NCBI RefSeq assembly: GCF_010378095.1
Contig: NZ_WNJL01000037.1
Coordinates: 475,001 to 539,000, forward strand
Length of the DNA stretch: 64,000 bases
Source of the DNA: Acidithiobacillus ferrianus
GTDB taxonomy: Bacteria > Pseudomonadota > Gammaproteobacteria > Acidithiobacillales > Acidithiobacillaceae
Direction of reading: 5' to 3'
Positions 1 to 64,000 of the stretch are shown one piece after another. Within the stretch, counting starts at the first letter, position 1, and each line of letters begins with the position of its first letter. The position numbers and the translations under genes were made by a program. The notes beneath the pieces were generated by a model. That model worked only from the letters and a program-made list of their open reading frames with translations, was not told where the DNA came from and did not search any database.

Positions 1-441
1 CCAGGTGGGGTTCCTGACTTTGGCAATGATGCGTGTGCTGCCCAGCGGATTTGGCCATTTTGGGCGAAAAATGCCTACCGGATAGGTGTAAACCACGTTC
101 TGACCCGCGGGAAAATAAAACAAACGCCGCTCCGGGATATTGATGATGATCCCCGTCCAGGGTTTGGGCGGGAGGATGTATCGGGTGGGGATCAGCACAT
201 GCGCGCCACCACCGGGAAGCCAGGGATCCACACCGGGGTTCGCGGCGCGGATTTCATTATAGCCAACATCGTAATGGCGGGCGATGTCGAGCAGGGTATC
301 CTGATGCCGGGCGATGACCACCTGAAGTTGGCCGACCATGTTGCTGCCGGCTGCGGGCAGGGGAAACTCCGCGGCAAAGGCAGAGCCGCAAAACAGCATC
401 GAACAGCCGGCAAGGAAACTGGGGATAATGGGATATTTCAT
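1..441 (-). CDS. LysM / L,D-transpeptidase (YbiS/ErfK-type), 3' end outside window
   Basis: Periplasmic peptidoglycan-modifying enzyme of the L,D-transpeptidase family, partial: 147 codons are visible and the catalytic Cys region lies beyond base 1. The start is ATG at 441, followed by a short signal peptide ending near AFA. Then comes a LysM-like segment (HQDTLLDIARHYDVGYNEI, residues ~47-65), PxxPGGGAHVLIP, and the start of the YkuD domain (GIIINIPERRLFYF, then YPVGI). This order (LysM then YkuD) is the usual one for enzymes that link peptidoglycan or anchor Braun-type lipoprotein. Its ATG overlaps the stop of rof (ATGA), so the two are translationally coupled. Family assignment is firm; the exact paralogue is not. 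Confidence 0.85.
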   Translation of the reverse strand, partial: MKYPIIPSFLAGCSMLFCGSAFAAEFPLPAAGSNMVGQLQVVIARHQDTLLDIARHYDVGYNEIRAANPGVDPWLPGGGAHVLIPTRYILPPKPWTGIIINIPERRLFYFPAGQNVVYTYPVGIFRPKWPNPLGSTRIIAKVRNPTW

Positions 442-671
442 GGTGCAGTATTGTCCTGGACTTGTTGAATATGGGTAAGATCAATCTCGACATCACCGTC
501 GGACCGGCGCAAACGCAGCCATTCCCTGCCCTGCGCGGTCCAGACGTCGAGAATAATGCCGGCTTGCCATGTGCCATCCGCCATGCGCAAACGCATTGGA
601 CGACGCTGCATCGCGGCCAGCTCCAAGGCGCTGTGCAGTGCACAACTCACGGGTTCGTAGGCCGAAGGCAT
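438..671 (-). CDS. rof: Rof-like Rho-binding antiterminator
   Basis: Small 77-residue protein resembling E. coli Rof (YaeO), which binds Rho and inhibits Rho-dependent termination. The N-terminal YEPVSC...LELA pattern matches the Rof opening (YQPINC...LELA). It is followed by the beta-rich part (MRLRMADG..., then GDVEIDLTHIQQVQ), which corresponds to the Sm-like fold. The start is ATG at 671, 8 bases after the serS stop, so it probably belongs to the rarA-serS operon. Recognition is by eye from short motifs, so function is likely but unproven. Confidence 0.7.
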   Translation of the reverse strand: MPSAYEPVSCALHSALELAAMQRRPMRLRMADGTWQAGIILDVWTAQGREWLRLRRSDGDVEIDLTHIQQVQDNTAP

Positions 672-679
672 GGGCTCGT

Positions 680-1945
680 TCAGGCCGGGATGGCGTCCAT
701 CCCACCGAGGTAGGGACGCAAGGCGGCGGGAATTTGGATACGGCCATCGGCCTGCTGATGGTTTTCCAGGAGGGCAACCAGGGTGCGGCCGATGGCGAGG
801 CCCGAACCATTGAGGGTATGCGCGAGCTGAGGCTTGCCATCCTCCGCACGATAGCGCAACTGCAAGCGACGCGCCTGAAAGCTCTCGAAATTGCTGCAGG
901 AACTGACTTCCCGGTACTGATTCTGGCCCGGCAGCCAGACTTCCAGATCATAGGTCTTGGCAGCGCTAAAGCCCAAATCCCCCGCGCAGAGGGCCACCAC
1001 CCGGTAGGGCAGCTCCAGGAGTTGCAATACCTTTTCAGCATGGGCGGTAAGTATTTCGTGGGCCTGAGCGGAATCTTCGGGACGAACGATCTGCACCAGT
1101 TCCACCTTGTCGAACTGATGCTGGCGGATCATGCCACGGGTGTCGCGCCCGTAAGCGCCCGCTTCGCGGCGAAAACAGGGAGTATAGGCACAGAAGCGTT
1201 GCGGCAGGGCACCGACAATCTCGCCGCGCAGAAGATTGGTAAGCGGCACTTCGGCAGTGGGGATCAGGTAATAGGGGTCGTCCCTCAAAGCGAAGAGATC
1301 TTCTTCGAATTTGGGGAGCTGCCCAGTACCGAAGAGGGCGTCGGCGTTGGCGAGAAAGGGCGGCGCAATTTCGCAGTAGCCGTGTTCCGTCGTATGCAAA
1401 TCCAGCATGAATTGCGTCAGGGCGCGCTCAAGACGGGCACCGAGGCCACGCAACACCACAAAGCGGGCGCCAGCGAGGCGGGCGCCCGCCGCGAAATCAA
1501 TAATCCCCAAGCCCTCGCCCAGATCGACATGGTCGTGAGGAGGGAAATCGAAGGCGCGGGGCGCGCCCCAGTGACGCAACACCACATTGTCACTTTCATC
1601 GCGGCCATCGGGCACTGAATCCTGCGGGATATTGGGCAGACTGCTGGTCAGGTTCTCCCATTCAGCAAGGATGCTTTCCAGAGATTGCTCCAGGGTTTTG
1701 ATCTCCTCACCGTGCTGCGCCGCCGCAGTCTGCATCGCGCTGGTATCGAACCCCTGACGGCGCGCCTGACCGATCTGTCTGGAGGCTTCATTACGGGCAT
1801 TACGCACCTCTTCCATCCGGATCTGCAGGGTTTTACGCTGCTGGTCGAGGGCGCTCAGGGCCGCCACGTCCAACCTGTAGCCACGGCGGGCCAGATTGAC
1901 GGCCACTTTTTCAGGCGCGCTACGCAACAAGCTGGGATCAAGCAT
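680..1945 (-). CDS. serS: Seryl-tRNA synthetase
   Basis: Cytoplasmic class II aminoacyl-tRNA synthetase that charges tRNA-Ser. The 421 residues are the usual length. The N-terminal ~100 residues form the long antiparallel coiled-coil arm (from [21 protein letters not shown], rich in R/E/Q). The class II core follows, with motif 2 ([21 protein letters not shown], residues ~260-280) and motif 3 ([17 protein letters not shown], residues ~380-396). The ATG start at 1945 overlaps the end of rarA by 8 bases, indicating co-transcription. No unusual residue was seen. Confidence 0.97.
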
Positions 1946-3266
1946 GGGGGGTTTTCTCTCCGGCAGATTGACGATGCGCGCTTATCCAGCGTAAACGCTC
2001 CTGGATACGTGCTTCCAGACCATGGTCACTGGGATCATAAAAATGGGTCTGACGCAGACCCGGGGGCAGATAATGCTGCTCCGGAGCGATGGCGTCGGGA
2101 TAGTCGTGATCGTATTGATAGGCTTTACCATAATCCAGTGCTTTGAGCAGCGCTGTAGGGGCGTTGCGCAGATGGAGGGGTACCTCCGCACTGCCACCCG
2201 CTCTGACCGCGGTGCGCACGGCGTTCCAAGCGTTATACACCCGATTGCTTTTGGGGCTACTGGCGAGATAGACCGTGGCTTGCGCCAAGGCCAGTTCCCC
2301 TTCGGGCGACCCGAGAAAGGCATACGCCTCTTTGGCGGCCAGGGCCATATCCAGGGCCCGCGGGTCGGCAAGACCGATGTCCTCGGACGCCATGCGCACC
2401 AGGCGACGGGCGAGGTAGAGGGGATCGGCGCCCCCATCGAGCATCCGCGCCAGCCAGTAGAGGGCCGCATCGGGGTCGGAACCGCGCAAGGATTTGTGAA
2501 AGGCGGAAATTTCATCGTAGAACGCTTCACCCCCTTTGTCGAAGCGCCGCCAGGACTGGCCTGCCGCCGCAGCGATGGTCTCCGCGCTAATCCGCACCTG
2601 ACCCTCCTGGACAGGGGCCAGTTGCACCGCCAGATCCAGCAGGTTGAGCACCCGGCGGGCATCGCCGTCGGCTGCGGTCAGCAAACCTTTCCGTACCTCT
2701 GGAGGTATCCGTATCACCAACTTGCCCAGGCCGAGCACTTGATCAGCGAGGGCATGGTCGAGAATCGTATCAAGATCTTCATCGGTCAGGGCTTTGAGGA
2801 CGTAGACGCGCGCTCGTGACAACAGCGCGTTGACCAGGGCGAAACTCGGGTTCTCGGTCGTCGCGCCGATGAGGGTCATGACCCCTTCCTCCACATGGGG
2901 CAGCAGGGCGTCCTGTTGGCTTTTGTTGAAACGATGGATTTCGTCAATGAAGAGGACCGTGCCCTGGCCCAGAGACCGGGCGGACTCGGCGCTGGTGACA
3001 GCGGCGCGGATTTCTCGTACCCCGCTGTTGACGGCGGATAAGACCTGGAAATGCTGGCCAACAGCGTGGGCCAGGAGTTGCGCCAAGGTGGTCTTGCCAC
3101 TGCCCGGCGGACCCCAGAGAATCATGGAGTGCAACTGCCCGCCCTGCACCATGGCCCGCAACGGACCCGTCTTGCCGAGCAGATGCCTCTGGCCGACGTA
3201 AGCGTCCAGGTTCCGAGGGCGCATACGGGCCGCCAGCGGGCGCGGGTCGATGGATGACGCGGTCAT
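1938..3266 (-). CDS. rarA: Replication-associated recombination protein A (AAA+ ATPase)
   Basis: MgsA/RarA, a clamp-loader-like AAA+ ATPase that acts at stalled replication forks. The chosen start is ATG at 3266 ([17 protein letters not shown]), which gives 442 residues, the normal family length; the longer upstream reading frame runs through the fadL-like gene and is not real. Walker A is [10 protein letters not shown] (residues ~50-60), Walker B is [15 protein letters not shown], sensor 1 is GATTENPSF, and the C-terminal tetramerisation part contains [19 protein letters not shown]. It is sandwiched between the outer-membrane protein gene and serS, all on the same strand. Confidence 0.95.
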
Positions 3267-3285
3267 GTCAGGGACGCTCTCGCCC

Positions 3286-4353
3286 TTAAAAATCCCGGGA
3301 AATAGCCGCACCAAAATTGAAGGTGCTGACTTTGTAAGTGCCAGGGAAGTCAGCGTTATAGGAGGTTGCATTACCGGAGAGGGCATACGCGGCCCCCACG
3401 TCATAGTGCCAAGCACCCAGTCCGATGCCCACGCCAAAAGAGGCCAAGTTGCTGCTCGCCGCGGGTACTCCCGCCTGAATGCTGGAACCATTACCAGGGC
3501 TCCCCTCGTGAGCGAAACCCCCACGCAATTCGAGATCCTGATCAAGGTGATAGCTCAGACCGAGGCGGTAGGCCAATGCGGATTTCCAACCCAGATTGCC
3601 ATAGCCAGGTAATCGGGCATTACTCCAGTCATTCCAGTCGACATCCAATTCGGTGGCAAAACGCGGCGTGAAACGATAACGAACACCCGCCTGCACGCGG
3701 TTGGGGAGGTCGATGCCGCCACCGATGCTGGACGCAGAGCGATAGCTGAGTCCGGCATTGAAGGTCTCGGTGGTGTAGAAGAGACCTACATTGCCCCCGA
3801 CCCCACCCCCATTACCGGAATGGGGGCCGAAGGTGGCATTGAGACTCCGGTAATAATCCAACCCTACCCCGATACTCAGATTGGGCAGCAACAAATAAGC
3901 GACACCGGGATTCACATCGATGATCCGCAGGTCATTTTTCCATGGGGTCGTCTGTGCCGTCCCAAACGTTCCCGCAGGCCAGGAACTGTTGACGCGGTAG
4001 GGAGAGGTGATTCCCAGACCGACCGCCAGCGGAAGATCATTGAAACGATGGGTCACGAAGAGGTTGGGCAGGAGCTGTAGGTTACTGCTGGCATCGAAGC
4101 TGCCATTACGATTACTCACCTTGTAGATAGGTCGCATCGCCAAAATATCCAGTCCTACCCGGGTACCTGGAAAGAAAACCATGCTCGCGGGATCGTTCGA
4201 GAAGCTGCTGACAGGTCCGCCGTCGGCCACCGTGGCACCCGCTTCCGAAAGGCCCACCACGGAGGTCGGCACGGCAAAGCCGGCGGCATGGGATTGCGCA
4301 GCCACTAACAGGCCGAAGGTGACGAGGGCGAGACGAGTCTTCAAAGCCGACAT
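3286..4353 (-). CDS. FadL/TodX-family outer-membrane protein
   Basis: Outer-membrane beta-barrel of the FadL-type hydrophobic-compound transport family, 355 residues. ATG at 4353 is preceded by GGAG at the right distance, so it is preferred over the TTG 12 bases upstream. It has a signal peptide (LALVTFGLLVAAQSHAAGF) followed by the N-terminal segment typical of the family (GLSEAGATVADGG, then SNDPASMVFF). The rest alternates in beta-strand fashion and ends in Phe, as outer-membrane proteins usually do. At 355 residues it is shorter than E. coli FadL (~420 mature). The substrate is unknown; hydrophobic molecules are likely. Confidence 0.85.
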   Translation of the reverse strand: MSALKTRLALVTFGLLVAAQSHAAGFAVPTSVVGLSEAGATVADGGPVSSFSNDPASMVFFPGTRVGLDILAMRPIYKVSNRNGSFDASSNLQLLPNLFVTHRFNDLPLAVGLGITSPYRVNSSWPAGTFGTAQTTPWKNDLRIIDVNPGVAYLLLPNLSIGVGLDYYRSLNATFGPHSGNGGGVGGNVGLFYTTETFNAGLSYRSASSIGGGIDLPNRVQAGVRYRFTPRFATELDVDWNDWSNARLPGYGNLGWKSALAYRLGLSYHLDQDLELRGGFAHEGSPGNGSSIQAGVPAASSNLASFGVGIGLGAWHYDVGAAYALSGNATSYNADFPGTYKVSTFNFGAAISRDF

Positions 4354-4370
4354 GCGGTACTCCAAAAAAG

Positions 4371-5066
4371 TTAACGGGAGAGGATATCCACACCGGCGGG
4401 GGGAGTAAACTGGAACTCCTGCGCCGCAATGGGATGGTTGATTTCAATATGTTCGAAGTGGAGTACGGTCTGCTGCTGGAAAGCATCCTCCATACGCATT
4501 TCGCGGAGCATGCCCTGCGCGTCAAAGCCCAAGCGCAGGGCGGTGAAACCCCGATCCTGGCCCGTTTTGGGGTGAAGCAGCAGCCAGCGAAGACCGTCCT
4601 TTTTCCCCAGGTCGGTAATCTTGAAGCGCTGGCTAAGGTCATCACCACCAGCGATCAATGCCGCCGGCGTCGACCCGAGCGCCTGGCCCAGGGGCTGCAC
4701 CGTGGCCTGCTCCAGAGCGGGCTCGTAGAGCCAGACCTTCTCGCCATCGGAGACAATGATTTGCCCGTTATTACCGCCATAGTCCCAGCGGAATTTTCCG
4801 GGGCGGGAGATCCACAACTGGCCACTGGCCCGTTTGACGACCTGGCCGTCATGGTTGGCCACCTCCTGACTGAACCGGGCGGTAATGGTATGGGTTTTTT
4901 GGAAGAACTCCTGCAACACGGCCGATCCGGAAGCCGCGGCGACATACTGGGGGATGCCCAGTATCAGCAGGGATATCAAAAATCCGCGGGCCAGGCGTCC
5001 AACCCGCAATGTGGGGCCGCGGCGGTGAAGAAGATAATTAGTCACGGCCTGGAGGCGCTGCTGCAT
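4371..5066 (-). CDS. lolA: Outer-membrane lipoprotein carrier protein LolA
   Basis: Periplasmic chaperone that carries lipoproteins from LolCDE to LolB. It is 231 residues, starting at ATG 5066, which overlaps the end of ftsK by 29 bases. A hydrophobic signal ([19 protein letters not shown]) is preceded by an unusually long 26-residue cytoplasmic leader, so a later start is possible. The mature part opens with [19 protein letters not shown], has the LolA signature [13 protein letters not shown] and [10 protein letters not shown], and ends in [10 protein letters not shown]. The ftsK-lolA order is common in proteobacteria, often with rarA following, as here. Confidence 0.92.
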
Positions 5067-7332
5067 AGACTTCTCTGCTCCCGTTACTTTGCAAGGGACC
5101 GACCACGCCAATCCGCTCCATCTCCTCGATCATGCGGGCCGCGCGGTTGTAACCCACCTTGAGCTGCCGCTGCACGTAAGAAATGCTCGCCTTGCGACTG
5201 CTGGTGACGATAGCCACGGCCTGATCGTAGAGGGGGTCCGCATCCTCTCCGCCCTCGCCACCGGCGCCCTCTCCATCGCTACCGTCATTACCCTGTAAAA
5301 TACGTTCGTCGTACTGAGGCGCACCCAACTGGCGCAAGGATTCCACCACACGGTGGACTTCTTCATCGCTGACAAAAGCACCATGCACCCGCAGCGGATA
5401 ACCGGAACCCGGTGGCAAATACAGCATATCGCCCTGGCCCAACAAGGTTTCCGCACCCATCTGGTCGAGAATGGTGCGCGAATCAATACGCGAGGAAACC
5501 TGAAAGGCGATGCGCGTCGGGACGTTGGCCTTGATGAGACCGGTAATCACGTCCACCGAGGGACGCTGAGTCGCCATAATCAAGTGCAATCCCGCCGCCC
5601 GCGCCTTTTGTGCCAGGCGGGTGATCAGGGTTTCCACCTGCTTCCCGACCACCATCATCAAGTCAGCGAATTCATCGATGATAACGACAATGGCGGGTAG
5701 CGTGGTGAGTGTGATCGGTGCGCCATCCATGTCCTTATCGGGTCCCGGTAACGGGTGCCCAGACGCCACCGCCTCGCGCACCTTCTGATTGTATCCGGCA
5801 AGGTTGCGCACGCCCGCAAAAGACATGATCTTGTAGCGTCGCTCCATCTCCGCCACGCACCAGCGCAAGGCGTTGGCCGCTTCCTTCATGTCCGTCACCA
5901 CCGGTGCCAGCAGGTGAGGAATGCCCTCATAAATGGACAACTCCAGCATTTTGGGATCCACCATGATCAGGCGCACTTCCTCGGCGGTCGCCTTGAACAG
6001 AATACTGAGAATCATGGCGTTGACACCCACGGATTTGCCGGCACCGGTGGTACCGGCCACCAGCAAGTGAGGCATCTTCGCCAGATCGGCGGACACTGGA
6101 TGACCACCGATATCCTGGCCGAGGGCCAGTGTCAGTAAACTTTTACCCTGCGTGAAGCTATGGCTGGAAAGCACTTCGGAAAGCCGCACGGTGCGCCGTT
6201 TCGGGTTGGGCACCTCGATACCCATGGTCGCCTTGCCGGGAATCGCCTCCACCACCCGCACCCGCGCCGCCAGCACCCGCGAGAGATCCTTGCTGAGGCC
6301 GGCGATCTGACTGACTTTGACTCCCGGTGCCGGTTCGATTTCAAAACGGGTGATGACCGGGCCCGGATGGGCGGCCACGACCGTCGCCTGCACGCCAAAA
6401 TCAGCGAGTTTCTCTTCCAACGCGCGCGATCGTTGCGTCAGCACCTCAGGCTGCGGCCGTGCATTCGGATCGTCCACATCCGCCGGATCGAGCAGGGCAA
6501 GATCGGGGAGACCGTCAGCCCGCGGTGGACCCACGGGAGCAAGCAATGGTAACTGCCGGCCATGCTTGACGGCGGCCTGAACCAATACCGCTCCGCGCTT
6601 TTTGGCGGGAAAGAGGCCAGATGCCGGCGAGGATGCCTTTTGCGCGCCGGACGCGGGCGTCGCGACCGGAACCGCATGCACTGGCAACCCTCGCCGCCAG
6701 GGCCAGCGCAGGCGCCGCGGCGAGGAGAAACGCAGTGCGCCGATGCGCGCCATCATCGCGCGTGGTCCCAGGCCGGTCAGCAGAAACGCACCGAAAAGAA
6801 ATAGCCCCAAGAATAGTAACGCACTCCCGCCCACACCGATGAAAGGCTGGGCAAGGACACTGATCTCCTGGCCCAGGATACCGCCCGCCCCCGCCCCGGC
6901 AACAGGCCACCAGGCGGCGGGCCAGGTCAGCGCGAGGAAGCCCATCAGGCCCAGCGCAATGGCGATGCCGCCCAAGGGGGCCGTCCACCGCCCCGGATGC
7001 TGAAGAAACCAGTATCGCCACAACTGCCAGACCCACGCCCCCAACGCCACCGGGAGGAGCCAGGCGATCATGCCAAAAATCTGCACCAGAAAATCGGCGA
7101 GATAGGCACCCGTCTCGCCACCCCAGTTACGCGCGGGACCGCCCTTGCCGCTATTGAACCAACTGGGGTCGGCCGGGTGGAAGCTGAGCAGGGATATGGC
7201 CATAAACGCCGCCACCGCGATCAGCACCAATAACCACGCCTCACGACGCCACGATTTGGCACGCGACCCCTGCACCGGCTTTGCGGAGGCAGACCGGGAG
7301 TCTCTGGAGACATTGCGGGCAGTGGAACTCAT
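5038..7332 (-). CDS. ftsK: DNA translocase FtsK
   Basis: Septum-associated DNA pump that clears chromosome ends and activates XerCD at dif. It has 764 residues, close to the short FtsK/SpoIIIE form. About four membrane segments lie in residues 30-190, followed by a short Pro/Ala-rich linker (to ~280). The motor has Walker A GTTGAGKS at ~427-434 and Walker [14 protein letters not shown]. The C-terminal winged-helix gamma domain ([11 protein letters not shown]...[19 protein letters not shown]) reads KOPS DNA. The linker is much shorter than in E. coli FtsK (1,329 residues). It is first gene of the minus-strand run; the 279 bases to trxB hold the divergent promoters. Confidence 0.96.
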
Positions 7333-7608
7333 GTCGGCACGCTAAACGACCCCTGCGCAGGTGTCAAGGAAAAACAAGAAAGGCAAAGAAATTCCATCGT
7401 TATTGGCGTGCGGCGGATCAGGTGCGGGGCTCATCTCGCGACACGCGTCATCCCCATGGACCCTAGTCCAGGCGTGGGAGGCTGAGACAGTGCGAAGAGA
7501 ATGGTGTTAGACTTTTCCCAGCGATTCACACAGGTCGGGGCGTGTTTCACCAACACACGTCATTCGGCCGACATCCTTACCATCTTCACCATTCTGGCAA
7601 CGAGGTAA

Positions 7609-8580
<972 letters not shown>

Positions 8581-8583
8581 AAC

Positions 8584-9159
8584 GTGGGGCGGCGGCCACA
8601 TCAGCCGGATCGACAGGGTCCGACCATCGACATCGAGGATACGGCGCGTTTTCTACGGGCGGTTGCCGATGTTCGCCCGTTACCAGCGCCGCCCCCACCT
8701 GCTCGCCCGGCGCCACCCCCGCCTTTGCCACTGCAGCGCTACCGGGACGAGAGGGCGGTCCTGGAATCGTTGGGACATCCTCTGAACAGTGATGCGGCGC
8801 TGGAATCGGGAGATGAGTGGCTCTATTTGCGTCCTGGTTTATCTCCCGCACTGCTGCGGGATTTGCGCCGGGGACGATTCCGCACTCAAGAGCGACTGGA
8901 TCTGCACGGTTGTACCGTTGAAGAAGCCCGCACCGAATTGAGGGTATTCCTGCGCGAGGCCAGGCAGCGGCGCTGGACTTGCGTCTGCATCATCCACGGG
9001 AAGGGGTTGGGCTCCCCCGGCCGCATTCCTGTCTTGAAAAGGCTGGTAGGCGGCTGGCTGATGCGCCATCAGGAGGTGCTCGCCTTCGCCCAGGCGCGCC
9101 CCGGCGAAGGCGGCGGCGGCGCACTGCAAATCCTGCTGGGTTGGCGGCGTCGGTCATGA
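8584..9159 (+). CDS. Smr-domain protein (MutS2 C-terminal-like nuclease domain)
   Basis: 191-residue protein starting at GTG 8584, three bases after the trxB stop, with AAGGA upstream. Residues ~30-55 are a proline-rich linker. The Smr domain follows with LDLHGCTVEEAR (~100-111), the signature IIHGKGLGSPG (~135-145) and the end GGGGALQILLG. Stand-alone Smr proteins (SmrA/SmrB type) act as endonucleases; E. coli SmrB cleaves mRNA at collided ribosomes. The LDLHG and HGKG motifs are intact, so activity is plausible, but whether it acts on DNA or mRNA cannot be told from sequence. Confidence 0.85.
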   Translation: MGRRPHQPDRQGPTIDIEDTARFLRAVADVRPLPAPPPPARPAPPPPLPLQRYRDERAVLESLGHPLNSDAALESGDEWLYLRPGLSPALLRDLRRGRFRTQERLDLHGCTVEEARTELRVFLREARQRRWTCVCIIHGKGLGSPGRIPVLKRLVGGWLMRHQEVLAFAQARPGEGGGGALQILLGWRRRS

Positions 9160-9218
9160 TCGGCGCCACGCCGTTCTATCCGCCCCCTGGCACCTCGACC
9201 CATGAGGGCGCCCTCGGA

Positions 9219-9239
9219 CCGCCCCGCACTATGGGGCGG
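9219..9239. terminator. Possible bidirectional terminator hairpin between smr and merR
   Basis: Inverted repeat CCGCCCC-N7-GGGGCGG. It lies between the convergent Smr-domain gene and the merR-type gene and overlaps the last codons of the latter. No clear T-tract follows on either strand, so intrinsic termination is uncertain. Confidence 0.4.
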
Positions 9240-9699
9240 CCACCAGTCGGTCATCACCCCGTCGTTCCCAGCGGTTCCGAAGCGCCGGGCTGCCTTCCAC
9301 TTCGGCCAGGGAAGCGAGGATAGGGCAGCCTTCGACAGGACCGTGGCCGGGGCAGCGTCCGGCCTGCTGCGCAAGGGCCGTACGCATCCGTCGCAAATCG
9401 GAAATCTTCAAATCGATCTCGGCGATTTTTTGCTCGGTCAGGGCCTTTACCTCCGCCATGTCATTGGTCGCGCTGCCGCTGATCTCCAACAGATCCTTCA
9501 CTTCGGCCAGCGAAAAGCCGAGATTCTGGGCGCGCCGGATAAACCGCAGACGGGCTTCCGTATGGCCATCATAGAGGCGATAATTAGCCGCCGTCCGCTG
9601 CACCGGACGGATGAGGCCGATGCGCTCATAGTAACGCAGCGTCTCTGCGGCGAGCCCGGCTTCACGCGCCATGCGGCCAATGGTTACGGGGTTTTCCAT
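9229..9699 (-). CDS. MerR-family transcriptional regulator (metal-responsive type)
   Basis: 156-residue regulator starting at ATG 9699, preceded by AAGGAGAGAG. It has a winged helix at the N-terminus (TIGRMAREAGLAAETLRYYERIGLIRP), then a long dimerisation helix and a C-terminal tail with HGPVEGCPILASLAE. The C...H.....CPIL arrangement resembles the metal-binding loop of ZntR/PbrR-like regulators. There is no adjacent divergent efflux gene: a convergent smr gene lies downstream and truD upstream. The target is therefore unknown, or elsewhere, or itself. Confidence 0.85.
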   Translation of the reverse strand: MENPVTIGRMAREAGLAAETLRYYERIGLIRPVQRTAANYRLYDGHTEARLRFIRRAQNLGFSLAEVKDLLEISGSATNDMAEVKALTEQKIAEIDLKISDLRRMRTALAQQAGRCPGHGPVEGCPILASLAEVEGSPALRNRWERRGDDRLVAAP

Positions 9700-9751
9700 G
9701 GGAACTCTCTCCTTATTATAGTGCTTCAGGATAATGTTGTACGGTGGAGGT

Positions 9752-9780
9752 ATAATGTCCATTGTAAGGCATCTAGTCAA
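9752..9780 (-). promoter_or_regulatory. Predicted promoter of the merR-type gene
   Basis: On the minus strand, TTGACT (9775-9780) and CATTAT (9752-9757) are separated by 17 bases, reading toward the merR-type gene. The -35 overlaps the last bases of truD. The spacer has ordinary length rather than the stretched 19-20 bases of MerR-activated promoters, so this would be a constitutive or self-repressed promoter. Confidence 0.5.
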
Positions 9781-10858
9781 CATAAAGGTCGAGCCTCTGC
9801 ACTTCGGGTATCTCCTGACCGAAGAGCCCTTCCACACAACTCGTCGCGAAGACACCGGCAGGGAGGAAAAAGCTGAGAACGAGGGTGTGGGCATCCTGCC
9901 AATGACTGGTCAAATCATCGGGACGCGCGCGCAAGGGGCGCCGGGCGGCATCCAGTCCTTGTTCCGCCAGGCGTCGAGCCCAATACAGGCCATTGCCCAT
10001 GGTACCGGCGGCAACCGCCGCGCTCAGAGCCAGAGTCTCCAGCGCAGCGGCATCCGCGGTCGGCGTCACCCCACCCCGTCCCGGTAGCGGACCGGTAGGG
10101 TGCAGATCCCAGGCAGCGGCCCGCGCCCGCAACGCCTCCTGATCCGCCAACCCAGCAAGGAAAAGACTGTGTGAGCCCGCCAGTTGAACCACCTCACCGG
10201 ACAGAATCTCGGTCCAGTTGCCTTGTCGCACCCGCTCGGCGAGGACAAGATTGAACAGGGCGGAACGAGCGGCGGACCAGAGCAAGCCACGCCGATGCCG
10301 GTCCACCCGCGCGCACTGTCCCGACAATAATCGTGCGGCTTCCGACAGATTGCGATGACCGAAACGCTGGGCACCGAAATAGTTCGGGAACCCCCTTTGC
10401 GCCAGGCTTCGCAGACGGGTGCTCCACAGACTTTGCGCTCCCGTGGTCGCGCGCAGAACCAGTTGGAAATGATTACCACGCAGCACACCGCGGCGCAGCT
10501 TGCGATCATGACGGCTGACCTGCCGCAGATGCAGATCATTCCCTTCCAGACTGGCCCAGTCGGGATCACGGCCCGGCGCCGCTGGCACGGTAAAGCTTTG
10601 CCGGGCAATGGCGTGACGGTCCTTGAGACCAGCAAAGCCGATATCACGGACAGCCACACCCGCGCAGCGCGCGAGCCGGATGGCGACTTCCTGGGTATTG
10701 AGGCCGCGCTTTTCCACAACGATCCAATGATGACCGCCCACCCCCGATGGGGCGAAGGGCAACCGTTCCGTGACCCGGAAATCTTCCAGGCTCCGCCGCA
10801 ACTCAGCGCTGAGCGGTTCCCCATCCGCCGGATAAATGCGCGGCGAACTTTCAGACAT
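9773..10858 (-). CDS. truD: tRNA pseudouridine(13) synthase TruD
   Basis: Converts U13 of tRNA-Glu to pseudouridine. It has 361 residues, the normal length. The family catalytic motif [14 protein letters not shown] is present (~residues 75-88; Asp is the nucleophile). So are [10 protein letters not shown], the signature [12 protein letters not shown], and a C-terminal part with [18 protein letters not shown]. The ATG at 10858 overlaps the ispF end by 8 bases, giving an ispD-ispF-truD operon, a common arrangement in gammaproteobacteria. Confidence 0.95.
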
Positions 10859-11330
10859 GCCGGATCAGGGCGACCGCGTGCGCGGCAATGCCTTCCCCCC
10901 GACCGATATAGCCCAAGGCTTCGGTGGTGGTGGCTTTGACATTGATGGCATCCGGATCAACCGCCAAATCGGCGGCAATGTGTCGACGCATCTGCGGAAT
11001 GTATGGGGCCAGCTTCGGACGCTGGCAGACGATGGTCGCGTCGACATTGTCTACTCGATACCCTTTTCCCTGAATGAGTTGATAGCAATGCCGGAGCAGG
11101 AGGCGAGAGTCCGCGCCCGCAAAACGAACATCGGTGTCGGGGAAATGCTGGCCGATATCACCTAGGGCCGCCGCCCCCAGTAAGGCGTCGCAAAGCGCGT
11201 GGAGGAGCACATCGGCGTCGGAATGGCCGGCAAGACCATGCGCGTACGGGACGGTCACACCACCAAGGATCAACGGCCTTCCGACCACCAACGCATGCAC
11301 GTCGAATCCATGACCAATACGCAGTCGCAT
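10851..11330 (-). CDS. ispF: 2-C-methyl-D-erythritol 2,4-cyclodiphosphate synthase
   Basis: MEP-pathway enzyme forming MEcPP for isoprenoid synthesis. It has 159 residues from ATG 11330 ([14 protein letters not shown]). The metal-binding DVH (GHGFDVHAL), [18 protein letters not shown] and the C-terminal [16 protein letters not shown] are all intact. It lies 4 bases after the ispD stop. The upstream extension of the reading frame inside ispD is not used. Confidence 0.96.
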
Positions 11331-11334
11331 CGTT

Positions 11335-12048
11335 TTATCCTTCTCCTTCGCGCGCGGCGAGAATGGCGGCGGCGAGCATAAGATCATCCTGGAGGGTCAC
11401 CTTGATATTGTCGCCGTGCCCGTGAATCAGGCGAGGTCGCCAGCCCTGCCACTCCATCGCCGAGGCTTCATCGGTGATGGCCAGATTCCGGGCACGTGCG
11501 GCTTCCAGAGCGGCAAGCAAGGCATCGAGAGGAAAGGCCTGTGGGGTAAGGGCGCGCCACAGTCCTTCTCGCTCCACCGTTCCTGAAGCATGCCCGTCCT
11601 CGGCGCGCTTCAGGGTATCGGCGACGGGCACCGCGAGCAGCGCGCCCTGGGGTGAATGCGGGAGACTGTCGAGCAGGAGCCGCAGGTCCTGGTGGCGCAG
11701 ACAGGGTCGGGCGGCGTCATGCACCAATACCCAATCAGACGCCACCGCCCCCTGTCGCAACAAAGCCTCCAGTCCGAGACGCACCGAATCCGCGCGTGAG
11801 GCACCACCGGCCACTGGCGGGAAGAGGGGTTCCGGCAACGGCCCCAGCAAGGCATGCCAGGCATCCGTGGCCATATCTTCACCCGGGAGGACCAACTGGA
11901 TTCCCGCGATGCGCCGTTCCTGGAGAAAAACCGTCCAGGTATGGGCGATGATCGGACGACCGCGCAACAGCGCATACTGTTTGGCCTGCATGGCACCAAA
12001 TCGTTGTCCCCGACCACCTGCTGGGATCACCACCCAGATGCGCTCCAT
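11335..12048 (-). CDS. ispD: 2-C-methyl-D-erythritol 4-phosphate cytidylyltransferase
   Basis: MEP-pathway enzyme making CDP-ME; 237 residues. The nucleotide-binding start [20 protein letters not shown] contains the conserved Gly-rich loop and Lys. [10 protein letters not shown] and the C-terminal [10 protein letters not shown] are further family signatures; [13 protein letters not shown] holds the substrate loop. It is the first gene of the ispD-ispF-truD operon and divergent from mfd across ~150 bases. Confidence 0.96.
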
Positions 12049-12200
12049 TTTTGCCTCCTAGCGTACATCCCCGCCGCAAGCCCGCAGTATCCCCAGTCTG
12101 TGGGGGTGACGCAAGAATCGCGCTTTCTCGTTTTGCAGTTTCCACAGCGCGCCTTTACACTAGGGCTCTTCAGAGTCTCCATATAAGATCAGACACTCAT

Positions 12201-15200
12201 TTGGATTGCAGTCTTTCTCTCGGCATCCCGCCGCGCGCCGGGGCGGCGCGCGCATTTAGTCCATTCTACGGTGCCGCGGACAGCTGGCTGGCAGCGCAAA
12301 TGGCGCGTCAGTGGCGGCGTCCGCTGCTGGTTTTGCTGCCGACCACGCACGACGTGGAAGAATGGCAACGCGAATGGCATTTTTTCGCACCGGACTTACC
12401 AGCGCCGCTGATTTTCCCGGACCGCGAAATCCTTCCCTATGATCGCCTGGCGCCTCCGGCGGATGCCACGGCCACCCGTCTGACCACCCTGGCGGCGCTA
12501 CCGGAATGGCGTGGCGTGTGCCTCGCCCCGCTGTCCGCCGTCCTGCAACGCCTGCCGCCACGCAACTTCCTCGACCGACACGCTTTTGTCCTCGCCGTGG
12601 GCGACCATCTCAATCCAGAGCGTTTCCGTCAACGTCTGATCGACGCCGGCTATCGCAATGTCAGCGAGGTTTCGGAGGCTGGCGAACTGGCCTGGCGCGG
12701 CGGGATCGTCGACCTCTTTCCCAGCGGCAGCCCTCTGCCCTACCGCATCGAGATCTTCGATACCATGGTGGAGAGTATCCGGGCTTTCGACCCGGAAACC
12801 CAGCGCACCCTGCAAAAGGCCGACCGGGTATCCCTGCTTCCCGCCCGGGAGGTTCCGGTGGACACCGCCGCGCTACAGGAATTTCGCCACCAGTTCCGCG
12901 CCCGCTTCAGCGGTGACCCGCAACGTGCCGAAATTTACCGGGCGGCCAGTCGCGGACAAGTACCCCAAGGAGCCGAGCATTATCTCCCCCTCTTCTTCCC
13001 CGAGAGCAGTCATCTGTTGATGCACTTTCCCAAGGACGGGGTTGTTCTTCTGCCCCCTGGCCTGGACGCCTCTGCCCAGCATATTCGCCAGGACTGGCAG
13101 GAGCGCCACGAGGAGCGCGCCCACGATACCACGCACCCCATACTGCTCCCGGACGAATTACTCCTGACCCCCGCTGAATGGGAAGACGCTTTGCGTGGCC
13201 GGGCGCTGGTGCATGGACAGCGGGAAGGTGACGCGGAGCGCCTGCCGACCGCCCCGCTCCCCGATCTCCATAGCCGTCCGGAAGCGCCACTGGCCGCGCT
13301 CGACACTTTTCTGCGCCATCTGCCGACAACAGGCCGGGTCATCCTCGCCGCCGAATCGCCGGGACGCCAGGAAGCCTTGTCAGAGCGATTGGGCAAGAGT
13401 GGTCTACTCCCCAGCCGGGTTCAGAACTGGCCGGAATTTCTTGCCGGCACGGAACGGATCGCCATCACCGTAGCGCCCCTGGAACGCGGCCTGCTCATCA
13501 GGGAAGGCGGTCTGGTCCGACTGGCGCTGATCTCCGAAGCGCAAATTTTTGGTGATCGCATCTTTGCCCAACGGCGCAGCGCCAACGCCCGACAGCGCAA
13601 TATGGAAGGTTTGATCCGCGATCTCGGTGATCTACAGCCTGGCGACGCCGTGACCCACGAGGAGTATGGTATCGGCCGTTTTCAGGGCATGACCACGCCT
13701 TTTGCCGCGCAAGGCGACATCAACGAATATGTGGTCCTGGAGTATGCCAACAACGACCTCGTCTATGTCCCGGCGGATCACCTGGATCGTATTGCCCGCT
13801 ACGTGGGTAACGGTGCGACGGAACCGATGCTCTCGCGCCTCGGCAGCAATCACTGGGACAAGTCCAAAGCCAAGGCGCGGCAGAAAGCCATCGATGCCGC
13901 CAGTGAACTGCTGGACATCTATGCCCGGCGCGCCGCGCGCAGCGGCCGGGCCTTCCCCGCACCCGACGACGCCTACTGGGAATTCGTCTCTCGCTTTCCC
14001 TTTGAAGAAACCCCCGACCAACAGGCGGCCATTGATGCCGTCATCGCCGACATGACCAACCCCCATCCGATGGATCGCCTGGTCTGCGGCGACGTGGGTT
14101 TTGGCAAAACCGAAGTAGCGCTGCGGGCGGCTTTTCTGGCGGCACACAGCGGGGCACAAGTGGCGGTTTTAGTGCCGACCACGCTCCTCGCCCAGCAGCA
14201 TTACGAAAACTTCCGGAATCGCTGCGCCGGACTGCCGCTACGCGTGGAGGTGCTCTCCCGTTTCCAGAGCGCCAAGACGCACAAGCAGGTACTCGCCGCC
14301 GTGGCCACCGGGAGAGTGGATATCCTCATCGGCACCCATCGTCTACTGCAAAAGGATGTCGCTTTTCACGATCTGGGGTTGCTGATTCTGGATGAGGAGC
14401 ATCGCTTCGGAGTTCGGCAGAAGGAGCGGATCAAAGCCCTGCGGGCCGAGGTGGATATCCTCACCCTCACCGCCACCCCCATCCCACGCACCCTGAACCT
14501 GTCCCTCGCCGGTCTGCGAGATCTCTCCATCATCGCTACGCCGCCCCAACGCCGTCAACCAGTGCGCACCTTCGTCCAGATCTGGGATGATGCGACCGTG
14601 ATCGAGGCCTGCCAGCGCGAATTGTATCGCGGCGGTCAAGTGTATTTCCTGCACAACGAGGTACGCGACATTGAGCGCATGGCCACCACCCTGCGCCGCC
14701 TGATGCCCGATGCCCGCCTGCGCGTCGCCCATGGCCAGATGCCCGAGGGCGAGTTGGAGGCGGTGATGCTGGATTTTTATCACCAACGCTTCGACATTCT
14801 CCTCAGCACCACCATCATCGAATCCGGCATCGATAACCCGCACGCCAACACCATCCTCATCCACCGCGCGGACCAATTCGGTCTCGCCCAATTGCACCAG
14901 TTACGCGGCCGAGTGGGCCGCTCGCACCAACGTGCCTACGCCTATCTGTTCACTCCGGACCCACGCGCCATGAGCGAAGATGCCCGCCGTCGTCTCGACG
15001 CCATCCAATCCCTGGAAGATCTCGGTGTCGGCTTTGCCCTGGCCAGCCACGATCTGGAAATCCGCGGGGCGGGTGAGTTGCTCGGCGAGGCGCAAAGCGG
15101 GCACATGGATGAAGTGGGTTTCACCCTCTTTATGGAATGGCTGAACGACGCGGTGGAGGCCATTCGTGACGGACGCGATCCCCACAGTCTCGAAGAACGG

Positions 15201-15650
15201 CGCACCAATGGTCCGGAAATTCATCTCAACACCCCGGCGCTCATTCCTGACGACTACTTGCCGGACGTACACCTGCGCCTGCAACTCTACAAGCGCCTCA
15301 GTGACGTGCGCAGTGATTCCGCCATTGATGAGATCCTGGTGGAGATGATCGACCGCTTCGGACCCATTCCCGCGCCGACCCGCACCCTGTTCTGCCAGAC
15401 TCGGTTACGCTTGAGCGCCCTCCGGATCGGCATCGCCCAGATCGACGCGGGTCCCGCTGGTGCTCGTCTGCAATTCGTCCCCGACAACCAGGTAGCCCCC
15501 GAAAAAATCATCCAGTTCATCCAGCAGTCCCCCGGCATTTACCAACTGGATGGAGAACACCGCCTGCGCATTCGCCGCGATCTCCCCGATGGCGAAGCGC
15601 GCTGTCAGGAATTACTGCAACTCATCGACCAACTGAGGATCCAACCATGA
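12201..15650 (+). CDS. mfd: Transcription-repair coupling factor Mfd
   Basis: ATP-dependent translocase that removes stalled RNA polymerase and recruits UvrA. The start is uncertain: TTG 12201 gives 1,149 residues, matching E. coli Mfd (1,148), while the open frame continues upstream without a good initiator. UvrB-like domains lie at the N-terminus (FPDREILPYDRLAPP). A CarD-like RNAP-interaction domain follows at ~475-545 (LQPGDAVTHEEYGIGRFQGM). The helicase motor has Walker A GDVGFGKTEVALRA (~630), DEEHRFG (~730) and TATPIPRTL, then the TRG motif region with HQLRGRVGRS. It is coupled to serB by an ATGA overlap. Confidence 0.95.
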   Translation: MDCSLSLGIPPRAGAARAFSPFYGAADSWLAAQMARQWRRPLLVLLPTTHDVEEWQREWHFFAPDLPAPLIFPDREILPYDRLAPPADATATRLTTLAALPEWRGVCLAPLSAVLQRLPPRNFLDRHAFVLAVGDHLNPERFRQRLIDAGYRNVSEVSEAGELAWRGGIVDLFPSGSPLPYRIEIFDTMVESIRAFDPETQRTLQKADRVSLLPAREVPVDTAALQEFRHQFRARFSGDPQRAEIYRAASRGQVPQGAEHYLPLFFPESSHLLMHFPKDGVVLLPPGLDASAQHIRQDWQERHEERAHDTTHPILLPDELLLTPAEWEDALRGRALVHGQREGDAERLPTAPLPDLHSRPEAPLAALDTFLRHLPTTGRVILAAESPGRQEALSERLGKSGLLPSRVQNWPEFLAGTERIAITVAPLERGLLIREGGLVRLALISEAQIFGDRIFAQRRSANARQRNMEGLIRDLGDLQPGDAVTHEEYGIGRFQGMTTPFAAQGDINEYVVLEYANNDLVYVPADHLDRIARYVGNGATEPMLSRLGSNHWDKSKAKARQKAIDAASELLDIYARRAARSGRAFPAPDDAYWEFVSRFPFEETPDQQAAIDAVIADMTNPHPMDRLVCGDVGFGKTEVALRAAFLAAHSGAQVAVLVPTTLLAQQHYENFRNRCAGLPLRVEVLSRFQSAKTHKQVLAAVATGRVDILIGTHRLLQKDVAFHDLGLLILDEEHRFGVRQKERIKALRAEVDILTLTATPIPRTLNLSLAGLRDLSIIATPPQRRQPVRTFVQIWDDATVIEACQRELYRGGQVYFLHNEVRDIERMATTLRRLMPDARLRVAHGQMPEGELEAVMLDFYHQRFDILLSTTIIESGIDNPHANTILIHRADQFGLAQLHQLRGRVGRSHQRAYAYLFTPDPRAMSEDARRRLDAIQSLEDLGVGFALASHDLEIRGAGELLGEAQSGHMDEVGFTLFMEWLNDAVEAIRDGRDPHSLEERRTNGPEIHLNTPALIPDDYLPDVHLRLQLYKRLSDVRSDSAIDEILVEMIDRFGPIPAPTRTLFCQTRLRLSALRIGIAQIDAGPAGARLQFVPDNQVAPEKIIQFIQQSPGIYQLDGEHRLRIRRDLPDGEARCQELLQLIDQLRIQP

Positions 15651-16765
15651 GCAGCACGCGTCTCGCCATTCTCAGTCCCGCCGCACGCGGCCCCATGCAT
15701 CTCCCGGCCAGCATGGGGCAACTGGTGGCCCAGATAGAAAGCCACCAGGAGATCTGGGACTGTTGGCTGCAAAGTTGGGAACTGCCGGTCACCGTGGGTG
15801 AGATCGCGCCGTTTCTGGATGAACTCTCCCGGCAGGCCCTGCATCAGGAGCGGGAAGTCATCTGGGCGCCGATGAACAGTGCCAGCAACAGCGTGCGTCT
15901 GGTGCTGCATGGTGCGGGGCAACCCGAAGCACTGCGCCGGGCGCTCACCACCCTGCATCTCCAACACTTTATTCCCGGCCGCATACTGCATGGCCAGGGA
16001 GACGATCTGGCCCTCATGCTGCATGGACCCGATGGTCCGCTGGGTGCGGCCAACCATTGCCTCATCGAGGCCTTGGAGGGGATATCCCTCGATGTCGCCG
16101 TGACCCGCCTGTGGGATCGGGGTCATTTTCGACTCCTCCTGGCCGATATGGATTCGACCCTCATCAGTATCGAGTGTATCGATGAAATGGCCGTTTATCT
16201 CGGTCTCAAGCGCCAGGTTGCCGCCCTGACCGAACGCTCCATGGCCGGCGAACTGGATTTTCAGAGTTCCCTGCGCGAACGGGTACGTCTGCTGGCTGGC
16301 ACACCCGCGAACACCATCGACGCGATCATCCGCGAACGGCTATCTCTCAGCCCTGGAGCCCGCGAGTTGGTCGCTGCGGCCAAGGCGCAGGGCGTTGAAG
16401 TCGGTGTCGTTTCTGGTGGTTTCACGCAATTTGCCCGACATCTCCAGGAAACACTGGACCTCGATTACGCCTTCGCCAATACCCTGGAGATCATCGACGG
16501 ACAGATCACCGGCCAGGTGCTCGGTGACATCATCGATGCCGCCGCCAAAGCCGATATCCTCGATCTGCTGGCTGCCGACCTAGGCACCGATGCCGGCCAT
16601 TGCATCGCCATCGGCGACGGCGCCAACGATCTGCCCATGATTCGCAGGGCGGGGGTCGGCATCGCCTACCATGCCAGGGCGGTCATTCGCGCTCAGGCGG
16701 ATTTCCAGATTCGCTATGGGGGTCTCGACACCGCGGCCGCCTACTTGGGCTGGAGCACCGCTTGA
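15647..16765 (+). CDS. serB: Phosphoserine phosphatase SerB
   Basis: Last step of serine synthesis: O-phosphoserine to serine. It has 372 residues with an N-terminal regulatory part of ~160 residues (two ACT-like regions) followed by a HAD phosphatase. The catalytic motif I is LLADMDSTLISIE (the nucleophile is the first Asp of DMD, ~residue 167), motif II is VVSGGFTQF, and motif IV is AIGDGANDLPMI. ATG overlaps the mfd stop (ATGA). Length and motifs match bacterial SerB; there is nothing unusual. Confidence 0.95.
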   Translation: MSSTRLAILSPAARGPMHLPASMGQLVAQIESHQEIWDCWLQSWELPVTVGEIAPFLDELSRQALHQEREVIWAPMNSASNSVRLVLHGAGQPEALRRALTTLHLQHFIPGRILHGQGDDLALMLHGPDGPLGAANHCLIEALEGISLDVAVTRLWDRGHFRLLLADMDSTLISIECIDEMAVYLGLKRQVAALTERSMAGELDFQSSLRERVRLLAGTPANTIDAIIRERLSLSPGARELVAAAKAQGVEVGVVSGGFTQFARHLQETLDLDYAFANTLEIIDGQITGQVLGDIIDAAAKADILDLLAADLGTDAGHCIAIGDGANDLPMIRRAGVGIAYHARAVIRAQADFQIRYGGLDTAAAYLGWSTA

Positions 16766-16794
16766 TCTTTGACTCCGGCCAGACACTTCAATAC

Positions 16795-16823
16795 TTGATT
16801 TTATTTTAGACTAAGTCTATCAT
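16795..16823 (+). promoter_or_regulatory. Promoter with spacer palindrome upstream of the peroxiredoxin gene
   Basis: TTGATT (16795-16800) and TATCAT (16818-16823) are 17 bases apart. The spacer and -10 carry a perfect inverted repeat TAGACT-A-AGTCTA at 16807-16819. The same bases also fit one ATAG-N7-CTAT unit of the OxyR consensus (TTAG at 16806, CTAT at 16817). A site placed between -35 and -10 suits a repressor better than an activator. Confidence 0.6.
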
Positions 16824-16905
16824 CTATGCGTGTGCGGCGGGGCCCACCCCCGCACATCGGATACCGGCAATCGTGCCGTCACCGTAGCGCAAACAGGAGA
16901 CGAAC

Positions 16906-17655
16906 ATGAAACTCACCAGCATTGAAGGCCAAAGCGTTCCCCAAGTCGTATTCCGCACCCGCGACAATAACCAGTGGCGTGACGTCGGTACCGACGATCT
17001 TTTCAAAGGCAAGACCGTGGTCGTATTTTCTCTGCCCGGCGCCTACACCCCGACCTGCTCATCCAGCCATCTGCCCCGCTACAACGAACTCGCGCCGACC
17101 TTTCGTGAAAATGGCGTCGATGACATCCTTTGTATATCCGTGAATGACGCTTTTGTCATGGAAGCCTGGGCCAAGGAGTTGGCGGTCGAAAACATTCACC
17201 TGATTCCTGATGGCAACGGTGAATTCACCAAAGGCATGGGCATGCTCGTGGACAAGAGCGAACTTGGCTTCGGCAAACGCTCCTGGCGCTACTCCATGCT
17301 GGTCAGGAATGGCGTCATCGACAAGATGTTTATCGAACCCGACAAACCCGGCGACCCCTTCGAGGTTTCTGATGCCGACACCATGCTCCATTACCTCAAC
17401 CCCGAAGCGCGCGATCCGGAGTTCATCACCATCTTCACCCGCGAGGGCTGCCCGCACTGTGCCCGCGCCAAGGCGCTCTTGAAGGCGCACGACCTGACCT
17501 TCGAGGAGATCAGGACCGGTATGGGCACCGGTGTCAGCTCGCGCACCATTCGCGCGGTGAGTGGACGCTCCACCGTGCCGCAAGTCTTTATCGGCGGTAA
17601 ACACATTGGCGGCGCGGACGATCTGGAGAAATACTTCGGCGGAAAACGCGCGTAA
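16906..17655 (+). CDS. Peroxiredoxin-5/glutaredoxin fusion protein
   Basis: Glutathione-dependent peroxidase, 249 residues. The N-terminal Prx5/AhpE-like domain (1-~165) has the peroxidatic Cys in GAYTPTCSSSHLPRY (Cys ~51) and the structural FGKRSWRYSMLV. The C-terminal glutaredoxin domain has EGCPHCARAKALL (CPHC ~182-185) and the GSH-binding STVPQVFIGGKHIGG. Such fusions reduce peroxides with GSH supplied by glutathione reductase, whose gene follows 107 bases downstream. AGGAG precedes ATG. Confidence 0.95.
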   Translation: MKLTSIEGQSVPQVVFRTRDNNQWRDVGTDDLFKGKTVVVFSLPGAYTPTCSSSHLPRYNELAPTFRENGVDDILCISVNDAFVMEAWAKELAVENIHLIPDGNGEFTKGMGMLVDKSELGFGKRSWRYSMLVRNGVIDKMFIEPDKPGDPFEVSDADTMLHYLNPEARDPEFITIFTREGCPHCARAKALLKAHDLTFEEIRTGMGTGVSSRTIRAVSGRSTVPQVFIGGKHIGGADDLEKYFGGKRA

Positions 17656-17660
17656 AGTGA

Positions 17661-17681
17661 GGGGCGAGAACGGCTCGCCCC
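17661..17681 (+). terminator. Stem-loop after the peroxiredoxin gene
   Basis: Perfect 8-bp stem GGGGCGAG/CTCGCCCC with loop AACGG, starting 6 bases after the stop. No T-run follows, so it may be a processing or stability hairpin allowing read-through into the glutathione reductase gene rather than a strong terminator. Confidence 0.45.
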
Positions 17682-17762
17682 GAGCCGTCGTCGACGCGTG
17701 CAAACAGCCGCCTCGGCCTCGGCTCTTTTACCCTGTTCGGTTCCTGGGAAAAGGGAGATGTC

Positions 17763-19112
17763 ATGACGCAACACTATGATCTCATTGTCATCGGTGGGGG
17801 CAGCGGCGGCATCGCCATGGCCAACCGCGCCGCCCGTTACGGGGCGCGTACCGCCTTGGTCGCCGCTGGTCCGCTGGGCGGTACCTGCGTCAATGCGGGT
17901 TGTGTGCCCAAAAAAATCTTCTGGAATGCCGCTCATCTGGCCGGCCAGATGAAAATGGCCGAAGAGTATGGTTTCGACACCGTGACGCCCCGCTTTCACT
18001 GGGCACGGCTCAAGCAACAACGTAGCGCCTACATCGCGCGTCTCAACGAGCGCTACGCTCAGGGCCTGGATGGCAACGGCGTTACCCTGCTTCGCGGTCA
18101 CGCCCGCTTTTCTGGCGCGCATCGAGTCGACGTCGGCAACACGCTGCTGGAGGCCGAGCATATTTTGATCGCCACTGGCGGACAACCTGTTTGGCCCGAT
18201 ATTCCGGGGGCCGGACTGGGCATCACCTCGGATGGGTTCTTCGCGCTGGAAACGGCGCCTCGCCGTGTCGCCGTGGTCGGGGCGGGATACATCGCCGTCG
18301 AACTTGCCGGGGTACTCCACGGACTCGGCAGCGAGGTGTCCCTCGTCATGCGCCGCCACCACTTCCTCAACGATTTTGAGCCCATGCTGCGCGAACACCT
18401 GATGGACGCCATGCTGCATCAAGGCATCAACTTGCTCGCCCTGCGCCAGGTCCGGGAAGTGGAACAACGCACCGATGGTCTGTACCTGCATTTTCACGAC
18501 GGCGATTGCCTGGGTGGACTGGACGCCGTCATCTGGGCCATTGGTCGCCGCCCCAACAGTTCCGAACTGGGCCTGGAGCAGGTGAGGATTTCCGTTGATA
18601 CGCGGGGATTCATTCCGGTGGATGCCTACCAAACCACCAGCGCACCCGGCGTCTACGCGGTAGGCGACGTCACCCCCGGCCCGGCCTTGACGCCGGTCGC
18701 CATAGCCGCCGGTAGGCGACTCGCCGATCGACTTTTTGGCGGTCAGACCGACCGGCACCTCGACACCCATCTGGTGCCCACCGTCATTTTTAGCCACCCC
18801 CCCATCGCCACTGTCGGCCTGAGCGAAGCCGCTGCCCAGTTACAGTACGGAGAAGAGGCGGTCCGGGCTTATCGGACGACTTTCACCCCCATGTTCCGCG
18901 CTTTTTCAAGCGACCCGGAAAAAACAGCGATGAAGCTGGTAACGGTGGGGCCGGAAGAAAGGATCGTCGGTCTGCACGCCATCGGCGATGCCGTGGACGA
19001 AATGCTGCAGGGCTTTGCCGTGGCGCTGCGCATGGGTGCCACGAAACGGGATTTTGACGACACCATCGCCATTCACCCCACCAGCGCCGAGGAGTTGGTC
19101 ACCCTGCGTTGA
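17763..19112 (+). CDS. gor: Glutathione-disulfide reductase
   Basis: FAD enzyme that regenerates GSH from GSSG; 449 residues. It has [17 protein letters not shown] for FAD, redox CVNAGC in [13 protein letters not shown] (~41-46), the nucleotide site [12 protein letters not shown], and the C-terminal active-site base in [11 protein letters not shown]. Oddity: the NADPH 2'-phosphate loop reads [10 protein letters not shown] where E. coli Gor has VRKHAPLRSF. The first Arg is retained but the second Arg is Asn. GGGAGATGTC precedes ATG. It is presumably co-regulated with the preceding peroxiredoxin. Confidence 0.92.
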
Positions 19113-19163
19113 TCCGGCAGGGCCGGACCGCTCAGGGCTCGGGGTGCCGCCCCAGCAGCAGGC

Positions 19164-19970
19164 TTACTCCCGGCTATGGAGATGTTTGAGCGCGTCCGGC
19201 CCCACCGAAGCCCCACAACTGCATTGCGGGCAATCGGCCAGTAATGGCACGGCAGACTCCAGCACCTTGCGCACCCGGTGCATACCCGCATGCATCACTG
19301 CGTCGATAGCCTCCATGGTGATGGGTTCCGTCGATTTTCCCGCCGCCGGATTCACGACGAGTGACAATGGGGCGTAACAAAGCCCGATCTCCCGCGCCAG
19401 CACCGCCTCTGGCGCGCCGGTCATCCCCACCACATCTCCCCCGTCCCTTTCGATGCGACGGATTTCCGCGATGGTTTCCAGGCGTGGTCCCTGGGTGGCC
19501 GCGTAGGTACCCCCGTCGATCACCGCGACATCGGCGGTTTCCGCCGCCCGCAGCAGGCGTGCGCGCACCAAGCCACAGTACGGCTCGGAAAAATCGATAT
19601 GCACCACCATGCTTTCCCGGCCTTCAAAAAAGGTGCTCGGACGCCCATGGGTATAGTCGATCAATTGATCGGGCAGACAAATAACCCCGGATTGCATGGC
19701 CGTGCTGATCCCGCCCACCGCCGCCACCGCGACGACGTGCGTCACTCCGACATGGTGTAGTGCCCAGATATTGGCGCGGTAATTGACGCGGTGCGGTGGG
19801 ATGGTGTGGCCATAACCGTGGCGGGCGATAAACACCACCTCCTGTCCACCAAGCTGCCCGAAGGTCAACGGGCCGGAGGTCTCGCCAAAGGGCGTGCGAA
19901 TGACCCGGCGATTGCGAATCTCCAGGTTCTTGAGGCGGGTCAGACCACTGCCGCCAATGATACCCGTCAC
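19164..19970 (-). CDS. S-methyl-5'-thioinosine phosphorylase (MTAP/PNP family)
   Basis: Purine salvage phosphorylase, 268 residues, starting at GTG 19970 (GIIGGSGL phosphate loop directly at the N-terminus). It has ARHGYGHTIPPHRVNYRANI and VAVAAVGGI, and the Met-x-Gly segment GMTGAPEAVLARE. Where MTA phosphorylases carry DYDCW, this protein has VVNPAAGKS, the pattern I associate with methylthioinosine or 6-oxopurine phosphorylases such as the Pseudomonas enzyme. It lies 4 bases behind hpt, so hypoxanthine released here would be used by the neighbouring phosphoribosyltransferase. Confidence 0.85.
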   Translation of the reverse strand: MTGIIGGSGLTRLKNLEIRNRRVIRTPFGETSGPLTFGQLGGQEVVFIARHGYGHTIPPHRVNYRANIWALHHVGVTHVVAVAAVGGISTAMQSGVICLPDQLIDYTHGRPSTFFEGRESMVVHIDFSEPYCGLVRARLLRAAETADVAVIDGGTYAATQGPRLETIAEIRRIERDGGDVVGMTGAPEAVLAREIGLCYAPLSLVVNPAAGKSTEPITMEAIDAVMHAGMHRVRKVLESAVPLLADCPQCSCGASVGPDALKHLHSRE

Positions 19971-19974
19971 CCCA

Positions 19975-20523
19975 TCAGTCGTCCCTCGGCAAGATGAAAA
20001 TACCCGGTGCGTTACGCCCCAGGCCGCGGGCATCCAGTCCGTAGCCAAAGACAAAACGATCCGGAACTTCCAGCCCCACGTAGTCCACCGGAACCTCCAC
20101 CGCGCGCGGACGCGTCTTACGAATCATCACCGCCGTGTGAATGGCGGCGGCACCTTCCGCCGCGCAATACGCTTGCAACGACCTCAGGGTAATCCCCTCA
20201 TCGAGGATATCATCCACCAGCAACACCACGGCTCCTGCCAGGGATTCCTTAGGGCGGGTACGCCACTGCAAGGTACCCCCGCTGGTTTCCGCGCCATAGC
20301 GACTCACCTGCACACAGTCGAGCACCAGGGGAAAATGCAGATGCGGCATCAGTTGTCCGACTACCACCACCGCTCCCGTCAGCACACAAAGCAACACCAC
20401 GGGACGATGCGGAGTGAGGGGCTCCAGGTCCTTATTCATGGCAACGGCCATCCGCCGGATGGCCGCCTCCACCTCTTCCGCGCTAAACAGGTGCTCAGCG
20501 GGCCCTAAATGGGTGGGTATCAT
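19975..20523 (-). CDS. hpt: Hypoxanthine/guanine phosphoribosyltransferase
   Basis: Converts hypoxanthine or guanine plus PRPP to IMP or GMP; 182 residues from ATG 20523. The PRPP motif is VVLLVDDILDEGITL (~residues 104-118); the PPi loop is LLCVLTGAVVVVGQL; the purine-contact region is PDRFVFGYGLDARG. It is followed at once by the MTIP-type phosphorylase, forming a small purine salvage operon that also includes the upstream DsrE gene (7-base gap). Confidence 0.92.
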   Translation of the reverse strand: MIPTHLGPAEHLFSAEEVEAAIRRMAVAMNKDLEPLTPHRPVVLLCVLTGAVVVVGQLMPHLHFPLVLDCVQVSRYGAETSGGTLQWRTRPKESLAGAVVLLVDDILDEGITLRSLQAYCAAEGAAAIHTAVMIRKTRPRAVEVPVDYVGLEVPDRFVFGYGLDARGLGRNAPGIFILPRDD

Positions 20524-20530
20524 ACGGACA

Positions 20531-20908
20531 TCAGTAGGTAAAGGTGACCACGTCGTCGTCCATGGCCTGCTCAATGACATAGGCGCCACCAACAATGTCC
20601 TGAATTTCGGGGATCAGGTCTTCCTTGGTGCACTCCCAGAGTTCGAGGGTGGGCGTGCAGACAAAAAACTTCACGCCCGCTTCATGGGCATCCTGGATGA
20701 AATCATACACACTCTTGGGGCTGCCTGGCATGACGTGCATCTTTTCGGCAACCCCCTTTTTAGCCAACTCACCGGCGCGGGCCGTCAGCACGACCTCCAC
20801 TTCGAAGTCCATCGCCGCCGCCACCGTCGCCTGGAAAAAGGGCGCGCCCAGCTCCTGGGGATTGGAAGGATCGGTGTTCACCATCACCATCAACAGTTTA
20901 TCAGCCAT
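20531..20908 (-). CDS. DsrE-family sulfur-carrier-like protein
   Basis: 125-residue cytoplasmic protein of the DsrE/DsrF-like fold (MADKLLMVMVNTDPSN start, AGVKFFVCTPTLELWECTKEDLIPEI near the C-terminus). Two Cys (~86 and ~94) occur at the place where DsrE proteins hold a reactive Cys that carries persulfide. The long AAMDFEVEVVLTARAGELAKKG fits the alternating strand-helix fold. In sulfur-oxidising bacteria such proteins pass sulfane sulfur, but this orphan is next to purine salvage genes, not an hdr/tusA cluster, so the role is inference. Confidence 0.75.
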   Translation of the reverse strand: MADKLLMVMVNTDPSNPQELGAPFFQATVAAAMDFEVEVVLTARAGELAKKGVAEKMHVMPGSPKSVYDFIQDAHEAGVKFFVCTPTLELWECTKEDLIPEIQDIVGGAYVIEQAMDDDVVTFTY

Positions 20909-21022
20909 GTGTATCTCCCTATGAATTCGACCTGCTCATCATAGTCGCCCCGGTCCGGCACCGCACCATGAAATGATTGATTACACCATAAAAAGTCACA
21001 TGTGCTCCGACTCACCGCAATC

Positions 21023-21382
21023 TTAAAGATGCTCTTCCCTCTCTACCGCGACACGGCGCGCCCGGCTCGCGCGGGTCAAGATATCCCGCTCTTCCGCCAG
21101 TGCGCGCTTGGCCACCTGGATAGCCTCCGCCAAATCCTGCCGCTTGGACTCCACGAGATCGCCGCCAGCATCCATCAATCGCGCCGTCTTCTCCTGAATC
21201 TCATCGATGAGTACCGCAATCCGCTCCTCGGCCAGCGTCTCCATACTGCGCAAACGATCCCGTCCCTTATCCATGGCGCGGCGCAACTCCTGACGCGTCT
21301 CCGCACCACTGGCCGGAGCCAGCAACAGGGCGCCCACCGCACCCACCAGCACGCCGATAACAAAGCCTTCTGCGTTCCTCAT
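21023..21382 (-). CDS. YtxH-domain membrane-anchored protein
   Basis: 119-residue protein with one N-terminal glycine-zipper-like membrane segment (GFVIGVLVGAVGALLLAPASG), then ETRQELRR and a long charged helix. This is the YtxH (gas-vesicle-GvpP-like) pattern. The function of the family is not established; stress-related envelope roles are proposed. GGAGG precedes ATG. It is paired with the DUF948-like gene upstream on the same strand. Confidence 0.8.
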   Translation of the reverse strand: MRNAEGFVIGVLVGAVGALLLAPASGAETRQELRRAMDKGRDRLRSMETLAEERIAVLIDEIQEKTARLMDAGGDLVESKRQDLAEAIQVAKRALAEERDILTRASRARRVAVEREEHL

Positions 21383-21439
21383 TGTGATGCCTCCTCACCT
21401 GAAAAATACCTGACCGAACAGGGCAAGCGACGCCCCTCT

Positions 21440-21793
21440 TCAACGCCTCCGCGAAAAGTAACGCCAGCCCGCGCGCAGCGCGCGGTACCATAGTCCGAGT
21501 TCATGGACCGGTTGCACGAGGGTGTCCGTCGTTTCCATGATCTCCTGACTGAGATATTTGAGCGTCGAATCCACTCGGCCCATCTGCCTGCGACCCGTCT
21601 CTGTGATGTGTTTGATGTCCGCCAACGCCGTCTTGATATCGAAGATCAGCGGTCCGGCTTCCTGCTCGGCCCTGGCCAACAGTCTTTCCAGCCGCAAATA
21701 AGTCCGTATCAGCACTGCGGCCGTCACCGCCATGATCAACAGGATTATGATCATAACGATGGCAATGATGGTCACTCCTGTGCCAATGCTCAT
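21440..21793 (-). CDS. DUF948-like single-membrane-pass protein
   Basis: 117 residues from ATG 21793. One strong N-terminal membrane helix (VTIIAIVMIIILLIMAVTAA) is followed by a coiled coil (LRLERLLARAEQEAGPLIFDI...) and a basic C-terminus. DUF948-type proteins often sit next to YtxH proteins, as here (57-base gap). Role unknown. The longer open frame upstream has no supporting protein features. Confidence 0.65.
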   Translation of the reverse strand: MSIGTGVTIIAIVMIIILLIMAVTAAVLIRTYLRLERLLARAEQEAGPLIFDIKTALADIKHITETGRRQMGRVDSTLKYLSQEIMETTDTLVQPVHELGLWYRALRAGWRYFSRRR

Positions 21794-21980
21794 CCTTTTC
21801 CCCGTTGCTCCCGCGCCCCGAAAACGCGGCCTTTCACCCCGCTGAAACACCGCCGCTACGGTCATCAGCCGCCGCAGGCATGGTGTCCCACCCCTAAAGC
21901 CCCCGCCAGTATAAGCCGTATCCATCGACCGGGTAAAATCGCCGCAGCCTGCCGCAACCGCCCACCGGCTCCGCCTCGTC

Positions 21981-22730
21981 TCATCCGGCCAATACCGACC
22001 CCAGCACCGCCAAACCGGCAATACCCAGCGATCCCAACGCCACTCGGCTCCAGATCCGCTCCGCGCCGACCAGCGCGCGTGGCGGATGTCGACGGCGATA
22101 GCCCCGCCAAGCCGCTCCGAGCAGACCCAACCATAAGCCGGACAGCAACCCGGCCCCCAACACATCGCTCGGCCACTGCGCCCCGAGCGCCAAACGACTC
22201 CAGGAAATGGCCGCCACCAGCGCCACCAGCACGCTCACCAGAGACACACGGAGACTCCGGCGAAACCCGTTCGGCGCAAGGATATACAGAGCCAGCAAGC
22301 CATAGACGAGGAAGCTGAGGCTTACATGCGCGCTGGGGAACGCCGGCGAAAGCGCATCCACCGCCGTCGCCGGCCGGGCACGATCCGTCGCCGCCTTCAC
22401 CAACTGGACGAGTATGGTCAACACCGTCGTGCCCCACATCAACAGAATCCCTTCGAAAAAACGCCGCGCCGCGAAGCAGGCCGCGGTCAGCAACGCCACC
22501 AGCCAGGGTAAAAACCCCGGCCCCCCGAGCCGGGTCACCCCGGCCCAAAAGGGCTGCCAGGCGGGATCGCGGGACTGCATGATCTCCGCCTCCCAGCGCG
22601 CATCCAGCAATGCCATACGGTGCCAGAGCATGCTCGCCAGGACATCGCCCACATAAAGCCAGAGTAGCGCCGCCAGCCCCAAGCCGAACAGCAACAAAGC
22701 CAGTAGTTCCCAGCGCTGAGGGCCTCGCAT
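21981..22730 (-). CDS. PAP2-family membrane phosphatase with altered active site
   Basis: 249-residue polytopic protein with about six membrane segments. PAP2 motifs: KAATDRARP (K-x6-RP, intact), PSAH (usual PSGH), and SRLALGAQWPSD. The last should be SR-x5-H-x3-D, but the nucleophilic His is Gln (codon CAG at ~22175). The gene directly follows dgkA (3-base gap), so a role in recycling phosphatidate or undecaprenyl phosphate would be expected. With the nucleophile missing it may be inactive, changed in function, or a binding protein. Confidence 0.85.
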   Translation of the reverse strand: MRGPQRWELLALLLFGLGLAALLWLYVGDVLASMLWHRMALLDARWEAEIMQSRDPAWQPFWAGVTRLGGPGFLPWLVALLTAACFAARRFFEGILLMWGTTVLTILVQLVKAATDRARPATAVDALSPAFPSAHVSLSFLVYGLLALYILAPNGFRRSLRVSLVSVLVALVAAISWSRLALGAQWPSDVLGAGLLSGLWLGLLGAAWRGYRRRHPPRALVGAERIWSRVALGSLGIAGLAVLGSVLAG

Positions 22731-22733
22731 CGG

Positions 22734-23099
22734 TCAGAGACCCGCACACCAGCGTTGCCACAACAATAACGCAACCCACAGTACCGCAGCGATACTCAAC
22801 ACCAGCACTGCCGCCGCACCGCAATCCTTCGCCCGCGCCACCAAGGGGTGATACTCCGGACTCACCAGATCAGCAAGAGATTCCACGGCGCTGTTGAGCA
22901 GTTCCGCCGCCAGCACCGCAGCCATGAGCAAAATACCTACGCCCCACCAGATCAGCGGCGGCCGGAGCCAGTACAGAAGCATCACTCCGGCCGCTACCGC
23001 CAGCAATTCCGTCCGAAAACTCGCTTCCTCACGGGCAGCGGCCCACAATCCACGCCCCGCAAAGAGCGCACGCCGCCAGAGCGGACTATTTTTTTTCAC
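22734..23099 (-). CDS. dgkA: Diacylglycerol kinase (undecaprenol/DAG kinase)
   Basis: Small integral membrane kinase, 121 residues, three membrane helices. The family signature [21 protein letters not shown]...AKDCGAAAV is intact, with the catalytic Glu in E-x-x-NSA-x-E. The start is GTG 23099, overlapping the radC stop (GTGA), so it is co-transcribed with radC and the PAP2 gene. Confidence 0.93.
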
Positions 23100-23770
23100 C
23101 AGCCCCCCTGTTCACGCAAGGACAGGGGCTCACCATCGCCCACGATGAAATGATCGAGCAAGCGCAGGTCCATCAGCTGCATCGCTTGATCCAGGCGACG
23201 GGTAAGGGAAAGATCGGCAGCGCTGGGCTCTGCCACCCCGGAGGGATGGTTGTGCGCCACGATGAGCGCCGCCGCATTCAGTTCCAGGGCCCGTTTCAGC
23301 ACCTCGCGGATATGCACCGTGGCGCCATCGATGGTCCCCAAAAACATCTCCTCGAAGCGCAGCACCCGGTGGCGGTTGTCCAGAAAGATCACGGCGAAGA
23401 TTTCGCGGCAGCGATCGCGCAAAGTGGCGGACAGGTATTGTCGCACCCGCTGCGGCGAATCCAGGCCGTCACCCCGCTGCCATGCTTCCGCAAGATGGCG
23501 CTTGCTCATTTCCAACACCGCCTGCAACTGCGCATATTTGGCATCTCCCAGCCCTTTATGGGCACAAAAATCATGGTGCGGCGCCGTGAGTAGCGCGCGC
23601 AGACCACCGAAGCTCTGCAACAACTCCCGCGCCAAATCCACGGCACTCTTGCCCGCCACGCCCACCCGCAGAAAAATCGCCAGCAACTCCGCATCCGACA
23701 GCGTCGTGGCCCCCTTGTGCAACAACCGCTCCCGCGGACGCTCATCCTCCGGCCAATCCGTGATAGCCAT
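23096..23770 (-). CDS. radC: RadC-family JAMM-motif protein
   Basis: 224 residues: an N-terminal helix-hairpin-helix region ([26 protein letters not shown]) and a C-terminal MPN/JAMM domain with [16 protein letters not shown] (H-x-H...S...D zinc ligands) preceded by the conserved Glu in FEEMFLGT. The biochemical role is still unclear; it was once linked to repair. ATG at 23770 is only ~30 bases from the divergent coaBC start, so the two promoters must overlap. Confidence 0.95.
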
Positions 23771-23802
23771 GCGCTCCCTCCTTCCTTTACACTAGGAATG
23801 TG

Positions 23803-25059
23803 ATGATAGAAAGCGTATTCAACACGACAGAGCCCCTTGCTGGCAAACGGATTCTTCTGGGCGTGGGGGGCAGCATCGCCGCCTATAAGAGCCCGGAGAT
23901 CGTCCGCGCCCTGCGCCAGAGCGGTGTCGAGGTGCGGGTGGTCATGACCCGGGCAGCCGCTCAGTTTGTAACCCCGCTGACTTTGCAAGCGCTCAGTGGT
24001 GCCCCCGTGCGCAGCGACCTTTTTGCCGCCGCCGAGGAAGCGGCCATGGATCATATCCGTCTGGCGCGCTGGGCCGATGCCCTTCTGCTCGCCCCCATCT
24101 CCGCCGATGGCATGGCCCGTCTCGCCCAGGGTTTGGCCGACGACCTGCTCGGCACCCTGGTTCTCGCCAGCCGTGCGCCCCTGTTCATCGCTCCCGCCAT
24201 GAACAGCGCCATGTGGGCACACCCGGCCACTCAGCGCAACATCACACAGTTGCAGAGCGATGGCGTCCACTTTCTCGGCCCCGACTGCGGCGGCCTCGCG
24301 TGCGGAGAGACCGGCACCGGACGGCTGCTCGAACCAGAGCGACTGGTGGGCGAACTGCGGAGCGCCCTGGCGGAGAAAACCTTGCGTGGGCAGCGTGTCC
24401 TCGTCACCGCTGGTCCCACCTGGGAGGCCATCGATCCGGCACGCGGCCTCAGCAATCACGCCAGCGGCCGCCAAGGCTTCGCGCTCGCCCAGGCCTGCGC
24501 CGAGGCCGGAGCGGAAGTGCTGCTCGTTACCGGGCCGACGCACGAACACACGCCGCCGGGAGTGCTTCGTCAGGACGTCATCTCCGCTGAAGAGATGCTT
24601 GCCGCCTGCCTGCGGGCACTGGACCCACCCGTCGATATTTTCATCGCCAACGCCGCCGTGGCGGACCACCGGCCGAGTCACTACAGCGCCGAAAAGCTGG
24701 GCAAGACCGAGATTCCCAATCCGTTGCCCCTGCGTCTCAATCCCGACATTGTCGCCACGGTCCATCAGGATCCCCGCCGACCACGCTGGATTGTCGCTTT
24801 TGCTGCCGCCACCCAGGACCATTTGGCCATGGCCAGCGCCAAAGCGCGGCGCAAGGGGGCCGATGTCATCGTCGCCAACGACATAACCCGCAACGATATG
24901 GGGATGGGGGCAGCGGACAATGCCTGCAGCATTCTACAGGGGGAGCGTGTGCTGCACATTCCCCGCTGCAGCAAGATCGACCTCGCGCGCCACCTGTTGC
25001 GTCACCTCAGCGCCTTATTTTCTCGCCCCGGTACGGAGTCCGAAGACCTTCATGAATGA
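23803..25059 (+). CDS. coaBC: Bifunctional phosphopantothenoylcysteine decarboxylase/synthetase
   Basis: Coenzyme A synthesis; 418 residues. CoaC part (~1-190): [29 protein letters not shown] (catalytic His), PAMNSAMW and [12 protein letters not shown] (flap Cys). CoaB part: [27 protein letters not shown] and AAVADHRP...KLGKTE. I chose ATG 23803 with AGGA five bases upstream; the GTG at 23800 is also possible. It overlaps dut by 8 bases. Confidence 0.95.
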
Positions 25060-25504
25060 TCTACGAATGCGCATTCTCGATCCACGCATCGGCCAGGAGT
25101 GGCCCCTCCCCCATTATGCCAGCGCCGACGCCGCCGGCATGGACCTGCGCGCTTGCCTGGAAGCGCCGTTACAACTGGCGCCGGGTCAGGCGGAACTCGT
25201 CTCCGCCGGTTTTGCCATGCACATTGGCGACCCCCGGGTTACCGCGCTTTTGCTGCCGCGTTCCGGTCTTGGTCATCGTGGCCTGGTCCTCGGCAATCTG
25301 GTAGGTCTCATTGACGCCGACTACCAGGGACCCCTTAAGATTTCTCTGTGGAATCGCGGGTCGGCGGACATCCTTATCGAGCCTGGAGAGCGCGTGGCGC
25401 AGATGATCCTGGTCCCCGTCCTCCGTCCAAGCGTTACCGTCGTGAGCAAATTCGCCGCCTCCGAACGCGGTGCCGACGGTTTCGGCAGCACGGGCCGGCA
25501 GTAA
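25052..25504 (+). CDS. dut: dUTP diphosphatase
   Basis: Homotrimeric dUTPase, 150 residues, cleaving dUTP to dUMP and PPi. All five motifs are present: [41 protein letters not shown] and GADGFGSTG. The start is ATG 25052, inside the end of coaBC. coaBC-dut is a widely conserved pair. The gene ends ~100 bases before a convergent amidotransferase gene. Confidence 0.97.
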
Positions 25505-25575
25505 GCGCCTCCTTCTTATGCAAGGCAACCATGGCTCACGCGAAGAAAAACGGCCCGCAGATTAGGCAAAAGCGG

Positions 25576-25604
25576 GGATCCCGCCCAAAGTGGCGGGCGG
25601 ATCC
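25576..25604. terminator. Hairpin between convergent dut and amidotransferase genes
   Basis: Inverted repeat with CCCGCC (25580-25585) and GGCGGG (25592-25597), flanked on both sides by GGATCC. It sits between the two convergent stops, so it may serve both directions, but no T-tract is visible. Confidence 0.4.
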
Positions 25605-25608
25605 ACAG

Positions 25609-26322
25609 TCAGGCTATCTTCAGGATCCACGGGGTGTAGATCAGTCGGGCCCACCGAGCCAACGCAACACATCGCTCCCCCACCCCATCCAAGATCTCCT
25701 GCGCGCTCTGGACCCCATCCGCCTCGGAAAGGAGATCTGCATGCATCACCTCGACCCATACCCGCACGGCACGCTCAGTCACCTCCGGATGCCATTGCAG
25801 CGCCAGACAATGGTCACCGACAGAAAACGTCTGGTGCGCGCAGATATCACTAGAAAGCAGGGGCACGGCCCCTTCTGGCAGGGTGAACGTTTCGCCATGC
25901 CAATGAAAGCCTTCAAACCTTTCTGGAAGATCGTCCAGCCAGTGACCATCGACTGACGCAGTCGTCTTCGTCACCGGCCACCATCCGATCTCCGGTCCGG
26001 ATGGGTTGACGCACACCTCCCCTCCCAGCGCTTTTGCAATGAGCTGGGCGCCCAGACAATGCCCTATTGTGGGAATACCCGCCAAAACACAGTCACGGAT
26101 GAACGAACGCTCCGTTCGGAGCCACGGGTATCGGTCGTCCTGATTGGCGCTCATGGGCCCGCCCATGATCACCAAGCCCCCATACCCCCGCATCGACGGA
26201 GGAGGCACCTCACCGAGATCCAACCGGACGGTGGTCGTCCCGTGCCCATGGGAGGCGAGCAAATCCCCAAGCGTTCCGGGACCTTCGGCAAAGTGATGCT
26301 GGAATACAAGGAGCTCAGCCAT
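25609..26322 (-). CDS. Class I glutamine amidotransferase (GMP-synthase-like)
   Basis: 237 residues from ATG 26322. The triad is recognisable: nucleophile in GIPTIGHCLGAQLIAKALGG (Cys ~86), and His-Glu in LALQWHPEVTE. LVIMGGPMSANQDD near the N-terminus is typical of stand-alone GATase1 proteins related to the GuaA amidotransferase half, used in various amide transfers or gamma-glutamyl hydrolysis. It lies 49 bases downstream of the Rrf2-type regulator on the same strand. The substrate is unknown. Confidence 0.85.
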   Translation of the reverse strand: MAELLVFQHHFAEGPGTLGDLLASHGHGTTTVRLDLGEVPPPSMRGYGGLVIMGGPMSANQDDRYPWLRTERSFIRDCVLAGIPTIGHCLGAQLIAKALGGEVCVNPSGPEIGWWPVTKTTASVDGHWLDDLPERFEGFHWHGETFTLPEGAVPLLSSDICAHQTFSVGDHCLALQWHPEVTERAVRVWVEVMHADLLSEADGVQSAQEILDGVGERCVALARWARLIYTPWILKIA

Positions 26323-26371
26323 AGGTACTGCGCCCGGGAACGAGAAGGAAGGGGTACAATCGTACCATGCT

Positions 26372-26776
26372 TCAAAATAACGTGTCAGCCATCCCTCCAA
26401 TGGTCTGCCGCTTCAGAAACTCCATTCCACCCTTTGCAAGCCCACCCCATGGACAGCGATTGCAGACTTTCACGTGCGCGCATGCCTTCATCTTGAGCGC
26501 GCAGTCTCTACGGGTCAGCCGGTCATCCACGATCTCAATCACCTCGAAAAGGCTCATCCGCTCGGCTCCGGGATACATGGAAAAGCCGCCGCCACGTCCT
26601 TTCGCGGCATGTAGAATCCCCCGTTTGACCAGTCTACGCAGCACACTGGTCAACGTGGGCAACGGAACATCAAGATACGCGGCAAGATCGCACCCGCGCA
26701 CGCGCTCCCCCGGAATCTGGGCCGCCAAGTAAATCATCCCGCGTATCGCGCACCCCGCATCTCCATTTAATAACAT
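26372..26776 (-). CDS. Rrf2-family regulator with Fe-S-type cysteine cluster
   Basis: 134 residues from ATG 26776. The Rrf2 winged helix begins GCAIRGMIYLAAQ and continues to PTLTSVLRRLVKRGILHAAKGRGGGF. The cluster region C-x6-C-x5-C-x2-C (RDCALKMKACAHVKVCNRC) is close to the three-Cys pattern of IscR and NsrR, so an Fe-S cluster sensing NO, oxygen or iron is likely. It lies between the amidotransferase gene and the cyo operon on the same strand; 153 bases separate it from the cyoD stop. Regulation of cyo is a reasonable guess. Confidence 0.85.
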   Translation of the reverse strand: MLLNGDAGCAIRGMIYLAAQIPGERVRGCDLAAYLDVPLPTLTSVLRRLVKRGILHAAKGRGGGFSMYPGAERMSLFEVIEIVDDRLTRRDCALKMKACAHVKVCNRCPWGGLAKGGMEFLKRQTIGGMADTLF

Positions 26777-26929
26777 ATAAAATTCAGCAAGACGGGGACC
26801 CACGGAAGAGCAGCCAGGCTCCCCGTGTGAGGGCGGTCCCGCCAATCCTGCGGGAAACATCCTGATCTTGGCGCCATTGCAAGACCCCATGGCGCGAGAC
26901 CCATGAGCGAAACCATGGATGGGTGGAAA

Positions 26930-27331
26930 CTACGACGGTGTGCGCTCATGCGGCGGGTGAGACATCTGGGCCATATCAGACGCGCCCGGCGGCATGAGCA
27001 TGGTGCGCTGATACAAGCCATGGAACATCCACGCGGTCAATCCGATGGTGACGACAAACAACGGCAAGAACAGCACCATGGCCACGGTATGCCATATCTG
27101 CGCATGGGAGATATCCATATGCAAAATGAAGTAACCCTGAATCACCACCACCGCACCCGCAAGAAAGGACGTCACCAAAACCGTGCCGAACGGCGTCGTG
27201 ATATGCGTAATGGCCAGCCAAAGACCCGCCGTCGTCAGCAGCATGGAAAGAATGAAACTCACCAGATATGCGCGACCGTTGGCCAGTTGCACTTCCGGAT
27301 GATTTAACGGATTTTGCGTATGCTCTGTCAT
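26930..27331 (-). CDS. cyoD: Cytochrome bo3 ubiquinol oxidase subunit IV
   Basis: 133 residues from ATG 27331, overlapping cyoC by 4 bases. It has three membrane helices (AYLVSFILSMLLTTAGLWLA; VLVTSFLAGAVVVIQGYFIL; HTVAMVLFLPLFVVTIGLTA) with the subunit-IV pattern QGYFILHMD. It probably assists assembly of the Cu-B centre. It is last in the cyoABCD operon; no cyoE is adjacent. Confidence 0.93.
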   Translation of the reverse strand: MTEHTQNPLNHPEVQLANGRAYLVSFILSMLLTTAGLWLAITHITTPFGTVLVTSFLAGAVVVIQGYFILHMDISHAQIWHTVAMVLFLPLFVVTIGLTAWMFHGLYQRTMLMPPGASDMAQMSHPPHERTPS

Positions 27332-27966
27332 ACCACCATCCCCTGCAAATAAACGAAAGTAAACACAAACACCCAAATCACCGCCTGAAAATGCCAGAAT
27401 AGACGAAGATTGATCAGACGATACACCACGTTGGCACTAAAACCCTCCCGCGCAACCTGGATCATCATGACCAGCATCCACACCACGCCCACGATAATAT
27501 GCAGCGCATGATAAATGATAATCGTGAAGAATATGGACAAGAATCCGCTGGCCTCGGGAATGATGCCCTGCGCGAACATCTCGCGAATATCTATGCCGGC
27601 TATCACCAGATACACCATGCCCAACAGCATAGCGGCAAACATACTGCCAATCACTCCGCTGTGATTTCCATTTTTTAGCGCAACCATCGAATAGCCATAA
27701 ATCAACACACTGAGAAACAAAGTGATGGTTTCACCATACGCATAGACCGGGTTGATGAACGCGGAAGGCGATGGGCCGCCCGCCAAATTAACCACATGAC
27801 TTAACACACCCAGCGATGCGAACAGCGCCGCATAGACCATGGCGTCGGTCAACATATAAAGCCAGAATCCAAAAGTCCGGGTGCCGATCATGTCGTGACC
27901 GGGATAGTGCCGCGCCCAAAGTGTCGCGTGGGCCGGATCGACTTTTTGTGCCGCAGATGCACGCAT
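27328..27966 (-). CDS. cyoC: Cytochrome bo3 ubiquinol oxidase subunit III
   Basis: 212 residues from ATG 27966, which is preceded by AAGGAGTTATTCTC. It has five membrane helices, starting GFWLYMLTDAMVYAALFASL; the family-typical Glu-containing helix and YHALHIIVGVVWMLVMM are present. It fits CyoC/CoxC. The gap of 77 bases after cyoB contains the ribosome site but no evident hairpin. Confidence 0.94.
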   Translation of the reverse strand: MRASAAQKVDPAHATLWARHYPGHDMIGTRTFGFWLYMLTDAMVYAALFASLGVLSHVVNLAGGPSPSAFINPVYAYGETITLFLSVLIYGYSMVALKNGNHSGVIGSMFAAMLLGMVYLVIAGIDIREMFAQGIIPEASGFLSIFFTIIIYHALHIIVGVVWMLVMMIQVAREGFSANVVYRLINLRLFWHFQAVIWVFVFTFVYLQGMVV

Positions 27967-28043
27967 GAGAATAACTCCTTTTTCAGATATGCTCGGAAAC
28001 GACTTATCCCATCCGATAGAGGGTGGGAGTCGGGATAAGTCCG

Positions 28044-30191
28044 TTAACGGTCCATCGGGGCCCATGAGGGGTTTGTGGATGTCGTGCCGCCGCCGATGCC
28101 GTCCGTGCCGGGCCGAAGGGCGGAGTGGGCAGTCACCGCGCCGCCCGGCATCCCGGCGGACCGCGCCGTTGCAGGGGTTTCATCCCGGGCGCCGCGCTCC
28201 ACTCGCTCTACCTCGTGCGCGGGGATCGTCATATCGGTATCACGGTCAAAAGACCGGAGGATGATGAGCCCCACTATCAGGGCGACACACAACAGCGCCA
28301 GCCACCAGATCCGCCAGATGAGGGCAAAGCCCAGGCCCATGAAGAGCATGCCGAGGAATAGGGGAATCCCTGTATTCTTTGGCATGTGAATGCCTTCATA
28401 GTCACCGGCGTGCAGTTCCGTCAACCCGTTTTCCTTACGCCACGCCCACTCATCCAGTACATTGATGTGCGGAATAAAGGCATAGTTATAAGCCGGAACG
28501 GGAGAGTGCGTCATCCATTCCAAACTGCGGCCCGTACCCCAGGCATCGGCGCCCGCGCGGTTGCTTACGCGATCCCGGAGGCTGACATACAGGTGCGCCA
28601 CGAAGAAGCATACGGCAAGCACATAAAACACCATACCGACCAGCATGACATGGAGATAAGGGGACCATTGCATATACGGGATATAATCCAGACGGCGTGT
28701 CATACCGGCAAAACCCAAAAGAAACATGGGAACGAATGTCCAGCCGGTCCCAAGAATCATAAACCAGAAGAACCATTTACCCCATTTCTGTTCAAGCTTG
28801 AAACCAAAGACTTTGGGAAACCAATATTCAACGGCGCCAAACACGCTCGCCGCGATCACCAAAACCATCATATGAAAATGCGCGACCACAAACAGCCCGT
28901 TGTGCCACATGTAATCGCTACTGGCGAACGCGTTCATCATACCCGTCATGCCACCAACCAGCAGGAGGAAGAGCGCGAGCAACGCCCATAGCATGGGCAG
29001 TTCATAGCGGACACGTCCACGATACATCGTGAACACCCAGTTGAACACTTTGACGCCGGTAGGAATACCCACCAGCATAGTGGTGACACTGTAAAAGCTG
29101 TTGACACTGGGTGACGCCGCCATGGTGAAGAAGTGATGCAGCCATACCCCCCACGACACCCCGCCGATAGCGAATGAAGCGATTACCATCGTCGCGTACC
29201 CAAACAACGGCTTCTCAGAAAATGTGGGGATGATTTCCGACATCATGCCGAAAGCCGGCAGGATCAGGAAATACACTTCCGGATGCCCCCAAACCCAAAA
29301 CAGGTCGCTATAAAGCATCAGGTTCCCTCCCATACCCGCGGTATAGAAATGGGTACCCACATAACGATCCAATGCCAGTAAAGCCAGGGAAACCATGAGC
29401 ACCGGGAAAGAGGTGAGCGCGATGAGATTGGTGCTGAGAGACGCCCACGTGAATATGGGTAAACGCATCCACGTCATTCCCGGAGCGCGCATCTTCACGA
29501 TGGTCGCAATCAAATTGATACTGCCCAAGGAGGTGCCAATGGCGCTCAGCTGAAAAGTCCATATCCAGTAATCCACGCCGACCCCGGGACTGTACGGCAG
29601 CTCGAAATAAGGCACGAATCCATACCATCCACCGTGGGCAAAATTACCTATGAACAGGGATACCATCACCAATGCCGCACCGGCGGTGGTAAGCCATAAT
29701 CCCAGGGCATTCAGATAGGGATAGGCCATGTCTCGGGCGCCAATCTGCAGCGGCACGATGATGTTCATGATACCCACCAGCAACGGGGTCGCCGCGAACA
29801 CCACCATGATCAAGCCATGGGCCGTAAAAATCTGGCCCAGGTGAAAGGGCGTGAGATATCCATGCACCGCCCCCATGTAACCCGGCGCCTCGTGGCCAAC
29901 GGCAATGGCCTGCTGCGTGCGAATCATCAAGGCGTCGATGAATCCTCGAAACAGCATGATCAGTCCAAGCAGACAATACATGACGCCAATTTTCTTGTGG
30001 TCCACCGTTGTGAGCCATTCCCGCCAGAGATATTCCCATTTACCGAAATATGTTGTAGCCGCCAATATCGCGATCGCCAAGACAGCCACAAAGGTAAAAG
30101 TGCCCAAGAGAATGGGGTTTTCATAAGGTATTTGCTGAAGCGTGAGCCGGCCCAGCACAGGAGTCCACGGCCCTTGTAAATGTACCAACAT
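28044..30191 (-). CDS. cyoB: Cytochrome bo3 ubiquinol oxidase subunit I
   Basis: Heme-copper oxidase catalytic subunit, 715 residues. Ligands and channels are visible: IFTAHG (low-spin heme His), WGHPEVYFLILPAFG (Cu-B His and cross-linked Tyr), HHFFTM (Cu-B His pair), AHFHMMVL (heme His), IPTGVKVFNW (K-channel Lys) and LQIGARD (D-channel Asp). The C-terminal ~55 residues (ERGARDETPATARSAG onward) are an extra Gly/Ala/Thr-rich tail not seen in E. coli CyoB (663 residues). In a sulfur or iron oxidiser this oxidase would serve quinol-based respiration. Confidence 0.97.
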   Translation of the reverse strand: MLVHLQGPWTPVLGRLTLQQIPYENPILLGTFTFVAVLAIAILAATTYFGKWEYLWREWLTTVDHKKIGVMYCLLGLIMLFRGFIDALMIRTQQAIAVGHEAPGYMGAVHGYLTPFHLGQIFTAHGLIMVVFAATPLLVGIMNIIVPLQIGARDMAYPYLNALGLWLTTAGAALVMVSLFIGNFAHGGWYGFVPYFELPYSPGVGVDYWIWTFQLSAIGTSLGSINLIATIVKMRAPGMTWMRLPIFTWASLSTNLIALTSFPVLMVSLALLALDRYVGTHFYTAGMGGNLMLYSDLFWVWGHPEVYFLILPAFGMMSEIIPTFSEKPLFGYATMVIASFAIGGVSWGVWLHHFFTMAASPSVNSFYSVTTMLVGIPTGVKVFNWVFTMYRGRVRYELPMLWALLALFLLLVGGMTGMMNAFASSDYMWHNGLFVVAHFHMMVLVIAASVFGAVEYWFPKVFGFKLEQKWGKWFFWFMILGTGWTFVPMFLLGFAGMTRRLDYIPYMQWSPYLHVMLVGMVFYVLAVCFFVAHLYVSLRDRVSNRAGADAWGTGRSLEWMTHSPVPAYNYAFIPHINVLDEWAWRKENGLTELHAGDYEGIHMPKNTGIPLFLGMLFMGLGFALIWRIWWLALLCVALIVGLIILRSFDRDTDMTIPAHEVERVERGARDETPATARSAGMPGGAVTAHSALRPGTDGIGGGTTSTNPSWAPMDR

Positions 30192-30192
30192 G

Positions 30193-31137
30193 TCAATAGT
30201 CTCCCGCTTTCTGTTCGGCGCGTTGTTTTTTCATGTAATTGACCATATTCTCGGTCATCGCCATGGGCGTCGGCCATACTTTGCCGCGCATGACTTCATC
30301 AATCACATGATCAAACAAACCAGGCTGCACGCTACCGAAGATTTGCCGATCACCGCCAACGGCTATATACGGTTTTGCAAAACGATCAAAGCCCGCATAG
30401 CTGAGATGCTGGGGAGATTGCTGGGCACTTTTTACCCACTGTGCAAATTGCGCCATACGGACGGCCCGCGTCTGAAAATGCATCCATGACAACCCCGCAC
30501 CGCTGTAATCAGCAGAATAACCTATGTAGGTGCCCGCTTTGTCGGCCACCAGCGCCTGCTTGGTACGCATGCCCGGCATGACGTCGATCATGCCGACCAA
30601 CTGGGGAATCAGGAAGTCATTCATCACGGAAGTGGACGTCAGGCGGAACCTGACGGGAACCCCTACCGGAACCACCAATTCATTCACCGAGGCAATATGT
30701 TGTTGCGGATAAATGAACAACCAACGCCAATCTGTTGCGATGACATCGACCTCCACAGGATCCCCGCCATTTGCCTTCTGCACTTTGGAAATAACACCCG
30801 GATTATAGGGATTGACATCATAAATAGCCTTTACCGACAGATAGGACAAGATCCCCACTGTCACCAGGGGAATACCCCATACAATGATCTCTATGGTGCT
30901 TGAGTGACTCCACGTGGGATGATAACTTCCTTTGCCGCCCTTTCTATATCTCCACATTGCCCATATGGTCAGCAGTGTCGTGGGGACAATGATAAATAAC
31001 ATGATCACCACATCAAGAATGAAATAGTGATAAAACGTATGTGATATCAAACCTTCCGGTTTCAACAGATACAAACCGTCGCTAGAACAACCTCCCAACG
31101 TGAGCGCGGCTAGCGACAGTAGCATTTTTGCGCACAT
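30193..31137 (-). CDS. cyoA: Cytochrome bo3 ubiquinol oxidase subunit II (lipoprotein)
   Basis: 314 residues from ATG 31137 (MCAKMLLSLAALTLGGC), with a lipoprotein signal ending LGGC. Two membrane helices follow, then a cupredoxin domain (VEVDVIATDWRWLFIYP, SVMNDFLIPQLVGMIDVMPGM). The Cu-A ligands of cytochrome c oxidases are absent, as expected for a quinol oxidase. One base separates it from cyoB. The long open frame extending to 31644 has no protein-like features and an upstream start is unlikely. Confidence 0.95.
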   Translation of the reverse strand: MCAKMLLSLAALTLGGCSSDGLYLLKPEGLISHTFYHYFILDVVIMLFIIVPTTLLTIWAMWRYRKGGKGSYHPTWSHSSTIEIIVWGIPLVTVGILSYLSVKAIYDVNPYNPGVISKVQKANGGDPVEVDVIATDWRWLFIYPQQHIASVNELVVPVGVPVRFRLTSTSVMNDFLIPQLVGMIDVMPGMRTKQALVADKAGTYIGYSADYSGAGLSWMHFQTRAVRMAQFAQWVKSAQQSPQHLSYAGFDRFAKPYIAVGGDRQIFGSVQPGLFDHVIDEVMRGKVWPTPMAMTENMVNYMKKQRAEQKAGDY

Positions 31138-32192
31138 TTCATAGCGTTTATTCTCTATAAACACCTGAACCTCCAAATACACGTTTGTGTAGATATCCGA
31201 CCCATCTTCTCTGGTCTCCTTAGCTCCCGCCGCTTCCATGCCGCTACTGTTATTTGTTTTATCCGATCGGTTGGCATGACCGGATGGAGTCTGTGTGCTG
31301 CGCTCGTGGGCCATTTGGCCAGGGACACATCCGATTGGTGGGGAAAAACCCGCCGAGACTCCGCGATGCGGGCTCCGCGGCACGCACAGGGGCCACGCCC
31401 GAGACATATCAGGGACGCACCGGCAAATCTCCCACGGAGATGATGCCGCTGCAGGACAACGCGAGCGGCTGGTCCGCGGATGTTCGGCCCAGCCGCAAGG
31501 CGCGATCCACAGGCTGCCGCATAGGGCATATGCGATACCCGGACGTCCCTCCTCACCGAAGTGTAGTACAACGTCGTCATCCCGCAACCACAGGTCGACA
31601 TATCGGTGTTCCAGAGATACGCGCGCGGATCCGAGAGCCTGCACCAGTCAACGCCTCCCCGCCATGCTGCATCCTCCCAAAAATAACCGTATCCGCGCGA
31701 CACGCCCCGCCATGAGGCAGACAGCCACATTTCACCCTGGCGGGGCGACCCCCCAGGGCACACGCAAGCGATCCCTCCTGAACGACACACGGCTTGAGCA
31801 ACATACATGACCATACCTGGTGATATTACCGCCCTGTGACATAGCAAGCCGCATTCCATAATAAAAATCTAATATTTATAAATTAAGTTATTATAATTTA
31901 ATGAAGCACCTGTCTGATTTATTGTGCCTATTTGGTGTTCTGATCGGCCCATAAAACTGTTGTCACTGCTTGCGTCCTGCCATTTATGGCAGTCGCCAAA
32001 CCATCCTCTGCCAAAAACGGCAGACGCTTCAAAATCCCCGGGGATCAATGCGTAACGACATGAGCGCCATAGAACTGGCTCCTCTCGTACCGGATTCGAT
32101 AAATAAGCGGGCAGGCGGCACTTACGCGCCACCAATACGCCATGCATGCCAGGAAATATTCACGATGTCGGATTGACTCCGCGCATTCGCCA
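31138..32192. other. ~1 kb region without a recognisable gene upstream of cyoA
   Basis: Several open frames exist on both strands (for example 31155-31859 minus, 31254-31715 plus), but none gives a sequence I can relate to a family, and they overlap each other. 31300-31750 is GC-rich; 31855-31920 is very AT-rich and could hold a promoter; 31977-32023 holds a paired palindrome (separate entry). It may be a long 5' leader or regulatory region of cyo, or a decayed gene. Confidence 0.5.
31977..32023. repeat. Two tandem CTGCC-N6-GGCAG palindromes, 31 bp apart
   Basis: CTGCC-ATTTAT-GGCAG at 31977-31992 and CTGCC-AAAAAC-GGCAG at 32008-32023. The centres are 31 bp apart, close to three helical turns, and each is followed by TCGC or ACGC. 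Neither is followed by a T-tract, so they look like paired protein-binding sites rather than terminators. Confidence 0.6.
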
Positions 32193-34910
32193 CTAGGTCG
32201 AGGGAAACGGGGTCTGCCCCTCGGTTGCGGTCCTTTCCCGCATGATACGCACCACTTCTCCAAGCGCCGCTTGGAATTGATGACTGCGCACGTGCAATTG
32301 ACCCAGCAGTCGATGCAGTTCTTCGCGAGTCCCACCGCTGCGTGCCTGGAGGATCTTCCGGCCCAACGCATGCACGGCGGCGTGCTCGGCCAACAAACTT
32401 TCGACCCCCGGCACATTGGACGCGTGCGTCCGAAGCCAACCCGTGATCGGGCAAGCCGCCAGTTCCGCGTCCTCGCACAGCCCGTGGTTCAGCGCGGCTT
32501 CTTCCGCCGCGTGCACCCACCCCAGATGCTGGTACAGCGCCAGTAGTGGCGTATCGGCATCCCCGGAGCCGAGAACGAAGTTCCGCACGAAGTCGGCCAC
32601 GGCCGCGCCTTCCAGTGGCTTCGTAATGGCATATCCCTGGAGATAGTGCACCTCCATCTCGCGCAGGAGAGCGATATGGGCCTCGCTTTCCACGCCTTCC
32701 ACGGTAATGATGACGTTCATTCCCAAGCCGAGGTTGACCAGGCTCTCGACAAACACCAGATCCTGGGGGCGGTTGGGCAACTCGCGGATGAACCCCTGAT
32801 CAATCTTGATCTCGTCGATGGGCAGATTCTTCAGGCGCAGGAGGGAGGCATAGGCGCTCCCCACGTCGTCCAGCGCGATCTTCATCCCCGCGCCGCGTAG
32901 CTGTTGCAGGTGCCCCAAAGCCGTGTTCCGTTCGAGGATCTCTCCCACTTCCAGCACCTCCAGCACCAGCGCTGTCGGGGGCACGCCTGGAAAGTCGGCC
33001 AGCGTGCCCAGGACGGTATCGGTAAATCCGGGCTGGTCGAGTTCTTCCGGGGTGACATTGATACTGAGGAAGAGATCCAGTCCGGCTTTTCGCCACTGTG
33101 TCAGTTGCCGCAACCCCGTTTGCAGCACGAAACGCCCCAGCGCCTGACGTTCCCGCACGCCCAGAGCCGGGAGAAAGTGATCAGGAGAAACATCCTGATC
33201 TCCCCGGCGCCAGCGGGTCAAGGCTTCAAGGCCCGCCACCCGGCCCGTCGCCAGGGCCACCAACGGCTGGTAACGCAACGTCACCGCTCCCGTGGACAGG
33301 GCCTGCAGGAAATTCCGGCGCAGCAGTTCATCGCCCATGTTGATGTTGCCCAATTCCGGATAATAGATCTGCGCCCAACCTTCACCATCGCGGCCCGGGC
33401 GCGCCTTGGCCGCATACATGGCCTGATCGGCGTGCCGCAGGAGCAGGTCGGCATCGCCCTCGTCGAAGGGATAGATGCTGTATCCCAGGCTTGCCTGAAT
33501 ACTGGTCACTGCTCCATAGATCGGGAAAGGCCGTGCGATCGTCGTCCAGAGGCGGGCCAGGACCTGGTCCAGTTCATCCATGCCGCGCAGGCCTTCCAGC
33601 AGCAGCACAAACTCATCACCGCCCAGGCGGGCCACCGTATCGGTCCGGCGCACGGCCTCCTGCAGGCGGCGGGCCATTTCTTTCAGCAGATCATCGCCGA
33701 CTCCGTGGCCGTAAACGTCATTGACCGGCTTGAAGGCATCCAGGTCGAGAAAACCCACGACCAGCAGCCGCTCCTGCCGCTCGGCGCGAGCCAGCGCCTG
33801 ATCAAACACCAGCCGCAGACCCTCGCGGTTGGGCAGACCCGTCAGGACGTCGTGGGTGGCCTGCGCGGTCAGGGTCCGCTCGAAGGTCTGGCGCTGCGCC
33901 TCCCATCGACGGTCCAGAGAGAGGATGCGTTGATACGCAACCAGACTGAACCCCAAAGCGATGACCAGAAAAATCAGCGGGAATTGGATATATCGTTGCC
34001 ACCAGTCCACCAGCCACAGCCCTTCAGGAATGGAAATGAACGCGGTCAACGGGTACCGGCTCAAGCGCGTAAAGGCCCCGAACCGGTAGCTCCGCTCCAC
34101 CGTGACGAGGCCCGCATAAATTCCGTGACGTGCATGGGGGTCCCGCTGCAGGGCCAGTCGCAAGGCCCCACCCGCGGGGGCCGGATGGGAAAGCATCCCG
34201 GCGAGATGGCCCTGGGGTACGGGCCAGCGCCCCTCGAGATAAAAGTCATTCCGGATCAGACCGACAGCCGTTCCGGGGAGTAAGGGCAAATGGCTCAGGA
34301 AGCCTTCGATGTCATGAAAGCGCAGCGGGGTGGTTACCACAAACAAGGGCTCCCCCCCTGGGGAAAATACCGTGTATCTCAGGGGGATGACCCAATGATC
34401 CACCAATGGTCCCTGGATCGGGTGGTAGATCCGCATGCCGTGTACCTGCAAGCCTTTCTGGAAACCCGGCCAGATGGTCGGATTGTTGCGGAAGTCCGGC
34501 AACGGCACCCCGGCCGGCGCGGTCGTGGAGGCGACCACCTGCCCATTCGGGGTGATGAGATTCGCGCTGACGATCTCCGAGAAGCTTTTCTGATAATCCA
34601 GGAGAAGCCTCCGGGCACGGCGAGGATGCCGCAGCGCGCCTGCTCGCTGTAATCGCCGCCCCAAAAACTGAAGCCCGGAGGCGTGGCCGTCCAGCAGCTT
34701 TTGCGTGACCGTCGCGACCATGTCGGATGCCAGCATCAGACGATGCTGGCTACCCTGTTCATAGCGGTGCCAGGAAGACCAGGCGTACCATCCGGAAAAG
34801 ACCACCACCCCCACGAATGTCCCCCAAAAGGCCAGGGACATGGTCCACCGATAGGGAGGTATGGTGATGGGACGGGTGAGGAACGCGGGAATTTTCAGGG
34901 GGGTTTTCAA
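32193..34910 (-). CDS. Membrane c-di-GMP signalling protein: sensor-GGDEF-EAL-CZB-like
   Basis: 905 residues if it starts at TTG 34910; ATG 34841 is an alternative. Two membrane helices (~25-45 and ~310-330) enclose a periplasmic sensor region of ~265 residues. The GGDEF domain has intact RLGGDEF with an RRTD inhibitory site five residues before. The EAL domain has LEALTRW, ALDDVGSAYASL (usual DDFGTGYSSL), IKIDQGFI and VEGVES, so phosphodiesterase activity is plausible but altered. The last ~115 residues match a chemoreceptor zinc-binding (CZB) pattern: HLGW (His ~795), ACPITGWL (Cys ~820), LLAEHAAVH (His ~843, ~847). It may link zinc or oxidant sensing to c-di-GMP turnover. Confidence 0.88.
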   Translation of the reverse strand: MKTPLKIPAFLTRPITIPPYRWTMSLAFWGTFVGVVVFSGWYAWSSWHRYEQGSQHRLMLASDMVATVTQKLLDGHASGLQFLGRRLQRAGALRHPRRARRLLLDYQKSFSEIVSANLITPNGQVVASTTAPAGVPLPDFRNNPTIWPGFQKGLQVHGMRIYHPIQGPLVDHWVIPLRYTVFSPGGEPLFVVTTPLRFHDIEGFLSHLPLLPGTAVGLIRNDFYLEGRWPVPQGHLAGMLSHPAPAGGALRLALQRDPHARHGIYAGLVTVERSYRFGAFTRLSRYPLTAFISIPEGLWLVDWWQRYIQFPLIFLVIALGFSLVAYQRILSLDRRWEAQRQTFERTLTAQATHDVLTGLPNREGLRLVFDQALARAERQERLLVVGFLDLDAFKPVNDVYGHGVGDDLLKEMARRLQEAVRRTDTVARLGGDEFVLLLEGLRGMDELDQVLARLWTTIARPFPIYGAVTSIQASLGYSIYPFDEGDADLLLRHADQAMYAAKARPGRDGEGWAQIYYPELGNINMGDELLRRNFLQALSTGAVTLRYQPLVALATGRVAGLEALTRWRRGDQDVSPDHFLPALGVRERQALGRFVLQTGLRQLTQWRKAGLDLFLSINVTPEELDQPGFTDTVLGTLADFPGVPPTALVLEVLEVGEILERNTALGHLQQLRGAGMKIALDDVGSAYASLLRLKNLPIDEIKIDQGFIRELPNRPQDLVFVESLVNLGLGMNVIITVEGVESEAHIALLREMEVHYLQGYAITKPLEGAAVADFVRNFVLGSGDADTPLLALYQHLGWVHAAEEAALNHGLCEDAELAACPITGWLRTHASNVPGVESLLAEHAAVHALGRKILQARSGGTREELHRLLGQLHVRSHQFQAALGEVVRIMRERTATEGQTPFPST

Positions 34911-35131
34911 ACGCCATCATCCCCGCAACCTCGAGAGCTACCGGTCATCGCCAAAGTGGCTCCGATGTCGCGCGCATTCATACCAATGCACCTCCGTATG
35001 GCCGCACGCATGCCCGAACCTTCCGCAAGGACACCGGCACCGCGGCATCCTCCCGGTCTGCGGCCGCTCACGACGCCGCTTTTCCGTTCTGGCGCTCCGC
35101 CGCCGAACGCCGCACAACCATCTGCTTTATT

Positions 35132-35208
35132 TGGTGCGCAGTACTGGAGTCGAACCAGTGACCTTCGGCTTCGGAGGCCGACACTCTATCCAGCTGAGCT
35201 AACTGCGC
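35132..35208 (-). tRNA. tRNA-Arg (anticodon CCG)
   Basis: 77-base cloverleaf on the minus strand: acceptor GCGCAGT, D-arm AGCTCAGCTGGATAGAGT, anticodon loop CTCCGAA flanked by TCGGC/GCCGA (anticodon CCG), T-arm GGTTCGACTCC, and encoded CCA. It begins 10 bases after the rlmE stop. Confidence 0.96.
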
Positions 35209-35218
35209 GCGCCAGGAA

Positions 35219-35878
35219 TTATAAAGAATTCTTCCCGCCGTTGTCCAACCCTTCCTGCGCAAGCCCCTGAAAATTCAACGCCAGCCAATACTGTTCCGTT
35301 GATCGCGCGCGCGAGGCTTCGGGCTTGCGCACCACCATCTTCTTGAAGTCCCGGCGCAGGGCACGGCGCAATTCCTCCGCCCCGGAACCCATAAAAACCT
35401 TCATCAGTAGCGATCCACCCGGTTTCAGCCAGCGTTGCGCCATATTCAGCGCCAGTTCCGCGAGGTCGATGGCGCGCGCTTGATCGACGCTGGCAATACC
35501 GGACATGTTCGGCGCCATATCGCTCATGATCAAATCGGCGCCCTCCGGCAAGTGCTTCCGACAGACCGCGAGCACCGCGTCATCATACACATCGCCGCAG
35601 ATCACCGTCGCACCCGCCACCGGGTCCATGGGCAGGCGATCCACCGCCACCAGCCGTCCCTTTTTACCGATCAAGGGCGCGGCGACCTGGGTCCACCCTC
35701 CGGGTGCCGCCCCCACGTCCAGCACCTGCATGCCCGGACGGATGAGGCGATCCCGCTGCTGAATCTCCAGCAACTTATAGCTCGCCCGTGAGCGATATCC
35801 TTCTTTCGCGGCCCGCTGCACGAAGAGATCCGTGAAGTGTTCCCGCAACCATTGCTCACTGGATTTACTTCTTGCCAA
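35219..35878 (-). CDS. rlmE: 23S rRNA (uridine-2'-O) methyltransferase RlmE (FtsJ/RrmJ)
   Basis: Methylates U2552 of 23S rRNA. I chose TTG 35878 because GGGAG lies six bases upstream and the protein then starts at ARSKSSEQWLREHF, equivalent to the E. coli start. This gives 219 residues. SAM motif I is VLDVGAAPGGWTQV, with the catalytic Lys-Asp-Lys-Glu tetrad region in SDMAPNMSG and GGSLLMKVFMG. It is divergent from yhbY with only ~90 bases between, a conserved arrangement, and runs directly into tRNA-Arg. Confidence 0.94.
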   Translation of the reverse strand: MARSKSSEQWLREHFTDLFVQRAAKEGYRSRASYKLLEIQQRDRLIRPGMQVLDVGAAPGGWTQVAAPLIGKKGRLVAVDRLPMDPVAGATVICGDVYDDAVLAVCRKHLPEGADLIMSDMAPNMSGIASVDQARAIDLAELALNMAQRWLKPGGSLLMKVFMGSGAEELRRALRRDFKKMVVRKPEASRARSTEQYWLALNFQGLAQEGLDNGGKNSL

Positions 35879-35966
35879 AACGCGCTCCCGGGCTTTGACC
35901 CTCGCCCCCCGCAAACGTACACTCTGCCGTTGGACATCCCGGCACCAGACCGATAGAGAGAATAAC

Positions 35967-36251
35967 ATGCTGGACACCAAAGAAAGACAAATTCTGCGTG
36001 CTCGTGCTCACGCCCTCAAGCCGGTGGTCATGATAGGCGCCCACGGCGTCACCGATGGTGTCGTTGCCGAACTGGAGGTCGCCCTCAACGCCCACGAACT
36101 CATCAAGGTACGCCTGCCGTCCGTGCCCCACGACCAGCGGGACGCCATGACGCAGACCTTGGCCGAAACCGGCCACGCCGATATCATCGGACGCGTCGGG
36201 CGTATACTCATCCTCTATCGCCCGCGCCCGGAATCCGCGCGCAAACGCTGA
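35967..36251 (+). CDS. yhbY: YhbY-family ribosome-associated RNA-binding protein
   Basis: 94-residue CRM-domain protein. The start LDTKERQILRARAHALKPVV is characteristic, followed by IGAHGVTDGVVAELEVALNAHELIKVRL and the C-terminal GRVGRILILYRP. It binds pre-50S particles. It is divergent from rlmE. Confidence 0.94.
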   Translation: MLDTKERQILRARAHALKPVVMIGAHGVTDGVVAELEVALNAHELIKVRLPSVPHDQRDAMTQTLAETGHADIIGRVGRILILYRPRPESARKR

Positions 36252-36348
36252 TCGGAATCATCCGCGTGGCAGTAGCTTGGCAGCTCACTCCCGGAGCGCT
36301 AGACTGTCTCTGAATCGCAACACCACACACGGCCCGGAGCACATTCCA

Positions 36349-36732
36349 ATGGAAGCAGCCCCCCCCACGGAGATTCAGATCAGCGTGGAAACCCGCTATC
36401 TGCCCCAGCAATCCAGCCCCCAGCAAGAGCATTTCGCGTTCGCCTATCAGATCACCATCGAGAATCTGGGTCCGCAGACCGCCCAACTGCTCAATCGCCA
36501 CTGGATCATTACCGATGCCGAAGGCCACGCCCAGGAAGTCAAGGGGCCGGGCGTCGTCGGCGAACAACCTACCCTACACCCCGGACAGCGCTTTTGTTAC
36601 ACCAGCGGTGCGGTCCTCCCCACGCCCGTAGGCAGCATGCACGGCACTTTCGAATGGATCAGCGACAGTGGCGCAAGTTTCCTCGTTCCCATCCCCGCCT
36701 TTCGTTTGGCGGTCGCCACTGTCTTCCATTGA
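36349..36732 (+). CDS. apaG: ApaG protein
   Basis: 127 residues from ATG 36349 (GGAG upstream), matching the ApaG length. The beta-sandwich domain shows FAFAYQITIENLGPQTAQLL, WIITDAEGHAQEVKGPGVVGEQP and the C-terminal MHGTFEW. ApaG is involved in Co2+ and Mg2+ tolerance phenotypes; the molecular role is uncertain. Its stop overlaps the TTG start of the following methyltransferase. Confidence 0.93.
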   Translation: MEAAPPTEIQISVETRYLPQQSSPQQEHFAFAYQITIENLGPQTAQLLNRHWIITDAEGHAQEVKGPGVVGEQPTLHPGQRFCYTSGAVLPTPVGSMHGTFEWISDSGASFLVPIPAFRLAVATVFH

Positions 36733-37328
36733 GCCGCCAAAGCCTGCAGCGCGCCTATACCCTCTGGGCGCCCATTTACGATCGCGCCGTGCGTGGCTTC
36801 TCAGCCCCGCTGCGACAACGCAGTCTGAGCGGCATTCCAGCCGACCCCTGCCGTATTCTCGTCGACGGTATCGGCACCGGCCTCGACATCCCCTACCTGC
36901 CACAGCATGGCGAGATCGTCGGCATCGACATCACCCATGCCATGCTGCGCCATGCCCAAAAGCAAGGCGCGAAAATCACACTGGCACAGGCCGATGCCGA
37001 GACGCTACCCTTCCCGGACGCCTGTTTCGACATAGTGGTCATGCACCTGATCCTCGCGGTCGTCCCCCATGCTGACATGGCCCTGGCGGAAGCCAGCCGC
37101 GTCCTGCGACCGGGGGGTCGTATCTTGCTCCTTGACAAATTTTTACGACAGGGTCAACGCGCCTTCTGGCGGCGCCTGCTGACGCCCATATCCAGCGCCA
37201 TCGCCACCCACACCAGCCTCGTCTTTGAAGAGATTCTGGAAAGGCGGCCAGAACTGCAAGTGATCAGCGACATCCCTACCGCGATCTCTGGCTGGTTTCG
37301 CCTCATTACGCTCGAAAAAAGCGCGTAG
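36729..37328 (+). CDS. Class I SAM-dependent methyltransferase (UbiE-like)
   Basis: 199 residues starting at TTG 36729, which overlaps the apaG stop (TTGA), so translation is likely coupled. YTLWAPIYDRAVRGF at the N-terminus is typical of UbiE/PmtA-like enzymes. Motif I is degenerate (VDGIGTGLDIPYL instead of DxGxGxG); IVGIDITHAML, ADAETLPFPDACFDIVVMH and RVLRPGGRILLLDKF follow. The substrate may be a lipid or quinone precursor; this is inference. Confidence 0.82.
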   Translation: MSRQSLQRAYTLWAPIYDRAVRGFSAPLRQRSLSGIPADPCRILVDGIGTGLDIPYLPQHGEIVGIDITHAMLRHAQKQGAKITLAQADAETLPFPDACFDIVVMHLILAVVPHADMALAEASRVLRPGGRILLLDKFLRQGQRAFWRRLLTPISSAIATHTSLVFEEILERRPELQVISDIPTAISGWFRLITLEKSA

Positions 37329-37356
37329 CGCTGACCGGTGATCACCGACACGAACC

Positions 37357-39174
37357 TCAACCGCCGCCGCGCGCGGCCTTCTTGCGTTCGTTCTCCGTCA
37401 GATAACGCTTACGGATGCGAATGGACTGGGGCGTCGCCTCCACCAACTCGTCATCGGCAATAAACTCGACTGCCGCCTCCAGCGTCAGTTTAATCGGCGG
37501 CGTCAGCATGATGTTTTCATCGGAACCGGAGGCGCGCATGTTGGTCAGCTTCTTTTCCTTGAGGGGGTTGACCACCAGGTCGTTGTCGCGGGTATGAATG
37601 CCGATCACCATGCCCTCGTAGACCTTGTCGCCGGGGCTGACGAACATCCGGCCACGCTCCTGCAGATTGAAGAGCGCGAAACCCACCGCCTCGCCTTCTT
37701 CCGCCGAGATCAGTACGCCATTATTGCGCGCCGGGATAGCCCCCTTGACCGGACCATAGCTGTCGAAAATATGGCTGATCACCCCGGTGCCGGAAGTCGC
37801 CGTCAGAAACTCGGTATGGAAGCCGATCAGCCCGCGCGCGGGAATCCGGTATTCCAGGCGCACCCGGCCCCGGCCATCGGGGATCATGTCCTGCAACTCG
37901 CCGCGGCGGATGCCCAGGCGCTCCATGATGGTGCCCTGATGCTGTTCTTCCACATCCACCGTCAGCGCCTCATAGGGCTCCTCCCAGACGCCGTCCACCT
38001 GGCGCTGGATCACCCGCGGCCGCGACACCGCCAGTTCGTAGCCCTCGCGGCGCATGTTCTCGATGAGGATGGTCAGGTGCAACTCGCCGCGCCCGGACAC
38101 CATGAACACATCGGCGTTGTCGGTATCTTCCACCCGTAGCGCGACGTTGATCAGCAACTCGCGATAAAGACGCTCACGCAACTGGCGACTGGTGACAAAC
38201 TTGCCTTCCCGACCCGCAAAGGGGCTGGTATTGACCTGAAACGTCATGTTCAGGGTGGGTTCATCGATGGGTTTCCACGGCAGCGCATCCGGCGCTTCGG
38301 GCGCCGCGATGGTGGCGCCGATGGAGGGTTCCTCAATGCCGGTTACGGCGACAATGTCACCCACCGTAGCGCTTTCCCACGGCACCCGCTTGAGGCCATC
38401 AAAGCCGAGGAGCTGCAGGATACGCGCCTTGGTCTGGGTCTGATCGACGCCGTGAATAAGGACAATATCCTGCCCCGGACGCATGCTGCCACGGCGAATG
38501 CGACCAACAGCAATACGTCCCACATAGCTGGAGTAATCGAGGTCGGCAATCTGCATCTGCAGGGGGCCTTCGGGATCGCCTTCGGGCGCCGCCACATGAC
38601 TGAGGATCATCTCAAAGAGCGGCTTCATGTCACCGGAGCGGACTTCGGGATCTTCCCCCGCATAGCCCTGCAAACCGGAGGCGTAGATGACCGGAAAATC
38701 CAGTTGTTCTTCCGTCGCACCCAGCTTGTCGAAGAGGTCAAAGGTGGCGCTGATGACGTAATCGGCGCGGGCGCCGGGGCGATCCACCTTGTTGATGACG
38801 ACGATGGGCTTGAGACCCAGTTCCAGCGCCTTGCGGGTGACGAAACGGGTCTGCGGCATCGGGCCTTCAACGGCATCCACCAACAGCAGCACGCCGTCCA
38901 CCATGCCCAGCACCCGCTCCACCTCGGCGCCAAAGTCGGCATGGCCGGGGGTGTCGACGATGTTGATGTGGGTGTCGCCCCACTGCACCGCCGTGTTCTT
39001 GGCCATGATGGTGATGCCACGCTCTTTTTCCAGATCGTTGCTGTCCATCACCCGTTCTTCCAACTGCTGGTGGGCGGCAAAGGTACCCGACTGACGCAGG
39101 AGCTGGTCCACCAACGTGGTTTTGCCGTGATCCACGTGGGCGATGATGGCAATGTTACGGATTTGACGAGACAC
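37357..39174 (-). CDS. typA: Translational GTPase TypA/BipA
   Basis: 605 residues from GTG 39174 (GGGGA upstream). G1 is [15 protein letters not shown], switch I contains ERGITI, G3 is [11 protein letters not shown]4 is [13 protein letters not shown]-like domains III and V follow, and the BipA-specific C-terminal domain carries [18 protein letters not shown]. It functions in 50S assembly and stress or cold growth. The C-terminus is basic ([18 protein letters not shown]). Confidence 0.96.
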
Positions 39175-39265
39175 TAATATTCCCCAAAAACGGTCATAAG
39201 AAAAAACACAGGGGCCACAAGCCCCGCAGCGGGTTTTCTTATAAAGGTATCCACCCGAAAAAGCA

Positions 39266-39291
39266 AATAAAAACCGCCCCCGAAGGGGCGG
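39266..39291 (-). terminator. Rho-independent terminator on the minus strand, orphan
   Basis: Minus strand: CCGCCCC-TTCG-GGGGCGG followed by TTTTTATTTG, a textbook intrinsic terminator. No annotated minus-strand gene ends here; typA begins ~90 bases further on. It could end a small RNA or act as an attenuator in the typA leader. Confidence 0.75.
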
Positions 39292-39431
39292 CAACAGGAA
39301 CTGTAGAGATGCCCAGGGAACAGTGCGCATCAGGGAAAACAGCCTGGCACCGCGACATCAGGGCATCCCACCCCGTCCTATTGACAGGGGTGTCGTTTGT
39401 GGTACCGGAATCGCTCTGAAAATCCTGCTGT

Positions 39432-39461
39432 TTGACACAAACGGGCCATCACGGCTATCAT
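39432..39461 (+). promoter_or_regulatory. Promoter of tRNA-Gln
   Basis: TTGACA at 39432-39437 and TATCAT at 39456-39461 with an 18-bp spacer, ending 13 bases before the tRNA 5' end. Confidence 0.7.
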
Positions 39462-39474
39462 TTTGCCCCACCCT

Positions 39475-39548
39475 TGGGGGATCGTCTAGCGGTAGGACAG
39501 CGGACTCTGACTCCGCTAACCGTGGTTCGAATCCACGTCCCCCAGCCA
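39475..39548 (+). tRNA. tRNA-Gln (anticodon CTG)
   Basis: 74 bases: acceptor TGGGGGA paired with TCCCCCA, anticodon stem CGGAC/ATTCCG-like arm with loop CTCTGAC (anticodon CTG), T-arm GGTTCGAATCC, encoded GCCA end. An integrase relic follows 100 bases downstream, making this tRNA a probable integration site. Confidence 0.93.
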
Positions 39549-39651
39549 AATAAAATCAATTGATTATTAGATATTACGCAAGCTCACATTGTGTTTTCCT
39601 GCAAATATGCTGCAATCATTATCAATGGATGTGCAGCAGGAGTGCAGCGCG

Positions 39652-39982
39652 ATGGCAAGCATCAACCCCCGCAAGGACCGCGACAGCATTTATTGGCTGG
39701 CAGGCGCAGGTTAGACGTAAGGGCTTTTCCACACAATCCCGAACTTTTGATAAGAAAGGGTCTGCTCAGGCTTGGGCGCGACAAGTCGAAGGGGATATGG
39801 AGCGCGGGGTGTTCGTCGCCACCAATCTTGCAGACAAAACTGCCTTGGCAGACGCACTCGACCGCTATGCCAGAGAAGTCACCAGTTCGAAAAAGGGAGC
39901 CTTGCAGGAGTTCCGGCGCATAGAGCAGGCGAATGGGGTGGTAGTCTCTACTGCGGTATCCGGCATGGGCGCGTTCCAATAG
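39652..39982 (+). pseudogene. Tyrosine-recombinase (phage/island integrase) N-terminal relic
   Basis: ATG 39652 opens MASINPRKDRDSIYW, then a frameshift near 39705 moves the frame to QVRRKGFSTQSRTFDKKGSAQ, AWARQVEGDMERGVFV and the core-binding-domain start ALDRYAREVTSSKKGALQEF. Similarity to integrases ends around 39930 (RRIEQ) and a stop follows at 39980; the catalytic domain with R-H-R-Y is missing. Position just downstream of tRNA-Gln is typical for integrated islands. Confidence 0.8.
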
Positions 39983-40095
39983 CAGGGTTCCTGCTTGCTA
40001 TGGGGCGGCAATGGACCTGATGACGGTTTTTGACGCGGGCTGGACGATGGGTACGGCAGGCGCGTCGTCGAGGAGAGAGACGTGGAATCGCCACC

Positions 40096-40485
40096 GTGGA
40101 ACAGCAGTACAACCGGCTTCAGCAGGAAGGGCAAAGCGTAATTCAGAGCATTCAGGGGCTGGCCGGAAAGCTCAAAACCGCCGCAGACGGCGGCAGTGCC
40201 GACGCCCGCGAATGGCTGCTGGATCTCAAGGAGCTGGCCCTGAACATCCAGCAGGAACAGCAGCAGGTCATGATGCTGATGCAGGCGATGCATCAGGCCG
40301 TGCAAAATGAACTGCAGCAGTGCATACAGCCACAATCATGGCAACCGGGCTACCCGCAAACGCCACAGGCACAGCCGCAACAGGGCGGATTTTTGAACAG
40401 CCTGGAACACTCCGGTTTTGGTCAGGCGCTGATGATGGGCGCGGGCTTCGGGATTGGGGACGACTTGATCAACGCGATATTTTGA
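40096..40485 (+). CDS. Hypothetical protein, coiled coil with Gly-rich tail
   Basis: About 129 residues from GTG 40096 (EQQYNRLQQEGQSVIQSIQ). Residues 1-80 are helical with many Gln (NIQQEQQQVMMLMQAMHQAV). The tail is PQTPQAQPQQGGFLNSLEHS...ALMMGAGFGIGDDLI, similar in style to the glycine-rich ends of DUF2076-type proteins. The start is uncertain. There is no recognised function. It is the first intact gene behind the integrase relic. Confidence 0.55.
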   Translation: MEQQYNRLQQEGQSVIQSIQGLAGKLKTAADGGSADAREWLLDLKELALNIQQEQQQVMMLMQAMHQAVQNELQQCIQPQSWQPGYPQTPQAQPQQGGFLNSLEHSGFGQALMMGAGFGIGDDLINAIF

Positions 40486-40658
40486 TCGACGCCAAGGGCC
40501 AAGAGCATGGGTATTGCCAAGATACTGTAGCGCTTGGATGAGGCGGTATCTCGGTGCTTTTTTCCGGTCGGGTTCGCTGGCGTTCATAAAAGCGTCATAT
40601 TTGGGGTGTATTCTCGGATTCGGGCACGCCCGCCCATCAATTGACTCGGAGACCGGTC

Positions 40659-40907
40659 ATGGAACTCAACCCATTGCAAACCCGCGTGGCGCAACTCTAT
40701 CAGGAGGGCCTATATGCCAGTATCGGCACTTGGGAGGATGCCCGGCTTACCCACGACGCGCTGTTTTTGTTCCTGCTCCAGGAAGCGGAGGGGTGCGCCG
40801 ACCTGGATGTCTTAGAGAGTCATGTCGCCGTGGTCAGTGAACATCTGCAGGATTTTCTGGATGAACTGGCAACGACAATAGCGAACGCCGCGGAAGATTC
40901 CCTCTGA
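40659..40907 (+). CDS. Small hypothetical protein
   Basis: 82 residues from ATG 40659 (CGGAGACCGGTC upstream). It is acidic and helical, with no signal peptide or membrane segment (ELNPLQTRVAQLYQEGLYAS, then EHLQDFLDELATTIANAAED). Not recognised. It lies between two other small orphan genes on the same strand downstream of the integrase relic. Confidence 0.5.
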   Translation: MELNPLQTRVAQLYQEGLYASIGTWEDARLTHDALFLFLLQEAEGCADLDVLESHVAVVSEHLQDFLDELATTIANAAEDSL

Positions 40908-40961
40908 CGGCGATCAACCCTAAGCATTGAACTCTCTTTTCCACATAGAGGAGATACACTG

Positions 40962-41176
40962 ATGTCCGAGGACAGTCAGGAAGTCCAGCATCATCAGGTA
41001 GCAGGCGAGCCACGGATGCCTGCGGAGGAACGCTACTGCATGATTGCTGAAGCCGCTTATTTCATCGCCGAGCGGGGCGGTTTCACGGGGGACGGCGAGA
41101 CGTGCTGGCTGGAAGCGAGCGTGAGATCGACCGGATGCTCGGCGTAGCGGCGGACTCCCCATTCCTCACCGATTGA
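40962..41176 (+). pseudogene. DUF2934-like small protein gene with a one-base deletion
   Basis: ATG 40962 with GGAG upstream opens SEDSQEVQHHQVAGEP, then the DUF2934 pattern EERYCMIAEAAYFIAERGGF. In the current frame the end reads CWLEASVRSTGCSA. Adding one G near 41116 restores WLEAEREIDRMLG, the usual DUF2934 ending, and continues to a stop at 41174-41176. So the gene is frameshifted, or the sequence has an error there. Confidence 0.7.
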
Positions 41177-41271
41177 ATGGGCTATGGCTTTGTCACCGCA
41201 AACAAACAGCCAATTGGAATGGACCATGGCGATGTTTCTCAGTGACAGATGCGACGATTTTTGTAGGTGAT

Positions 41272-42204
41272 TTACCAGGAAGACCTTAGTTCAGGCAGGG
41301 GTATTTCCAGAAGCGATTCCAGACGTTGAATGTCGGGTTCGTAGATATCCTCCAGAAATTTCCGGACGGTGGTGTCCAACATGGGTTTGGCGGCGGTCTT
41401 GAGGATCAGGTGCTGATACAGCCACCACTGTAGTGCGCGCGGCATGAGGCGGTATCCAATCCAGCGCGCCAAAGGGTTAGCTGCGCAACGACGCGCCCAC
41501 GTTCCACGGGGCGCCTTGTAACCGTTATGCACCTGTGCAAGATTCATCTGCGAGAAAGGGGCGGGATCAATACCCAGATGTGTTGCGACACGCTGGAACG
41601 CGGTCTCTGGATTTCTGACCAGATTGTCAAACAGCAACACCAGGACTTGTGAGCGGCCAAATATCGCGCAATAGCGTTGCACCTGATCATGATACAGTCC
41701 GAGATCCACATAAAGGCGAGAAACGCCCCAGCCTTTTTCGACCTGTGCGAAATCACGCTTGAGCAACTCGATATTCAAGGGGATGTCTACCACGCCCTCC
41801 CGGAAATCCATCAAATAATGGGAATGGGCACGGACGACAGGGTCTCGCAGCAGGATAATGATCCTGGCATCGGGAGAAACCGCGTGGATGCGCATAGGGG
41901 CTTCCCGATCCCAAAGGCTGGAAGTACTGGCATCCCCGACAGCGCGGAAGTCGTCTGCTCCATGATATAGTTTGAGGTAATCCGATTGGTCGCTCACATA
42001 TTCGAGCAGATGCGCCTGCCCTGGTTTCGGGTGGATCTGGGCAAAATAGTGGGGTTCCTTGAATGCCGGCAAAAAGACCTCAGGATGCTGCTTAAGATGA
42101 TTATATAGAGAGGTTGTGCCCCCCTTGACCGTGCCAACAATAAAAAAGTTGGGCCAGACCGTCGCGCGGGCCTGATCTGATGGTGCATCGGATTGCTGCG
42201 GCAT
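41272..42204 (-). CDS. Sulfotransferase (PAPS-dependent family)
   Basis: 310 residues from ATG 42204 (GGAG seven bases upstream). The PAPS-binding loop is NFFIVGTVKGGTTSLYNHL (~residues 18-36) and the 3'-phosphate site is ARIIILLRDPVVRAHSHYLM. KEPHYF is also typical of the NST-like family. The acceptor is unknown; secreted polysaccharide or lipid is possible. It stands alone on the minus strand with ~290 bases before the next gene; a second sulfotransferase lies at 43780. Confidence 0.85.
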   Translation of the reverse strand: MPQQSDAPSDQARATVWPNFFIVGTVKGGTTSLYNHLKQHPEVFLPAFKEPHYFAQIHPKPGQAHLLEYVSDQSDYLKLYHGADDFRAVGDASTSSLWDREAPMRIHAVSPDARIIILLRDPVVRAHSHYLMDFREGVVDIPLNIELLKRDFAQVEKGWGVSRLYVDLGLYHDQVQRYCAIFGRSQVLVLLFDNLVRNPETAFQRVATHLGIDPAPFSQMNLAQVHNGYKAPRGTWARRCAANPLARWIGYRLMPRALQWWLYQHLILKTAAKPMLDTTVRKFLEDIYEPDIQRLESLLEIPLPELRSSW

Positions 42205-42494
42205 AATATTCTCCGGTCGCTGTGGGGGTTCATGATCCACTCTTTAAAAGTATTTTGTAGGTCGCCGTCTAACGAAGCAGGGTGCTCAGCGACAATTAGC
42301 TGCTCAGCGGGCCGAGCCCGTACAGTGTCGGGTCGTGGAAACTCGCCATTCCATGCTGACGCCGCTTTGCTCCTTCTCTCCACATTGCCAGGCTCGTATG
42401 AACGTGAACACCGCCAACTACAGTCACCACACATCGTCACGTTCTTCACCGCTTCCGCCACGCAAGGATCCGCGCGGTAGCCTAAAGCAATCCT

Positions 42495-42905
42495 TCAACC
42501 GAGATGAAAGCCCACCACCTTGCCTTGGGTTTCCGTCATTTGCATGAGCAGTTGCCGACCATTATGAAGCGTGACGCGCCAGACGTAGCTGCTATAGGCG
42601 CCATCCTGTAGATGCGTCACGTAATTGGCATGCCAACCCTTCTGGAGTTGTAATTTACGGTCAAGAGTATTCGCCATGCGGGAAAAACGCCGCGCGGAAA
42701 GGCCGTTCAGGAATGCGGTGTCGGCATCTTCGGTCCATAGGGGATAATTTTTGTGCGTCAGCGCCGCCATGAGGCGATCAAACTGCTGTTGATTCTGTCT
42801 CGGAGCCATAACGGCGCAGGACGGTTCGGAGGCGGCTAATGCAGGAGTCGCCGTCAGTAAAGTGGTGGTGGCCGCGACTGCGCGAATTATAAAGCGAATT
42901 CTCAT
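42495..42905 (-). CDS. Hypothetical secreted/periplasmic protein
   Basis: 136 residues with a signal peptide (FIIRAVAATTTLLTATPALAA). The mature part has no motif I know (QFDRLMAALTHKNYPLWTED, YVTHLQDGAYSSYVWRVTL, QMTETQGKVVGFHLG); the end is beta-rich and resembles small DUF4019-like domains only loosely. It follows the Slp lipoprotein by 18 bases, so the two form an operon. Confidence 0.65.
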   Translation of the reverse strand: MRIRFIIRAVAATTTLLTATPALAASEPSCAVMAPRQNQQQFDRLMAALTHKNYPLWTEDADTAFLNGLSARRFSRMANTLDRKLQLQKGWHANYVTHLQDGAYSSYVWRVTLHNGRQLLMQMTETQGKVVGFHLG

Positions 42906-42923
42906 AAAGCCATCCCCTTTGTG

Positions 42924-43466
42924 TCACCAGCCGGGCCAATACCCCCAGCCGGGGCCATACCACCAGCCCGGGAAGTAGCCGAAGCCGCCGCCCATATAAA
43001 CCTGCTCCCGAATCTGTGGCCGTGGCGGCCGGATGGGCCAGAGATAAACCGTGCTGGCCGCGAGGGTCGGATAGGCGTAATTGAACTGCCCGATCTTGCG
43101 ATGCGCTATGCCTTCCACCCGTCCGATGAAAGTGATCTCACGGCCGGAGCGATACAACATGGGGTCATAGAAGCCGGGTGCGCAGGCCAGGAAGCGACCG
43201 ATATGCGCTTCTCCCCGCTCCGGCTCCGGTCGACCATCACGGCGCAGGGGTTCCCCCAGCACCGTAAAGCAAGTCTCGCGCGCTTCGGGTTGGGTTTCGA
43301 TCAATTTCCCTCCCCAACGGACCTGCCTTCCCTGAGCGGTGCCCGATTGCGCGGCCAGGGGTGAAATATCCGGGAATGTCCCGCTGACGGGGGTTACTGT
43401 GGCACATCCCGACAGCAATACCACGCCCGCGAGCGCCGATAGCGCGAATAGACTATCCTTCAACAT
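42924..43466 (-). CDS. Slp-family outer-membrane lipoprotein
   Basis: 180 residues with lipobox LLSGC (Cys ~21). After the lipobox comes the Slp pattern: RQVRWGGKLIETQPE, GRFLACAPGFYDPMLYRSGREITFIG, KIGQFNYAYP, and a C-terminus rich in Gly, Trp and Tyr (WYGPGWGYWPGW). E. coli Slp is induced by starvation and acid; this fits an acidophile. It is the first gene of a two-gene unit with the periplasmic hypothetical gene. Confidence 0.85.
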   Translation of the reverse strand: MLKDSLFALSALAGVVLLSGCATVTPVSGTFPDISPLAAQSGTAQGRQVRWGGKLIETQPEARETCFTVLGEPLRRDGRPEPERGEAHIGRFLACAPGFYDPMLYRSGREITFIGRVEGIAHRKIGQFNYAYPTLAASTVYLWPIRPPRPQIREQVYMGGGFGYFPGWWYGPGWGYWPGW

Positions 43467-43583
43467 CGAGGCTACTCCTTGAAATGCAAATGTTTGCGCT
43501 CGTTGTGGGCGGCATGCGCCTTGGACAAAGAGTAATGTCCGAAGGGGCAGTCCGGTCAGCTCAGTCAGCCTCAGCCGAGGGAA

Positions 43584-43778
43584 CTAAGCATTAGACCAAA
43601 ATTCAGTAATTCTGTTCACGACATGCGGTTGCTTACTGTCTGCATAAGGTGATGTATGAAGTTGAGAAATTGTAAGCACAAAGCGACCGTCGGCCACGGC
43701 TACTTCCACAATGGCACATGGTTTCTGCCCCCCCAACAACCGCCTCCCTCCGTCGACTGCAACACTAAAACACCGCAT
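43584..43778 (-). CDS. Possible small protein downstream of the TPR-sulfotransferase
   Basis: 64 residues from ATG 43778, which follows the upstream stop by a single base (TGACATG). The composition is protein-like (CAIVEVAVADGRFVLTISQL) but there is no known family. The tight junction supports translation by reinitiation; otherwise the evidence is weak. The remaining ~120 bases to the slp start show nothing. Confidence 0.3.
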   Translation of the reverse strand: MRCFSVAVDGGRRLLGGQKPCAIVEVAVADGRFVLTISQLHTSPYADSKQPHVVNRITEFWSNA

Positions 43779-43779
43779 G

Positions 43780-45426
43780 TCATTCAAAGTCTATAATGTC
43801 CTGATACAAATGCCACCGCCCTATCGCGGTGCGGTAAAGTGGCTGCTTGACTTGCGCGTAGCTCGAAGTGATGCAGGCCGTATTCAGCTCATGAAATCTT
43901 GTGAAATCATAGTTGGGAATTATTCCGATAAATTTAGAAATCTCCGGCATCACAGATGTGGGATAATAAACCAGACGTTCATACTCTATCGTTATGATAT
44001 TTTCTGGAAACAGTAGCTTCCATCTATTCATAATCTCAATATGGGCACGGAACTGAAAAATAATATCAGAAATAGTAAACTTATATGGATGATTCCCGGA
44101 AAAGTTGTGTGCAAAACAAGAAAGCGCAACGTCTCTATAATCTCTAACAACATGAATAATTCTGGCGTCAGGAAACAATTTCACAATGAGTGGAACAAAC
44201 TGATAATTGAATAACATTTTATCAGCATGCTTTAGATTCCCTCCCACCAAACGATAGGCCGCTTTCAATCTCGTCGCCAAAGATAACACTGAGTTTTTAT
44301 TTAAGTCATCTAAAAATCCAAGGTAGTTAACAACGTCACCGTTGCTGATCTGGCGGACGACACGGCCTACATAGCCTGGCTCCCCGTGTCCGAATATCTC
44401 TCCACTTTTGACAAGCATCTTTTCAATCAGAGAAGAGCCGGCTCTCGGCATGCCTACTATAAAAATATTTTCTCTATTATTGTTTATTCCACATATATTA
44501 TTTGGCTCATATCTCATACACCTACCAACAAACATGGATACGGCAGATCGGTCATAACGCTCAACACAGGCAGAAGAGTTCGCCTTAATATAAAATGAAT
44601 ATGCCTCTTCAAAATTTCCTAGTTTGTCAGCTAAGTCACCCAAGATAAATATTAGTGAGCTTCTATCTTGGCTTGACAATAGGAATAATTCATTTTTTGT
44701 AAGCCATTCTTTTATTCCATTAAATGAAGAACGTCTGGTGCTTGTATCGCAATGCATAGCTGCACGTCCGTAGGCCAATGCTACTGCATGTAGATCAGTA
44801 TTTGGCATGAGCCGCTCTACAGTCGCGAACGCCTCCTGATATTTTCCCTGTCTTTCCAATGCAAAAGAGCGCAACGCAGCGACTCGGTCAGAATCCCCAT
44901 GGCGATTTACAATATGGTCCAACAAAGAAATTGCTGAATCCGGATGGCCAGCGTTACTCAAAAGTGATACCTTGAGATATTTGGCTTCCACGTTGGCATC
45001 ATTAACGATAATAGACCTATCTATAAAAGCTAAAGCATCCTCACGTTTGCCAGCGACATCCGCACAAACAGCAAGCAACATGAGCACCTGATCATTGTCT
45101 GCGTCGCTAGCCAACAATGGCAGCAATATCGCTTCGGATTTTCCATAGTGCCCCAGCATTTGATAGGATCTTGCTAACTGCAACGCAAACTTTAAACTAT
45201 TTGGAACGCTTACATGCGCCCTGTTAAATATAATTGCCGCTTCTTTAAATAATAAATTTTTATAGTAAATCATCCCAAGTAAAAAAAACCACTCAGCATC
45301 GACATTTTTGTGCGCCCGCAGATAGTCTATAGCGATTGCTTCCGCTTGACCAACATCCCTACTTCGCAACGCTCGATCAACTTCAAAAAAGACCAAGTTA
45401 TTGACCTCGACAGTTATTTCAGGCAT
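43780..45426 (-). CDS. TPR-repeat sulfotransferase
   Basis: About 548 residues (ATG 45426; TTG 45435 has the better-spaced AGAGAGG). Residues ~1-270 are TPR-like helical repeats. The C-terminal sulfotransferase has the PAPS loop NIFIVGMPRAGSSLIEKML and the 3'-phosphate site ARIIHVVRDYRDVALSCF. It is AT-rich compared with housekeeping neighbours, suggesting transfer. It sits 97 bases downstream of a TonB receptor on the same strand, with a hairpin between. TPR-sulfotransferases modify proteins, peptides or glycans; the acceptor is unknown. Confidence 0.85.
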   Translation of the reverse strand: MPEITVEVNNLVFFEVDRALRSRDVGQAEAIAIDYLRAHKNVDAEWFFLLGMIYYKNLLFKEAAIIFNRAHVSVPNSLKFALQLARSYQMLGHYGKSEAILLPLLASDADNDQVLMLLAVCADVAGKREDALAFIDRSIIVNDANVEAKYLKVSLLSNAGHPDSAISLLDHIVNRHGDSDRVAALRSFALERQGKYQEAFATVERLMPNTDLHAVALAYGRAAMHCDTSTRRSSFNGIKEWLTKNELFLLSSQDRSSLIFILGDLADKLGNFEEAYSFYIKANSSACVERYDRSAVSMFVGRCMRYEPNNICGINNNRENIFIVGMPRAGSSLIEKMLVKSGEIFGHGEPGYVGRVVRQISNGDVVNYLGFLDDLNKNSVLSLATRLKAAYRLVGGNLKHADKMLFNYQFVPLIVKLFPDARIIHVVRDYRDVALSCFAHNFSGNHPYKFTISDIIFQFRAHIEIMNRWKLLFPENIITIEYERLVYYPTSVMPEISKFIGIIPNYDFTRFHELNTACITSSYAQVKQPLYRTAIGRWHLYQDIIDFE

Positions 45427-45473
45427 TGCTGACAATAAACCTCTCTTTCAGAGCCAATAAAATCCCTGAAAGG

Positions 45474-45496
45474 CCCGCCCCTAAAAATGAGGCGGG
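45474..45496 (-). terminator. Hairpin between TonB receptor and TPR-sulfotransferase genes
   Basis: CCCGCC (45474-45479) pairs with GGCGGG (45491-45496) around an 11-base loop, starting ~28 bases after the receptor stop on the minus strand. It is followed by CCTTTCAGGGATTTTATT, only weakly T-rich. It could attenuate transcription into the sulfotransferase gene. Confidence 0.4.
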
Positions 45497-45523
45497 AATC
45501 ATAACGTAACAATTAGACAAGCT

Positions 45524-47917
45524 TTAGAACGCGAAACTTAGCGTACCAAACACTGCTCTGGGCGCGCCCGGATTGACAATTTCATAGCCCGCGGTATTTG
45601 TGTTAAAATACCCGCCGCCAGTAATGTCAGCAGTAGAATTATATTCTCTGTTGAATAAGTTGGTAACGTTCAGTGAGAATGCAGTGTACCGAATTCCAGG
45701 TATCAGTCCATTAAGAGCACTCGTTCGCGCATCAAGTTCCATGTTGACCACATTGTAGCCGCCAATCTTTTGGTGGAATGAAGGTGCGCCATCATTATTA
45801 TTGAAGATGAATTGCGCCCCGTAATATTGATCAAAAATTGTTGCAGATACCCTGCTCCGTACAAAGTTGAGATACTTACTGTAGGTCACACCAATATTCG
45901 CAGTCACGTCAGGTGTCGCAGAAACCGGAGCTCCATTATACGATTGATTATCTGCAGTAGAAAAATACTGAGTATAATAAGCGTGAATGAATCCAACGTT
46001 GGAAAACATCGACCAGTTATGATTAATCTTTGCGTCCAACGATAGATTGACGCCATTAAGAATCGCATTCCCGTAACTGAAAATGGTATACAACGGGTTC
46101 GTGGGTGACGTAACAGGAATCGTCTCATTGCTCAGTTGATCGTGAAAATAGTTTGCGTCAGCGAACACATCGTCAAGTCCTAAAAAACCCTTTTGATGAA
46201 ACTTGACGCCTGCTTCATAATCGTCACTTTTCACCGGATACAAAGTTCCCAGCTCCGTTAGAGGACCAGCAGCCGCATTGAAGTTTCCGGCTGTTGGATT
46301 TTGATAGGTCACTGAATAATTTCCATAAATGGCAATGTTACTTAGCAGCTTATAATTGACACCAAAGGATGGCTCCCACCTCTGGTATTCTTTAGCAAGG
46401 CTGGGAGATGTACTGTATGATGCATTTGGGTACTCTGCGGCTATAGACGGTGCATTTTGAAAAAAATGCGTTTGGAAATCCATGAAATCTAGGCCAGGAA
46501 CAATGGTGAGGCCAGGCAGCGGTGTGATACGATCCTGCAGGAACCCCGATGCGTAGGTTTCTACGTAGTTATGATTCGTAATTGAAGTCGGATTCCCCGG
46601 ATAAGGGTTTCCATCGATGCCAGGGATAGGATTACCTGTTAGACTATTACCGCCAAACCCATTCACGTAGGTATTCCCTGCGATGACATATCCGCCGAAT
46701 GCTACTCTGTTCATGGGCAAGTGAACCCCGAAATCTAATTTGTCTCCATAGGTGTTCGTGTGCCAATATGTTACTTCGGCTCCGGAGTTGCTATTCGGCG
46801 GATAAAAATTATTGACTCCGTAATGGTTCAGTACGCTATTCCTGTACCACATTTCGTTCGTTAAATTAACATTACTGGCTATTTTAAGCCGTTGGCGGCC
46901 ATATAGAAGAAACATGTGATCCTGGTCAATCTTATGCCAGACAGATGTGGGTAGCGTCGAATAAAAGCCTGTCGAACTCTGGCTGTATGGCGTACCATTG
47001 GGTAAACCGCTGAGGGTTACGCCGGGGATTGGTGACAAAGGGATTTGGTTGGGTCTGTATGATTTGGCGTCGACGTAGTAAGCACCGAAGCTGTAGCTAT
47101 TGCCGTGATAGTGTTTTCTAAGCTTGAAAAATAGCTCCTCACTGTGGTTGGGTAGATATGAACCTGTTCTGAAACTGTGGCCATGCGCGTAAGCGCCGGC
47201 GATGACCGCAGACCAACCATCAAATCTTCCTGTATCCGCAGATGCCGATACAATTTTAGATCCAAAACTTCCATAGGAGAAGGCCGCCTTTGCTTTGGCG
47301 TGACGACTCGGCTGCACCGGAAGAAAATTAATAGTGCCCCCAATACTGTCAAACCATCTACTTCTGGGGTTCCCAGGGCCATATATGGTGTTGATGCCGG
47401 AAATAAGCGACCCTATGGGTGTTTCTACGGTGTGAAAGCTTTTTCCCTCATCCAGATTTTGGATGGGGATGCCGTCGAACAATCCTGTGATTCCGTTATA
47501 TTCCAAATTTCCACTATAACTCGTGACACCGACTTGTATGCCCCGTATTGAAATTGTGGATCTGTTCGAGACACCCGTACCATCTGGGCCGCTTAAGTAC
47601 ACTCCAGGTTGTATGCTCAATGCCGCTGTGGAGCTGGCGTTTGGGCCGAAAATTTTAGCCTGTTTGGACGTCACTCTGGCTACACTTTGAGTCGAATTAA
47701 ATATTTGATCGTTGGTTAAGAGTTTGCTCGAGAAGGATGAGCCTGCAGTTTTTTTCTTTTCGGGGTTTTTTGCCGTCTTTTTTACGTTACCAACATAATT
47801 GCCCTTTGTCGGTTGTATTGGTTTTGTTTGTGCATTGGCATCCCCTGCATAAAGAAGTACTGCGGTGGTGATGACAGCCAGCGCCAACGCTGGTTGTGGT
47901 TTATTTTTTTGCGACAT
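45524..47917 (-). CDS. TonB-dependent outer-membrane receptor (copy 1)
   Basis: 797 residues with signal peptide (LAVITTAVLLYAGDANAQ). An N-terminal linker with NYVGNVKKTAK probably holds the TonB box. The plug has RSTISIRGIQVG, GLFDGIPIQNL and INTIYGPGNPRSRWFDSIGG. The 22-strand barrel ends in Phe (VFGTLSFAF). There is no FecA-type signalling domain. It is paralogous to the receptors at 57864 and 60354 (shared IFNSTQS/IFQSTQS linker, YGPGNP plug, GAPR ending). It is followed by the TPR-sulfotransferase. Confidence 0.92.
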   Translation of the reverse strand: MSQKNKPQPALALAVITTAVLLYAGDANAQTKPIQPTKGNYVGNVKKTAKNPEKKKTAGSSFSSKLLTNDQIFNSTQSVARVTSKQAKIFGPNASSTAALSIQPGVYLSGPDGTGVSNRSTISIRGIQVGVTSYSGNLEYNGITGLFDGIPIQNLDEGKSFHTVETPIGSLISGINTIYGPGNPRSRWFDSIGGTINFLPVQPSRHAKAKAAFSYGSFGSKIVSASADTGRFDGWSAVIAGAYAHGHSFRTGSYLPNHSEELFFKLRKHYHGNSYSFGAYYVDAKSYRPNQIPLSPIPGVTLSGLPNGTPYSQSSTGFYSTLPTSVWHKIDQDHMFLLYGRQRLKIASNVNLTNEMWYRNSVLNHYGVNNFYPPNSNSGAEVTYWHTNTYGDKLDFGVHLPMNRVAFGGYVIAGNTYVNGFGGNSLTGNPIPGIDGNPYPGNPTSITNHNYVETYASGFLQDRITPLPGLTIVPGLDFMDFQTHFFQNAPSIAAEYPNASYSTSPSLAKEYQRWEPSFGVNYKLLSNIAIYGNYSVTYQNPTAGNFNAAAGPLTELGTLYPVKSDDYEAGVKFHQKGFLGLDDVFADANYFHDQLSNETIPVTSPTNPLYTIFSYGNAILNGVNLSLDAKINHNWSMFSNVGFIHAYYTQYFSTADNQSYNGAPVSATPDVTANIGVTYSKYLNFVRSRVSATIFDQYYGAQFIFNNNDGAPSFHQKIGGYNVVNMELDARTSALNGLIPGIRYTAFSLNVTNLFNREYNSTADITGGGYFNTNTAGYEIVNPGAPRAVFGTLSFAF

Positions 47918-48063
47918 TGCGATTTCCTTATAGTGACTTATGGTAACTCGCTAGAGAATATCAGACTAATGTTACAGGAGTGCGTCACTGAGGTGACCTA
48001 AATATTTTTATTGATTACATTAACATGACGTAAACGGATCGCTTGGGATATTTTTCAGGATAG

Positions 48064-48670
48064 CTAATCACGAGTTCTTGGTCTTTTCCCCGTCCATGCG
48101 GCATACAGCACCGGGGCCAACCATAAGCTCATCACCGTTCTCAGTGTCAGTCCACCCATGACTGAGATGGCCAGGGGCTGCAGCAGGTCGGTTCCGCGCC
48201 CGATGCCGATGGCGAGGGGCAGAAAGTCGAAAACATCGGCCAGCATTCGTCATCAGGATGGGCCGCTGGCGCTGACGGGCAGCAAACGCTACGCTGGCAG
48301 CTTTTGGATGGTTCCCATCCAACTGGCGAGCACGGGCGAAGATCAGGATTACGTTGTTCACGGCGATGACGAAGACCAGCAAAATTCCCAGAAATGCCGT
48401 GCCGTCCAGTGACGTATGGGTGATCATCAACAGAATCAGTGCCCACGACGCCGCCAGCGCTATGGGAAAAATCGCCACCGTCGCCGCTTTCTGGCTGCCG
48501 AACTGAAAACCTAGCAGAATCAGCAGCACGCAGACTGAAATACCTGCGGCTGGGTACTACACAGAGCTTCTGAAATAGCTTGGGGCAGGGTGAGGGAAAC
48601 TCCATCTGCAGCCGCGACACTTGGCAAAATGCACACTATGAGAACCGTTAAATATATATGAAATATCAAT
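48064..48670 (-). pseudogene. Relic of an RND efflux system: outer-membrane-factor start fused to RND pump end
   Basis: At the upstream end the frame reads LTVLIVCILPSVAAADGV then SLTLPQAISEAL, the signal peptide and opening of a TolC/CzcC-like outer-membrane factor. After a stop and frame change near 48555 the sequence is the C-terminal part of an RND pump: LLILLGFQFGSQKAATVAIF, TAFLGILLVFVIAVNNVILI. A further frameshift leads to DFLPLAIGIGRGTDLLQPLA and SLWLAPVLYAAW. A large deletion has therefore joined two genes of one efflux operon. Confidence 0.75.
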
Positions 48671-48689
48671 GTACATTATCCACAGCCAA

Positions 48690-49254
48690 TCAGTCTGGCA
48701 TTGATTTGCAGTCTGCAACGGCATTATCACGAATCAGTTGCTGAAATTGTGCCGACGTACACAGATCGTGTCCGGGCCTTCATGACATCCAGGCATGAGA
48801 CCAGCAGTCACCACAGGTTTGTAATAACGTTTCTGTAGTACTGCGTTGCGCATCTCTTCTAACTTGAAATAGAAAATACGTAGCCCGATATACCTTTGCC
48901 CATTCGCTTCTTGAAGAAGTTCAAAAGCTAACTCCATATCCGGAGGGCTCGATCAGGGTGCGCGATAAGCTGATAACGTAGATGCAGCATCCCAAAAACT
49001 TCTGAAAGATTAACATCATGACCTATTAAAATCAACATGTTTGCACGAGATAAGAACTCGGAACTTGAGATGGTGCCTGATATCTATTAGTAGACCCGAG
49101 GAGGCTGACAATCAACTTCATGACTGGCGTAGCTCCGTGCCGTGCATAATAATGATCCTCTCGCGCTATCCTGGCATACAGATTCCGAAGATACAGCATA
49201 TGACTCATCACTTTCAATGAGCAAACCTTTCCCCATCCCACCTGATTGCACGGC
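48690..49254 (-). pseudogene. Histidine acid phosphatase (AppA/phytase-like), 3' part
   Basis: C-terminal half of the gene whose 5' half lies at 52416-53131. The reading passes through three frames: VGWGKVC, HMLYLRNLYARI and RHGATPVMKLIVSLL; then MLILIGHDVNLSEVFGML with the catalytic HD motif; then MELAFELLQEANGQRYIGLR and IFYFKLEEMRN; finally CTSAQFQQLIRDNAVADC to TGA 48690. These align in order with the second half of E. coli AppA (GWGRIT, FIAGHDTNL, ELVFERW, FQTLQQMRD, C-terminal Cys pair). At least two frameshifts make it dead. Confidence 0.8.
49247..49254. repeat. 8-bp target-site duplication, left copy
   Basis: TGCACGGC, repeated exactly at 52416-52423 immediately outside the opposite end of the inserted element. 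Eight bases is the duplication length known for ISL3-family elements. Confidence 0.8.
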
Positions 49255-49431
49255 GGCTCTTCGTCGGATCGAGTGGGTAGGGGGGTGGTAGAGGGCCGGG
49301 CCGAAAAGACATCACCTGGTCGGCGGACGCTCCCGTCGACGGCTGCGCAGGCACAAAAACTTTATCAACATGGCCTACCTGATCCTGGGTAAACAGGATC
49401 TCAGGCTACCCACTTAAAACGTCGAGGAACC
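49255..49431 (+). mobile_element. Mini-ISL3 (internally deleted copy) at the left end
   Basis: It has the left inverted repeat at 49255 and a right end at 49352-49431. The latter is nearly identical (77 of 80 bases) to 52336-52415, including the transposase C-terminus (HKNFINMAYLILGK). Everything between is deleted, leaving a 177-bp MITE-like unit. Confidence 0.75.
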
Positions 49432-49547
49432 CAGGAAGTTTTACAGATTGAGCCTTTCCCGCGATTTTCTCCTTACGTCATCTCAAAATCGCGAGATAGC
49501 CGAAAACTCGCGGGAGACTTCTGAGCGATTATCGTCCCTCCGCCCGC

Positions 49548-49853
49548 TCACTTGTCAGGTGTTCTGTGATGCTGTGCCCAAGTCTTGGCAGCCAATTGGG
49601 TGTAGGTGGCTTTTTGTGCGGGATTGAGCAATGCATAGCCTTGGAGATGGTAAGGAACCATTTCCCATCCTAATCGCATTTCTGCTTTCCCAACGCGGAT
49701 GATGTCACCTTTTATCGTTGCCAAGGTCGGATGTGCGGTAGCGGCGTCCTTTTCGTACTTGTCATATGCGTGCTGCAGTGCCCTGTCATCCTCGATGGTG
49801 TGCATAGCCATCTCATCCTTGATCTGGCTTTCCCTCTGGATTTGTCCGGGCAT
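49548..49853 (-). CDS. Small hypothetical protein, Spy/CpxP-like in style
   Basis: 101 residues from ATG 49853, or MAMHTIED further in. The helical sequence contains VGKAEMRLGWEMVP and ALLNPAQKATYTQLAAKTW, reminiscent of the LTPEQR-type repeats of CpxP/Spy metal-stress proteins, but no signal peptide is seen. It is the leftmost cargo gene of the ISL3-type element and is separated by ~270 bases from the aldolase operon. Confidence 0.5.
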   Translation of the reverse strand: MPGQIQRESQIKDEMAMHTIEDDRALQHAYDKYEKDAATAHPTLATIKGDIIRVGKAEMRLGWEMVPYHLQGYALLNPAQKATYTQLAAKTWAQHHRTPDK

Positions 49854-50053
49854 TAGACAATCCTTATAACAGTAAATATCTCCAGGTAAAACTAGGAGAT
49901 TTGGTTCGTGAACCGCTTAAAGCAGATTGAAGAGAAGCTAATACGCCTCCCAACCCACAGTCTAATCCAAGTCGGTTTCCTTTGCATAAAGGAGGTACAA
50001 AACGCGATATTTAGGAATCAGGCTGTGCCTGATCTCTTGATACCAATTTTCCA

Positions 50054-50081
50054 GTCTTCCCCACGCATGTGAGGGGAAGAC
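50054..50081 (-). repeat. Hairpin resembling a single type I-E CRISPR repeat
   Basis: GTCTTCCCC and GGGGAAGAC form a 9-bp stem around ACGCATGTGA, extendable by CAC/GTG with one bulged A. It lies 45 bases after the stop of the last aldolase-operon gene, so it may be that operon's terminator. The first 18 bases (GTCTTCCCCACGCATGTG) look like a type I-E CRISPR repeat, but only one copy is present. Confidence 0.5.
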
Positions 50082-50125
50082 GGGGGTTGCTGGGTGCTTA
50101 CCATCGTTGCGTGAAGGGCGCACCC

Positions 50126-50512
50126 TTAATTGCCTACGTAACCAAATTCTCCGCGCCATTGTACATGTTTAATATCCAGACTCAGCCAGCGCGGCAGGAA
50201 CGGTTCCACTCGCTTGATGGGGAAGGTTTGCAGATCGGGTACCGGTTGGTCGGATATCAGGCAGGTCTTCGTGCCGACGGCGCGGAACCCGATCCGTACT
50301 TGCTGCTCGCCGCCATCAAGCAGGAGGGCGTCAGGATGTTCTGACTCCAGGAACAGCACCTGTTTGCGAATCATGCAACTGAACAGCAATTCGAGATGTA
50401 CGAGCAATGGTGTCTCACGTTGCGCGAGCGCGCGTCGAGCGGCGGCGGTCAGGCGCAGTTCGATTGTACCGGCGAGTGTGCTGCTGGATTGCGCCGAGGT
50501 GACATCACTCAT
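50126..50512 (-). CDS. Unrecognised protein, last gene of the aldolase operon
   Basis: 128 residues from ATG 50512, overlapping the preceding CMD-like gene by 8 bases. It opens with TIELRLTAAARRALAQRETP, contains one Cys in ELLFSCMIRKQVLFL and another in VGTKTCLISD, and ends WLSLDIKHVQWRGEFGYVGN. It is soluble, with no membrane segment. I do not recognise the family. Tight coupling to the CMD-like, PadR and aldolase genes indicates a shared function. Confidence 0.7.
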   Translation of the reverse strand: MSDVTSAQSSSTLAGTIELRLTAAARRALAQRETPLLVHLELLFSCMIRKQVLFLESEHPDALLLDGGEQQVRIGFRAVGTKTCLISDQPVPDLQTFPIKRVEPFLPRWLSLDIKHVQWRGEFGYVGN

Positions 50513-50894
50513 TGGCGTTGTCTCCTGTGGATTCCCGCAGGGCCTGGCTGACCACTTGGACGCCCAGGTTGTAAGCCGGCATGCCGCCGACAATGGCTGC
50601 CGTTTCGCACACGCCGTGCAGCTCAGGCGCGTCTGCGCCTGCCTGGATTGCGGCACGTGCATGCAACAGAGCGGGTGCCTCACGGCCAAGTACCAGAAGC
50701 ATACCCAGATGGACAAGCTGCTGGGTTTTGCGTTCAAGCGGATTGTGATGGATTAACGTGTCGCGCAGGTGCTCGATGGCCTCGAGAGCGATCTCTCGGC
50801 CGGCCATGCGCGCCAGATCGATTCTCATGCGTACGCCATCGGGGATATATCCGAATAGTTCCTTGTAACGTGTCTCAACGGGAGTTTCATTCAT
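50505..50894 (-). CDS. Carboxymuconolactone-decarboxylase-like protein
   Basis: 129 residues. The CMD-fold pattern is RKTQQLVHLGMLLVLGR, HARAAIQAGADAPELHGVCE and AAIVGGMPAYNLGVQV. The CxxC found in AhpD-type members is absent (LLHAR at that site), so a peroxidase role is unlikely; it resembles the gamma-CMD branch. ATG overlaps the padR stop (ATGA). Probably an enzyme or binding protein acting with the class II aldolase. Confidence 0.8.
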   Translation of the reverse strand: MNETPVETRYKELFGYIPDGVRMRIDLARMAGREIALEAIEHLRDTLIHHNPLERKTQQLVHLGMLLVLGREAPALLHARAAIQAGADAPELHGVCETAAIVGGMPAYNLGVQVVSQALRESTGDNANE

Positions 50895-51271
50895 TTAGCG
50901 GATTCCTTAAGTGCTCGTGCGTTGCGGGCCGGCAGCGCATCGTAGCGTTGGATAAAGAGATCGAAGGCTTGTCGGCGGCGCGCAATGTCCTCGCGCCAGT
51001 CTGCCAATTCGTCAAGACCCACTGGTGTGATCTGGTAAACGCGGCGTGCCGCTCCAGAACCGACAGTGCTCCACTCCGAACGCAATGTGCCGCGCGCCTC
51101 CATCTCCCGCAGCAGGCGGTACAGATTGCCGACATCCACTTTGAGCCCTTCCGGCAGCAATTTATTGATGCTGCGGTGAAGGGCCAGGCCATGTGTCGGC
51201 TCTTCTGCACAGAGGAGCAGCGCAAAACTTGCCAGGTGTCGGCCCTGGCGATTGGACTCTCTGGGTCTCAA
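50891..51271 (-). CDS. PadR-family transcriptional regulator
   Basis: 126 residues from TTG 51271, which overlaps the aldolase stop (TTGA). The winged helix shows LASFALLLCAEEPTHGLALH, LKVDVGNLYRLLREMEARG and RVYQITPVGLDEL, the hallmark PadR pattern. PadR proteins often sense phenolic or other small aromatic effectors and repress their own operon. It is embedded in the operon between aldolase and CMD-like genes. Confidence 0.88.
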   Translation of the reverse strand: MRPRESNRQGRHLASFALLLCAEEPTHGLALHRSINKLLPEGLKVDVGNLYRLLREMEARGTLRSEWSTVGSGAARRVYQITPVGLDELADWREDIARRRQAFDLFIQRYDALPARNARALKESAK

Positions 51272-51930
51272 GACGCCTTCCGAAAACGTTGCATGCGTTC
51301 CGCCACTTCGCGATAAGCGGCATCGGGCAGTGCCTTTTCTCCGCCCAGGACGCGCGCATGCAGTACCAGCTCTGCGGCCTCTTCCAATGCCGTCAGGCGG
51401 TTCAGTGCCACTTCAGGAGTATCGCCCGTCACCAGTACGCCATGATTGGCCAGCAGCACGGCTACCGTATCGGGCCTATCGAATGCCTCGAGTATCCCAT
51501 TTACCGAGGCGCTCGAACCGCGCGGCGCCCAAGCGACGACGGGCACATCGGTATGCATGCCTTGGCGCAGCATCGGTTCGTAAACTGCGGGCACGGACTG
51601 CTGGGCGACGGCGAACGCTGTGCTGTGGGTCGGGTGGCAGTGAATGATCGCGCAGATGTCCGCACGATGCCGGTAAAGCCGGGTGTGCATCTCAATGATT
51701 TCGCGATAATTGGCATCGAAATCAGACTGCAGACCTTCGGCCGCGACCGGAAGCCAGGAGAGGTCCTTTTCACCCAGATTGGCGACCGAACCGCCACGGG
51801 TGATAAGCAGGCGGTCGTCCTGCCGCGCAGAAAGATTGGCGTGTGCACCACGGAACAGCAGACCGCGCTCACGCAGCGCATTGGCGGTACGAATCAGTTC
51901 CTGTGCCAGATTTAGTGTGCTGTCAGTCAT
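51268..51930 (-). CDS. Class II aldolase/adducin-family protein
   Basis: 220 residues from ATG 51930. The metal site is intact: IIHCHPTHSTAFA gives two His ligands and LLANHGVLVTG the third, with the candidate acid/base Glu in REIIEMH. LFRGAHANLSARQDDRLLIT is the substrate-phosphate region. The family includes fuculose-, ribulose- and tetronate-phosphate enzymes; the substrate cannot be named. It is first gene of the operon; the 270 bases upstream run to the IS fragment and must contain the promoter. Confidence 0.88.
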   Translation of the reverse strand: MTDSTLNLAQELIRTANALRERGLLFRGAHANLSARQDDRLLITRGGSVANLGEKDLSWLPVAAEGLQSDFDANYREIIEMHTRLYRHRADICAIIHCHPTHSTAFAVAQQSVPAVYEPMLRQGMHTDVPVVAWAPRGSSASVNGILEAFDRPDTVAVLLANHGVLVTGDTPEVALNRLTALEEAAELVLHARVLGGEKALPDAAYREVAERMQRFRKAS

Positions 51931-52203
51931 GAATCACCTCACAGTTAGATGTTTATTGGAAATATATGTAAATCACATATACATGGCACAAGAATACTCT
52001 TGGCTGTGAAGCAGTGCAAGCCATTTAGAACGTGAGGCGCATGCCGGCGGAGATGCGGCATTTGTCGGCGGTATGAAGGTTGCCATAACTCGGTTAGCGG
52101 TATGGGGATCTCTCTGCAAAAAGGGTGCCAAAAATCACGCAGGAAACTCCGCATTATCCTAAATTCACAGGAGACACAAGTATTCTGGCATTCCCCGCCC
52201 CCG

Positions 52204-52401
52204 GTGTCAGATACCGTCTTGAACCATTGGGATGGCGTGCTCCGCTGGTTCGAGAGCCAGATCAACAACGGCATTCTCGAAGGCTTCAACAGCCTCATCC
52301 AATCCGCCAAGGCCAAGGCTCGGGGTTACCGCACCCACAAAAACTTCATCAACATGGCCTACCTGATCCTGGGTAAACTGGATCTCAGGATACCCACTTA
52401 A
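52204..52401 (+). pseudogene. ISL3-family transposase, C-terminal fragment
   Basis: The reading includes LNHWDGVLRWFESQINNGIL, EGFNSLIQSAKAKARGYRTH and FINMAYLILGKLDLRIPT, then TAA. NGILEGFNSLIQ...AKARGYR is the conserved C-terminal region of ISL3 transposases (DDE domain). Everything upstream of ~52204 is missing. It forms the right end of the inserted element. Confidence 0.88.
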
Positions 52402-52415
52402 AACGTCGAGGAACC

Positions 52416-52423
52416 TGCACGGC
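52416..52423. repeat. 8-bp target-site duplication, right copy
   Basis: TGCACGGC, identical to 49247-49254 and directly outside the right inverted repeat (GAGGAACC). The phosphatase reading resumes here on the minus strand (GESFLMEWMESRA). Confidence 0.8.
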
Positions 52424-52800
52424 TTTCCATCCACTCCATCAGAAAAGATTCACCCACTGCATTGGCTACGTGAAGAGCTCCATTTATGTACATGGTTTTT
52501 TATTACAACTTTGTTTGGACTATTCAGCGCACATACACAGCGACCTTTTTGTCTAAGTCAGGGCAAAGAATATTTTTTATTTCATCCATATAGATTACGT
52601 ACTTATAATTATTGAGCAATGGATGTGAAATAGATTGCAGGTAGTGCTTTTCAGTAATGGATTTGTTCACAGGACATGCGTGCATTTTAACGGCATGGAA
52701 CAGAGGATCCTTACCATGAAGGACATGTCCGACTGTTACATGCTGAATTGGCCTGAATCCCTCCACAACACCGTCGCCGGTGGCGACAGTTCTTTCCATG

Positions 52801-52840
52801 TTATCCGCAAACACTTTTAGCTAAAAGTGTTTGCGGATAA
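52801..52840. repeat. Perfect 40-bp palindrome without a spacer
   Basis: Left arm TTATCCGCAAACACTTTTAG (52801-52820) is followed directly by its exact reverse complement (52821-52840). Read on the minus strand, the arm at 52821-52840 is antisense to the arm that encodes KVFADN of the phosphatase, so the left arm is native and the other is an inverted copy. No T-tract follows. Confidence 0.9.
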
Positions 52841-53192
52841 GCGTATATCGATTGATATAGTGCCTATAGTATGTTGAAATACCAAGACCCATCATCCTGG
52901 CTAAAAAGACCCCGTTTTCCGATAAAAACTATGTTTTATACTCCATGAAGGCCATCTATGACTCGACCACCGATCCAGTACCGCCCTGCTTTTTGTAGGA
53001 GATCGCACACTGTGGCGCATGAAAATAATTACTTTTTTAATAGTGAGGCTTGGATTACTCCTTGACGTGCTAGCGCTTTCAGTAAATAGTGATACTAACA
53101 AAAGCACAAATATAAACAACAAATTATTCATTACACCACCTCTCTAATATACCGCTATACTGCTGACCAATTCAGAAAAATGTCGAACCATT

Positions 53193-53774
53193 CTACCAAA
53201 CTTTAAATATCTTAGGAATTCGTGGTGATCTAAAAGCATGCAATAGTGCCACACTGATGTGCACCCACCAATATACCCAGACGAATTCCGAAATATAGTC
53301 GTGAATTTTTTTAGGAATTTGATAGATATGTATCGGTGCGGAAACTCCAAAGTTTGGGATAAGAAAAAACATGGTGACGCCAGTAAATGCCATGCCTGTG
53401 ACTGCAAACAATCCAAACCCTTGGACGAGGCCTGGAAGTCCTCCACGGAGTCCAGATTCTGGGAGATAACCTTTCACCATACCTGCAACGTCTGCACAAA
53501 TATTTTGCAGATAAGTTCCACGATAAGGAAACAGATGAGCACGAACCTGCTCGTTATAATATATTTGTAGCCAGAAAAGCGCGATGACGACAGCCGTAGT
53601 CATTCCCACCCACATATGTGCGTGGAAAAGAAGATGACGAAAATGAAGCTCTCCTTTCCTTTTCCAGATCGCCTTCATATCCAGTTCACTCATCAACTCG
53701 AAAGTCATAAGTACCGCAAGACAAATGTGAAGCCACCTAGTAGTTTTTGGCCACTCTAAAGTTCCCATACTCAC
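53193..53774 (-). CDS. Cytochrome b561-type membrane protein
   Basis: 193 residues from GTG 53774 (GGGAG upstream). It has four likely membrane helices with His positions typical of di-heme b561: TRWLHICLAVLMTFELM, LLFHAHMWVGMTTAVVIALF, LFAVTGMAFTGVTMFFLI, and HDYISEFVWVYWWVHISVAL. It would pass electrons from quinol or a periplasmic donor across the membrane. Placed between tonB and the phosphatase pseudogene in a receptor cluster, ferric-iron reduction is a possible role (inference). Confidence 0.8.
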   Translation of the reverse strand: MSMGTLEWPKTTRWLHICLAVLMTFELMSELDMKAIWKRKGELHFRHLLFHAHMWVGMTTAVVIALFWLQIYYNEQVRAHLFPYRGTYLQNICADVAGMVKGYLPESGLRGGLPGLVQGFGLFAVTGMAFTGVTMFFLIPNFGVSAPIHIYQIPKKIHDYISEFVWVYWWVHISVALLHAFRSPRIPKIFKVW

Positions 53775-53983
53775 TTAATTATTCTCCCTTTATATTAAAA
53801 TATTTACCGCTTCACGTGCTCAGCTGATGATCAAAGCCAGCGATAACTATACCCTTGCTTTGTGACAACCATGCGTCATTCATGATGACTATCATATACC
53901 ACCAACTTGTATAATTGCCACCAGCGCAAACTCCTCTGGTTTATTATAAAATCAGGTTCCTTACTTGATGACTATGATTATTG

Positions 53984-54697
53984 CTAAGTCTTAATGTGTA
54001 CATCGACTACAAATAAAGTATCCGTTTTCGGCATTTTTCTAGAAAATGCCGGGTATATAATGCTTCTAACGGCTTTCTCAGCGGTACGGTCCACAGCGCC
54101 GATACCGCTACTTCGTGATATTTTCGCCCACAGGACTCTGCCTTGTGGGGTCAATTCAAAGGACACCACCGTCATGCCTGAAAGACGCATCAACCGCAGT
54201 TCTTCCGGGATCCGCAAGTTAGCCTGAATTAATAACCGAACCTCTGAAACATAAAGGTCTACCGCCGACTGGCGCGCTGCCGGACTCGGTGCGGGCGGCG
54301 ATGGTGGCGCGAGCGGGGTCACCGGTGGCGTGTATACCGGTGCCCGCGGTGCGGGCGTTTTGGCGAGCAGCGGTTTGGGCGGCAGCGGATGATGCGCCAC
54401 CGGATGCGGAACTGGCCTCGGTATGGGTTTGGGCAGTGGTTTCGGGATCGGCTTCGGATGCACCACGGGCTTCGGTGGCGGGGGCAAAGGTTTGGGCTTG
54501 GGTGGTGCCGGTTTAATCATGTGGATCGCCATAATCTTTGGCTTTGGCTTGACCGTCACCGGCTGCGACAGATGGGAATAAATCAGTCCCCCGATCATCA
54601 GCGCCTCTATAACGGCACCAATCATCAGCGCCCTTCCGAAGTGATCCTTCTTGAACTTTGGGGACTGAACCGGGGAGGAGAGGGTAGCGGCGTTCAT
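53984..54697 (-). CDS. tonB: TonB energy-transducing protein
   Basis: 237 residues: cytoplasmic N-terminus, one membrane helix (LMIGAVIEALMIGGLIYSHL), then a long Pro/Lys-rich periplasmic spacer (residues ~50-140, KPKPLPPPPKPVVHPKPIPK), and the TonB C-terminal domain with LYVSEVRLLIQANLRIPEEL and GMTVVSFELTPQGRVLWAKI. The first periplasmic residues contain an Ser-x3-His-like pair only loosely (YSHLSQ). It works with ExbB/ExbD encoded ~8 kb upstream in the same direction. Confidence 0.92.
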   Translation of the reverse strand: MNAATLSSPVQSPKFKKDHFGRALMIGAVIEALMIGGLIYSHLSQPVTVKPKPKIMAIHMIKPAPPKPKPLPPPPKPVVHPKPIPKPLPKPIPRPVPHPVAHHPLPPKPLLAKTPAPRAPVYTPPVTPLAPPSPPAPSPAARQSAVDLYVSEVRLLIQANLRIPEELRLMRLSGMTVVSFELTPQGRVLWAKISRSSGIGAVDRTAEKAVRSIIYPAFSRKMPKTDTLFVVDVHIKT

Positions 54698-54771
54698 ACG
54701 TTCTCAAAATCCTTGCATAGGCCGGGTCGTGGCACGGAATATTCGGCGATTTTCGCGGTTGCACTGTTTGT

Positions 54772-57660
54772 TCAATGGAGCTTCCCTTCATTGGCTTCAT
54801 AGCTGGCGATGGTCGCCCCATGGACTTGGGCATAGTGATGTAAGTAGGCCATAAAATGGTCGTAGCTTTTGACCCCCTTGCTGGCGATCCACTCCTGCTT
54901 CAACTGCTCAGGACCGCTGACCTTGAGCAGGGAAGTGGGGGTATAGGCGTTCGCCGCACTAACCGGCGCCAGATGCCGCCCGTGGGGACCGGTATGCGCC
55001 TTCAACCATTCCGCAGTCAGCATATGACCGGTGGCCCCCGCCTCTTTTCTGAGCAAGGTCCGATTGCTGCATTTACCCGGATTGAAAGACACCGGCACCT
55101 GAATCGGAAGCACCGCCGGCGTCGGCGCGAAATCCGGATGATCTGTCCAGATGCCCGCAATGACGGAGGCATTGGCATCCCACTGGGACATGGGCGGCAG
55201 ACCCAAGGCCGCTTCAATGGTTTTGACGATATTCACCTGGGAATCCAGATGCGTTTCCAGCACGCCTTTTTTGACCCAGGGGCTGATGATCAGCGCAAAA
55301 GTACGATGACCATTGATATGATCGGCGCCGGACTGCGCATCGTCCTCGGTTAGGAAAATCGCCATATGCTTCCATTGCGGCGTCGTGGACAGGTAATGGA
55401 TGAATTTGGCCGTGGCGTAGTCGTTATTGGCTACGTAATAATCTGGCGCGTAATAGCAGGGATCCAAACCTGCGGTATGATCATCCGGTATCCAGATATA
55501 GATGAAATGCGGAAATTTTACGCCCGGATGTGCCTTAAGCCAGTGTTCTGCCAGTTTCTCACGAGCCGTATCCAGAATCATCCGATCCCAATAGGGATAA
55601 CGGACATCCATATGCTGCAGTAAACCAGTACGAATGACACCATCCCGCCGTCGCGTCACGTTCTCGCCAAAATCCTCAAAACTGACATGATGTTCCAAAA
55701 GATCATTAAACAAATAGAGCTTTTCAGGATAACTGATCCAGGGATTGGTATGATCTCCCAGTGGCTGGTAGATATCATAGGGGTTGTGCGCACCTGGTGC
55801 GGCGGGCTTGAGGGAGGAGCTGCCGCCGGGACCGGCGTTCCAGAGCAAACCGCGGTTAGAATAATATTCGGGCCACAAGCGCTGCACCACATCGGAATCC
55901 GAAGCGCCATCGGTCCACTGATGACCCTGTGCGGTGACTTCCCCGTCGGCCATGAAATTCACGAACAGCGCATAATGGTGGGCCAGATTATATAAGTTGG
56001 GCAATTCTTTCTGGTTGTACAGATCAAAATGCGGATCCGCCCATTTGCCAGCCGCCGTGTAATCCCCTAAATCTTCATCAAAGGTCTTATTCTCACGCAG
56101 GATGAATACAACGTAGTGAATATACTTGCGCAGATAGGTGGTGGTTTTGACATTCTCCTTGTGACGAGCGCTGCGCTGGGCCGACGTAAAACCATCGTTG
56201 TGCAAAGACTTCTCGGTCCAATCGGCCAGATGGGCCGGGATTTCCTTGAGAGCCACCTTCTGGATCACCCCGTGCATCATATTGCCGATATACTGCCACT
56301 GCAGATTGGGCCCGGAACCCAGACCTTTGGCACAGCTGATATATAAGGCACCATTCGCCACCGTCAGGCTGGTCGGGTACCAGGCCGTGGGAATCAGACC
56401 CAGACGCTTGCCCGTGCGGATGTCATACACCGCCACATCATTATTACCGGCATTGGCGACATAGAGCCTGCCATCGGCAACCGCAAGTCCATCCGGATAG
56501 CTGCCGGGAGGGGCATCGGGATAGGGGCTGTCATCCACCACCTGCAGCGGACGCAAGCTTTGCGTATCGACTTCCACCACCTTGTCGACATTGGCGTCGG
56601 CCACAAAGACGTCGGGACTGTCGGGCACCACAACCATCGCCGTAGGATGCACACCCGCCGCCACTGTTGACGGGCCGACCGTCGGCCCGGTGGGAATTTC
56701 CCCCATAACCTCCAGGCTTTGCCGGTCCAGCACCACAACGCCGTTGCCCGCCCAGTCGCTGACCACCAACCGCTGCCCGTTATCGGCCAGGGCCACAGCA
56801 AAGGGGTAGGCGCCGACATTGACGTATTCGGTCTTGCCACTGGCGATATTGATACGCGCCAGACTGTTGGAGAGCATCCCCGTCACATAGAGATGCTTAT
56901 TCTGGGGACCGACGACCACCGAGTCCGGATAAAAGAGATATTGCTTCTGCTGATTCCCCTGATACTGATAGGGATACTGATCCTTCGGAAAAGCCTGCCA
57001 CTGCAAAGGATACCGATGAATCACCTCAACCTTGCCCTGCACACTGCGCAAAGCCACCACCTGATCAGAATCACCTCCTGTAGCGTAGAAGGTACCATCC
57101 GGACCGGCAGTAAGCCCTTGGAAAAAGTCGCTGTGCGAAATGACCGAAGTGGGAATGGCTTGGGGATCGCTCTCGGCGGCAAGTGTGGCTTTGGCCTGGG
57201 CAATTTTAAGTGCAGCGCCTTCTTTTGGAACATACACAACACCTGCCGCACCCGCATGTTGCGGATTGATCGCGATACCACTACCACCGAGTGTTGCATG
57301 AGCCACCGGTTTAACGGGCGCCACTCTCGAAAACGCTACTAGCCGATCTACCCGCTGAAGATCCTTTCCGTCATAAAACGTGATGCTTTGAAAAGGTGTT
57401 GCACCGTTAGCCATCACGGCAATACGGTTTTCATCTGCTGCTACCACCGTGGGGAAATTCGGGGTGCCGTTAATGACACCGGTCGGCGTCACTATGCGGC
57501 CCGTGGGCAATGTGGCTGTGTAATTTACTCTATTTTGTGAATCAAGTTGAACCGAACTTAAAACATGCCGATTCAGGGGTGTGGCCAGGGCAGAAGGTAA
57601 GTAGCATAACGATCCTGCAACTATGACGCTGATAACTGTCTTCCTAGTCATATTATTCAT
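54772..57660 (-). CDS. Secreted YncE-like beta-propeller / phosphoesterase fusion
   Basis: 962 residues from ATG 57660 (AGGAG upstream) with a signal peptide (VISVIVAGSLCYLPSALA). Residues ~50-480 form a seven-bladed propeller of YncE type (GNGVVVLDRQSLEVMGEIPT, VADGRLYVANAGNNDVAVYD). Residues ~530-900 are an AcpA/phospholipase-C-like phosphoesterase: VVFILRENKTFDEDLGDY (metal Glu and nucleophile loop), FMADGEVTAQGHQW, IPDDHTAGLD, and FLTEDDAQSGADHINGHRT. It probably cleaves phosphate esters in the periplasm or at the outer membrane. It lies between the receptor genes and tonB. Confidence 0.88.
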   Translation of the reverse strand: MNNMTRKTVISVIVAGSLCYLPSALATPLNRHVLSSVQLDSQNRVNYTATLPTGRIVTPTGVINGTPNFPTVVAADENRIAVMANGATPFQSITFYDGKDLQRVDRLVAFSRVAPVKPVAHATLGGSGIAINPQHAGAAGVVYVPKEGAALKIAQAKATLAAESDPQAIPTSVISHSDFFQGLTAGPDGTFYATGGDSDQVVALRSVQGKVEVIHRYPLQWQAFPKDQYPYQYQGNQQKQYLFYPDSVVVGPQNKHLYVTGMLSNSLARINIASGKTEYVNVGAYPFAVALADNGQRLVVSDWAGNGVVVLDRQSLEVMGEIPTGPTVGPSTVAAGVHPTAMVVVPDSPDVFVADANVDKVVEVDTQSLRPLQVVDDSPYPDAPPGSYPDGLAVADGRLYVANAGNNDVAVYDIRTGKRLGLIPTAWYPTSLTVANGALYISCAKGLGSGPNLQWQYIGNMMHGVIQKVALKEIPAHLADWTEKSLHNDGFTSAQRSARHKENVKTTTYLRKYIHYVVFILRENKTFDEDLGDYTAAGKWADPHFDLYNQKELPNLYNLAHHYALFVNFMADGEVTAQGHQWTDGASDSDVVQRLWPEYYSNRGLLWNAGPGGSSSLKPAAPGAHNPYDIYQPLGDHTNPWISYPEKLYLFNDLLEHHVSFEDFGENVTRRRDGVIRTGLLQHMDVRYPYWDRMILDTAREKLAEHWLKAHPGVKFPHFIYIWIPDDHTAGLDPCYYAPDYYVANNDYATAKFIHYLSTTPQWKHMAIFLTEDDAQSGADHINGHRTFALIISPWVKKGVLETHLDSQVNIVKTIEAALGLPPMSQWDANASVIAGIWTDHPDFAPTPAVLPIQVPVSFNPGKCSNRTLLRKEAGATGHMLTAEWLKAHTGPHGRHLAPVSAANAYTPTSLLKVSGPEQLKQEWIASKGVKSYDHFMAYLHHYAQVHGATIASYEANEGKLH

Positions 57661-57863
57661 TAATCCGGCTCCTAAAAACGCATGTTGGCAGAAACAAAGA
57701 GTGACGCTAAGACGTAGAGTTGGTGATAACTCTGTTTCAATAATCTCCCAATATCGCCCTTTCATGCGTGTTAAAACTTGAGTGAAACCTCACCTAAAAA
57801 CCTGCAATGGAGCACTGGGATAAGCAAAAAGTGAAGGCTGTTCATCAGACTGATATCCCACAA

Positions 57864-60161
57864 TTATAAATACGCTGTTAGAGATCCATATACTGCTCTC
57901 GGCGCACCTGGATCAGCCAGTACGGCACCAGCACTATTTGGACCCAGCTCACCTCCGCTGGAAATATAAGCCATACTGTTGTAATGACGATTGAAGAGGT
58001 TAAAAATCTGCAGCGAAAATTTTATTTTATGAAACCCAGGCACCAGATGCATGGCGGTGGTTACAGAGAGTCCGAGATCGACAATATTATATGCAGGATT
58101 TTGTGCATTCGTCGGTTCATTGGTGATATTGGAAAACAAGGTTGTGGAGGAGGTATAGGTATCGGAGAGGCGAGCATTCCAGAGTGCCGCTATTTGATAC
58201 CAGCGGTAGCCGACTCCAAAGGATAGCGACGTCGTTGGCACGTTAGGCATGCGTGCTCCATACAAAGGCATCCCAGAGGCGGGCCGATAGGTGGGGTAAT
58301 AGGCATGCTCGAGGGTGTCGTTGGTGAACAACTGCACACCCAATCGTTTACCATAGTTCGCGCTAAAATTCACCCCATTATAGATGGCGCTTACCTGATC
58401 TAATTCGGTGATCAGCAGGGAGGGAATAAAACTACTCAGCACGGCGTTGGTCAGATGTTGGTGGAAGGCGCTGACTGTGCCGTCCCATGGGCCAATATCC
58501 CATTTTACTCCGCCGATGTAGCTGTTAATGGAAGTTGGGTTTCTTGGCACAACCACTGTGGCCTGATCATAGTTGCCATAAGCGTCCGCAGAGGGAGTCT
58601 GGAAGTTCTGTGACCAGGTAGCAAAAAGATGCAATCCCTGCAGGACACGATAGTTTATGCCCAAACTCGGGATGAGTTTTGTATAATTGCTAACATTATT
58701 GGCAGCCAGGTTGCGAACTATATATGGTGTAGCTCCGACCGGAATCGTAGCATTGGAATTATTGACGAACTGGACTCGATAGCTCATTAAGGCCAAGCCT
58801 GGCGTAATATGTAGTCCCGCCAATGGCGTGATGGTATCCTGAGTAAAAATGTTTGCGCCTTCCCAATCATCATAGTAGCCAGCCACAAAAATAGGATTCG
58901 CAGGACTGCTCGCAAATACGGCAGGATTATAGCCGAGATAGGTGTTGTGATTACGCTCGTCCATGATGTAGCCGCCTACCTGAAGGTGGTTCCATGGGAG
59001 TGCGGCAGAAAGCACCAGCTTGTCCCCTAGTGTAGCAGTGGTGTTGGTAAAATCTTCCGTGTTCACAAGATGGAAATAATAATTATTTGGACGGTTGTGG
59101 TGCCGATATCCGTTTCGATACCAGAGCAGATTATCCATGTGAATATTGCTTGCGAGTCGCAGATGGAGTTTGGCATAGCCGAGGAACATATGGGCTGTGT
59201 CATTTTTGAAGTATAAGGAAGTGGGTATGGTATAGGTATAGCCGGTTGTCTGTTCGCTGTAAGCGGGGCCGGGTTGCTGATATCCATTGACCGAAACCCC
59301 TGGAATGGGAGAGACGGGAATATACATGGGGCGATATTCGCTCGTCCGGCTGAAGTAGAGCCCGACGCTGGCATGCCCGCCGGTGAAATCCTTGCGGGTT
59401 TTCATATAGAAGGCAGCACCCTCGTTAGGCGCATAGTAAGGATCGGAGCGGAAACCATTGCTGCGCGTGTACCCTGCAGCAAAGACTGTACTCCAGCCAG
59501 ACAAGTCACCGGTGCGAAACACGGCCGCCGCAGAAGGGGAAGAAAAGCTGCCATAGCCCAGAGCGACCTCGCCTCCCATATGCTTGCCAGGTTCCTGAGG
59601 GATAAGATTTACAGTGCCACCCATGCTGTCATACCAGCGGTTATCTGGATTACCTGGGCCTTGTGTGACCCGAATGCCAGAAAATATGTTAGAGATTGGG
59701 GTTTCCGAGCTTTCCCATCCATCCCAGTTCGATAAAGGGTTGTTCATGGGCACACCATCAAAAGATACCGCGATGCCATTTTTTTCCGGATTACCTGCGC
59801 TCAAAGCCCACCCTGTCTGGATGCCATTGATGCGAATCTGGTAGCGGGCGGCACCGTTACCCGAGCCATATCCATTGATGTGTACGCCCGGCGCAACGGT
59901 AAGGGCGTCGACAATGGTGCCACCCGGAGCCACCTCGTTGGCGATTTTGGCTGCACTGATATAAGTAGATGGGGTATTACTGCGCAACAATCTTGCCACT
60001 ATTTTCTTAGCATTTGTTGAAGACGTTTCTGCGCTACTTTGTGAAACATTCCCAATATTTATTGGGCTATTATTGTCTGAGTAAGCATTGCTAGATATGG
60101 TTAATGCTGCCAGTGCGCATGTTGAATGAAGCAGGTTTTTAGTGCCAGGTGCCAAGAGCAT
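57864..60161 (-). CDS. TonB-dependent outer-membrane receptor (copy 2)
   Basis: 765 residues; start ATG 60161 with GGAGAAG upstream. Signal peptide region LLHSTCALAALTISSNAYSD, then INIGNVSQSS as probable TonB box. The plug has RYQIRINGIQTGW, ISNIFSGIRVTQGPGNPDNR and WYDSMGGTVNLIP. The barrel end is SSGGELGPNSAGAVLADPGA then PRAVYGSLTAYL; the last residue is Leu, not the usual aromatic. It is paralogous to copies 1 and 3, and 203 bases upstream of the phosphoesterase gene. Confidence 0.92.
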   Translation of the reverse strand: MLLAPGTKNLLHSTCALAALTISSNAYSDNNSPINIGNVSQSSAETSSTNAKKIVARLLRSNTPSTYISAAKIANEVAPGGTIVDALTVAPGVHINGYGSGNGAARYQIRINGIQTGWALSAGNPEKNGIAVSFDGVPMNNPLSNWDGWESSETPISNIFSGIRVTQGPGNPDNRWYDSMGGTVNLIPQEPGKHMGGEVALGYGSFSSPSAAAVFRTGDLSGWSTVFAAGYTRSNGFRSDPYYAPNEGAAFYMKTRKDFTGGHASVGLYFSRTSEYRPMYIPVSPIPGVSVNGYQQPGPAYSEQTTGYTYTIPTSLYFKNDTAHMFLGYAKLHLRLASNIHMDNLLWYRNGYRHHNRPNNYYFHLVNTEDFTNTTATLGDKLVLSAALPWNHLQVGGYIMDERNHNTYLGYNPAVFASSPANPIFVAGYYDDWEGANIFTQDTITPLAGLHITPGLALMSYRVQFVNNSNATIPVGATPYIVRNLAANNVSNYTKLIPSLGINYRVLQGLHLFATWSQNFQTPSADAYGNYDQATVVVPRNPTSINSYIGGVKWDIGPWDGTVSAFHQHLTNAVLSSFIPSLLITELDQVSAIYNGVNFSANYGKRLGVQLFTNDTLEHAYYPTYRPASGMPLYGARMPNVPTTSLSFGVGYRWYQIAALWNARLSDTYTSSTTLFSNITNEPTNAQNPAYNIVDLGLSVTTAMHLVPGFHKIKFSLQIFNLFNRHYNSMAYISSGGELGPNSAGAVLADPGAPRAVYGSLTAYL

Positions 60162-60174
60162 GTCATCTTCTCCT

Positions 60175-60231
60175 TTATATCAGTTGGATTTTTCGGGAAA
60201 CACCAATATCAGTGATCCCTGCCTTCTGACA
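60175..60231 (-). pseudogene. exbD: Relic of an exbD 3' end between receptor genes
   Basis: Minus strand reads CQKAGITDIGVSRKIQLI then TAA, directly upstream of the copy-2 receptor's ribosome site. The intact ExbD at 62760 ends CQKAGVSDIGIAAKPR. Nine of the first eleven residues match, and the position (just before a receptor gene) is the same, so this is the tail of a deleted second exbD. Confidence 0.75.
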
Positions 60232-60353
60232 GATTACGGCGCTCATTCGGCCACTTTATAACTAAAAACATCTAATATCCGGAAAAACATGATTGGCTGT
60301 GAACATATAGGTTCTCCGTAAACTAATTATCACGAAAATCTCTTGCATTCAAG

Positions 60354-62741
60354 CTAAAACTTTGCGGAAACGGCAACATAATACTGACGGGGAGCGCCCG
60401 GATCCGCCAAGATAGCCCCAGCGCTGTTTCCGCCAAAGTACCCGCCACTGGTGATATACTCGATCGGATTATATTTGCGCCCCAAGAGATTCGTCACTCC
60501 GACAGAAAGCGACACCGCCTTGAGAGTGGGGACGTACCGGTTAAGCTTGTCCGTTTTGAATGCAATCCCCGCATTTAACACATTGTACCCGGACATTTTT
60601 TGCTGAGATGGTAATCCCGTGAGGTTGTCGAACAAGTATTGCGAGCTCGTGTACTGGTCCACGAGATTGGGAGATATCAGCACTCCATCGACATACGCCC
60701 GATAGTAGGCGCCTGCGGTAAGCGTCATATTGGGATTGTAGGAGACCGGCAATCCAGAAGTCGATATCCCTCCTCCTGATGGCGTATAAGAATTAAAGTA
60801 ATTATGGCTCAAGCCTAAATTGGCATAGAGATGCCAATGCCAGCTTGGGTTATCCGCAACGGTCAGGTTCACTCCATTTAGTGTGGCATCGGCTCCAGCA
60901 AATTTCTGCGTACCGTTGGCCAACGCAATAGGAACGGTCTCATTGCTCAGGTAATCATGGTAGTAGTTTACGTTGAAGGTGAAGTCATGGAGAAACATAA
61001 AGTTTTTTATCAGGAACTTGGCGCCAACCTCATAGTCCGTACTTTTCACTGGTTTAAGGGTGCTATAATTAACGATACTCGCATTGTAAGCACCGAATGC
61101 CCCATTGATAGGGTTCTGATAGGTCAGCGCATAATTGCCATATAATGCCCCCCACTTCACTGGAGCATATCTAAAACCAACCGAGGGTTCCAGCTTGGTG
61201 AATGTTTTGGAACTGTTGGATGTGGCGGTGAAGTTGGTGGCGCCCTGCGTCACATAGGGAATTCCCTGTGCCCCATTATTGTAGAACTGTGTGGCAAATT
61301 CTACCGCCGAAAGGCCCGGCGTGATCTTTAATCCGGAAATTGGCGTGATGGTGTCCTGAATAAATCCGGCCAGATAGGTGGTATTTGTTGTATCGTTATT
61401 ATAGTCTACTGTAGGATTGGTAACGCTGGCAATGGCGGTCTGTGGAATATCATTATTCGGGGTCATAGATATCAAGGTATTATATTGTTGCTGTATCCAG
61501 TAACCTCCTGCTTTTACGGTGTTGTATGGCAGTTTCCAATCAAAATACAGTTTGTCTCCGAAGGTTTCACTATTGGGATAATAATACTCGGTAGTGTTCC
61601 CTGGTTGGAAATTATTAATTCTGTTGTGTATCCGATGTCCATGTCGATACCATAGCATCTCATGCAGTCCCACATGCCTATCCAACCTCAGATGCAACTT
61701 CGAGTAGAGCAGGTAATCTTGAACGGTGATCTGCTTGAACCAGACGGATTCCGGCAAAGAATAATAGTACCCGCTCGTGGTTTGACTGTACAGCGGGGCA
61801 TTCGCATTCAGACCTTGAGTGGTGATTCCTTGGATTGGTGAAACTGGAATAAAGTTCGGTCTAAATTCGTTCGCGCTATTGACATAGCCACCGATGCTGA
61901 AGGTACCTGATCTGAAGGTTTTTACCACCTTACCAAAATAGGCGAACGCCTTACTTGGTGCATTAAATGATCCGGTACGGAACGTGTTGTTTTGGGTATA
62001 TCCTCCAGCCAACACGGCAGACCAGCCATCCATTGCCCCCGTTTTTACATTGAAGTGCAACCCATACGTTCCATTGCTGCCAAAAAATGTTCCAACCTCA
62101 GCACTTGGTTTCAAGGACGGTTGTACGGGTACAAAATTAATCGTCCCACCAAGACTATCAAACCATCTCGATGCCGGGTTCCCTGGGCCGTATATCACGT
62201 TGATGCCACTGATCATCTGGAGAATGGGTATTTCATTGGAATCCCACGAACCGTTGTTTTGTACAAGACCGTTCATGGGTATCCCATCAAACAAGATAGA
62301 TATCCCACTTCTTTCCGGATCTCCGGCAACCGAAGCCCAACCCACCTTGACGCCGCGAACTGAAATTGAGTAGCGCCCCGTGCTGGCGATACCTGCATAG
62401 CCACGGACCGCAATTCCTGGGGCTGTAGAAAGCGCTTGGGCAGCGCCTGATGCCGGACCTAGCGCTTGCATCTGTTTTTTGGATATTACGGTTTCTGACT
62501 GTGTCGATTGGAATATCTTCTTCTTGGTCAGTTTTTCATTGGTTGATGCCAGCAGTTTTCCTGATTCCGTTAGTATGCCTGATGACGCATTGACCTTGCC
62601 GACATTCACGGTGTCGTTTGTTGCGGCAGAAGTGGTTGGCGCGGTGACCCCGGCTTGAGCCGCGGCCACGACGGTAATGTTCCATGCGCCCGTGGCAGCA
62701 ATAGCCACTAGCAGAGGTTTTAACGGCAGTTTCTTGTACAT
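60354..62741 (-). CDS. TonB-dependent outer-membrane receptor (copy 3)
   Basis: 795 residues with signal peptide (LLVAIAATGAWNITVVAAAQA), probable TonB box TVNVGKVNASSG, and plug motifs TGRYSISVRGVKVGW, ISILFDGIPMNGLV, INVIYGPGNPASRWFDSLGG. The barrel ends YYVAVSAKF. There is no N-terminal signalling domain. It starts 18 bases after exbD, so exbB-exbD-receptor is one operon. It is closest in linker and plug to copy 1 at 45524. Confidence 0.93.
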   Translation of the reverse strand: MYKKLPLKPLLVAIAATGAWNITVVAAAQAGVTAPTTSAATNDTVNVGKVNASSGILTESGKLLASTNEKLTKKKIFQSTQSETVISKKQMQALGPASGAAQALSTAPGIAVRGYAGIASTGRYSISVRGVKVGWASVAGDPERSGISILFDGIPMNGLVQNNGSWDSNEIPILQMISGINVIYGPGNPASRWFDSLGGTINFVPVQPSLKPSAEVGTFFGSNGTYGLHFNVKTGAMDGWSAVLAGGYTQNNTFRTGSFNAPSKAFAYFGKVVKTFRSGTFSIGGYVNSANEFRPNFIPVSPIQGITTQGLNANAPLYSQTTSGYYYSLPESVWFKQITVQDYLLYSKLHLRLDRHVGLHEMLWYRHGHRIHNRINNFQPGNTTEYYYPNSETFGDKLYFDWKLPYNTVKAGGYWIQQQYNTLISMTPNNDIPQTAIASVTNPTVDYNNDTTNTTYLAGFIQDTITPISGLKITPGLSAVEFATQFYNNGAQGIPYVTQGATNFTATSNSSKTFTKLEPSVGFRYAPVKWGALYGNYALTYQNPINGAFGAYNASIVNYSTLKPVKSTDYEVGAKFLIKNFMFLHDFTFNVNYYHDYLSNETVPIALANGTQKFAGADATLNGVNLTVADNPSWHWHLYANLGLSHNYFNSYTPSGGGISTSGLPVSYNPNMTLTAGAYYRAYVDGVLISPNLVDQYTSSQYLFDNLTGLPSQQKMSGYNVLNAGIAFKTDKLNRYVPTLKAVSLSVGVTNLLGRKYNPIEYITSGGYFGGNSAGAILADPGAPRQYYVAVSAKF

Positions 62742-62759
62742 CTCGTACTCTCCTTTATT

Positions 62760-63158
62760 TCAACGGGGTTTTGCGGCAATACCGATATCACTGACCCCTG
62801 CCTTCTGGCAGGCATCCATGACGTGAACAAAATCTTGAAACGGCACCCCCTTGTCGGCCGCTATGGTGATCTGGGTCTTGCCCGGATCACTGTCGTGCGC
62901 CAGCATTTTTTGTAGCGCGTTCAAGTCATAGCGATGACCTTTCACCCGCACCGTCCCATCTTTTTCAATATTGATGGTGTAATGCGGATGCGGCAGCATC
63001 TTCGCCTGACTGGATGCCGGCAACTGGAGGTTCAGTCCCTTGTCCGGGATCATCTGCAGCGTGATCATGATGAAAAACACCAGCAGGAAAAGCATGATGT
63101 CGATCATCGGGATGATCTCCACCCGCCCCTTCCTCTGCTCGAAGTAACGCCGTTCCAT
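62760..63158 (-). CDS. exbD: ExbD biopolymer transport protein
   Basis: 132 residues from ATG 63158, which shares its A with the exbB stop (TGATG). One N-terminal membrane helix with the functional Asp: VEIIPMIDIMLFLLVFFIM; the periplasmic domain contains ITIAADKGVPFQDFVHVMDA and ends in GVSDIGIAAKPR. It uses proton motive force with ExbB to energise TonB. Confidence 0.94.
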   Translation of the reverse strand: MERRYFEQRKGRVEIIPMIDIMLFLLVFFIMITLQMIPDKGLNLQLPASSQAKMLPHPHYTINIEKDGTVRVKGHRYDLNALQKMLAHDSDPGKTQITIAADKGVPFQDFVHVMDACQKAGVSDIGIAAKPR

Positions 63159-63847
63159 CAACCCGCCCTCGCCACGGCCGCCGCCATCTTCGGCATCGCG
63201 GTCTGGATGTTTCCCTCGCCATCGGTGATCGGGTGTCCATCCATCCGGTTGAGCAGCATGGTCTTCACTGAATCCATCTGCAGCAGGATCTGCCGCACCT
63301 GGTTATTGAAGGCGTTGAAAGCCACCAGGCCGGTCATGGCGATGAACAGGCCGGTGGCGGTGGCGACCAGGGCGTCCGCCACTCCCCCCGTCACCGCCGT
63401 CGGCGCGTGCCCTGGCGCGGCCAGGACGGAAAAAGCGTGGAACATGCCGATGATGGTGCCGAAAAGCCCCAGCAACGGCGCCAGGGTGATGATGGTATCC
63501 AACATCCACAAGCGACGATCCAGTTGCGGCGCCATGACCAGAATGCTCTCCTCCAGGCGGCTGGCAAGGGGATCGCCCTGCACATATCCGGAATGATCCG
63601 CCGCCGTTTTCAACAACGCCGCCTCCGGCAGGTCGCCGGCGTCATCCGCGAGGGTCTGCAAGGCATCCCGGTCCAATCGCCCGTGCTGGGCGAGTTCCCG
63701 TACAAAAACGGTGCCGCGCAGGATGGTGCGGCGCAGGTACCAGAAGCGGTCGACAATGACGCCCAGGGCGATCACCAGAAGACCGGCCAGTACATAAAGC
63801 ACACCATCGGAGTAGTTGGCGAGATGGATGAGGTAGGCGGTATTCAT
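63158..63847 (-). CDS. exbB: ExbB/TolQ-family proton channel protein
   Basis: 229 residues from ATG 63847 (AGGAG upstream). It has three membrane segments: the first at ~15-35; then LDTIITLAPLLGLFGTIIGM with the conserved Gly-rich LLGLFGT; then GGVADALVATATGLFIAMTGL with the channel Thr. The cytoplasmic loop is ~80 residues, as in ExbB. The context with exbD, tonB and receptors identifies it as ExbB rather than TolQ. Confidence 0.94.
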   Translation of the reverse strand: MNTAYLIHLANYSDGVLYVLAGLLVIALGVIVDRFWYLRRTILRGTVFVRELAQHGRLDRDALQTLADDAGDLPEAALLKTAADHSGYVQGDPLASRLEESILVMAPQLDRRLWMLDTIITLAPLLGLFGTIIGMFHAFSVLAAPGHAPTAVTGGVADALVATATGLFIAMTGLVAFNAFNNQVRQILLQMDSVKTMLLNRMDGHPITDGEGNIQTAMPKMAAAVARAG

Positions 63848-63866
63848 CAATAAAACTCCTGAAACT

Positions 63867-64000
63867 CTAGAAAGAGGCGGCACCGAAGCGGCGCGCGGAA
63901 GAAGAAAGACCAGCGAAGGGGATGTGGTTCCCCGCAGGACGGACGATCGTCCTGCCGTGGTGCTGGAACGTATCGGGGGGAATGAACTGGTAACCGCGTC
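63867..64000 (-). CDS. C-terminal end of an unidentified gene (runs off the window)
   Basis: An open frame reads GYQFIPPDTFQHHGRTIVRP, then HIPFAGLSSSARRFGAASF and TAG at 63867. It stops 19 bases before the exbB ATG on the same strand, so it may be the preceding operon gene. Only 44 codons are visible; no family can be given. Confidence 0.35.
   Translation of the reverse strand, partial: RGYQFIPPDTFQHHGRTIVRPAGNHIPFAGLSSSARRFGAASF

Follow-up and report, generated by a model that had tools for sequence, protein, structure and literature searches.

Mobile insertion cassettes (MICs) consist of IS ends placed around passenger genes without a transposase, and they have been described for IS families other than ISL3. 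Passenger genes are also found in ISL3 elements which encode their own transposase. For example, ISPst2a/b is described with ISL3 ends, 8-bp duplications, a length of 2,985 bp and two passenger genes, an ArsR regulator and a permease (PMC6305408), and ISPpu12a is described as an ISL3-family element with two extra genes (PMC4133298). The Tn3-family TIMEs and mosaic elements are presented as miniature, transposase-free elements whose ends allow adjacent DNA to be mobilised in trans (PMC4133298). The ISL3 elements of Acidithiobacillus, ISAfe1/ISTfe1/IST1 and ISAtc1-3, are about 1.3 kb long and contain a transposase gene. ISAfe1 is described as transposing (PMC10322971, PMC10214660), with 28 copies in A. 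ferrooxidans CCM 4253 (PMC10322971); the word 'passenger' is absent from the main text of both papers.

The stretch analysed here (the window) comprises 64,000 nucleotides of Acidithiobacillus ferrianus, and a 3,161-bp unit with ISL3-type ends occupies its positions 49255-52415. The ends match those of ISTfe1/ISAtc3 in our end comparison. The right end is 83-91% identical over up to 203 bp to Acidithiobacillus ISL3 copies in relatives, which share the 8-bp duplication, whereas in place of a transposase gene the unit has the last ~60 codons and 2 kb of cargo. It resembles ISPst2a/b and ISPpu12a as an ISL3 element with passenger genes; it differs in that those elements encode their own transposase and carry unrelated cargo, and a second internal right end is not mentioned in the passages on them. 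The unit shares with MICs the combination of IS ends and passenger genes without a transposase, although MICs belong to other IS families. TIMEs, as presented in the source above, have Tn3-family rather than ISL3 ends, and their mobilisation was established by experiment where we infer it here. Cargo capture between IS ends is a known kind of event and this unit adds another case. Its interest is that a whole operon lies between IS ends no longer encoding a transposase, with the empty site in hand, in a bioleaching genus with a reportedly active ISL3 element.

Terminal repeats and insertion site

Table 1. Coordinates of the unit's features and of the interrupted gene, as positions in the window
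Feature	Position	Strand	Remark
AppA-like phytase/acid phosphatase gene, interrupted, 3' part, decayed into short frames	48734..49241	-	
Target duplication, left copy, 8 bp TGCACGGC	49247..49254	+	single copy TGCACGGT in G007 empty site
IRL, ISL3-type left terminal repeat	49255..49280	+	97% identical to the ISTfe1 left end over the first 30 bp (L035)
Mini-ISL3 element, 177 bp (left ~72 bp + right ~99 bp)	49255..49431	+	own IRL+IRR pair
IRR1, internal right terminal repeat	49406..49431	+	no duplication directly behind
Small gene, 5'-truncated (predicted as CpxP-like)	49548..49853	-	176 aa in G011 (L019:8619-9149)
Cargo block common to G005 and G010 (93% nt), without ISL3 ends	50094..52124	-	
P4, uncharacterised protein, 128 aa	50126..50512	-	alignment of relatives
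CMD-family protein, 129 aa, no CxxC	50505..50894	-	PF02627 E 1.2e-10
PadR-family regulator, 126 aa	50891..51271	-	PF03551 E 1.1e-13
Aldolase/adducin-family class II enzyme, 220 aa	51268..51930	-	PF00596 E 8e-30
Dyad TATATGT-N5-ACATATA, candidate PadR operator	51963..51981		single occurrence in window (0 expected by shuffling)
Joint between cargo and ISL3 remnant, 88 bp	52125..52212		sequence comparison
ISL3 3' end, 203 bp: last transposase codons + right end	52213..52415	+	PF01610 E 5.6e-14
IRR2, right terminal repeat at inserted boundary	52390..52415	+	homology with G011 stops exactly here
Target duplication, right copy, 8 bp TGCACGGC	52416..52423	+	directly abuts IRR2
AppA-like phytase/acid phosphatase gene, interrupted, 5' part, two short frames	52524..53131	-	

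The original prediction had described imperfect inverted repeats, an exact 8-bp target duplication on both sides and two ISL3 right ends in the same orientation, and all three were recovered. On recounting, IRL and IRR2 agree at 18 of 25 positions (19-20 of 25 in four full ISL3 copies), TGCACGGC stands intact at both boundaries (Table 1), and the IRR1 and IRR2 regions are direct repeats of 86 nt with 94% identity. A chance origin of the ends was ruled out by 100 shuffles of the window, which gave an expectation of zero matches at up to three mismatches for the left end (26 bp) and for the core of the right end (24 bp). The sequence TGCACGGC alone is not rare, with 8 occurrences in the window against 4.3 expected; therefore, the evidence lies in its position at both ends and in the empty site. 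Among 12 loci of relatives fetched by the ISL3 3' end (L009-L018, L035, L036), both ends of an ISL3 copy were found in nine, at lengths of 1301-1304 bp, and exact 8-bp duplications were observed in eight of these nine.

The unit lies within an AppA-like phytase/acid phosphatase gene. When its flanks are joined with one TGCACGGC, they align through the joint to contig C235 of G007 at 90% identity, where TGCACGGT occurs once. In this draft genome of the same genus (85% complete), the site is uninterrupted and contains one TGCACGG(T), a target copy agreeing in 7 of 8 bases, within an open AppA-phytase-like frame. Because G007 keeps the site uninterrupted with a single target copy, the 3,161 bp appear to have been inserted into the phytase-like gene with an 8-bp duplication, as the ISL3 copies in relatives were. 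An empty allele with a single target copy had been named in advance as a check, and G007 supplies it. The flanks are present in two of 17 genomes of the genus, the window's own and G007, and the aldolase operon was looked for in G007 at the same place without the IS ends; the place is empty.

Apart from the unit, G007 is collinear with both window flanks. This bears on the alternative that the operon is ancestral near an efflux operon and that ISL3 pieces merely landed on both sides of it. G005 has the operon some 960 bp upstream of an OMF-MFP-RND efflux operon, in the same orientation, and a remnant of the same efflux operon was found 0.6-1.2 kb left of the window's unit; for this nearness in G005 we have no explanation other than coincidence or a hot spot common to both. 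Yet positional inheritance must reckon with the uninterrupted phytase gene and would leave the exact duplication to chance (about 4^-8). Furthermore, the window's flanks are without a match in G005, and comparison of positions 40001-60000 of the window with the operon regions of G010 and G011 (20 and 18 kb) shows nothing else in common. We regard this alternative as highly improbable.

A block without transposase and its second copy

The two flanking pieces of ISL3 origin are both reduced. The left 72 bp of the 177-bp mini-element resemble a 537-bp mini-element of G011 (L023:5933-6469). The 203-bp remnant at the other side is 91% identical to a copy in G013 and 90% identical to the copies in G004, and positions 52198-52222 recur in G013 as an exact 25-bp match. 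What is left of the transposase corresponds to positions 189-239 of the 240 in the PF01610 profile, and no intact ISL3 DDE transposase was found within the unit by Pfam profile search. The only ISL3 transposase match in the window's own genome, a draft of 90 contigs which may hide intact ISL3 copies, is the remnant itself (316-369 of 370 of NF033550, below cut-off); the right ends of the unit have three further short matches elsewhere in the draft, on contigs other than its own. The unit is a non-autonomous, transposase-less inserted block, bounded in the window with both ends kept, and not an IS. In these respects it is MIC- or TIME-like in the window, the copy in G011 being without the left end. 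A composite transposon would have two IS copies of one family around its cargo; here the pieces on either side derive from ISL3 and point the same way, each of them being a fragment. The locus had been called an ISL3-type passenger transposon; a bounded ISL3-type insertion with passenger genes was indeed observed, but not a self-moving element, as there is no transposase in the unit and no other match in the draft genome. Location of the unit on plasmids was also considered and rejected: 11 PLSDB records match, all from Acidithiobacillus, with the best places covering 8-9% of the unit, and the matches, where annotated, are ISL3 transposases with no cargo among them.

A second copy was observed in G011, which carries 49389-52415 at about 98% at another place. 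This copy starts inside IRR1, its left end being lost, and breaks exactly at 52415 into a different flank; the IRL boundary was seen in the window only. The joint of cargo, 88 bp, ISL3 remnant and IRR2 is also present there at 97-98%. This arrangement helps to weigh the alternative that an ISL3-type element alone entered the phytase gene with its 8-bp duplication and that the operon came in later through homologous recombination between ISL3 copies, the block never having transposed whole into the site. The same duplication and empty site would result, as an interior swap in a resident element leaves the duplication intact; the 203-bp remnant and the left mini-element form a patchwork that recombination could produce, and the G011 left end falls inside a repeat. 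We nevertheless consider such assembly in place unlikely, since the joint recurs at a different place with the break exactly at IRR2, a pattern for which movement of the block needs only a single step.

Our preferred reading, which we hold to be likely, is that 49255-52415 is a non-autonomous composite with ISL3-family ends which was inserted in the phytase-like gene, was mobilised in trans and carries a coupled PadR-regulated operon. The pre-existing operon, together with its own upstream region, may have ended up between two pieces of like orientation, a mini-ISL3 element and a 3' remnant of ISL3. Acting in trans, the ISL3 transposase of an ISAfe1/ISTfe1/ISAtc-type copy (none found in the own draft) would have used the outer IRL and the distant IRR2 as its ends, skipped IRR1 inside the unit and mobilised the whole IRL-IRR2 stretch. 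Compatible with this and with the other explanations is that the unit is decaying, with an operon heading for loss and no present function here. The absent transposase, the truncated small gene in the window, the in-frame stop in the G011 aldolase and the altered C-terminus of the G011 PadR all fit such a relic. However, all four operon genes retain open frames in the window, where the dyad is also intact, and 11 of 16 other genomes of the genus match the ISL3 3' end, so that a transposase in trans is conceivable; we find the relic state possible, though doubtful.

The cargo operon

The overlapped four-gene operon described in the original prediction, with a CMD protein without CxxC and a 128-residue protein, is present in full: the order is aldolase-PadR-CMD-P4, and the window has all four frames open, with overlaps of 4, 4 and 8 bp. 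We placed the P4 start at the ATG at 50512, a choice supported by relatives, while the longest frame starts further upstream. The additional CpxP-like gene proposed as working cargo could not be upheld, as it is 5'-truncated in the window compared with 176 aa in G011, where 225 additional bp stand at the point corresponding to 49850/49851, and no Pfam or NCBIfam family supports the name CpxP.

For the aldolase, the NCBIfam equivalog cut-offs for enzymes of known substrate (e.g. ribulose-1-phosphate aldolase, FucA, AraD, MtnB) were not reached; all 25 listed of 30 matches are below cut-off, the best being RU1PAldHalo with 102 of 300 bits. Similarly, the CMD protein scores 38.6 bits against the cut-off of 155.7 of TIGR02425 for the 4-carboxymuconolactone decarboxylase PcaC. 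An ATGT-N5/7-ACAT motif was observed ahead of the aldolase in eight of the ten loci compared. Aldolase, PadR, CMD and P4 are predicted to form one translationally coupled unit, in which PadR, bound to the dyad, would keep the operon repressed in the absence of an inducer. Cleavage or rearrangement of a small hydroxycarbonyl or sugar-phosphate may be the task of the aldolase, with CMD and P4 perhaps acting on what it forms or on a thiol partner. The module may serve catabolism or detoxification, as the original prediction suggested. The cargo brings its own upstream region and, therefore, would be expected to be expressed wherever it landed.

Relatives of the operon and its possible function

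Copies of the aldolase operon lacking ISL3 ends occur in two other Acidithiobacillus genomes (G005 and G010) and in Acidihalobacter, and G291 carries 50104-52093 at 87%, also without ISL3. Because it occurs without these ends in other acidophiles, the operon was not assembled by the element. The cargo had been thought an unfamiliar combination of the element; the gene set is as described, but it is not peculiar to the element. Our search of the published literature returned no work joining PadR, a class II aldolase and carboxymuconolactone decarboxylase. In the samples taken, the aldolase-PadR-CMD-P4 set with its conserved upstream dyad occurs in few lineages, and those named are acidophiles.

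Ergothioneine clusters (egtB-egtC-egtD) adjoin the aldolase operon in three of the four Acidihalobacter-family genomes having the aldolase. In these three, aldolase-PadR-CMD-P4 forms one array with egtC-egtB while egtD is divergent; G385, of the same family and with the aldolase, showed no egt gene in the 16 kb taken. One genome from the window's order has aldolase-PadR and egtB-egtD arranged divergently. The unit itself contains no egt gene, and EgtD found a match in none of the 17 genomes of the window's genus, its own included. Ergothioneine was therefore rejected as the cargo function in the present host, the link being limited to the loci of other families. The literature search found none linking ergothioneine with Acidihalobacter. 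A speculative and rather improbable proposal is that the cargo represents the mobile arm of a thiol-linked pathway not yet described. On this view the module would serve to detoxify, or else recycle, some sulfur or carbonyl compound handled elsewhere with ergothioneine, and the ISL3 ends would have spread it to acidophiles not making ergothioneine. The neighbours seen elsewhere, namely egt genes, thioredoxin and AhpD-like genes beside P4, make a thiol-related function testable.

P4 has no sequence relative in the PDB (best E 0.78). Structure matches of low Z hint at an A-type Fe-S carrier (IscA/SufA/ErpA), two further ones, AQ_1857 and hi1723, being IscA/ErpA-like, and profile comparison gives no support for this. 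Cys46 and Cys84 of P4 were observed to be invariant in 22 aligned relatives. With one peptide pattern, 59 P4 loci were gathered in other genera and the four-gene operon occurs in two of them. A scan of gene neighbours covered 51 of 171 candidate frames, together with two picked by eye, on crude gene calls. An AhpD/CMD-like gene lies upstream of P4 within 3 kb in 15 of the 59 loci (within 500 bp in 13 of the 15), a count which includes the loci of the four query proteins, themselves taken from P4 loci.

Ends of the unit and its insertion site

Both of the ISL3-type ends named in the original prediction are present at 49255-52415 with TGCACGGC immediately outside each, and its 18/25 agreement between the left terminal repeat (IRL) and the outer right repeat (IRR2) was confirmed, against 19-20/25 in the four full ISL3 copies compared. 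Shuffled windows gave no counterpart to the 26-bp left end or the 24-bp right-end core; the octamer TGCACGGC alone is common in the window (8 observed against 4.3 expected). A second right end (IRR1), at 49346-49431, matches 52330-52415 at 94% over 86 nt.

The window flanks joined with a single TGCACGGC were searched in 17 genomes of the genus and were found in two of them, the window's own and G007, an assembly that is 85% complete. Contig C235 of G007 is continuous across the joint at 90% identity, with TGCACGGT present once and a 4-bp indel nine bases past the joint, and both window flanks are collinear with G007. In G007 a single open frame (L096:1-933) spans the insertion point and runs off the edge of its contig, and the 5' part lies on a separate contig (L097:4210-4731). 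This frame matched NCBIfam PRK10172 (E 7.6e-37) and appears to resemble an AppA-type phytase/acid phosphatase, at the level of family resemblance only because its score of 127 bits falls short of the 585-bit cut-off; Pfam gave no match at E 0.01. When the unit was searched with the five best candidates scored per genome, G007 matched the ISL3 end only and not the cargo, and no aldolase was found there at E<=1e-20. Using a script with mismatch limits, both ends were located in 9/12 ISL3 3'-end loci, where the copies are 1301-1304 bp long and eight of the nine (L009, L011, L012, L014, L015, L017, L035 and L036, but not L016) have exact 8-bp duplications. The uninterrupted G007 frame, the collinear flanks and these duplications therefore establish that 3,161 bp were added at the site in the manner of ISL3.

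Within the broken phytase-like gene, 52801-52840 forms a perfect 20-bp palindrome with no spacer, shared with G007 at 92.5% over 40 bp. An iscB gene is located about 0.5 kb from ISAtc3 in the A. caldus plasmid pTcM1 (L036:3245-4519).

Composition of the unit and its second copy

Features of the unit in window coordinates
Feature	Position	Description
Mini-element	49255-49431	72 bp left end, then about 99 bp right end
Small gene	49548-49853	5'-truncated; 176-aa version in G011 has 225 bp more
Operon block	50094-52124	
Dyad TATATGT-N5-ACATATA	51963-51981	7+7, 5-bp spacer; 33-51 bp before aldolase start
Joint		88 bp, between operon block and ISL3 3' end
ISL3 element 3' end	52213-52415	PF01610 positions 189-239

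The first 30 of the 72 bp in the mini-element's left end match ordinary ISL3 copies, and all 72 bp match a 537-bp mini-element of genome G011 (L023:5933-6469) at 88%. At the joint, positions 52198-52222 recur exactly in G013. A search of the window's genome for ISL3 transposases matched the 3' remnant alone; this genome is a draft of 90 contigs in which copies may have collapsed, and other contigs hold three short matches to the unit's right ends.

Among 57 genomes including its own, the unit was found for the greater part in one other, G011, where 49389-52415 is present at about 98% in two pieces parted by 225 bp. This copy begins within IRR1, adjoining unrelated sequence, and its homology stops exactly at 52415, with different sequence following (ATTTGCCA...). 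The G011 aldolase frame has one in-frame TAG and the C-terminus of PadR is altered. The small gene is whole in G011 and truncated in the window whereas the reverse holds for aldolase and PadR, and the simplest reading would be an ancestral unit with all five genes whole. In G011, L023:4917-6469 places a 528-bp deleted ISL3 copy and the 537-bp mini-element in tandem; matching duplications are absent around these ISL3-derived pieces and the region is possibly a further composite.

This kind of element is already known, as passages of two papers describe ISL3 elements carrying passengers (ISPst2a/b, PMC6305408; ISPpu12a, PMC4133298) and mosaic Tn3-family elements without transposase (PMC4133298). 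The unit and its cargo themselves have no match in the literature searched, and the cargo combination was not found in print by a search whose coverage excludes most subscription papers.

Cargo outside the unit

The operon block is present at 93% in G005 (taken as Acidithiobacillus sp. HP-2) and G010 (taken as A. sulfurivorans RW2), where it adjoins a helicase-like gene of 1,037-1,039 aa and 20 kb around it in each contain no ISL3 ends. G291 (taken as Acidihalobacter prosperus) carries 50104-52093 at 87%. Weaker sets comprise aldolase-PadR-CMD (G012, G013 and G084), aldolase-PadR-P4 (G385) and aldolase-PadR (G029). The aldolase is rare, being found in 7/57 relatives (E<=1e-20) and 5/369 class-sample genomes (E<=1e-50), own included, and in 1/398 phylum-sample genomes (E<=1e-45), the window's own; four of five genomes in the family of G291 have it at E<=1e-40. 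Carriers with an assigned name, which exclude G012, G013, G029 and G084, are acidophiles.

In G005 a distance of about 960 bp separates the start of the block from an OMF-MFP-RND operon that lies downstream of it in the same orientation. A remnant of this operon lies at 48057-48656 of the window (83% and 79%), where the C-terminal RND part is joined to the OMF gene start; it is longer in G005 (L020:3050-8414). The phytase flanks were unmatched in G005 in the 17-genome search. We have no explanation for the nearness of operon and efflux genes in both beyond chance or a hot spot.

Aldolase upstream region and P4 relatives

ATGT/ACAT-type PadR operators are known, and the dyad, unique in the window, is a candidate PadR site. 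Upstream regions of ten aldolase genes were compared, leaving out G010 and G013. ATGT-N5-ACAT was observed in six (window, G011, G005, G397, G084 and G012), of which the first three are near copies and hence non-independent, and ATGT-N7-ACAT in two more (G291 and G396). G385 and G029 have GTGTAA-type dyads, recognized by eye only.

P4, the 128-aa cargo protein, belongs to an ELLFSC(M/L) family whose members occur in many sulfur oxidisers, Thiobacillus among them (L037-L095). None of 50 relatives has a precomputed Pfam domain, and an AhpD/CMD-like gene lies <=500 bp upstream of P4 in 13/59 loci. An EgtB-like protein of G291 (L111:8818-9975) reaches 265 bits for SenA (selenoneine synthase) and a lower 250 bits for EgtB, neither score attaining its cut-off, and a Thiobacillus MAG has egtB- and egtD-like genes (L084:12-2105) about 6 kb from P4.
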